Of a stretch of DNA of 33,028 bases, positions 1 to 33,028 are shown one piece after another (the first letter of the stretch is position 1; every line of letters starts with the position of its first letter). The DNA is from an uncultured Clostridia bacterium (GTDB taxonomy: Bacteria; Bacillota; Clostridia; Lachnospirales; Lachnospiraceae). The notes beneath the pieces are model-generated. The model had not been told where the DNA came from, searched no databases, and was given only the letters and a program-made list of their open reading frames with translations. Location: NCBI GenBank assembly GCA_947167565.1, contig CAMVIN010000011.1, positions 1 through 33,028 on the forward strand, read 5' to 3'. A program made the translations under genes and the position numbers.

Positions 1-242
1 ACTTCTTCACCGTTATCATTCACTGTTGCCTCACCGGACAGCACATAAAATGCCTCGAATTCTCCCTCATGCTCATGGTATCCAATTGAGCATCCCGGAG
101 GAATTACAAGTTTGCTGAACACTCTTCCATGCCCTACTGCCTCCTCCGGCAGCAGCCAGTCATAAAAACATACTGCTCCGTCTCCGCCCTGCGCATATTC
201 CACCTCGCGGACACGAATTTCTTCTTTTCGTCGTATCATCAT
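1..242 (-). CDS. Cupin-domain protein, C-terminus cut off by window edge
   Basis: About 80 N-terminal residues are visible, beginning MMIRRKEEIRVREVEYAQGG. They contain a cupin-like metal-binding motif: a GYHEHEGEFEAFYVLSGEA stretch matching the G(x)5HxH(x)3,4E(x)6G pattern, with two His and a Glu as likely ligands. Small cupins of this type bind a metal and often act on or sense sugars or other small molecules; the substrate cannot be told from the sequence. Either of two adjacent ATG codons could be the start (242 or 239); AGGAGAGG lies just upstream and fits the second slightly better. The gene follows tex after 40 bp with no terminator between them, so read-through from tex is likely. Confidence 0.75.
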   Translation of the reverse strand, partial: MMIRRKEEIRVREVEYAQGGDGAVCFYDWLLPEEAVGHGRVFSKLVIPPGCSIGYHEHEGEFEAFYVLSGEATVNDNGEE

Positions 243-282
243 TACCTCTCCTACATAACTATATAAAATGACACAATTGTTC

Positions 283-2331
283 CTACAAAATCATTGACAA
301 CTGAATTCTCTTCTTGGCGATGTCAACACTGAGAACTTGGACTTCCACAATATCTCCGACACTCACAACATCCAGCGGATGCTTGACAAATTTTTTATCT
401 GTGAGTTGTGAGATGTGAACCAGTCCGTCCTGATGAACACCAATATCCACGAAAGCGCCGAAGTCAATCACATTGCGGACGGTTCCCTTCAGAATCATCC
501 CCTCTGTCAAATCCTTCATCTCCATCACATCGGTGCGGAGAATCGGCTTTGGCATCTCATCACGCGGATCTCTTCCCGGCTTTTCTAATTCTTTGATAAT
601 ATCATCCACCTTATAACCAAGTGATGTGAGGAGTTCGGCCGCAGTTTCGTAAGATTCCGGATGAACACTTGTGCCGTCAAGTGGATTATCCCCATCGGAA
701 ATTCTCATAAAGCCGGCGCATTGCTCAAACGCTTTCGGTCCGAGTTTAGCAACTTTTAAAAGCTGCTTGCGATTGGTGAATTTGCCATTCTCCTCACGAT
801 ACGCAACAATGTTTTTGGCAATTGCCTTGGAAATCCCCGACACATATTCGAGCAAAGAAACCGATGCGGTGTTGACATCGACTCCGACATTATTTACACA
901 GTCCTCTACAACATTGCCGAGTGCTTCACTCAATTTTTTCTGGTTCATGTCATGCTGATACTGACCGACGCCGATACTCTTCGGATCGATTTTTACCAGT
1001 TCTGCCAGCGGATCCTGAAGCCGTCTTGCAATTGAGACAGCACTTCTCTGCCCAACATCAAAATTCGGAAATTCTTCCGTTGCAAGTTTGCTTGCGGAGT
1101 ACACGGACGCCCCCGCCTCATTGGTGATGATGTACTGAACCGGCTTATTAATTTCTTTTAACATCTCAACAATGACCTGTTCAGACTCACGGGAAGCCGT
1201 TCCGTTTCCGACTGAAATCAGACTGATGTTATATTTCTCAATCATATTTTTTACGATGCGCTTTGTCTCTGCCACCTTTTTCTGCGGCTCGGTCGGATAC
1301 ACGACAATCGTATCGAGAACTTTTCCGGTCTCATCTACTACAGCGAGCTTGCATCCTGTTCGGAATGCCGGGTCCCAGCCAAGGACAACCTTCCCCGCAA
1401 TCGGCGGCTGCATAAGAAGCTGCTCGAGGTTCTTACCAAATACTTTTATAGCACCATCCTCCGCCTTTTCTGTCAAATCGCTGCGAATTTCCCTCTCAAT
1501 TGACGGAGCAATCAGACGCGAATAACTGTCCTCTATCGTCTCTGTCAGACACGGTGTGGTATTCGGATTTTCCTTTACAATCACTTTTTTATTGAGATAA
1601 CGCAAAATATCTTCTTCCGGTGCCTCAACTTTCACTGTCAGTATTTTTTCTTTCTCGCCACGATTGATGGCAAGCACCTGATAGCCGGAAAGTTTGGATA
1701 ATTTACTTTCAAATTCATAATAGTTTTCATAGACAGATTTGACCTCAGCGTCCTTTGCCACAGAAGTCAACATTCCCTTTTCCATCGTAGTCTTGCGAAT
1801 CGCCATGCGGTAGTCTGCCTCGTCTGCAATAATTTCCGCAATTATATCTTTCGCACCTTGAATCGCTTCCTCTGCAGTCGCCACTTCTTTTTCCTCGTCT
1901 ATGTAAGCAGCCGCCTCTTCCTCTAATGGCTTGTTTGTCATCTGCAGCAAAATAATATTGGCAAGCCCTTCTAATCCCTTTTCCTTAGCAATGGTAGCGC
2001 GCGTGCGTCGCTTCGGACGATATGGACGATACAAATCCTCTAATACAACCTGGGTCTGGGCCGCAAGAATCTGTGCCTTCAACTCATCTGTCAATTTCCC
2101 CTGCTCCTCGATGCTGGCAAGAACAGTCTCTTTGCGCTCCTCTAAATTTCTTAAATATGTCAGTCTCTCATCCAGATTACGAAGCTGCTCATCATCCAGT
2201 GTTCCATGCTGTTCCTTCCGGTAACGGGCAATAAAAGGAATCGTGTTCCCCTCATCAATCAACTTAATGACTGCCTCAACCTGCCATACTTTAATCTTTA
2301 GTTCTTCTGCGATTTTCTTTGCAATATCCAT
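283..2331 (-). CDS. tex: Tex family S1 RNA-binding protein / transcription accessory protein
   Basis: The 682-aa product has the full Tex architecture. It has an N-terminal helical Tex_N region (about 1-190), a YqgF/RNase H-like domain beginning near GWDPAFRTGCKLAVV (about 318-440), tandem helix-hairpin-helix motifs (about 480-550, VSGISKAIAKNIVAYREENG) and a C-terminal S1 domain (about 609-680, GTVRNVIDFGAFVDIG...HIS). Tex proteins bind nucleic acid and are linked to transcription and RNA metabolism in the cytoplasm. The ATG at 2331 (MDIAKKIAEEL) was chosen because homologues start there and AAGGAG lies about 10 nt upstream; the open frame extends 23 codons further without family similarity. 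The protein ends right after the S1 fold, without the tail seen in some longer Tex proteins such as that of E. coli. A promoter lies at 2409-2437. Confidence 0.95.
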   Translation of the reverse strand: MDIAKKIAEELKIKVWQVEAVIKLIDEGNTIPFIARYRKEQHGTLDDEQLRNLDERLTYLRNLEERKETVLASIEEQGKLTDELKAQILAAQTQVVLEDLYRPYRPKRRTRATIAKEKGLEGLANIILLQMTNKPLEEEAAAYIDEEKEVATAEEAIQGAKDIIAEIIADEADYRMAIRKTTMEKGMLTSVAKDAEVKSVYENYYEFESKLSKLSGYQVLAINRGEKEKILTVKVEAPEEDILRYLNKKVIVKENPNTTPCLTETIEDSYSRLIAPSIEREIRSDLTEKAEDGAIKVFGKNLEQLLMQPPIAGKVVLGWDPAFRTGCKLAVVDETGKVLDTIVVYPTEPQKKVAETKRIVKNMIEKYNISLISVGNGTASRESEQVIVEMLKEINKPVQYIITNEAGASVYSASKLATEEFPNFDVGQRSAVSIARRLQDPLAELVKIDPKSIGVGQYQHDMNQKKLSEALGNVVEDCVNNVGVDVNTASVSLLEYVSGISKAIAKNIVAYREENGKFTNRKQLLKVAKLGPKAFEQCAGFMRISDGDNPLDGTSVHPESYETAAELLTSLGYKVDDIIKELEKPGRDPRDEMPKPILRTDVMEMKDLTEGMILKGTVRNVIDFGAFVDIGVHQDGLVHISQLTDKKFVKHPLDVVSVGDIVEVQVLSVDIAKKRIQLSMIL

Positions 2332-2354
2332 GTTCCTGTAACTCCTTCTAATTA

Positions 2355-2373
2355 AGCAGCCACTAAAGCTGCT
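2355..2373 (-). other. Small stem-loop in tex 5' leader
   Basis: AGCAGC and GCTGCT are perfect 6-bp arms around a 7-nt loop in the tex leader, between the promoter and the ribosome-binding site. There is no U-run, so it is not a terminator. It may affect leader stability, or it may be chance. Confidence 0.3.
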
Positions 2374-2408
2374 CTCTTTTATATCCGCACCTAAATGCAC
2401 TAACTAAT

Positions 2409-2437
2409 ATTTTAACAATAACCCCTGCATGTTTCAA
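2409..2437 (-). promoter_or_regulatory. Sigma-A-type promoter of tex
   Basis: TTGAAA (2437-2432) and TAAAAT (2414-2409) are separated by exactly 17 bp and lie about 80 bp upstream of the tex start codon. Confidence 0.65.
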
Positions 2438-2490
2438 GATAAAATTTAACATAAAAAATACAGTCAGCAGAAAAATCGAAAGGTATCCAT

Positions 2491-2528
2491 AAAAAAACCC
2501 CCGAGAAAACGCATGCGCCTTCCCGGGG
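2491..2528 (-). terminator. Rho-independent terminator after the giant exoprotein operon
   Basis: On the minus strand CCCCGGGAAGG pairs with TTTTCTCGGGG (with G-U wobbles), enclosing a short loop that contains GCATGC, followed by seven T residues. It begins 24 bp past the stop codon at 2552 and separates the exoprotein operon from tex. Confidence 0.9.
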
Positions 2529-2551
2529 TGTTGGGGGGAAAATTATCAAAT

Positions 2552-5500
2552 TTACTTAACTATCACTTTTAATTTCAGAGTTTTCACTCCATTAACTTTT
2601 ATTTTCAGAGTCTTCTTTCCTTTCTTCAGACCCTTAATCTTAACTTTTCCCGCTTTTGTCACGCTCACTTTCGCAATTTTTATCTTGGAAGTTTTGAGTT
2701 TAATATCCTTCACTTTGCCACTCACTTTAATGCTCTTTGTTTTGCCTTTCTTTACAGTCAGTTTCTTTTTGCTCAGTTTTGGATTATTCTCTACCGTGAC
2801 TTTTAATTGCAGTACATTTGAACCAACTACAACATTTACTGTCGCCGTTCCCTTTTTCAATGCCCGAACAATGCCACCGGAAACATTTATCACTTTTTTA
2901 TCTTTATTAGATACAACATAGCGTATTGTTTCATTATTTGCATTATTCACCTTGATTTTGTAGGTTTTTCCGGCCTTAAGTGTTTTTTCGGCAGTTTCCA
3001 GTTTTGGTGTTTTAACTGTACTCTCTGTTTTTGTATCTCCGGTTGTTTTACCGGTTGTATCTTTATTATCTGTTTGCTTATTATCTGTTGCTTTTGGTTC
3101 TTCTTTCGTTTCAGTATTCTTACCTGACGTATAATCTGTGATTTGAATTGTCTGATTTGCTATTACGCCGGCAACGGTTTCAACTCTCACAGAATATTTG
3201 GCGTTATCTGTAATCGCAACTCCGTCTTTATAAGAAGTAGTTATATCACTCTCCTGACCATCACGAATCAGCGTCACCTTTTTAATTCCTGAAGCACCGA
3301 CATTACAGGTGATTTCTATCTTGCTCTTATCACTGCTCTCGTGGAGAGTAACCGTCGGAATTGTAGTATCCTGTTTAATCTGAACGGTCTCTATACTCTT
3401 ATTCCCCGCATTGTCCTCTGCTTCAATGGCGATCAGATGTATTCCATCTTCAATATCTGTGATGTCAAAAGAATTACTTCCTTCAATCGCCGAACCATTG
3501 TCTACAACATAACTGACTTGTTTCAGACCGGACAATTTATCACTAGCCTCTACATGAATGGATGCTTTTTTCTCTGTCACCCAGTTCTCCAAATTCTGAT
3601 CTGAAGTCACGGTCAAAAGAGACGGTGTGCTGTCTGCTATGATACCATCCGTACTAATGATTGTTTCATTGCCGGCATAGTCTACAATCTTTGCGTAGAC
3701 AACAGCCTTGCTGTCCGGCTCAATGGTAACGTAGGAATCTGACCAGTCATTGTTATTTAACGCCTCAATTTCTGTTCTGTCAAGAGCACTACTTGACTTG
3801 TAATACAGTACTTGAGCCACTCCGCTTACATCATCGGTTTTTTCTGTGACTTCAACCACTACCTTCTCTTTAAAGAACAAACCGAATGTAATCATATTTA
3901 AAAATTCTCTCCAAACCGATTTGTCCGCTTTTATTGCTGCAGTTGGAGCTTTCACATCAATACTGATTTCCTCAATAGAAATTTCTTTTACCATCCCCTC
4001 GGAATCTTTAAAGTACAATTTCTCAGGCTGTACGCCCTCTCCCTGTTTTGTAATTACATACGATGCTCCAAACTCTCCATCTGCTGTCTCAGAAACTGTG
4101 TATCCTTCTGTTGGTTCTATTGTGACTGCTGAGACAAACCATGAATTCTTTCCACGCTTACCATCCAGCGTATACGGATGTTCCTCACTCACGCCTATAA
4201 TCCCCTGTACACTACAGAAGTTTGACGCCTCCTTGTAGTTATTATTGCCGTCAACCTCTACAGTAATTTCAGCACTTCCCTTGGTCTTAACGGTTACCGG
4301 TATGGAGACAGTTCTTGATTCCTCATTATATGTCATTCCATCCTCATCAATCTCTGCGATATCATTGTCACTCGATGTTACATGAATCTTATCCGCATCT
4401 CCAACCATCACTCCACCGACACTGATAATAATCTTCTCTCCGATGTTTTTCTCATAGACATCATTTGCAAATTTCAGACTCTGCCTTGCCTTATTGATTG
4501 TTACTTTCTTTTCAACTGTACCGCCCAGATAATAGTTCGTATCATCTTGCTCTAAAACAAATTTCACATCATACTTACCGGCATTTACAGGAAGTTCTTC
4601 CGTATATTCACTATCACTCTCTGATTTTGAATAGACTGTTACGGCTCCTGTTGTATTTTTCTTAATATCATAGCCGCTGACAGGCAATCCATTGTAAGTA
4701 TATTCATCCGGCATTTCAATTTCAAATTCCGGTTTCTTGTAAATAATGACAGAAAGCCTTTTTACAAAATCCTTTTTCCCGACTGTCGCAGTAATTGTAA
4801 TACTATTAATTCCTTGGTCGGTAACTGAAATATTAAATTTTGCATTCTCACTTTCCCCGGATGTAGTTTTGTCACCATTTGTTACTGTGTAGGATATTTT
4901 ATCAATTGTCTGCCCCTTGCTGTCAATGTCGACTGACACATCGGCATTGTCTACAACGGCATTCTCCTGATTATTTACACTCTCGCCATCAACGCTCACA
5001 TCAAACTGAGGAGTAACTACCTCATTCTTAATTAAGAACTTATATTCAACAGGTTCAAATTCCCTTCCGTCTGCCGCAAAAAGAAGAATTGAAACGGTAT
5101 GCTCTCCGTCTACAAGATTATCCAAAGTAATTTCATCCTGCCACTCTGCTCCGTCAGCCAGTTTTACTTTTCCACCCTCTGATTTTGCCCGGATGCTCAG
5201 ATTTCCCATGTAATACTCAACACCTGACACCGTAGTTTTTTCTCCCTCAATGACAAAATCTTCAATAGAAGCCTCTCCGCGCACATTGACAATTTTTTTC
5301 TCTGTATAAGAAGTGGCCTGGGAAATACCTGTCGTCCGAACAGTGTTAGTTACAGCCGCATAATATTCATACTGATTCACCTCACACGTCGGAGTAATTT
5401 CAAAATCTTTTCCCTCACCAACTTTCACAAATTCACCATCGCCTGCCTTTTCAAACCACTCGTAAGTCAGGGTTCCATTATCCTCAGAGACTGCCTCGAC

Positions 5501-8500
5501 AGAAAATGTGACGCTGTTCCCCTTTGAAATAGTAGTCACCGCAGGATTCTTATCCGTTATCACAGGTTCTTTGGCATCTTTTGTTCTGAGTTTCTCCTTG
5601 TAGGAATCAATAACTACACTTGACTGATAGCAAAAATCATCTGTCAATCTGTACTTTGCAGCTACCGCCATTGTACCCTCTCCACTGATTTTTACTAAAC
5701 CATTCTCATCAATTGAAATATTGTCGTCATCTTCCTCTGACATGCTCTCAAAGTCAATCATATCCGAAGTGAGTTCAATTTCTTTTCCCTCTTCCGTCTC
5801 TGCGAACAGGTTCAATGCAATTTCTTTTTTTCCGCTCGCATCAATTCTCTCTCCCTCATCTACCTCTTTTCCATCTGCTTTCAAATAAACCCTTTTCACA
5901 GACAGAGACTTTGAGGTATTCAATTCAGCATTGTATTCCGTTTTTCTTCCATACTCATCCTCTGCTGTAAGTTTTACCTTGTGAGAGATAAGATTTTTCT
6001 CAGCTGAAGGGATATCTGCCTTGAATTTAAAACTGCCATTTTCGTAATCTTCACTCGCAATATCCACATCTGTGTCGTCAATATTGAGTGACAGCTTAGA
6101 ACCTGCATCAACCAGTCCGCTAAAACTTATGCTGCCTGACACAGAATCTCCCGCCTGCGGGGTGAACACCTGTAATACAGGGCCTGCCGTGTCAATTCGA
6201 AGTGAGCTCTCCTGAATGGACGTATCACCGCTCTTTGTCTTTGCGACGACCTTAATTTTGTGCTCCCCATCCCTGAGTATGTTGTGCTCTGCATCCTCCA
6301 GCTTAATGATAGGAAATTCCGTACTCCATGTCGTGATATCATTCACCTGTACATCATCGATATATACCTTTGCCTGCACCTCTTTATCTGAAGTAATGTG
6401 AATTCCGATTCCCTGCTCAGGAACTTCCGTAAATAATTGATTGGTATACTTTGTCGGCTCCCCGCCCTCTTGTTGAGAAGGAATCTCTACCACTTCTTCT
6501 TTACTATCTGCCGTATAGCCGATTTCAATGGTTGCCGGTTCCGGATATGGAATCAAAACGGTTTCCGAATCCGTTTCACTGCCAAGGGCAAACTCTTCCT
6601 CTCTTAATTTGTTGGCCGGATATGCGGCAATGATATAATTACTTCCCATCTCCTCTTTCGGAGACAACTTCACTTGAAATGCTCCGTCAGTCATTTCGTC
6701 GGCACTGATAAATTTTTCAATAGGAGCTCCTGTTTTAGCACCGTTTTCATCCAGTTCATAGGCCTCAACGAAAACTCCTCCCATCGTATTTTTGTCAAAT
6801 CCTTCCACGCTTATGTTCGCCTCTGCATTACCGCAGGAAGTAGCCGAAATCTTTGTAAGTTTTGAAGCAGGTGCTTTCGGGTTTACATAATCAACCATCT
6901 CACTGCTCACTTCCTCACAGTGACAATCTGCCCCATCTGATTTGCCATCCATAACAACCGTAACATAGTATGAACCTGTAGGAATTTCGGAAGGAACCTC
7001 AATTGCATCCATGCTATCTTCGTCCTCGATTTCTGCAACTTTATAATCGTGACTTCCCTCTTTTGTCTTACTAAAATAAACAATTCTCTTTCCTGTAAAA
7101 TTACCGGCATCATTAGTTGCTAAATTTACATTGAGTTTCCCTGAATCCACAGATGCAGAAACTGAATCCAACTTCGGCACATTTCCCATCTTGTAGAGCT
7201 GGGCATAAGAGAATGTCGCAACATCAGAATATACAGCAATCTCCGGCTCTGATGCAAGTTCCTCTTTTGTAAAGGACAAAACGATAAATTTGCCCTTTTC
7301 ATCTTCACCCATTGCCACATTTGCTTTATCCATGTTGGTGGCAACGCCATCCTCGTCACTCTCAATTCCCACCATCTCTTTTGCCGTTTTATCCAAAGCA
7401 ACTTTCACATCACTTACTTTGAGTTCAGACTGCTCACCATCTTTCATATCATAATAAACTTTGAGAAGTTCATCTCTTGTCTTATCAACATTTTTGATGA
7501 TGAGTTTTCCATCCTCATCAATTTTCAGTTCAAGTTCTTTAGCCTCAGATTCAGATGAACCGCCTATAAATCTTCCGGTGACAACACTCATATACGGTGA
7601 AGAACTGAAAATATTCTTATTGGTCCCGCTCACCGCTTTTTCCTCGGCAACCTTGGCTTTTTCTTCTGCCTCTTCTTCTGTAGTAGCTACGCACTGGGCA
7701 TTGGCAATACCCATCGTGTCATTGTTCTTATTATTCTCTGCCACCGGAACATCGAGTGCATCCAGTTTTAAACTGTTCTTATTTCCTCCAAAATAATAAA
7801 CAAAGGATAAGTCAACGCCGAGAAGAGTGGTAGAGCCATATATTCGTCTTTTATTTCCTCCGAGAGCGATGCCTGCTACTGTAAGATCTTTTCCAAGCAG
7901 TACATTTGGAAATACAACAGCAACTCTACCGCTAATGTCGAGATCGGTTCCATCTTCGCCCACTATAATGAATTTGCAGTCCACCCCACCTCTTATTATC
8001 TTAAAAATTTCAAGATCCGCACTGAATTCAAAGGAAATTGGATCATACCAGTTAAATCTTCCCTCAATGCTCCGGAAAATATCCATCTCCGCAACTTCAA
8101 TCTCCTCACCGGAGATAGCAGCACTTCTTGTTCCCAGTTCAAGATTGAGCCATCCCTTGAAGATGTCTACAATACTAAACTGCCCACCAATCTTAATACT
8201 GGTATCCGGCCATCCGTCTGTCTCTCCCGGATAAAAGAGACTGTACAAACCATTTATCGATCCTCTTCCACCGTTCAAGAAAATAACGGGAGGAAAAACT
8301 ATCGGGACACCCGGCTCAATTCCACCAACTTTCAAATCCAAAATATTAGGAACCGGAACACCATGCTTTGAGGAGATAATTTCCAGTTCAAACTCTGCCT
8401 CAAAAGTGGCAAGTTCCATCTCTCCGCCCACATTTACCAAATACATATGATCAATCGTATCAACCTCAAGCTCACCCGAGATTTTCTCTGGCATAGCCTC

Positions 8501-11029
8501 GGTAAACTGAGGCACTTGCACACCACCGGATGCCTTAATACCAATCAGTCCGGAACCACCATTTTGTTTCTCTCCATATCTAACATCATCAACATTCAGC
8601 TCTGCTCCCAGACCGACAATTCCATCATAATCATCTGCAGACAAAAATCCCAATCCCATTCTTCCGCCGAGAGAAATTGTATTATATGACTCTCCGTCAA
8701 TCTCTCGCTTGTTAAATGTTCCATTATTCAAATTGAAAATAAAACCGGATATTTTTTGTAGCGCTCCTGTAATACCTTTTTGAGTAATTTTAATAGGAGT
8801 CGCCTCTCCCTCTTCGGTCTCATCCGGATCAAGAGAATAGTTTTTACCATCTTTCAATTCAATAACTGACTCATATTCCCACATATTACGGGAAGCTCCG
8901 ATAATTCCTGTATCCCCATTCATACTAATACGGACACCATTCTTTTTATTATTTTTATCATAGGTATAATCAATCGAAAACTCTTCACCGCTAAAGTTGA
9001 GTATTCTGTTAATAATAATTTCTGTATCCGTTCCGTCTCCTGTTATTGGAATAAATGATTGATATGTATCTCCCTGTGTCTGATAGAGATTACCGGTGAC
9101 TGTCATCAAATAATTGTCATCAAGATTCTCCAATTCATCAGGATCCATCGTCTCGATTTTATATACATAGGAGTTTCCGCTCACTTCCTTTTTGATTGCC
9201 ACGGCCCCTACCGGAGGATTGACAAGATCCGGATCATCACTCATATAAAAAATCATATTCGGACTTGTTATCGTCTCCGGCAGTCCAATTTCTTCCGTTG
9301 TGAGCGAAGTCCCAGGCTTTATAATAAGCTGGTATCGTCCCACTGGTTTTTCATCAGTAAATCGAACAACCATCGCTGTCTTGTCAGAGTTGAAACTAAT
9401 CATAGAAGAATCAACTGTCTGGCTCTCTCCTGTCGTAAGATTCTTAAGTTGTAAATCCCACTCGGATTTATTAGTCAAAATATCAAATCCCTCACCTCGT
9501 ATCACAAAATTTCGGTTACCATTATAAAAAAGCTGTCCTGGCATACCTTTCAAAATTGAGATTGCCGGCTTCTTTCCAGTATACCCCGGAGCCAAAACCT
9601 TTCCCTTTGCAGAACAGAATGCCACTCTGTCCAGATAGGCAAAATCTCTCTCCTGCTCAGACGCTGCACTCGGATACACTTTTACGGCATACTGGAGATA
9701 ACGTATACTCTCCGGAAGTTTTTTAACATGAATCGTCCAGTTGATCACCTTCGTCTGACCGGTCTCAAAATTTGTTATATGGATAATATTTTTACCCTCA
9801 TTTTCATCACATGCAAGATTCTCAGAGTCCGCTGTCACATCATTGCTATCAACCTGCAGGTAATCCTCATCCAAAACAAGATGAACAACCACATTATCCC
9901 GGAACTCAGATGCCGGCAATGTATTGGCAACTTTGACCTGTAATTTGAGCGTATTATCCTTATATTTGGAGTTCTGCGTTCCAACCACATTTCCATTTGC
10001 ATCTTTTTCCAGTTCAAAGCTGTCTTTGTCCGCCTTGACACTAATCTGCATTGTCGAATTTTCTGTAATATTGTTGTTGGCACTAATTCCGTAATAAAAA
10101 CTGTAATTCTTCTTCTCTCCCGGCTTAATCTCATCCGGATTCCAGTACAGTGCAACTGCGCTGTCTGCTGTCGAATAATTCTTGTCATTATTGTCCACAA
10201 GGCTTAAATTCTCGTCCACCTCATATTTCCATCCGCAGGATGCCATGTCGTACCAGTGTCCAAAAACCATACTGTCAGGCGTTCCCGTCGAGGCGTCCAT
10301 ATAACCATAGGCTGCAACTCTCGGAGCATAATTATTATCAAGAGCTCGGAATTCTGTCGCAATCTCATTCTTTTTAAACTGCACAGCCTTTGTGTACTGC
10401 TTATAAGTTCCATTATTCGTATTCGATGCCATCTCATATACTGCATAGTCCTGGGACCCCAGACAGGTGTCAAGAATCATCCGAAGCCCCGCCTGGACAG
10501 ACTGTTCTGTATCACCATTCCCTGCATTTTCAATTGTATATGAAATCTGAATAGAACCCAGTTTTTCATCTTTGGAATCCATGAGCAGTTTAATCTTCTG
10601 TGTCACATTTACATTTTTTTCTTCAATGTGGTAAGTAGAAATAACACTTTCCCCTTCCACGTGCGGTTTTGTAATGAAACGATTCCCGGCGTCCTCATCT
10701 ACATTTCCATAAACATAGTCCTCGTCATCAATGTGCACCGTAGAAAATGAGGTATCGTCCCCCTCCGGTGTATACAGGAGTCTCTTGTTGTTATCTGTCT
10801 TAGTAAGGACATCTCCCTCAATGGTTTTTAATGTATAGCCGGCTGTATTTTTATTCACAGATAATGTCACAAAACTATTTCCTATTGTAATCGTCGAAGT
10901 ATCTTCACTACTGATAAATTCATTACTGATTGCCTGCGCTTTATCTGCTCCGACAACAGAACATAGCACAGACACCATCAATATAACGGAAAGAGTTCTT
11001 CTAATGATTCTATCCATCTTTGTTCTCAT
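2552..11029 (-). CDS. Giant secreted Ig-like multidomain protein A (2825 aa)
   Basis: A Sec signal peptide is clear: basic MRTKMDRIIRR, a hydrophobic core, and an AQA cleavage site after about residue 33. AAGGAGG lies 8 nt before the ATG. Regions visible in order: an unrecognised beta-rich N-terminal domain (about 34-330); an IPT/TIG-like segment (GQLFYNGNRNFVIRGEGFD); a glycine-rich amphipathic beta region (about 745-1090); a short Glu/Ala-rich helix; many Ig/FN3-like modules (for example DTAGPVLQVFTPQAGDSVSG and EASDKLSGLKQVSYVVDNG); an MBG-like repeat (YTYNGLPVSGY...VNAGKYDV); the WREFLNMITFGLFFKEKV module seen in Firmicute surface proteins; a Thr/Lys/Asp-rich linker; and a Lys-rich BIG2-like C-terminus. 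There is no LPXTG sorting signal or C-terminal membrane anchor, so wall attachment may be non-covalent. It is probably an adhesin or other surface structural protein. It is the second gene after protein B, 21 bp away. Confidence 0.85.
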   Translation of the reverse strand: MRTKMDRIIRRTLSVILMVSVLCSVVGADKAQAISNEFISSEDTSTITIGNSFVTLSVNKNTAGYTLKTIEGDVLTKTDNNKRLLYTPEGDDTSFSTVHIDDEDYVYGNVDEDAGNRFITKPHVEGESVISTYHIEEKNVNVTQKIKLLMDSKDEKLGSIQISYTIENAGNGDTEQSVQAGLRMILDTCLGSQDYAVYEMASNTNNGTYKQYTKAVQFKKNEIATEFRALDNNYAPRVAAYGYMDASTGTPDSMVFGHWYDMASCGWKYEVDENLSLVDNNDKNYSTADSAVALYWNPDEIKPGEKKNYSFYYGISANNNITENSTMQISVKADKDSFELEKDANGNVVGTQNSKYKDNTLKLQVKVANTLPASEFRDNVVVHLVLDEDYLQVDSNDVTADSENLACDENEGKNIIHITNFETGQTKVINWTIHVKKLPESIRYLQYAVKVYPSAASEQERDFAYLDRVAFCSAKGKVLAPGYTGKKPAISILKGMPGQLFYNGNRNFVIRGEGFDILTNKSEWDLQLKNLTTGESQTVDSSMISFNSDKTAMVVRFTDEKPVGRYQLIIKPGTSLTTEEIGLPETITSPNMIFYMSDDPDLVNPPVGAVAIKKEVSGNSYVYKIETMDPDELENLDDNYLMTVTGNLYQTQGDTYQSFIPITGDGTDTEIIINRILNFSGEEFSIDYTYDKNNKKNGVRISMNGDTGIIGASRNMWEYESVIELKDGKNYSLDPDETEEGEATPIKITQKGITGALQKISGFIFNLNNGTFNKREIDGESYNTISLGGRMGLGFLSADDYDGIVGLGAELNVDDVRYGEKQNGGSGLIGIKASGGVQVPQFTEAMPEKISGELEVDTIDHMYLVNVGGEMELATFEAEFELEIISSKHGVPVPNILDLKVGGIEPGVPIVFPPVIFLNGGRGSINGLYSLFYPGETDGWPDTSIKIGGQFSIVDIFKGWLNLELGTRSAAISGEEIEVAEMDIFRSIEGRFNWYDPISFEFSADLEIFKIIRGGVDCKFIIVGEDGTDLDISGRVAVVFPNVLLGKDLTVAGIALGGNKRRIYGSTTLLGVDLSFVYYFGGNKNSLKLDALDVPVAENNKNNDTMGIANAQCVATTEEEAEEKAKVAEEKAVSGTNKNIFSSSPYMSVVTGRFIGGSSESEAKELELKIDEDGKLIIKNVDKTRDELLKVYYDMKDGEQSELKVSDVKVALDKTAKEMVGIESDEDGVATNMDKANVAMGEDEKGKFIVLSFTKEELASEPEIAVYSDVATFSYAQLYKMGNVPKLDSVSASVDSGKLNVNLATNDAGNFTGKRIVYFSKTKEGSHDYKVAEIEDEDSMDAIEVPSEIPTGSYYVTVVMDGKSDGADCHCEEVSSEMVDYVNPKAPASKLTKISATSCGNAEANISVEGFDKNTMGGVFVEAYELDENGAKTGAPIEKFISADEMTDGAFQVKLSPKEEMGSNYIIAAYPANKLREEEFALGSETDSETVLIPYPEPATIEIGYTADSKEEVVEIPSQQEGGEPTKYTNQLFTEVPEQGIGIHITSDKEVQAKVYIDDVQVNDITTWSTEFPIIKLEDAEHNILRDGEHKIKVVAKTKSGDTSIQESSLRIDTAGPVLQVFTPQAGDSVSGSISFSGLVDAGSKLSLNIDDTDVDIASEDYENGSFKFKADIPSAEKNLISHKVKLTAEDEYGRKTEYNAELNTSKSLSVKRVYLKADGKEVDEGERIDASGKKEIALNLFAETEEGKEIELTSDMIDFESMSEEDDDNISIDENGLVKISGEGTMAVAAKYRLTDDFCYQSSVVIDSYKEKLRTKDAKEPVITDKNPAVTTISKGNSVTFSVEAVSEDNGTLTYEWFEKAGDGEFVKVGEGKDFEITPTCEVNQYEYYAAVTNTVRTTGISQATSYTEKKIVNVRGEASIEDFVIEGEKTTVSGVEYYMGNLSIRAKSEGGKVKLADGAEWQDEITLDNLVDGEHTVSILLFAADGREFEPVEYKFLIKNEVVTPQFDVSVDGESVNNQENAVVDNADVSVDIDSKGQTIDKISYTVTNGDKTTSGESENAKFNISVTDQGINSITITATVGKKDFVKRLSVIIYKKPEFEIEMPDEYTYNGLPVSGYDIKKNTTGAVTVYSKSESDSEYTEELPVNAGKYDVKFVLEQDDTNYYLGGTVEKKVTINKARQSLKFANDVYEKNIGEKIIISVGGVMVGDADKIHVTSSDNDIAEIDEDGMTYNEESRTVSIPVTVKTKGSAEITVEVDGNNNYKEASNFCSVQGIIGVSEEHPYTLDGKRGKNSWFVSAVTIEPTEGYTVSETADGEFGASYVITKQGEGVQPEKLYFKDSEGMVKEISIEEISIDVKAPTAAIKADKSVWREFLNMITFGLFFKEKVVVEVTEKTDDVSGVAQVLYYKSSSALDRTEIEALNNNDWSDSYVTIEPDSKAVVYAKIVDYAGNETIISTDGIIADSTPSLLTVTSDQNLENWVTEKKASIHVEASDKLSGLKQVSYVVDNGSAIEGSNSFDITDIEDGIHLIAIEAEDNAGNKSIETVQIKQDTTIPTVTLHESSDKSKIEITCNVGASGIKKVTLIRDGQESDITTSYKDGVAITDNAKYSVRVETVAGVIANQTIQITDYTSGKNTETKEEPKATDNKQTDNKDTTGKTTGDTKTESTVKTPKLETAEKTLKAGKTYKIKVNNANNETIRYVVSNKDKKVINVSGGIVRALKKGTATVNVVVGSNVLQLKVTVENNPKLSKKKLTVKKGKTKSIKVSGKVKDIKLKTSKIKIAKVSVTKAGKVKIKGLKKGKKTLKIKVNGVKTLKLKVIVK

Positions 11030-11050
11030 CTTTTCATCCTCCTTCTATTT

Positions 11051-14000
11051 CTAATTATTCACCACATGATAGATATGCATCGACTTATCTTTTAGTTTTA
11101 GCATTACTGTATAAGTTGCTTTCCTGTCAATTGTGAGCTCACTGCCTGTCAATTGTTTTGACTTATATTTCATCTGTGCCCCCGTATAATCTCCCTTTGC
11201 GTAGTACACTTTGGCCTTTTTCGGGATATTGGTAAATGTCAGAGTGTCCGTGGTAAAGGATACATATCCGTTTTTCTTAAATTCCTTGCCATTTGCTCCA
11301 AAGTTTTCAATCTCCGGATACTCTTTAATCTGCACCAGATATGTGGAAAATACAAATGTCTTCTTGCTGACTCTTCCCACCTCATCCTCTGCTTGAACGG
11401 TTGCACTGTAAGAATCCTTTTTGCTGAAATCTATTTCTTTCGGAATATTTATTTCAACATCAATGTTCTCACTCTCACTCATATCATCTGTCACACGAAT
11501 ATGCGTCAAAAGTTCTGCTTTCATCTGAGCTATCTTATCGTCATCTGAGTCGCCGCTCAGTGTATCTAGATTGACACTGATATTTTCGCTCTGTACCACA
11601 ATTTCCGGTGCCTCGCCGTCAATTCCGGCTATTTCAATTTCTTTTGTAGACTTATTTCCCGCCTCATCTGTCGCTGTAATAGCATAGGTGCCGTTCTTTG
11701 TGATGACAAAAGATTTCTCTTCATCCGCACTCACTTCCTCATGCGTTCCATTGAGAAGAATTGTTCCCGCCTCATTGATTGAAACTTTGACGGTCTTCTC
11801 AGTTGCCACAGAGCTGTTAAAATCTGATACCGCAATGACCGGTGCCTCTTTATCTACATCAATCGTAATACTCTCCGTTGATCTAAGTTTTGCCATATTA
11901 TATGCTGTAACCTCAATTGTCGATGTTTCACTCACATAAAATGTTGCAGTTTTTGTAAGAACAATACTCTGTCCATCATCGGATTCTTCTGCCTGAATCT
12001 CACTCTCACTATATCCGGTTACCGGCACATTGAGATTGATGCTGATATTATCAGAATCTGTCGTGTCAGTCTTTGGAGTATAGTATTTTGCAAGCATTTT
12101 GTCTGTTATCGTCGCTGTCACCCTGTACTTGTTCTCACCAGCCATATACTCCTTCTTAAGGGCAATCTGTGGTGCACTCGAATCTGATTTAATTGCGTTT
12201 GTAGAAACCGTATACTCTGCCTGGCTACCGTTGCCTGCTGTCGCCACAAGCCGCACCGTATCATTTCGGTCAAATAAGATATAAGCTGTGTCGCCTTTGG
12301 CATAATATTTCAGATCAGATTCCTTATTATCCGTACCATATAACATCAATTTTTCTAATGTCATATTCGCTTTTATTTCTACAATCTGTGTTTGATTCCA
12401 ATCCGGATTTTCCGGAGTTCTTCCGCCTTCTGACTCGGTGAGTATCAGCGGTTCTCTGTCAACATTTACTTTCTTTGTCACAACATTGGCTATATTGCCC
12501 TTGGAGTCTTTCAACTTAAACGTAAAGTTTCCGGACTGGGTAAACATGTGATAGTACTCTTTTGTACCATCTGTCTTTTCCAACACCTGGACACCCTCTA
12601 AATCACGGAATGTAACGCCCTCTGCCAAATCAATATAGGCTTTCGTCCGTGTCAGACCGCAACGCACATATCTGACAGTTCCTGTGACATTGGCATCCTC
12701 GACAATATTTTTGACTGTAATCTTCTGTACCGTCGAATTGCCACTCACATCTGTCACGGTCACAGTCGCCGTGTCATTGTCTGTAAATTCTACCAACATC
12801 GGATCATTTTCATCTAATGATGCCTTTCCGTTATCGCTCTCCACTGAGATAGAAACCGGATTCAGTCCCCCATTCTCTCCAAAGTCAAGGGCCTGAACTT
12901 TTGCGAGAACTCTCGAAGTCGTAGTCGGGGCTGCCAGTATACTTTCATTTGCAGTGCCCTCTGTTGCGTTTTCCGTGACATTGATTACCTGCTCATCATT
13001 CTTCAGATAATAGTTCACACCAACAATTACCGGCGCAGTCTTATCATCCGAATCCGTTTCTCGCTCGCTGATACAAGAAACCGTGGCCGGAATTTCTTTT
13101 ATTACACCATTCGGATATTTCACCTTGAAATTATAAGTTCCATTTGTATAGAACGTGTGCATCTCGCCATCAGCCGAGAGTATCTCCGAACCATCCGGAA
13201 CGATAAGTTTTGCTGTGACCGGATCATACTGGTTTGATTCATCGGTATCTGTGAGAAGTCTTGAATACTCCACTTCATATTCATCCGAGATATCACTGAA
13301 TCCATCTACCACATAAGTCATCTCTTCTGTCTTGTACTCACCATCCTCATATCCGGTGTATACTTTAATTTTAAATGAGGTATTCGCCGTCACAACAGCT
13401 TTCGCATATTTGTACACACTGACGTCTTTTTCATCCGCATCTACTTCAACACCATCCTTCTCCAATGCCTCTTTCATAGAGACAATGCGAAGTGCATCCT
13501 CTGTAGGAGTGATGGTGTACCCATCTCCCGTCAGATTTTCAAACGTCATACCATATGCGTTTTTATAGCCGCTATCCATAACAACTATCACTTTGCCATC
13601 TTCCTCTGTGGTCTTTTCAATATCCGGCATCCATGATTTGTCAAAGCCCTCATAAGTAACTGTCTTTTCACCCTCATTGCCTAAAAGATCCTCATACTTG
13701 ATGGAATATTTACCACTTTTATCTGTGTTAAACCCAGTTGACAGAGTAAATTCCTGAGAATCCTTTGCACTGTCAACATCTTTAATTTTCAGCGGCTGAT
13801 TGAACTTCAATTTCTGCTTATTCGTGTTGTCCACCTGTTTGAATGTGATAATCTCACCATTCTGTGCAGGCACTTTGTAGCCGACCGTATAATAGGTATA
13901 AATTCCTGTTCCGTTTCCAAAGCGGAATGTCACTACATAATTCTCATCCTTTTCTGAAGCCGGAAGAAGAATATTCGCTTCCACTTTATAAGCACCTTCT

Positions 14001-17000
14001 GCATCCTCGCTCTCCGAGCATACCACATTGACGCAGCCGGTATCTTTTACTGTGTCACCGATTCCTGCCTTGGTCCATATATTAGAGCAGTCCATGCTCT
14101 CATCTGTAATCTTATTCAGTTTCTTATAAGTATCAGAACTCAGTGCATACTCTGCATAGACCTCATTTCCTGTACCCGGTTTCACCAAGAATTCCAGATG
14201 ATTATTCTTTGCCACTGTATCATCATTCTCGTAAACGATTTCCGGCAAATCCGTCTTCTCATAAATACTATTCTGCTCACTCACCACCCCGGTAAAAGCC
14301 GCATCGCCGGAATAGTTCTTTATCTCTGCCTCAACCGATTCATCAGCAGTCACTTTCTCAATTTCCGGTGCTTTCAACTCAGTGATATTGTCACTCAGTT
14401 TTATCGTAGTCTGGTTTCCAAGTTTGTCTTCAATCACAATTTTATCCTGAGACAGATCGGTCACAGTCTTCTCGTATTCAAAAATTGGTGTCTTATTTTC
14501 TGTTGTTGTCTCCTCCCCTGTCTCTTCATCCAGAGTCGTTACCGATTCCACAACATTAATATCCTCGGCAACAGACATATTATCGCTGGCGGTAAAGCAT
14601 CTCACATAAGTCTTATCATCCTTAGTAAATGTATAAAACTTCGCCTGTGGTGCCTCGTTGTCCACATATAATTTCTGCACCGCGTAATTACTCTCATTAC
14701 CGGCATAATTAATCATTTTCGCAATCAGATAAATTGTGCTGTCATCCGTCTCCGGAACATTCGCCTTAAAGGTATAGCAATTTACCCTCTTCTCCTCGCC
14801 CCACTCGAACATCTTCTTCGCGCGGTAGATTTTATTACACGAATCAGTGACATCATATTCATCAAAATCAGCGATTTTCTCCTCGACTCCCTCCTTAACA
14901 TTTCCGTAACTGTCCACCCATTCAGACGAGACAAAAGCATATCGAATCTTGCTCGACAGATACTCCTTCTCCCGGTCAGACATATCCGGCCAAATCTTAT
15001 CTTCATCGATAAAGGCACATTCAATTACAGAATTCGTGTCCGGGTCTGCCGATTCCTTACAAGACTTTACTGTCTTGGCAGATAATTCGTTAAATCGGTA
15101 AATCGTACAATCATAGGTATAGCCGTTCTCCCCGTCACCGTCCCAATCTTCACCTTCCTTGTACAGCATACGGTTTTGCTGATCGAAATAGCAGACCGGA
15201 TAATCAGAATCATAATGATTATATATTTTTAGGTAAGATTTTGCCTCCTCTGATTTATCATTTATTTTTTTAGTTCCATCCTGTTTTTCTATAAACTCCA
15301 ATTTGCCGGATGGAGCTTTCGTATCATAACCAAAAACCGCAAGCGGAATCTCACATGTAGTATAATCCAAAGTATCGTCATCACCCCATTCATAGTTATA
15401 ATGATCCGCACTCGTAATCATGATTTGATTGCCATCATCATCGGTCATGTTCGTTGCAATCTGCACAAACGCCCCGTAAAGCCCCTCCTCCGGAAGTGTG
15501 TAGTCTGTTATCTCATTGCCGTCTTCATCCGTTGATGTCGTCTCAATATAAGCATTGAGGTCAGCTGTGATTCCGAGACACGTTACATAATCCCCATTGC
15601 CCTTATGTCTCTCATATTTAACTTCAGAAAAATTACTTGGCAACGGAATTTTTCTCACACATTCTCCTGCTTTTCGATATTCCGTATTTCCGCTAAAATA
15701 AGAACCTTCAATTGTCTTCTCTACAGGATAAATATAGATATAGGAATTTGAGAAGTCAATATCCTTCTCCACATCCAAATATTCTGATACGTCATCCTGC
15801 AATACAAGTGTGACCGGTTCGTATCTCCCGCTCTGATAAGGTACTTGATAGTTATAATAATCATTGGAAGCGCAGTATCCGTTCAGCGAGTTATAGAACG
15901 GACAGAACTCCAAAAACAGATTATAGGTATTCGCATAAGAGGTATTATTATTCATCTGCATATCATAATAATACGCCGACCTCTTTACAAAACACTCATC
16001 CAAAATATTGACATTATAGTGTTCTCCAAAGAGGAACTGGTCAATCTCCTTCGTCCTGGCCGGTTCAAGCTCATTTCCATTTTCATCCTTGGAACGGGTC
16101 TTAACAGTCTTACCTTCTACAATCTTGTAATCATATTTTGTCACTACCTTCGTTCTCTCCGTATAAGCGCTAAAACCAATCTGATATGTCCAAAGCCAGG
16201 AAGCGCCGCCAAAGACATTAAAATCGTCCGGAGGACCAAGATTGATATAGGCAGAGGCAATCTCCTCCTCTGTCATCTCATTTGCCTTTTTCCCTCCAAT
16301 CTTTATGCTCCCATAAAGGCTCTCCGACACATATTTCAACGGAATTTTGGAAGAATCAAATATATACCCCTTTGCAATCACATCTGCCGGTATGGTTCCA
16401 TATATATAAGTTGGAAGATCACCTCTGATAAATCGGGCAGCGGCACTCCACCCGATGCAGACATTTTCTGCCGTGCTACCAAGATCAAATTTGTACTTAT
16501 TACTTCTCTTAAAGTTGCCGTTTGCCAAAAGCGATCCATCGACCGGCGCTATCGTTATTTTATCTTTAAGCGCATTAAACTCATCAGAATCTTTACTGAT
16601 AACCCCCTCATAAGTAACTCGTTCTACCTGGCCCAAATCCTTCACCACGGTTTTGTACCCCGGTGTGTCCGATGTATCCATTGTAAAATCAGTCTTCTCA
16701 AATTCATCACCGGATGACGCCTTATAGACAACTCCCCCATCAGCCTTATAGGTTATAAAGAGTGTTTTGTCAAATACTGAGCGGGCAGGAACTGTAGTAT
16801 ATACAAGTATCGTACCGGATGTGCTTCCACTGACACTACTTGCTCTGACCACAATCTCAAAATCTTTATCCTCCAGTGTATAGGACATAGTTCCATCATC
16901 TCCGGAGTCCTCATCCGCTTTCTGAACTTTTCCCTTTAATGAAAAATGATATCTGTAGTCCTCACTGTTGAAGTATTCATCCTCAAACTGAAAACAAGTA

Positions 17001-20000
17001 ATATTATCCTTTGTATAGTTATCATCTTTGCATAATGAGTCAAGATCATTCACAGTCACCGGGCGGTTTTCATTCGATGAAATCTCATTTATCTCTTCTG
17101 TCACTTCCGGATCCGCAAAATAAAGTTTGAAATCTTTCAAATCAAATTCTTTATTCATTTTATTGATAGAGATCATCTTGTACAGAGTTCCGTCCTCTTC
17201 CTTGTCTTTATCCGCATACATCTCCTCCACGACCGGTTCCTCCGACAGAGATCGCACGTTAAAACTTGCAAAATAAAGCGGCAGTTCCAGAGTTTTTTCG
17301 CATTTTGTCATATTCCCCGCACCGTCGTAGACACAGAACGTGATCGGGACACTGATTTTGTCAATTCCCGACTCGACAGCAGGATTGTCCTTATCCCTTT
17401 TAGCAGAAATGGTAATCGGTATACTGTTGCTTGAATTACTTGTCTGGATATTAATATTATTACAGGAGTACCCCTCTCCATTTTTTACTTTCTTTGAATC
17501 AATGACTCCATCACTATTCGAGACAGTAATCTCCACGTTTCCATTGACTTTTCCCACTTCCACACTGGCCTTATCGAGTCCTGAAATATCATAATAAAGC
17601 GAATAATTCTGATATCTTGATTTATCAGAAAAAGTGTATGTCACCTTAGACGTTGCGGTTCCAATCTCGTATTCCTTTGTATTATTAACACTTCCCTTTA
17701 CCGTAGGGGAATCCATATCCACTCCCACATAGGAACTCTGCAATCCGTTGGCTACTGTGGTTTTTTCCCCATTCTCGTCCTCCGTAAATACACCAAAATT
17801 CTTCCCTGTACTGCTCATCACTTTTCCGGTCTCACTCTTTATTGTCCCATTAAAATAGAGATAATTGATGCTATGGGCAAGATGCTCAGAAGCATCATAA
17901 TTCACTGCAAAAAAACCGCCGAGAAGACACAATTTATCAACATTAACTTTTGAAGCCACTTTCACCTTATACTTAATCACGGAATTATTCACAGACGAAT
18001 CGTCATTGATCTGAAGCATGGCCTTTTCCGAGTCAGATGTCGTGTCAATCTCATCGGACTCTCCATACTTCACAACACGATAAATCGTTTCACCGTTTTC
18101 ATCCGTACCTACTCTCACCTGACAGATATCAATAAATCCGCCGTTAGCCACTCGCTTAGTGGTCGCCACCCCATTATTATTCCTGCACTCATATATAACA
18201 GTCGGAAGGTTTTTCAATTCTACAGAACCGCCTGAATATTTTGTCCATCCGTCCGGATCGAACTCATCATTCGTATTCAGCGCGATCTGACTCTCATCGA
18301 ACACACGGTAATAGACCTCCAGATCCTCTCCGGACTCAGTTCCCGTTATCTTCATCGTCGCAGTTCCCTTATGGTTATCAGTCACTGTCGTTCCCTCGTC
18401 CACAAAAGAATTCGCCACATTCGAATCATCAACTTTCAATTCTGCATTGAGGGGAACCATCTTCGAATCGGAATAGGTTCCATCAGAAACGACTGTTCCG
18501 TCAAAATTTTTCACTGTCGAATCCGAGAGCAAATCTGTAAAATTCTTAAAATCATTCAAATAAAATTTCGGCGTTTCAAGTGTCTCATCCAACTTACAAT
18601 TAAACACCACATCAACATTTATATAATCTCCCGGCTTCACATATTTCTTGCCGTCCTCAGAAGTAATGACCACTTCTTTAATTGCCGGAGAAGATCCGTC
18701 ATAGACCGGAACCCTGTTTGCCGGTTTTCCATTCTGATCGGTTCCCTTAACTGACTGAAGCGGAAAACTTCTTGCTACAGCAACCCGATTCCCCGACAAA
18801 TCAGTAATAGCTCCCTTAAAAAAGTCTTCTTTCGAACTTCTTTTGTAATTAGGGTAAACACCCTTCAAGGATTTTTCCTGCTCCTCATAATAGGAATATG
18901 GCATCAGCCCTTTATAGAGCCACTCCATGTTGCCTGTTCTTGATTTTCTGTCCATCTGCTCTGACAGAGCAGCAATAGAAAAGGTTCTCGCCTTCCACTT
19001 GCTCATATCAATTTTAAAAATCAGACAACTATCTTTGCTGACATTTCCATTCAACTCTCCGCTCATAGTTCCGTAGTAATCCGCATAGATCGTCGAATCA
19101 CTACTGTTTTGTTCTACATTTGTAGAATCAGTTGTCGAGAGCGCCAGCCTCGGATACGCACGGAGACCATATGCTATATATTTATATTGCTGATACACTT
19201 TTTCCAGTGTCTCTGTATCAGAATAAATCATTTTGTTCAATTTTACGCTTCCATCAAACTGCATGACAACATACATATCATCAGCATCAGAAGGAGTATA
19301 TTTCAACGTAGCCTGTGGATCCCCGTTCTTTTCTATGTAAGTCGCCTGTGAACCGGCTGGCAACGGCATCTTTGTCAGATACACTTTCGACAGGGCAGCC
19401 TCCGGCTCTGTCATCGTACACTTGAGTTCAGACAGAGATGCCTTGCCTCCCATATTGGTTATTCTGATTATAATGTTTTCCCCTAAATCAGAAACTTTAA
19501 TCTCACCGGTCAGCGAGACAGCTTTCCCATAAGAGGTAATATACTTTGAATTTATTACTTTATCCTGAACACCGTCTGACGAATTTATAATATCAACCTT
19601 CAAAAAGATACTCTGGGCATAGCTGACATTCGCGCTAAACGCATACTGAATTGTTGAGAGATCCTTGTCCTTAAAATATTCTACATTTATAGTCTTCACA
19701 AATACGCCTTGAGAATCCATTGACAAAAGATTTGGCATTTTGTCATAGTTTACACCGCTTGTATTTGCCACATCAACACTCCCATTTGTGGCATCCATGT
19801 AGTTCTTGCTGCCACCCCCATTCGATACATAGGAAATAAGATCTGTGCCACCGGCACTCTTTATCAAATTGTTTTTTTCATTAATGTCACTCTTGAAACT
19901 GTTTTCCATTTTTTTTACCGTAATCATGTCATAGCCGTCTGAAAAGCCCATGTTACAGTAAAAACTGGAGTATAAACCATCTCTTGTCGTGATATACTCT

Positions 20001-20215
20001 TTAAGATTGTGAAGATGCATTTCCTGCTCTTCTTTTGGTTCAACACGATTGTGATAGAGCACAACATCCGGCTCAATCTGACTGAGTTCCGAAGCAGCAA
20101 AAACCTTTGCCACCTGATCGTGCACCTTAAAGAACACATTTTCCAAAAGACCAAGCGTATTGTAATCTAACACCATCAATAGCGCAAGGCAAAAAGCAAT
20201 AATCCTCTTTTTCAT
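11051..20215 (-). CDS. Giant secreted Ig-like multidomain protein B (3054 aa)
   Basis: This is the first gene of the exoprotein operon. GAGG lies about 8 nt before the ATG. The N-terminus (MKKRIIAFCLALLMVLDYN, then a further stretch up to VFAAS) resembles a signal peptide, but is longer than usual if cleavage is at the VFAA site near residue 41. Most of the protein is a chain of beta-sandwich Ig-like modules with the recurring signature DxxAPxI...I..NGTYAITATDEAGNKS (for example about 2785-2875) and many short acidic loops. A Tyr/Asn/Cys-rich block (about 1190-1510) interrupts the repeats. The C-terminal 90 residues form a distinct Lys/Tyr-rich beta segment, not LPXTG. No enzyme motif was recognised. 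A surface adhesin or matrix-like role, perhaps together with protein A, is inferred from size, secretion and architecture. Confidence 0.85.
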   Translation of the reverse strand: MKKRIIAFCLALLMVLDYNTLGLLENVFFKVHDQVAKVFAASELSQIEPDVVLYHNRVEPKEEQEMHLHNLKEYITTRDGLYSSFYCNMGFSDGYDMITVKKMENSFKSDINEKNNLIKSAGGTDLISYVSNGGGSKNYMDATNGSVDVANTSGVNYDKMPNLLSMDSQGVFVKTINVEYFKDKDLSTIQYAFSANVSYAQSIFLKVDIINSSDGVQDKVINSKYITSYGKAVSLTGEIKVSDLGENIIIRITNMGGKASLSELKCTMTEPEAALSKVYLTKMPLPAGSQATYIEKNGDPQATLKYTPSDADDMYVVMQFDGSVKLNKMIYSDTETLEKVYQQYKYIAYGLRAYPRLALSTTDSTNVEQNSSDSTIYADYYGTMSGELNGNVSKDSCLIFKIDMSKWKARTFSIAALSEQMDRKSRTGNMEWLYKGLMPYSYYEEQEKSLKGVYPNYKRSSKEDFFKGAITDLSGNRVAVARSFPLQSVKGTDQNGKPANRVPVYDGSSPAIKEVVITSEDGKKYVKPGDYINVDVVFNCKLDETLETPKFYLNDFKNFTDLLSDSTVKNFDGTVVSDGTYSDSKMVPLNAELKVDDSNVANSFVDEGTTVTDNHKGTATMKITGTESGEDLEVYYRVFDESQIALNTNDEFDPDGWTKYSGGSVELKNLPTVIYECRNNNGVATTKRVANGGFIDICQVRVGTDENGETIYRVVKYGESDEIDTTSDSEKAMLQINDDSSVNNSVIKYKVKVASKVNVDKLCLLGGFFAVNYDASEHLAHSINYLYFNGTIKSETGKVMSSTGKNFGVFTEDENGEKTTVANGLQSSYVGVDMDSPTVKGSVNNTKEYEIGTATSKVTYTFSDKSRYQNYSLYYDISGLDKASVEVGKVNGNVEITVSNSDGVIDSKKVKNGEGYSCNNINIQTSNSSNSIPITISAKRDKDNPAVESGIDKISVPITFCVYDGAGNMTKCEKTLELPLYFASFNVRSLSEEPVVEEMYADKDKEEDGTLYKMISINKMNKEFDLKDFKLYFADPEVTEEINEISSNENRPVTVNDLDSLCKDDNYTKDNITCFQFEDEYFNSEDYRYHFSLKGKVQKADEDSGDDGTMSYTLEDKDFEIVVRASSVSGSTSGTILVYTTVPARSVFDKTLFITYKADGGVVYKASSGDEFEKTDFTMDTSDTPGYKTVVKDLGQVERVTYEGVISKDSDEFNALKDKITIAPVDGSLLANGNFKRSNKYKFDLGSTAENVCIGWSAAARFIRGDLPTYIYGTIPADVIAKGYIFDSSKIPLKYVSESLYGSIKIGGKKANEMTEEEIASAYINLGPPDDFNVFGGASWLWTYQIGFSAYTERTKVVTKYDYKIVEGKTVKTRSKDENGNELEPARTKEIDQFLFGEHYNVNILDECFVKRSAYYYDMQMNNNTSYANTYNLFLEFCPFYNSLNGYCASNDYYNYQVPYQSGRYEPVTLVLQDDVSEYLDVEKDIDFSNSYIYIYPVEKTIEGSYFSGNTEYRKAGECVRKIPLPSNFSEVKYERHKGNGDYVTCLGITADLNAYIETTSTDEDGNEITDYTLPEEGLYGAFVQIATNMTDDDGNQIMITSADHYNYEWGDDDTLDYTTCEIPLAVFGYDTKAPSGKLEFIEKQDGTKKINDKSEEAKSYLKIYNHYDSDYPVCYFDQQNRMLYKEGEDWDGDGENGYTYDCTIYRFNELSAKTVKSCKESADPDTNSVIECAFIDEDKIWPDMSDREKEYLSSKIRYAFVSSEWVDSYGNVKEGVEEKIADFDEYDVTDSCNKIYRAKKMFEWGEEKRVNCYTFKANVPETDDSTIYLIAKMINYAGNESNYAVQKLYVDNEAPQAKFYTFTKDDKTYVRCFTASDNMSVAEDINVVESVTTLDEETGEETTTENKTPIFEYEKTVTDLSQDKIVIEDKLGNQTTIKLSDNITELKAPEIEKVTADESVEAEIKNYSGDAAFTGVVSEQNSIYEKTDLPEIVYENDDTVAKNNHLEFLVKPGTGNEVYAEYALSSDTYKKLNKITDESMDCSNIWTKAGIGDTVKDTGCVNVVCSESEDAEGAYKVEANILLPASEKDENYVVTFRFGNGTGIYTYYTVGYKVPAQNGEIITFKQVDNTNKQKLKFNQPLKIKDVDSAKDSQEFTLSTGFNTDKSGKYSIKYEDLLGNEGEKTVTYEGFDKSWMPDIEKTTEEDGKVIVVMDSGYKNAYGMTFENLTGDGYTITPTEDALRIVSMKEALEKDGVEVDADEKDVSVYKYAKAVVTANTSFKIKVYTGYEDGEYKTEEMTYVVDGFSDISDEYEVEYSRLLTDTDESNQYDPVTAKLIVPDGSEILSADGEMHTFYTNGTYNFKVKYPNGVIKEIPATVSCISERETDSDDKTAPVIVGVNYYLKNDEQVINVTENATEGTANESILAAPTTTSRVLAKVQALDFGENGGLNPVSISVESDNGKASLDENDPMLVEFTDNDTATVTVTDVSGNSTVQKITVKNIVEDANVTGTVRYVRCGLTRTKAYIDLAEGVTFRDLEGVQVLEKTDGTKEYYHMFTQSGNFTFKLKDSKGNIANVVTKKVNVDREPLILTESEGGRTPENPDWNQTQIVEIKANMTLEKLMLYGTDNKESDLKYYAKGDTAYILFDRNDTVRLVATAGNGSQAEYTVSTNAIKSDSSAPQIALKKEYMAGENKYRVTATITDKMLAKYYTPKTDTTDSDNISINLNVPVTGYSESEIQAEESDDGQSIVLTKTATFYVSETSTIEVTAYNMAKLRSTESITIDVDKEAPVIAVSDFNSSVATEKTVKVSINEAGTILLNGTHEEVSADEEKSFVITKNGTYAITATDEAGNKSTKEIEIAGIDGEAPEIVVQSENISVNLDTLSGDSDDDKIAQMKAELLTHIRVTDDMSESENIDVEINIPKEIDFSKKDSYSATVQAEDEVGRVSKKTFVFSTYLVQIKEYPEIENFGANGKEFKKNGYVSFTTDTLTFTNIPKKAKVYYAKGDYTGAQMKYKSKQLTGSELTIDRKATYTVMLKLKDKSMHIYHVVNN

Positions 20216-20264
20216 TTTTTCAACCTCATTTCCTTTTTATACTTGCAAAATATGCTTCCCTAAA

Positions 20265-20294
20265 ATTTTACACTCTTTTTCCTTTTTTTTTCAA
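20265..20294 (-). promoter_or_regulatory. Promoter of the giant exoprotein operon
   Basis: TTGAAA (20294-20289) and TAAAAT (20270-20265) are 18 bp apart, across a purine-rich A/G spacer, about 50 bp upstream of the protein B start codon. The lipoprotein terminator lies upstream, so the two giant genes form their own unit. Confidence 0.55.
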
Positions 20295-20297
20295 TAT

Positions 20298-20332
20298 ACC
20301 GTGGCGAAAAGACAGAAACTGTGACGAAAAGA
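20298..20332 (-). repeat. Direct repeat (2 x 15 bp, 20-bp period) abutting the -35 of the exoprotein operon
   Basis: On the minus strand TCTTTTCGTCACAGT and TCTTTTCGCCACGGT match at 13 of 15 positions and start exactly 20 bp apart, about two helical turns. The near copy ends 3 bp from the -35 hexamer. This geometry fits a regulator binding two half-sites on one DNA face; the regulator is not identifiable here. Confidence 0.5.
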
Positions 20333-20349
20333 TTGTAAAGATTTCCTGT

Positions 20350-20381
20350 AAAAAAACGGACATGCCAAACTGACACATCCG
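20350..20381 (-). terminator. Rho-independent terminator after the lipoprotein gene
   Basis: CGGATGTG pairs with CATGTCCG (8 bp including two G-U pairs), with a 9-nt loop and seven T residues directly after the stem. It starts about 20 bp past the lipoprotein stop codon. Confidence 0.85.
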
Positions 20382-20400
20382 CTTTCACAGGGGTATTATT

Positions 20401-21015
20401 TTAAAATTGTGGTTCGGTACCTTCTGAAATATTGTTTGCTGCTTCAACAAACTTATCCTTTTCAACCTCTCCAACGAGAGCTGCTCCTACATCACCCATG
20501 TCGAGCTGATAACCACCTTCAGCTTCTTCTACGCCCATGGTAAGCGATGTACCATTGTTCTGATCAGAAATAGTGATTGTGCCATCTCCATTATTTGTGC
20601 ACTCACCTACCCACGAACCGCTCTCTGCGCTCTCAACATTGTAGAACATAGCCATTCCAAATGTACCCTCATTTCCAAATGCGAGGTACATGTAAGTCCC
20701 CTGATCGTCAGTGATTCCGGCATAGAACTTAGACAAATTATCTGCCCATGATGTGTCTGATCCGGTACTACTCGAATCTTCTGCATCGCTTGATTCTTCT
20801 ACATTACCTGAATCTTCTGCATCGCTTGATTCTTCTGCATCGCTTGATTCTTCTACATCGCTTGATTCTTCCTGATCAGCCGAATTCGAATCGTCTACTG
20901 ATGATTCCTGAGATGTTTTCTGTGAAGACGTTGTAGTCTTCTCATCACCACATCCAGTCAATGCGGATGCCACCAATGCTGATGTCAATAATACTGTCAA
21001 AAATTTTCTTTTCAT
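20401..21015 (-). CDS. Lipoprotein with acidic hexapeptide repeats
   Basis: The 204-aa product starts at the ATG at 21015, which has GGAGGG 7 nt upstream; the frame runs 20 codons further but without a signal. A type II signal peptide is clear: MKRKFLTVLLTSALVASALTGC, with lipobox LTGC and Cys22 as the lipidated residue. A Ser/Thr/Asp-rich linker (23-48), six ESSDAE-type hexapeptides (49-84) and a globular C-terminal domain of about 115 residues follow. That domain is rich in Gly, Thr and short beta segments, with GDGTITISDQNNGTSLTM as a typical stretch. The product should sit on the outer face of the membrane, with the repeat as a flexible stalk. The domain was not recognised. The gene has its own promoter with the same palindrome found upstream of the C11-peptidase operon, and is the most membrane-distal, exposed element of that cluster. 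Confidence 0.85.
   Translation of the reverse strand: MKRKFLTVLLTSALVASALTGCGDEKTTTSSQKTSQESSVDDSNSADQEESSDVEESSDAEESSDAEDSGNVEESSDAEDSSSTGSDTSWADNLSKFYAGITDDQGTYMYLAFGNEGTFGMAMFYNVESAESGSWVGECTNNGDGTITISDQNNGTSLTMGVEEAEGGYQLDMGDVGAALVGEVEKDKFVEAANNISEGTEPQF
20764..20871 (-). repeat. 18-bp tandem repeat encoding (E-E/D-S-S-D-A/V) x 6
   Basis: Six consecutive 18-bp units lie inside the lipoprotein gene and encode EESSDV, EESSDA (twice), EDSGNV, EESSDA and EDSSST. Inner units are nearly identical at the nucleotide level and edge units have diverged, as expected for a slippage-prone minisatellite encoding a stalk. Confidence 0.8.
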
Positions 21016-21066
21016 TTTAAAACCCTCCATTAATTTTGTCTTCTTGACATTTTTTATCCGAAACCC

Positions 21067-21072
21067 ATTATA
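21067..21072 (-). promoter_or_regulatory. -10 element of the lipoprotein promoter
   Basis: A perfect TATAAT is found about 55 bp upstream of the lipoprotein start. The position 17 bp upstream reads TACTAT, far from TTGACA, so the promoter probably needs an activator bound at the palindrome at 21095-21112. Confidence 0.6.
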
Positions 21073-21094
21073 CAAAATCCTTACTAATAATAGT

Positions 21095-21112
21095 AGTACC
21101 CCTAGGGCTACT
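21095..21112. promoter_or_regulatory. Palindromic operator, copy 1 (lipoprotein promoter)
   Basis: AGTACCCCTAGGGCTACT is an 18-bp near-perfect dyad, one base pair of each arm being mismatched. It ends 22 bp before the TATAAT, so its centre falls near -43. It matches the palindrome at 26954-26971 at 16 of 18 positions. The half-sites TACCCCT and TAGCCCT resemble the NarL-family heptamer TACYYMT. Confidence 0.65.
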
Positions 21113-21125
21113 TTACGTGATTTTG

Positions 21126-21389
21126 TTATTCGTATACATTACTTTTTTCTCCCTCTTTTAAGAACTCACCATAGTCCTCCACAAACTGAGCAAGCCGAAA
21201 TCCAGCTAACAATTCATCAAAGCCAGATAGTTCTGATACTTTATTCAGTAATTCCTCATCATCTTTTACACCCTGTTCCATAAGTCTGACAATCTGCTCA
21301 TCTTCTTCTGCAATTTCTTTTCTCTCATCCTTAGAACAAAGCCATAATCCATTGCTTTTTTCGACTCTCACATCCGACTTCCACTCCAT
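21126..21389 (-). CDS. Hypothetical 87-aa protein, co-transcribed with the LuxR-type regulator
   Basis: The start MEWKSDVRVEK (ATG at 21389) has AAGGAGG 8 nt upstream; a further ATG at 21413 lacks a site. There is no signal peptide or membrane segment, so the product is cytoplasmic. The sequence is acidic and appears mostly helical after a short beta start (VRVEKSNGLWLCSK), ending LAQFVEDYGEFLKEG. The order of strands followed by helices, with the pattern EDEQIVRLMEQGVKDDEELL, is loosely like small winged-helix folds such as PqqD-type peptide-recognition elements, but no family assignment can be made. It begins 35 bp after the regulator's stop codon, so it may modulate that regulator. No radical SAM or other modifying enzyme is adjacent to support a peptide-modification role. 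Confidence 0.7.
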   Translation of the reverse strand: MEWKSDVRVEKSNGLWLCSKDERKEIAEEDEQIVRLMEQGVKDDEELLNKVSELSGFDELLAGFRLAQFVEDYGEFLKEGEKSNVYE

Positions 21390-21424
21390 CTTATGCACCT
21401 CCTTACTCGCCATAAATATCTTTA

Positions 21425-23812
21425 TTAATTGACACTTCCCCGATGCACCAGCCCTAACTGAATTGCCCTTCGCTCTGCCTCTGCCCGGTTCTTTGCCCCC
21501 AGCTTTTTATATATATTTCTATTGTGCTTCTTTAAGCCATCATAGGATATTGCACATTGTTCACAAATATCTCCGGTTGTCATTCCTGTACAGAGCATCG
21601 CAAGTATCTCTTCCTCTCTCTTTGTCAGCGATACAATAGTTTCCGGTATATAAATCAAATAATCCGGATATGAAACTGCCATTTTTCCTGTTTCATTATA
21701 TATTTCATCCAAATAATCTGCTGATATTCCATCAAATGCCTTTGTCTCTCTACATTCTCTGAGAAGAGGAAGAACTGCCTGCCCCTCCATAGAAATAACA
21801 CGAACAAAATGGTATTCCGCTGCCTTCTTCACCGCAGATATCAAGTGTTCTCTCCAGTGTTCATCTCCCATGCGATACAAAATAATACTCCTAAGCACTT
21901 CGTTTTCCATCCAATAAAAATACCGCTGATATGAATAAAAATATTCTGTAAGGAAATTAGCAAGAGAAAGAGCTTCTTCAAGCCTGTTTTCTGCAATTAA
22001 GCACCTTAATTTTGTCAGTTGTCTGTAACGATCCAAAATACAAAATTCAATCTGAACATCCGGTATTTTATCTACAAACTCATGGACATTTTCCCCCGTA
22101 CCTTCAAACAGGGAAATCCATACACAGAACGCTTCCATCTTGGGCAGCAGATGATCTGCCGCTCCGCAATGTGCTCTAACTTTTTCCTCAAATGCCCGAT
22201 AGACTCTTTTAGCTGATGCAATCTGTCCGGCAACAATATGCTGCCTTACCTGAATTCCGACAGACACAAAACACATCTCTATTTTCCCACCATGAGATGC
22301 CGCTTCATAACCGGCACAACACCTCGTCATCACTTCATAAGGTGATATTGTTGCTTTCTCAAATCCACTCTCCGCAAGTGCTATTGTCACAAGACCATTT
22401 CCATATTTTCCAACCACAACCTCTATCGGACGGCTCATGAATTTAGCTATCTGGGTATCGCTTTTTGACCACTCACAAAAATCCAATCCGCCATTCATAA
22501 TAGAAGGCAGGTTTCCCGTCACACTCATTTCCGGAAGGAAAACATCCCCCTTGGTAATCATGACAAAGGAATTTCGCAGGATACGCAAAATTCCTTTTGT
22601 CCCTCTATGCGGAAGTGTTATATCAAGATATGCCAATCTTGTTCTAGCTTCACGCCTGAGTTCTCTTGGATTTTCCTTATTTTTTTCAAAGTTTACCAAC
22701 TCCTGATACCACTTTTCTGATTGCTGAGGCTGAAGAAGCAAATCATAGAGCATACTCATACCTGCCATCAAAACAGGACTCTCTAATACCTGTTCCTTCG
22801 GCAATTCAAAATAATATTCTTTCGTCTCCACATAATGCCCGGTTCCCGGATGAGTATTGGCATTCCTCACAAGCAATTCCTTAATCCGCTGAACAGCACC
22901 GGCTTTTCTGTAATATTCCAATGCCTTGGGAATATCCCCATGCATTTCATAATAATTGGCTCCCCGCCTGTAATTTTCAATGACGGCCTCTTTCGACCAC
23001 AAGATACTTTGTTTCCAACAAAAAAACCCTCTTACCTCTTTCCGGATGGATAAGAATCCTCCCTCACAATAGTTCAACTGATGCATTGTTTCCCGGCAGT
23101 ATTCTATGATTTTACTGATATTATCATTCCCCATCAGGTACTCTGCCATCTGTTCTGTAAATTCTTCGTACTGACAAACACAAAGAGCAAATTTGATAAA
23201 CAAATCATTCCACTGCTCATAAACAACACCGTCCCAAAGATAATAAATATCACGCCAGACCGCTTCATACATTTCTTCTGAATATCTCTTTCCATTCTCC
23301 ATTCGCTTCACATAATACATAAGCGCCGGTGGATACCCCTGCGAAGCCAATGTTACCAATTCAATATCTTTGGGATCAATTTCTACTTCACAACTCAAAA
23401 ACAATTTTTTGACTTCTTCCTTACCCAGTACAAAATCTTGTTCTACAATTCGAACGAATCCCAACTGCATTTCCTCGCCGACAAGATATTTGGGCACAGC
23501 CCCTCTCGTCGCCATAACAATCTGCCGCCCATCGGAGTGCAGCAAATCCTTTAAATACTGAATAGATTCCTGCTCTTTCAGCCACTGCAAATCTTCAATT
23601 ATTATAATATTAGCGCGGATGGAAGAAATGGGCGGCCTTCGTGTAATTCTCCCATCTTCGCAAAAAAGAATTTCTGTTTTTTTTCTTCGATAATAATATC
23701 CTATTGCTGCACTTTTTCCCCAGCCATAAGCTGCCGTCATAATAACAGGACTAAATGTCTCTTCCGCTTTTTTTAACTTATTATAAACTGCCGGTATTTT
23801 AATATAATCCAC
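21425..23812 (-). CDS. STAND-type LuxR family transcriptional regulator (MalT-like)
   Basis: The 795-aa product has an N-terminal P-loop NTPase: Walker A AAYGWGKS (about 27-34) and Walker B NIIIIEDLQW (about 68-77). A long helical TPR-like middle (about 270-720) and a C-terminal LuxR/GerE helix-turn-helix (about 728-795) follow. The last has the hallmarks SLTKREEEILAMLCTGMTTGDIC and LKKHNRNIYKKLGAKNRAEA. This is the layout of MalT-like activators, in which ligand and ATP binding drive oligomerisation and promoter activation. The start is taken as GTG at 23812 with AGGAGG 6 nt upstream; the TTG two codons earlier directly abuts the AGGAGG and cannot be used well. It lies 48 bp after the C11 peptidase gene with no terminator, so it probably belongs to that operon. 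It is the natural candidate to bind the two palindromes in this cluster. The ligand is unknown. Confidence 0.9.
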   Translation of the reverse strand: MDYIKIPAVYNKLKKAEETFSPVIMTAAYGWGKSAAIGYYYRRKKTEILFCEDGRITRRPPISSIRANIIIIEDLQWLKEQESIQYLKDLLHSDGRQIVMATRGAVPKYLVGEEMQLGFVRIVEQDFVLGKEEVKKLFLSCEVEIDPKDIELVTLASQGYPPALMYYVKRMENGKRYSEEMYEAVWRDIYYLWDGVVYEQWNDLFIKFALCVCQYEEFTEQMAEYLMGNDNISKIIEYCRETMHQLNYCEGGFLSIRKEVRGFFCWKQSILWSKEAVIENYRRGANYYEMHGDIPKALEYYRKAGAVQRIKELLVRNANTHPGTGHYVETKEYYFELPKEQVLESPVLMAGMSMLYDLLLQPQQSEKWYQELVNFEKNKENPRELRREARTRLAYLDITLPHRGTKGILRILRNSFVMITKGDVFLPEMSVTGNLPSIMNGGLDFCEWSKSDTQIAKFMSRPIEVVVGKYGNGLVTIALAESGFEKATISPYEVMTRCCAGYEAASHGGKIEMCFVSVGIQVRQHIVAGQIASAKRVYRAFEEKVRAHCGAADHLLPKMEAFCVWISLFEGTGENVHEFVDKIPDVQIEFCILDRYRQLTKLRCLIAENRLEEALSLANFLTEYFYSYQRYFYWMENEVLRSIILYRMGDEHWREHLISAVKKAAEYHFVRVISMEGQAVLPLLRECRETKAFDGISADYLDEIYNETGKMAVSYPDYLIYIPETIVSLTKREEEILAMLCTGMTTGDICEQCAISYDGLKKHNRNIYKKLGAKNRAEAERRAIQLGLVHRGSVN

Positions 23813-23860
23813 AACCAACCTCCTGGCACTCGATTATCCTGTAAATACTATAATATCTTA

Positions 23861-26152
23861 TTACTCGTCATAGATGCTCGTCTTCCCATTTTTATCTACC
23901 CGGAGTGTCACATAATCCGTCAACAGATAATCGTGAAATACATCATCTATGCGGAATGAATACATATAATCTCCAGCTGCTAATAAATCATAATTTATTT
24001 CAAGAGAGGCTTTCCTTAATTCATAGCCTTCGCCCTCCCATTCTTTCTCCTCTGAATTTTCATCCTCTAACGAAAAACTTGTATAACAAGGGGTAACAAT
24101 ATCACCCTTTTTTAATTTGATAATATTTTTGGCCGCAGCACCATTCTCATCAATGCCATCCCACGCCCCCTCTACCACGACTTTTCCGTCTTTGTCCTGT
24201 ATCATACGAAGATTTGTTTCCTCTCCGTTGAGTAGAATTGGAGAAGTATAAACCACCTCATTATCATCTACCGAAACAATATACGTGGCAAGATTTTGTC
24301 CATCAGGAAGCGATAACCAATATCCGTCAAAATAATCCTTAATCTGCCCCTTATCCCAGTCCACATCCACATCATACGTTTCACCAAGTTCCAATGCTTC
24401 CTTACCATTTTCTGTCACTTCATAAATTTGAGCACTAACATCCTCTGTGTTTTTCAATCCGTTATCATCCAATGTAAATCCGAAAATCCCGTCTGAATCA
24501 ACTGCCGGTTCAGATGCAAATGTAATCTTCTTACTCTCTCCGGTCTCTTTATAGTCATCTACATAATTCCAATGTTCATTTTTCTTTGTGTTACTGCGGT
24601 AACACTCATCTTCTTCATCATATTCATAGTCACAGAACCAGCACCAGATTTCTTCTTCATCCGAACTACTGTTATCGCCAATAGCCGCTGACAGTGCATC
24701 ATCACTTGCGTTGTCAGCCGAACTACAGCTGTCATACCAGCCACAGGAATCACCACCGCTCCACCAGTAATCCTCATCATAAGAATCTGTATTTCCTTCA
24801 TTGCAACTGCCACAATCCTGTCTGTCAACAAAGGACAGATAATACGGACTCACACATACTGTACTGAATGTAGACAACTCATCCGATTCTTGTATACAAA
24901 GCGGATAATACACAGATAATCCTGAAGACTTTTTGTGATTTTTTCCAGACACTTTGTAAGCGACTACCTTTTCAAGCTGGGAAGAAACAGCATCGGCTCC
25001 CTCGGCGTAGGACCTACACCCTGTCACAAGTCCGCCCAGATCAACCATATTTGTATATCCCTCGGACTTATTGTTTCCACCGAAGTTATCTGCCTTTTCT
25101 ATTTTTCTGCAAATAGATGATAAGACAGATGTGTCCGCACTGGTTTCATACATATTTTTTGCAAACGTATTAAAAGCTTGCAGCAAGGAATCCATCTGTG
25201 ATAAATCAATTACTGACAAAGTTACAATGTCACCGTCACCGATTTTTTCACAGCCTTTTTTGAAACTGTCACACACTTCCTTCCCCAGTTCCAAACCATT
25301 AGTACTTGGATTTTGGGCAAGAAAATTACCAATAGATGTGTAATCCCAGCCACACCCCGGCTCGGATTCCTCCGATGCATACATATAATTCGCATAGGAA
25401 GCAAGCACGTTCGCCGCCTCCATAGAGCCCATCAGGCAGGCATCAAATCCAACAAATTCAAATTTGCCGGACATCTTTGAATATGCACTCAATAAAGCAC
25501 TATCCACATCGCGGAGAGAGAGGGACTTCATATTATCGGTCTCGTCATAGCATATGCCGCCGATACTGCCGCCTCCATGATTCCATAATATCACACCCAT
25601 GTGCTCAGAACTGTAATTATTCACGCCCCATTTGAGGAATTTTGCAAGCGTATTGCTTTTTGCCATGCTTGCCTCTTTTACTTCATCCACTAATTCAATA
25701 TCTTCATTCTGAACGACAAAGCGCTGCAATTTCTTTTTGTTAACCGCCTCATTATTCCACTCAGAAGCCCCTCCTGTCTGCACTACAAACCTCACTTTAT
25801 CACTGGCAGATGCCTCCATCATTTCCACCATATCATTTGTAGCCGCTCCGTACTGAGATTCCAAATCAGAACCACAGAGATAAACAAAAATAGTCCATAT
25901 TCCATCTTTTTTTATTTCTTCACCGCCGGCCTGTACCGGACGGGATACAGTGAGATCACCGGTTTCCCGATCAACCGTGAGCATACTTTGACTATAATCA
26001 CTGCCGTCTGCCAATGTTGCCATCGCTGTCTTTGATTTTCCCTTTTTTTCTTTCTCGCCTTCATCTGTGTCTAAAAATATCATAAGCAAGAGAAATCCTG
26101 CCAAAATCACGCCAAAAACAGACGCTATTGTGATTATAATTTTTTTTGCCAT
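23861..26152 (-). CDS. Membrane-anchored clostripain-like (C11 family) cysteine peptidase
   Basis: The 763-aa product has an N-terminal membrane anchor or uncleaved signal (about 4-27), then a C11 catalytic domain starting at IWTIFVYLCGSDLES. The catalytic pair is visible: His192 in LWNHGGG and Cys239 in GFDACLMGSMEA. C11 enzymes are caspase-clan peptidases that commonly cut after Arg or Lys; the specificity of this one is unknown. After the catalytic core (about 445) comes an unusual Cys/Trp/acidic segment (447-517, seven Cys). A C-terminal beta-rich region of about 240 residues (540-763) follows, resembling an extracellular accessory domain. GAGGA lies 6 nt before the ATG. The gene starts 28 bp after the three-TM protein gene and precedes the LuxR-type regulator. 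The active site should face outward, where it could process surface proteins. Confidence 0.92.
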   Translation of the reverse strand: MAKKIIITIASVFGVILAGFLLLMIFLDTDEGEKEKKGKSKTAMATLADGSDYSQSMLTVDRETGDLTVSRPVQAGGEEIKKDGIWTIFVYLCGSDLESQYGAATNDMVEMMEASASDKVRFVVQTGGASEWNNEAVNKKKLQRFVVQNEDIELVDEVKEASMAKSNTLAKFLKWGVNNYSSEHMGVILWNHGGGSIGGICYDETDNMKSLSLRDVDSALLSAYSKMSGKFEFVGFDACLMGSMEAANVLASYANYMYASEESEPGCGWDYTSIGNFLAQNPSTNGLELGKEVCDSFKKGCEKIGDGDIVTLSVIDLSQMDSLLQAFNTFAKNMYETSADTSVLSSICRKIEKADNFGGNNKSEGYTNMVDLGGLVTGCRSYAEGADAVSSQLEKVVAYKVSGKNHKKSSGLSVYYPLCIQESDELSTFSTVCVSPYYLSFVDRQDCGSCNEGNTDSYDEDYWWSGGDSCGWYDSCSSADNASDDALSAAIGDNSSSDEEEIWCWFCDYEYDEEDECYRSNTKKNEHWNYVDDYKETGESKKITFASEPAVDSDGIFGFTLDDNGLKNTEDVSAQIYEVTENGKEALELGETYDVDVDWDKGQIKDYFDGYWLSLPDGQNLATYIVSVDDNEVVYTSPILLNGEETNLRMIQDKDGKVVVEGAWDGIDENGAAAKNIIKLKKGDIVTPCYTSFSLEDENSEEKEWEGEGYELRKASLEINYDLLAAGDYMYSFRIDDVFHDYLLTDYVTLRVDKNGKTSIYDE
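24602..24814 (-). other. Cys/Trp/acidic insert within the C11 peptidase
   Basis: Residues 447-517 contain Cys447, Cys450, Cys470, Cys476, Cys504, Cys507 and Cys517 in two CxxC pairs plus singles, among many Asp/Glu/Ser and Trp (short runs DYWWSGGDSCGW and EEIWCWFCDYEYDEEDEC). It lies between the catalytic core and the C-terminal beta region and reads like a metal-binding or disulfide-linked, partly disordered module. Confidence 0.6.
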
Positions 26153-26180
26153 TATGTATCCTCACTTTCCATCATTTCAT

Positions 26181-26858
26181 TTAACTTATAAAATATCCCG
26201 AAAAACTAAACCCTGTCGGCATCGGTATTGTCAACATAAATATCGTTGCACCTATCAAAAATACCACCGATATCCCAAAAACCACAATACGGTTAGGCAA
26301 TCTCTTGAATATACCTACGATACCGAGTAAAAAAAGCACCAATGAGAAAATAACTGTCACAAGTCCATATCGGTCGCCGCTTGTGTTGTCATTTTGTCCC
26401 TGTTTAAGCAGTTCCTGCGATTCAGCCAAAAGATTGTTTGCCTCCTCGTAATAACTGTCAATATATCCTTCCTTTTCAAATGGACTTGCATCCTTTTGTT
26501 TATCTGCCCACTGAATCGCCTCATAAAAGTTCTCTGAACAATTATCCGCAATTAATGTATCGATTTTATCCAGAATCAAATCCGCCTCGTCTTTGTCACC
26601 TTTTTCCTCAGCCATCTCCGCATCAAAACGATATTCCATAATGGTATTCCAAGTAATCATATCCTGCATTAACTGTTGCGATGCCTCATTGTACATGGAA
26701 TTTCCTTCTGCTGCCACATTATTGCTCTTTGTATAATTTGTCGCCTGATTTCCGCCGTGCAGCGAGCCTATCCAAGTTGCCCATGCAGTCAAGAGAGCCG
26801 TAATTCCGAGAAAAATAGCAATTAAAATTTCAAGTCTTTTTTCTGCTTTTTCTTCCAT
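26181..26858 (-). CDS. Three-TM membrane protein of unknown function, first gene of the C11 operon
   Basis: The 225-aa product has a TM helix near the N-terminus (about 9-30), a 130-residue soluble helical region, and two C-terminal TM helices (about 165-184 and 191-212). It resembles the general layout of DUF4337-like proteins, but I cannot assign a family with confidence. With a short charged N-terminus (MEEKAEKR) inside, the central domain would face outward and the C-terminus would also lie outside. The ribosome-binding site AAGGAGG is 13 nt from the ATG, longer than usual; an in-frame TAA just upstream rules out an earlier start. The gene is transcribed from the palindrome-bearing promoter at 26924-26971 and is followed 28 bp later by the C11 peptidase. 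It could be the peptidase's membrane partner or substrate. Confidence 0.8.
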   Translation of the reverse strand: MEEKAEKRLEILIAIFLGITALLTAWATWIGSLHGGNQATNYTKSNNVAAEGNSMYNEASQQLMQDMITWNTIMEYRFDAEMAEEKGDKDEADLILDKIDTLIADNCSENFYEAIQWADKQKDASPFEKEGYIDSYYEEANNLLAESQELLKQGQNDNTSGDRYGLVTVIFSLVLFLLGIVGIFKRLPNRIVVFGISVVFLIGATIFMLTIPMPTGFSFSGYFIS

Positions 26859-26923
26859 TGATTAATTATATCCTCCTTATAATGTGTTTTTTATTTATAT
26901 ATGACACCTCTCATGTGTACTCA

Positions 26924-26929
26924 ATTATA
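26924..26929 (-). promoter_or_regulatory. -10 element of the membrane protein/C11 peptidase/LuxR operon
   Basis: A perfect TATAAT lies about 65 bp upstream of the first start codon. The expected -35 position reads CCTTTA, so there is no consensus -35. This matches the activator-dependent arrangement of the lipoprotein promoter. Confidence 0.6.
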
Positions 26930-26953
26930 TCTGAGGACTTTTAATAAAGGAAG

Positions 26954-26971
26954 TACCCCTATGGGTACTCC
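26954..26971. promoter_or_regulatory. Palindromic operator, copy 2 (C11 operon promoter)
   Basis: AGTACCCCTATGGGTACT has perfect 7-bp arms (AGTACCC/GGGTACT) around CTAT. It ends 24 bp before the TATAAT, with its centre near -45, and is 12 bp past the MATE stop codon. The inverted heptamers TACCCCT and TACCCAT both fit the NarL-family consensus TACYYMT. It might also weakly terminate MATE transcripts as a hairpin, though it lacks a clean T-run. Confidence 0.65.
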
Positions 26972-26982
26972 AACTGTTTTCT

Positions 26983-28329
26983 TCACTTGAGATTCTTTAA
27001 CTCAGTAACAGCAAATGGAATTGTAATTACAAGCGACAACACATCCGCGCAAGTCTGTGTAATCTGCACTCCGGTGAGTCCGAACACGGATGGAAGAACT
27101 AAGATAAGAGGAATGAAACAGATTCCGTTCCTCGCCGACGCAGTAATAGATGCCTTCACTCCCCGTCCCATCGACTGAAGCATCATATTGGTAATCACGA
27201 TAAATGCCATAAACGGCAGCACCGCCGTCTGACAGCGCAGCGCCAGTGTCCCCACGGCAACAACAGCCTCATCATTGCGGAACATTCTGACAACATCCGG
27301 TGCCAAGGCAAAGCAGACGGCACCGACAAAAACAAGGAACAATGTACCCCATTTTACGCAAAAGAAATAACCTTCCCGCACCCGTTTTTTTAATCCGGCT
27401 CCATAGTTAAAGGAACATACCGGCTGATAACCCTGTCCGAAACCAATCAGGGCAGATGCCAGCATCATCATTACTCTTGTCACAATCGACATGCCGGCAA
27501 TGGCTGCATCACCGCCATATTTCCCGGCAAAGTTATTTAACAAAAGCGTAGCGACCGCCGCAAGCCCCTGGCGAAACAGTGACGGTGCGCCCCCATTGGT
27601 AACTTCCAAAAGATAATGAGTATTGATATGTACATTTCGGATATTCAGATGAATATTTTCTCCCCGCATACTTCCCAAAAACAGAACAAAAAAACTGACA
27701 ACTTGTCCACATACAGTGGCGATGGCAGCTCCTGAAACTCCCATGTGAAATCCCAAAATCAATAGCGGATCCAGCCCTACATTGATGACAGCACCACACA
27801 TCAATCCAATCATGGCATATATCGCACTCCCCTGAAACCTCAACTGATTATTAATCACAAACTGACCAATCATAAACGGCGCACCTATGAGAATAATACG
27901 CATATAATTCTTTGTATCCTCCATCGTCGTCGCCGTTGCCCCCAGCCAATGTGCAAGTGGTGTCAAAAATATATTTCCGAGAATGGCTACCACCACACCC
28001 AGAATCAATGCAATAGCGAATCCGGTAGATGCCATCTCATCTGCCTCTTTTCTTTTACCGGCACCAAGCATTCTCGATAAATAATTGCCGGAACCATGTC
28101 CGCAGAAAAACCCTAATGCCTGAATAATCGCCATCACTGAAAAGACAAGACCTACCGCTGCCGTTGCCTCGGTAGATATCTTGCCCACAAAATATGTGTC
28201 CGCTGTATTGTAAAGTGCTGTCACTAACATGCTGATAATTGTCGGTATCGATAACCGCACAATCAAATTAGGAATCGGTGTCTCTGTCAACAACTCACGA
28301 CGTGACTGACTCTTCCTGTCTTTTTCCAT
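26983..28329 (-). CDS. MATE family multidrug efflux transporter
   Basis: The 448-aa, highly hydrophobic product has about 12 TM helices in two homologous halves. It shows MATE hallmarks: the N-terminal PIPNLIVRLSIPTIISMLV helix, LYNTADTYFVGKIS, and NYLSRMLGAGKRKEADEMA. MATE transporters export cationic compounds, or metabolites, in exchange for Na+ or H+ across the inner membrane. GGAGG lies 6 nt upstream of the ATG. The gene begins 27 bp after the HipA-like gene with no terminator between, so it may be co-transcribed with it. The substrate cannot be inferred. Confidence 0.93.
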   Translation of the reverse strand: MEKDRKSQSRRELLTETPIPNLIVRLSIPTIISMLVTALYNTADTYFVGKISTEATAAVGLVFSVMAIIQALGFFCGHGSGNYLSRMLGAGKRKEADEMASTGFAIALILGVVVAILGNIFLTPLAHWLGATATTMEDTKNYMRIILIGAPFMIGQFVINNQLRFQGSAIYAMIGLMCGAVINVGLDPLLILGFHMGVSGAAIATVCGQVVSFFVLFLGSMRGENIHLNIRNVHINTHYLLEVTNGGAPSLFRQGLAAVATLLLNNFAGKYGGDAAIAGMSIVTRVMMMLASALIGFGQGYQPVCSFNYGAGLKKRVREGYFFCVKWGTLFLVFVGAVCFALAPDVVRMFRNDEAVVAVGTLALRCQTAVLPFMAFIVITNMMLQSMGRGVKASITASARNGICFIPLILVLPSVFGLTGVQITQTCADVLSLVITIPFAVTELKNLK

Positions 28330-28356
28330 ACTAATCCTCCATATTATGTTCTTTCC

Positions 28357-29130
28357 TTATAATGAAAAAACACTGCGACATTTTTTCATCTGCATTTCCA
28401 AAACCTGTCTTGCCCTTGTGGCAGGATAATTTGATAATTTCTCACCTAACAAGTCATAATCAATTTTCAAAAGGTGTCCTGCAGTATATGCCTGCATCTC
28501 AAAATTCGATGAAAATGGTTTACTAAATGCTCTTTTCAAGTTTTCCTCATAATTGTCTCCGGCAGGAAAAATAGAATAGTCACTCATAAATGCTTTTCCA
28601 TTATCAAAAATTGGTGCTTCTCTGCAAACACCTGTCAACTGATTAACAATCACACCCATGTTATGAAAGTGAAGATCAATATTTAATATAAGATACGCGA
28701 GCGAACAGTTAAACGCAAAATATTCTGTGTAATCCAAATCTGTCGTCTGCTTAACAAAATCTTTTACAAATTCAATTCGTTCCTCCACCTCATCCATCGG
28801 GAGAATCTGCCCCAGCAAATCCCCTCCCTCATACATATCATAAAGACGCTGAAGACTCAAAAATGTCTCATTCGGCTCTAAAAAGTGCTTAGATCGGCAA
28901 CCTGCTTTTCCATTTACCTCACACCTTTCATAAGCAACATAATTTTTCACATTAGAACACTCCAACACAATTGTTGCCAGTGCTTCTGCCTCTCCCTCAT
29001 ACCCGGCAACATCCTGCTTATACCAATATCCATCTTCAAAAATCTTAATCTGTGTTCCTTGTGAACTTCCACTGACCTGAGCAATCGCTTGCGGGCTGAG
29101 CCAGTATTTTTTCAATGCCTGCTTATTCAC
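28357..29130 (-). CDS. HipA-like (HipA_C/CtkA type) protein kinase
   Basis: The 257-aa product conserves a HipA-type kinase core. There is a nucleotide-binding Lys near residue 38 (GYWYKQD), acidic residues in the following helix (EGEAEALAT), a catalytic loop LNIDLHFHNMG (Asp152, Asn157) matching the NxDxHxxN signature, and a metal-binding IFDNG (Asp176) in place of DFG. HipA kinases phosphorylate proteins such as GltX and usually act as toxins. This protein is shorter than E. coli HipA (440 aa) and lacks its N-terminal subdomain. The start is GTG, within an 8-bp overlap GTGAATAA with the end of the upstream 112-aa gene, indicating translational coupling. The target is unknown. It may be a toxin or a signalling kinase, and no HipB-like helix-turn-helix antitoxin is adjacent. 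Confidence 0.8.
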   Translation of the reverse strand: MNKQALKKYWLSPQAIAQVSGSSQGTQIKIFEDGYWYKQDVAGYEGEAEALATIVLECSNVKNYVAYERCEVNGKAGCRSKHFLEPNETFLSLQRLYDMYEGGDLLGQILPMDEVEERIEFVKDFVKQTTDLDYTEYFAFNCSLAYLILNIDLHFHNMGVIVNQLTGVCREAPIFDNGKAFMSDYSIFPAGDNYEENLKRAFSKPFSSNFEMQAYTAGHLLKIDYDLLGEKLSNYPATRARQVLEMQMKKCRSVFSL

Positions 29131-29461
29131 GAACCCTCACATCCTCCCATGAGATTTTTTCATCATCAATTCTTATCCAAAAATAATCTTCCCATGTCAC
29201 TCCATGCGTTTTTTCTACCCACTCGTAAGGATTATTATCCTGCATATCCATTTCTGCCAAAATGCGTTTCAAATCTGCTCTACCATCTTCGTAGCACCTG
29301 GATTTCAAAAAGGCATAAAACCTCTCCCATGTCAGGTTCGGCCCTGAAAATGGTTGTTTCCAACCGTCAGGAGCGTATTTTTCAAAATGTATTTCTCTGG
29401 TATCACGATTCAAAATGACATCTGCCACCAATTCACTTCTACACATAATATGATAAATCAA
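29123..29461 (-). CDS. Small partner of the HipA-like kinase (112 aa, hypothetical)
   Basis: The best start is TTG at 29461 (reading MIYHIMCRSELV) with AAAGGG/GGTG about 5-9 nt upstream; the ATG at 29446 lacks a site. The product is soluble, acidic and Trp-rich. It begins with a beta pattern (ELVADVILNRDTREIHFEKY) and continues with a helical section (LTWERFYAFLKSR) and a WEDYFWIRIDDE...WEDVRV tail. I do not recognise a named family. The strict coupling to the kinase gene (8-bp stop/start overlap) suggests the two act together. It might supply the N-terminal subdomain that the kinase lacks, or neutralise it; both are inference. Confidence 0.7.
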   Translation of the reverse strand: MIYHIMCRSELVADVILNRDTREIHFEKYAPDGWKQPFSGPNLTWERFYAFLKSRCYEDGRADLKRILAEMDMQDNNPYEWVEKTHGVTWEDYFWIRIDDEKISWEDVRVRE

Positions 29462-29534
29462 AAAAACACCCTTTCCATATCTGTACTTACTACTATTTTA
29501 ATGATAGTTTCAGATATTGGCAAGGTGTTTTTTG
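29459..29534 (-). terminator. Long inverted repeat: terminator of the MNT-HEPN-radical SAM-TspO operon, enclosing the next promoter
   Basis: The arms 29459-29483 and 29511-29534 are near-perfect inverted copies of about 24 bp (CAAAAAACACC...ATATCTG). A transcript from tspO would fold into a long hairpin ending in a T7 run, 20 bp past the tspO stop codon. The loop is only 27 bp. The same DNA holds the promoter and first codon of the HipA-like module. Confidence 0.75.
29495..29523 (-). promoter_or_regulatory. Promoter of the HipA-like kinase module
   Basis: TTGCCA (29523-29518) and TAAAAT (29500-29495) are exactly 17 bp apart, near consensus. The -35 lies in one arm of the inverted repeat and the -10 in its loop, so transcripts starting here contain only the other arm and escape the hairpin. 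Confidence 0.6.
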
Positions 29535-29553
29535 ATTTTAATGCCGATTCCCT

Positions 29554-30018
29554 TTAGTTCAGCAGATAAATCCCAAGGTTCAAATAGGCGGCAAACGTCA
29601 CCCACACAAGATACGGTATTGTCAGATAAGCTGCCGTCTTATTGATTTTTTTGTATTGCAAAAACATGCGGATAATCAGAGCCCACATCGCCATCAGCCA
29701 CGCGAACGCAAACAGATACCAGCCGAAATTAAAGAAAATAATCGACCACGCAAAATTAAAAAACAACTGCACAGCATAAGTATCCAGTGCCTTCTGCACA
29801 TCCTCCCTGTCACGCCCTTCACTGGCAACAAGGTACGATGCAACGCCCATCAGAACGTACAGTATTGTCCAGACAACAGGGAAAAGCCACGCCGGAGGGG
29901 AGAGCGGCGGTTTGTTGACCATCGCAAAAATCTGCATTCCATTTCTTGTGAGAAATCCGGACACCAATCCAACTGCTAATGGTATTGCAATGCTGATTGC
30001 CAAATTTTTTATTTTCAC
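29554..30018 (-). CDS. tspO: TspO/MBR family membrane protein
   Basis: The 154-aa product has about five TM helices. It carries the TspO signature NKPPLSPPAWLFPVVWTIL (about 35-53) and the later NFAWSIIFFNFGWYLF segment. TspO proteins bind tetrapyrroles, cholesterol-like ligands or other small hydrophobic molecules and are tied to stress responses; the role in Clostridia is unclear. The start is taken as GTG at 30018, which has GGAGG 6 nt upstream and gives the normal family length. The frame is open for 22 more codons but that stretch is unlike TspO. It is the last gene of the operon, 81 bp after the radical SAM gene and just before the terminator. Confidence 0.93.
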   Translation of the reverse strand: MKIKNLAISIAIPLAVGLVSGFLTRNGMQIFAMVNKPPLSPPAWLFPVVWTILYVLMGVASYLVASEGRDREDVQKALDTYAVQLFFNFAWSIIFFNFGWYLFAFAWLMAMWALIIRMFLQYKKINKTAAYLTIPYLVWVTFAAYLNLGIYLLN

Positions 30019-30099
30019 TGTGAACCTCCACGCCGAAACGCCTTCATTCATTTTCTCATTAGTAAGATATGAAAAAAACATCATGGTTATGACTGTTAC

Positions 30100-30993
30100 T
30101 TATCTGTTCTCTTCCAACACTTGCCGCAAACGGTTCAAGACTCTCTTTTTGTCTGCGCTCCACTCCGGCGCTATCAACAGTTTTTTGTCCCCGTCACCGG
30201 TCAGCCTATGTATAACTACCTCTTTCGGAATCCTTGCGATGCACTCTTTCACAAGTTGAACATAGGACTCCATATCCATGACAGAAATCCTACCTGCCTC
30301 ATATTCTGCCGCAAGATCCGTCTCCTGTAACACATGGAGTAGCTGCAATTTTATTCCCTTTGCACCGCTGTTCACAACATAATCCACCGTTTCCAGAATG
30401 TCCTCATGACTCTCGCCCGGAAGCCCCAGAATAATATGCACGATCGTCTCAATTCCTCTCGCCGTCAACTCCCTCATGGCCCGGTCGTAGGCTGACAGCG
30501 GATAACTGCGCCGTATATATTTCGCTGTTCTCTCATGAATCGTCTGAAGTCCCAGCTCCACCCAGACTGGTTTGATGTGATTGATTTCTGATAATAGTTC
30601 CAATACTTCAACCGGCAGACAATCCGGCCTTGTCGCAATAGACAAGGCTACGATATCCGGATGACAGATGGCCTCCTGATACAGTTTTCTCAGACGCTCC
30701 ACCGGTGCATAGGTATTTGTAAACGCCTGAAAATAGGCAATATATTTTCCATCTTTTATTTTCCTTTCCACCCGCTTCTTTCCCCGCTCAATCTGTTCCG
30801 TAACAGACAATGCCGCATCCTCCGCAAATTCCCCCGAACCACCTTTCGAGCAGAAGATACATCCCCTTGTGTCCAGCGTTCCATCCCTGTTCGGACAGGT
30901 AAATCCACCATTCAGCGCAAGCTTATACACCTTGTAGCCAAATGTTTGGCGGAGGTATTGATTTAATGATGTGTAGGTCATATCATTTTTCAT
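30100..30993 (-). CDS. TIGR01212 family radical SAM protein (YhcC-like)
   Basis: The 297-aa product has the TIGR01212 cysteine pattern CPNRDGTLDTRGCIFC (Cys33, Cys45, Cys48; CX11CX2C), an atypical radical SAM 4Fe-4S site. Further family motifs are YFQAFTNTYAP, SIATRPDCLP, WVELGLQTIHE and HIILGLPGE. These enzymes cleave SAM to a 5'-deoxyadenosyl radical; the substrate of this family is unknown to me. The start is taken as ATG at 30993, with GAGGA about 11 nt upstream; a GTG one codon earlier is almost as good. The first codons overlap the end of the HEPN gene by 11 bp, so the two are translationally coupled, although their functions appear unrelated. Confidence 0.92.
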   Translation of the reverse strand: MKNDMTYTSLNQYLRQTFGYKVYKLALNGGFTCPNRDGTLDTRGCIFCSKGGSGEFAEDAALSVTEQIERGKKRVERKIKDGKYIAYFQAFTNTYAPVERLRKLYQEAICHPDIVALSIATRPDCLPVEVLELLSEINHIKPVWVELGLQTIHERTAKYIRRSYPLSAYDRAMRELTARGIETIVHIILGLPGESHEDILETVDYVVNSGAKGIKLQLLHVLQETDLAAEYEAGRISVMDMESYVQLVKECIARIPKEVVIHRLTGDGDKKLLIAPEWSADKKRVLNRLRQVLEENR

Positions 30994-31393
30994 CACAATA
31001 TCTTTCCTCAAGATATTTTTTTACAGTATCACAAAAAACTTCAGCATTTTTCACCTGCTCATCCACTTCACTCTTATCTATAATTACATAGTCATCATAA
31101 TCACTATCACTACGTATTTCAAAAGCATCACCAACAATTTGTGAAAAGACTTTATCAAATATACCAGTCTGAATATACTCTTTTCTAAAATAAGAAATAT
31201 TACCGGAATGTCTTTTAAATTCTACTTTATCAAGTGCAAAAATACTCCTAATTGCATTATAAATTGCATAATATGACCGATTAGCCGCACCCCGAAAATC
31301 TCCATCATCAAATAATAATTTAGAGGATCTCAAACACCGTTGTGCCTGTTCAAATCTATATTTTGATAATGTTATCTCCTTCAATTCATTCAT
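30983..31393 (-). CDS. HEPN domain protein (UPF0332-like), probable toxin of a HEPN/MNT pair
   Basis: The 136-aa all-helical product has the HEPN signature RGAANRSYYAIYNAIRSIFAL and a later RSDSDYDDY segment (Arg94). UPF0332 HEPN proteins carry an RX4-6Y/DY variant rather than the RX4-6H of HepT-type RNases, as here (R-SDSD-Y). HEPN proteins paired with MNT nucleotidyltransferases often form toxin-antitoxin systems in which the HEPN protein is an RNase that the MNT protein blocks by AMPylation; in this pair that is inferred. The start is ATG at 31393, with AAGGAG 9 nt upstream; it overlaps the MNT stop codon by 8 bp (ATGAATGA). The more upstream ATG lacks a site. Confidence 0.85.
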   Translation of the reverse strand: MNELKEITLSKYRFEQAQRCLRSSKLLFDDGDFRGAANRSYYAIYNAIRSIFALDKVEFKRHSGNISYFRKEYIQTGIFDKVFSQIVGDAFEIRSDSDYDDYVIIDKSEVDEQVKNAEVFCDTVKKYLEERYCDEK

Positions 31394-31724
31394 ACAGAGT
31401 AACTCCTTCATTCATAACATTCTGATAAAAAACCACGACATCTGACCATTCTTCAAATGAACCCTTCGATTTTAATAGAATAGAAACCAGAATGTCATTA
31501 TCAAGTCCAATTTCATTTGCAATTTCTCTTATTTTTTTTCTATATCTAACAACATCTTCATCATTTCCATGGATTAAAATCAAAATATCCATATCTGATT
31601 CGAAATCAAAATCTCCTCTGGCATATGAGCCATATAAAATAACTTTATATATTTTTTCTCCAAGCAAATCAACTACCCGTTCTACAACAGATTTGGTAAC
31701 TCTTTGCACTTCATCATTTATCAC
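31386..31724 (-). CDS. MNT-type nucleotidyltransferase, probable antitoxin
   Basis: The 112-aa product is a minimal pol-beta-fold nucleotidyltransferase with the exact GSX10DXD motif: G32-S33 and D44-x-D46 within YGSYARGDFDFESDMDIL. These residues bind the metals and nucleotide. MNT proteins of this size form pairs with HEPN proteins and can AMPylate the HEPN toxin. The start is GTG at 31724, with AGGAGG 8 nt upstream. The stop overlaps the HEPN start, so the two proteins are made together. It leads the operon MNT-HEPN-radical SAM-TspO. Confidence 0.9.
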   Translation of the reverse strand: MINDEVQRVTKSVVERVVDLLGEKIYKVILYGSYARGDFDFESDMDILILIHGNDEDVVRYRKKIREIANEIGLDNDILVSILLKSKGSFEEWSDVVVFYQNVMNEGVTLYE

Positions 31725-31751
31725 TGCAAATTCCTCCTAAAATACTCACTC

Positions 31752-31779
31752 TTTATATATCACCTTTTTTCAGTAGCAA
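31752..31779 (-). promoter_or_regulatory. Promoter of the MNT-HEPN operon
   Basis: TTGCTA (31779-31774) and TATAAA (31757-31752) are 16 bp apart, about 30 bp upstream of the MNT start codon. It diverges from the luxS promoter, whose -35 lies 60 bp away. Confidence 0.5.
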
Positions 31780-31838
31780 TTTCATGGTAACACACAGAAG
31801 GCTGGCAATCAACTGTTTTTTCTATGGTTACCTGATAA

Positions 31839-31867
31839 TTGACATAGCAAAAAAGGAGTGTTATAAT
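31839..31867 (+). promoter_or_regulatory. Consensus sigma-A promoter of luxS
   Basis: TTGACA (31839-31844), a 17-bp spacer and TATAAT (31862-31867) match the consensus perfectly, about 50 bp upstream of the luxS ATG. No SAM-riboswitch-like leader is seen in the short 5' region. Confidence 0.85.
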
Positions 31868-31914
31868 TTTAATAATAATTTTACTGATATGATATTATAC
31901 AAGGAGGTTCTGAT

Positions 31915-32439
31915 ATGGATTTGATACCGAGTTTTACCGTTGACCATACAAAGATTATACCGGGGATATTCACCAGCCGGATTGATACAATTGGTGACAA
32001 TTTAGTGACAACCTACGACATAAGAGTAACAAGACCAAATAAAGAGCCGGGAGTTGATGTGGCTGCCATGCACTCTCTCGAACACATCATTGCCACTTAC
32101 CTCAGAAATGATCCGGACTGGAAGGACGAAGTCATTTACTGGGGACCGATGGGCTGTCTGACCGGATTTTACCTGATTCTCAAGGGCAATCGCCCTCCAA
32201 AAGAAATACACGATTTAGTATTGAGAGCGTTCCGGTCTGTAAAGGATTCGGAAGATGTTCCCGGCGCAACAGCGGAGAATTGTGGCAATTACGCCCTGCA
32301 CAACCTCGGTATGGCAAAGTGGTATGCGGCAAAATTTGCAGATTACCTTGCAGAAAATGCGGAGAATGCGGACATCTTTGAGTATCCGAAAACAGAACGG
32401 CTGGTAACGGAGGACGGTCGCCAGTTTTTCGATTCCTAA
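31915..32439 (+). CDS. luxS: S-ribosylhomocysteine lyase (LuxS)
   Basis: The 174-aa product is a clear LuxS. It has the metal-binding HSLEH (His53, Glu56, His57), the catalytic Cys81 in MGCLTGFYLIL and the metal ligand Cys123 in ENCGNYALHNL. LuxS splits S-ribosylhomocysteine into homocysteine and DPD, the precursor of AI-2, as part of the activated methyl cycle in the cytoplasm. GGAGG lies 7 nt before the ATG. At 174 residues it is slightly longer than the 157-aa Bacillus enzyme, the extra being at the C-terminus. It has a perfect-consensus promoter and is followed after 25 bp by a SprA-like gene, likely in the same transcript. Confidence 0.97.
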   Translation: MDLIPSFTVDHTKIIPGIFTSRIDTIGDNLVTTYDIRVTRPNKEPGVDVAAMHSLEHIIATYLRNDPDWKDEVIYWGPMGCLTGFYLILKGNRPPKEIHDLVLRAFRSVKDSEDVPGATAENCGNYALHNLGMAKWYAAKFADYLAENAENADIFEYPKTERLVTEDGRQFFDS

Positions 32440-32464
32440 GTGGAATGAAGAAGGAGGAGCGCTT

Positions 32465-33004
32465 ATGAATATTGGAGGTATTTCGAACACCGGTTATCCG
32501 GCTCTTTTCAATACACCGGTCAATGAAAATGAATCTGACAATCAAAAAATCATTCCGGGCATGAATCCCACTGCGACAACTGCAGTGGATGGTTCGAAGG
32601 GCGCTAAGGAAAGTAAGGAAGTCAGACAAGCGGAATGTCAGACGTGTAAACAGCGCAAATATGTAGACGGTTCTGATGAGGGGGATGTCTCCTTTAAGGC
32701 GCCGGCACACATTGACCCCTCCCAGTCTGCCGGAGTTGTCATGGGACATGAGCAGGAGCACGTTGCCAATGCGATTGCCGAGGGCAACCAGGAAAACAAA
32801 GAACTCCTGTCTGTCTCTGTAACACTGCACACCGCTGTCTGTCCGGAGTGTGGTAGAGTGTACGTCGATGGCGGCAACACACACACGGTTATGAAAACTA
32901 CAAAAGAGAATGGTGGTAATGAAAACACCAATCCCTACGCCAAACAGCAGGCCAAATTTAATTACATAAAAAAAGCAGGCGTAAACTTCGGCGCCGATAC
33001 ATGA
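32465..33004 (+). CDS. SprA-related putative zinc metalloprotease
   Basis: The 179-aa product has the signature of the SprA-related family: CQTCKQRKYVDGSDEGDVSF, then AHIDPSQSAGVVMGHEQEHV. The HEQEH (95-99) is an HExxH zincin motif. A first CxxC pair (Cys58, Cys61) sits upstream and a second (Cys126, Cys129 in CPECGRVYVDGG) downstream, which could bind a structural zinc. Members are poorly characterised and proteolysis is predicted only. There is no classical signal peptide; the N-terminus MNIGGISNTGYP is short and polar. GGAGG lies 7 nt before the ATG. It follows luxS by 25 bp, and its stop overlaps the start of the next frame by ATGA. Confidence 0.8.
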   Translation: MNIGGISNTGYPALFNTPVNENESDNQKIIPGMNPTATTAVDGSKGAKESKEVRQAECQTCKQRKYVDGSDEGDVSFKAPAHIDPSQSAGVVMGHEQEHVANAIAEGNQENKELLSVSVTLHTAVCPECGRVYVDGGNTHTVMKTTKENGGNENTNPYAKQQAKFNYIKKAGVNFGADT

Positions 33005-33028
33005 AAACAGATGACTACTCTGCGACTT
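33001..33028 (+). CDS. Possible start of a further gene, cut off by window edge
   Basis: An ATG at 33001 overlaps the preceding stop codon as ATGA and reads MKTDDYSAT to the window end. No Shine-Dalgarno site is present, so expression would rely on translational coupling. Only nine codons are visible. Confidence 0.35.

Follow-up and report, generated by a model that had tools for sequence, protein, structure and literature searches.

The analysed window, i.e., the whole stretch of 33,028 nucleotides, carries two promoters on its minus strand, P1 and P2, which share an 18-bp dyad and flank the gene of a STAND/MalT-like LuxR regulator. The features are as follows:

20350..20382, minus strand: hairpin with a run of seven T, 3' of the lipoprotein gene, probable terminator of the P1 unit
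20401..21015, minus strand: lipoprotein gene, P1 target, with a lipobox-like LTGC (by eye)
21067..21072, minus strand: P1 -10 hexamer TATAAT, 22 bp from the P1 dyad
21095..21112, minus strand: P1 dyad, AGTACCCCTAGGGCTACT as printed (minus-strand reading AGTAGCCCTAGGGGTACT), predicted to be bound by the regulator
21118..21124, minus strand: P1 upstream A-element AAAATCA, positions conserved across promoters
21126..21413, minus strand: orf95, small protein, conserved directly 3' of the regulator
21425..23818, minus strand: STAND/MalT-like LuxR regulator, third gene of the P2 operon, with a C-terminal GerE helix-turn-helix (HTH; E 2e-13)
23861..26152, minus strand: C11 (clostripain-family) peptidase, second gene, with an N-terminal hydrophobic stretch (PF03415, E 5.7e-44)
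26181..26858, minus strand: mem225, membrane protein, first gene of the P2 operon (Pfam search: no match)
26924..26929, minus strand: P2 -10 hexamer TATAAT, 22 bp from the P2 dyad
26952..26969, minus strand: P2 dyad, AGTACCCCTATGGGTACT as printed (minus-strand reading AGTACCCATAGGGGTACT), at -52..-35 and kept in orthologues; predicted to be bound by the regulator
26975..26981, minus strand: P2 upstream A-element GAAAACA, predicted alpha-subunit C-terminal domain (alpha-CTD) subsite

The assignment of P1 to the lipoprotein gene (20401-21015) and of P2 to mem225-C11-LuxR-orf95 (26858-21126), made in an earlier note on this DNA, was retained. The hairpin 3' of the lipoprotein gene (region z-score -2.15, with equally good folds in 8 of 200 shuffles) is missing from the terminator-scan list; the ORFs of 3054 and 2825 amino acids were dropped as P1 targets because this probable terminator separates them from the P1 unit.

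The 16/18 identity of the two dyads reported in the earlier note was reproduced, with the second copy shifted by 2 bp from 26954-26971 to 26952-26969. Since the corrected coordinate puts both dyads exactly 22 bp before a perfect TATAAT, both centres fall at about -43.5, replacing the former spacings of 22 and 24 bp and centres near -43 and -45. The -35 region is non-consensus at both promoters, as had been described, with TACTAT and TTCCTT as the hexamers at 17-bp spacing. In 100 dinucleotide shuffles of the window, the dyad had 0 matches with up to three mismatches allowed. Across the 3.08 Mb draft genome, matches with 0-1 mismatch were found at P1 and P2 only, and two further listed matches (C10 and C58) have three mismatches each; a genome-wide regulon was thus rejected for want of a third good site. 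The C10 match, the only one of these with its flanks read, is without a -10 at 22 bp, and a 2-mismatch match at window position 18362 was dismissed, being located within the 3054-amino-acid ORF. At the loose cut-off (up to three mismatches), the genome gave 3 forward and 3 reverse matches and the backwards-read control 7 and 10, i.e., no excess. That the genome holds two copies only would suit a recent duplication of one functionless promoter, the likeness being inherited or due to chance; yet the 22-bp spacers differ between the copies while dyad, -10 hexamer and A-element agree, and the same promoter parts are kept at other loci, which makes this explanation extremely unlikely.

At its C-terminus, the regulator matches PF00196 (GerE; E 2e-13, residues 730-783), and a TPR_MalT match (E 2.2e-5) reaches 24.3 bits at a Pfam curated cut-off of 45. 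A Walker A-like AAYGWGKS lies near the N-terminus, with G32, G34 and K35 invariant in 9 sequences, and no Pfam NTPase was matched at E 0.01. E. coli MalT likewise has a GerE-type HTH. The regulator is not MalT itself, because its score against the MalT equivalog model NF003420 is 45.6 bits, far under the cut-off of 537. A profile search of solved structures returned mainly GerE-type DNA-binding domains and no whole MalT-like protein. The regulator had been called the only protein of this kind, which holds within the window; genome-wide, there are five GerE-domain matches, four of them elsewhere.

The half-sites had been compared with the NarL-family heptamer TACYYMT, which fits TACCCAT and TACCCCT of P2 and TACCCCT of P1, whereas TAGCCCT of P1 has a mismatch. 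The engineered narG -89 site TACCCCTAAAGGGGTA has the identical half-site TACCCCT (PMC4549865). The NarL 7-2-7 arrangement, as defined in that paper, was rejected: the half-sites here abut (7-0-7, with a 0-bp spacer in both window copies and in all dyads of the 18-dyad set described below), and with the base pairs flanking them the dyad reaches 18 bp. The likeness to the half-site of NarL, another GerE-type protein, and the five GerE-domain matches would both suit a dyad that belonged to a different DNA-binding protein, e.g., one of the four other GerE proteins, acting from outside the locus. We consider this improbable, as the dyad tracks the present regulator by genome and by position, precedes the regulator gene at many loci, and changes with the regulator helix in two lineages, as detailed in the following.

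Among 397 family genomes, 8 contain the exact class-A dyad RGTAVCCNYARGGGTACT, at 10 places in all. By raw motif counts, these 397 genomes show no excess (11 match rows versus 31 in the backwards-read control). The regulator is present in 43 of the 397, including 6 of the 8 with the exact dyad (hypergeometric P 2.8e-5), and all eight exact dyads of these six genomes are located no more than about 4 kb from the regulator orthologue, so that the palindrome is not scattered at random, a possibility the earlier note had raised against itself. The two remaining exact matches (G225 and G061) were rejected as true sites, since a -10 at 22 bp, an AAANCA element and, by scan, a gene start are all missing; neither genome gave a regulator match. 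At one further dyad (L076), the scan gave no target gene start nearby, and the contig ends about 570 bp off. The presence of the dyad at orthologous promoters was borne out at 7 of 10 loci found via the regulator, where it precedes the regulator gene, lipoprotein genes or operons with a C11 peptidase, and in 14 of 17 Lys-type rows (see below), counting canonical or altered dyads. The class-A site was not seen in 18 other regulator-bearing genomes, in 15 of which the regulator is less than 44% identical.

A locus was scored for autoregulation if the 600 bp 5' of the regulator gene held a dyad followed by a -10 at 22/23 bp. Such an arrangement was found at 17 of 49 regulator loci (shuffles: 0.02 of 49 per round, maximum 1 in 100 rounds; backwards control: 0). 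The 245 upstream regions taken as controls are not neutral because they neighbour the regulator, and most of their 11 matches, in which a single L033 site figures twice, once for each of two ORFs, are candidate targets. Six genomes were added afterwards: two of three Lys-type genomes have the scored arrangement with GTA..TAC, and in two of three Tyr-type genomes CTA..TAG dyads are followed by TATAAT after 21 bp, which falls outside the scored spacing. L153 and L154 were not counted as having the 22/23-bp spacing.

Promoter geometry was assessed on 18 dyads picked by dyad letters alone, leaving out L027, which copies the window at 98%, and L047, which shares its promoter with L032. The -10 lies at offset 22 in 14 of them, and every other offset from 8 to 39 occurs at most five times; together with a dyad next to or over the -35 region and a poor -35 (scored at P1 and P2), this is a class II-type layout. 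A third element, AAAARCA, is located 6-12 bp upstream of the dyad, and all 16 promoters at regulator loci have AAA at its positions -11..-9 and C at -7. By its letters it resembles an RNA polymerase alpha-CTD subsite: it fits the AAAAAARNR-like consensus of the proximal UP subsite, which lies at -46..-38 (PMC2801614), but it is placed further upstream, at about -64..-58. A comparable layout is described for Mor at the phage Mu middle promoter Pm, where a dyad centred at -43.5 replaces the -35 with an alpha-subunit subsite just upstream; there, the protein is another one, the element has 16 bp, and the UP subsite lies at -57..-52 (PMC4390567). A dyad that abuts or covers the -35 region could also serve a repressor, in which case the bound regulator would block RNA polymerase there and autoregulation would be negative. 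This is very unlikely: the -35 consensus is missing at both window promoters, the conserved 22-bp spacing and upstream A-element would be unneeded by a repressor, and both Mor at Pm (PMC4390567) and MalT of Actinoplanes (PMC7567727), with similar geometry, are activators.

The latter, MalT of Actinoplanes sp. SE50/110, activates through a palindrome TCATCC-5nt-GGATGA that overlaps the -35 region, has its 3' end 34.4 +/- 1.0 bases from the transcription start, and was found upstream of 17 start sites in one genomic region (PMC7567727). Both proteins are MalT-like LuxR regulators with palindromes at the -35 region; they differ in the palindrome, which here is AGTACCC-N4-GGGTACT, and in the target genes, here served by two local promoters including that of the regulator's operon. 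E. coli MalT, a STAND ATPase with a superhelical-repeat sensor, is likewise an activator with a box near -35, and its multimers bind boxes GGGGA(T/G)GAGG cooperatively (PMC4381067, PMC7567727); the window regulator, a putative STAND activator with its predicted site likewise near -35, has only a weak TPR_MalT match. The best reading is a layout like that of Actinoplanes MalT with an operator of its own.

Dyad letters were compared with the recognition helix, the residues of which were read by alignment (for L077, from its separate piece). Regulators with Lys764 go with GTA..TAC and those with Tyr or Phe at 764 with CTA..TAG. Dyad position 17 is C in 17/17 sites of 12 Lys764-type loci and G in 19/19 Tyr/Phe-type loci with a site; the Tyr-type L155 has A at this position and is without a good -10. 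The searches gave no site for L161, for both Thr-type rows, for 14 of 33 Tyr/Phe-type rows and for 3 of the 17 Lys-type rows (L034, where the contig end cuts it, L036 and L078). Reading the contrast as many independent events was rejected; since the tree places it on one change only, it counts once. In L075 and L031, two orthologues whose helices are altered, the dyads are altered as well, with flanks nearly unchanged. Judged after the fact, there is a 1/91 chance that both altered dyads would fall on both altered helices; the dyads came from a second, looser, flank-guided search, with one already found earlier. The L075 dyad occurs twice, about 60 bp upstream of the regulator and upstream of the C11 operon. 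Hand-added sites (L029, L031, L075, L081) are included in the tree and helix counts; the tree omits L109, L148 and L152, the first two of which, being partial with the helix unread, are also missing from the helix counts, and L156 was left out as a copy of L035 (identical promoter and helix letters). Sites, spacing, conservation, linkage to the regulator and the dyad changes accompanying helix changes are read directly from these sequences.

We consider it an even call whether this regulator family of Lachnospiraceae and others of the order displays natural operator rewiring with a readable recognition code, in which a chassis (A-element, 18-bp dyad, 22 +/- 1 bp, -10) stays nearly fixed and the letters of the dyad change in step with the recognition helix (Lys764 or Tyr/Phe, and residues 765-768), a switch that would be visible in one case at both the regulator's own promoter and its C11 target promoter.

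The window dyads are, with high probability, operators of the regulator at 21425-23818, which would act as a local, positively autoregulated class II-type activator of its own operon and of the lipoprotein gene. We infer that the regulator binds the dyad, that regulation is positive, judging by the promoter position, and that the alpha-CTD takes part. In the proposed mechanism, the active regulator would bind the 18-bp dyad at -52..-35 as a symmetric pair of GerE domains, substitute for the missing -35 and recruit RNA polymerase (class II-type activation), assisted by the A-tract element at -64..-58, probably via the alpha-CTD. In MalT, multimer assembly is driven by inducer and nucleotide exchange. 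In this way the regulator would switch on the neighbouring lipoprotein gene as well as its own operon, which encodes the membrane protein, the C11 peptidase, the regulator and orf95, giving a local surface-protein regulon with two promoters and positive autoregulation.

Searches of the accessible literature found no published operator for this regulator type; the motif letters gave no paper, nothing relevant by title and abstract was found on this regulator type in Lachnospiraceae, and wider searches gave analogues at most. If the proposed code is true, a few residues would predict the operator, and hence the regulon, of many orphan LuxR-type regulators. With a near-fixed layout and letters that follow the helix, such regulons would become readable from genome sequence, and the regulator family would offer a natural series for how GerE-type helices choose their DNA.

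The two minus-strand promoters P1 and P2 of the window each carry an 18-bp dyad, and together, as read from the sequence, these appear to form a genuine pair of operators, functional by appearance, for the STAND/MalT-like LuxR regulator encoded between them. The features concerned are as follows:

21095-21112, minus strand, dyad of P1, AGTACCCCTAGGGCTACT, upstream of a lipoprotein gene, after which a hairpin and a T run occur
21425-23818, gene of the regulator
26952-26969, minus strand, dyad of P2, AGTACCCCTATGGGTACT, upstream of an operon in the order mem225 (membrane protein), C11 peptidase, LuxR-type regulator, orf95 (small protein), with gaps of 28, 42 and 11 bp

The earlier note had placed the second dyad 2 bp too high. 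With corrected coordinates, a perfect TATAAT lies exactly 22 bp from each dyad on the minus strand, and both dyads occupy about -52 to -35 (centre -43.5). No dyad match was seen in 100 shuffles, and no third place with 0-2 mismatches was found in the draft genome. The predicted site of the window lies at the operon head, and 3.15 kb separate it from the regulator downstream. In the regulator protein, Pfam identified a GerE domain and, weakly, a MalT-like TPR; a Walker A-like GWGKS is also present, and the score against the MalT equivalog model falls well short of its cut-off. By record title, the regulator's nearest kin are mostly Lachnospiraceae, with one each from Clostridiales (98% identical), Oribacterium, Butyrivibrio and Bacillota. 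The regulator's distribution is patchy (43/397 family genomes at E 1e-40 or better; within the genus, 6/39 at E 1e-100 or better). As to neighbouring genes, orf95 (window 21126-21413), a possible partner or anti-activator, is kept beside the regulator in 10/27 loci examined at 38-52% identity and had no Pfam match. Two giant secreted-looking ORFs of 2825 and 3054 aa, adjacent to each other (window 2552-11029 and 11051-20215, minus strand) had no Pfam match at E 0.01, and the latter no NCBIfam match.

Ten loci were found via the regulator, one being a 98%-identical copy (L027) and the others 54-60% identical, and dyads of the GTA..TAC form (class A) were called by PWM at a score of 24 or more. 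Seven contained them (L027, L028 (two), L029, L030, L032, L033 (two), L035); none was found by this PWM in L031, L036 or L034, the last with only ~110 bp of upstream DNA. Class-A dyads also occurred in the further orthologues G118 (two), G141, G172 (two) and G368. In G172, a DDE transposase ORF splits the regulator gene just before the DNA-binding domain (L077:4477-8726), and both dyad promoters are kept. In G346, the genes adjoining the regulator include those of another LuxR-type relative, a distant one at 19% identity, and of a BTAD-domain protein (L082:11477-13960 and 3127-5832). When 25 regulator-bearing genomes were searched whole for the dyad plus TANNNT at 22 bp (up to one mismatch), matches were obtained in 7, all within the regulator locus. 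The exact dyad RGTAVCCNYARGGGTACT was present at 10 places in 8 of the 397 family genomes; 6 of these 8 also encode the regulator (P 2.8e-5, given 43/397), and their 8 dyad places all lie within ~4 kb of it. For the stray dyads of the other two genomes, G225 and G061 (the latter 60% complete), the scan found no -10 at 22 bp, AAANCA element or gene start. Since a backwards-read control pattern gave 31 matches vs 11 for the true pattern across the 397 genomes, location and context, not raw abundance, carry the dyad signal.

Promoter layout was assessed on 18 dyads picked by dyad letters alone, of which 16 come from regulator loci and two are the strays, with a -10 sought at offsets 8 to 39. It was found at 22 bp in 14/18, at 23 bp in 1 and at 39 bp in 5, other offsets giving 0 or 1 (background rate 85/2509). 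At the 16 regulator-locus dyads, AAA at -11 to -9 and C at -7 were invariant and A at -6 was present in 15, the background for AAANC[AG] being 12/2496 nearby positions. This A-element (AAAARCA) resembles the proximal alpha-CTD subsite AAAAAARNR (PMC2801614), but sits upstream of the dyad.

Sites with at least 9/10 core letters, a -10 at 22/23 bp and a distance of at most 600 bp upstream of the regulator were found at 17/49 regulator loci, with a shuffle expectation of 0.02/49 (largest 1/49 in 100 rounds) and 0 in the backwards-read control. They reach regulators only ~30% identical, in forms near ACTAYCC TTTT GGNTAGT. An order-wide search of 295 genomes, 10 with the regulator, left six new loci after removal of those already used and of L156 (a copy of L035). 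Two had such sites, both of Lys type, named after recognition-helix residue 764 (L157 and L158: AGTACCCTTTGGGGTACT and AGTACCCTTAAGGGTACT, -10 at 22 bp, ~120 bp upstream of the regulator). The Tyr-type loci L153 (only 8/10 core letters) and L154 (open frame without the first part of the regulator) have upstream CTA..TAG dyads whose TATAAT, at 21 bp, narrowly misses the set range. Tyr-type L155 has a weaker dyad with A at position 17 and lacks a good -10, and the scan found no dyad in Lys-type L161.

Of 54 regulator rows (L109 dropped), 17 carry Lys, 33 Tyr/Phe and 2 Thr at the Lys764 position, the residue being unread in the other 2. Twelve Lys rows have a canonical site, and their 17 sites all carry C at dyad position 17; all 19 Tyr/Phe rows in which a site was found carry G there. 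At position 2, the counts were G in 16/17 and C in 19/19, respectively, the core score having permitted either letter at these positions. As the Lys type forms one clade in the tree, this contrast counts as one event. Two tips of that clade carry private helices (L075, SYDTVKKYNSR; L031, TANGLKKHNYN), and their dyads are also private, with nearly common flanks. In L075, TGTCCACCTGGGTGGAAT lies ahead of a PH-domain gene and C11 peptidase, and TGTCCACCTGGGGGGAAT ~60 bp before the regulator; in L031, ~290 bp separate the end of ATTACACTTGAGTGTAAT from the regulator, and by reading a TACAAT stands at 21 bp. Flank-guided scores of these altered dyads were 27, 24 and 25 vs best values of 18-21 in L034, L036, L078, L080 and L081. 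The chance of altered dyads coinciding with altered helices was 1/91 among 14 rows, judged post hoc. Both L075 operators keep the A-element and the ATAC/GTAC flank, and that of L031 keeps 10/12 upstream letters and ATAC; the persistence of flanks beside changed dyads argues that the dyad-reading domain would not read the flank. The first gene of the C11 operon under the altered L075 operator encodes a bacterial PH-domain protein (L075:2549-2932).

Downstream of sites that are class A or close to it, the first genes are those of lipoproteins (by reading; window, L029, L033, L074, L077, L079, L089), C11 peptidases or operons containing one (window, L030, L032), a protein that looks secreted (L028) and the regulator (L028, L033, L035). 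A thioredoxin/AhpC-like membrane protein heads the regulator operons of L077 (above the Pfam cut-off) and L074 (below it), and in L076 no gene start was found between site and contig end. From these first genes, the theme that recurs among the putative targets is surface proteins and self.

Similar layouts are reported for Actinoplanes MalT (PMC7567727), where a palindrome overlaps the -35 and its 3' end is 34.4 bases away from the start, and for Mor at Mu Pm (PMC4390567). The NarL likeness proposed earlier holds for both half-sites of P2 and for one of P1, the other P1 half having a mismatch to the heptamer, but the spacing differs from that of NarL (PMC4549865). Eggerthella lenta activators (PMC9734109) are likewise LuxR-type and locally encoded, but differ by their 10-12 membrane helices. 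Neither a paper containing any of six dyad motif strings nor an operator of this regulator family was found in the literature searched, most subscription papers lying outside it. The operator pair is a fresh variant within an already known kind of system, and the switches of operator and helix across its relatives are of more interest than the two window copies alone.
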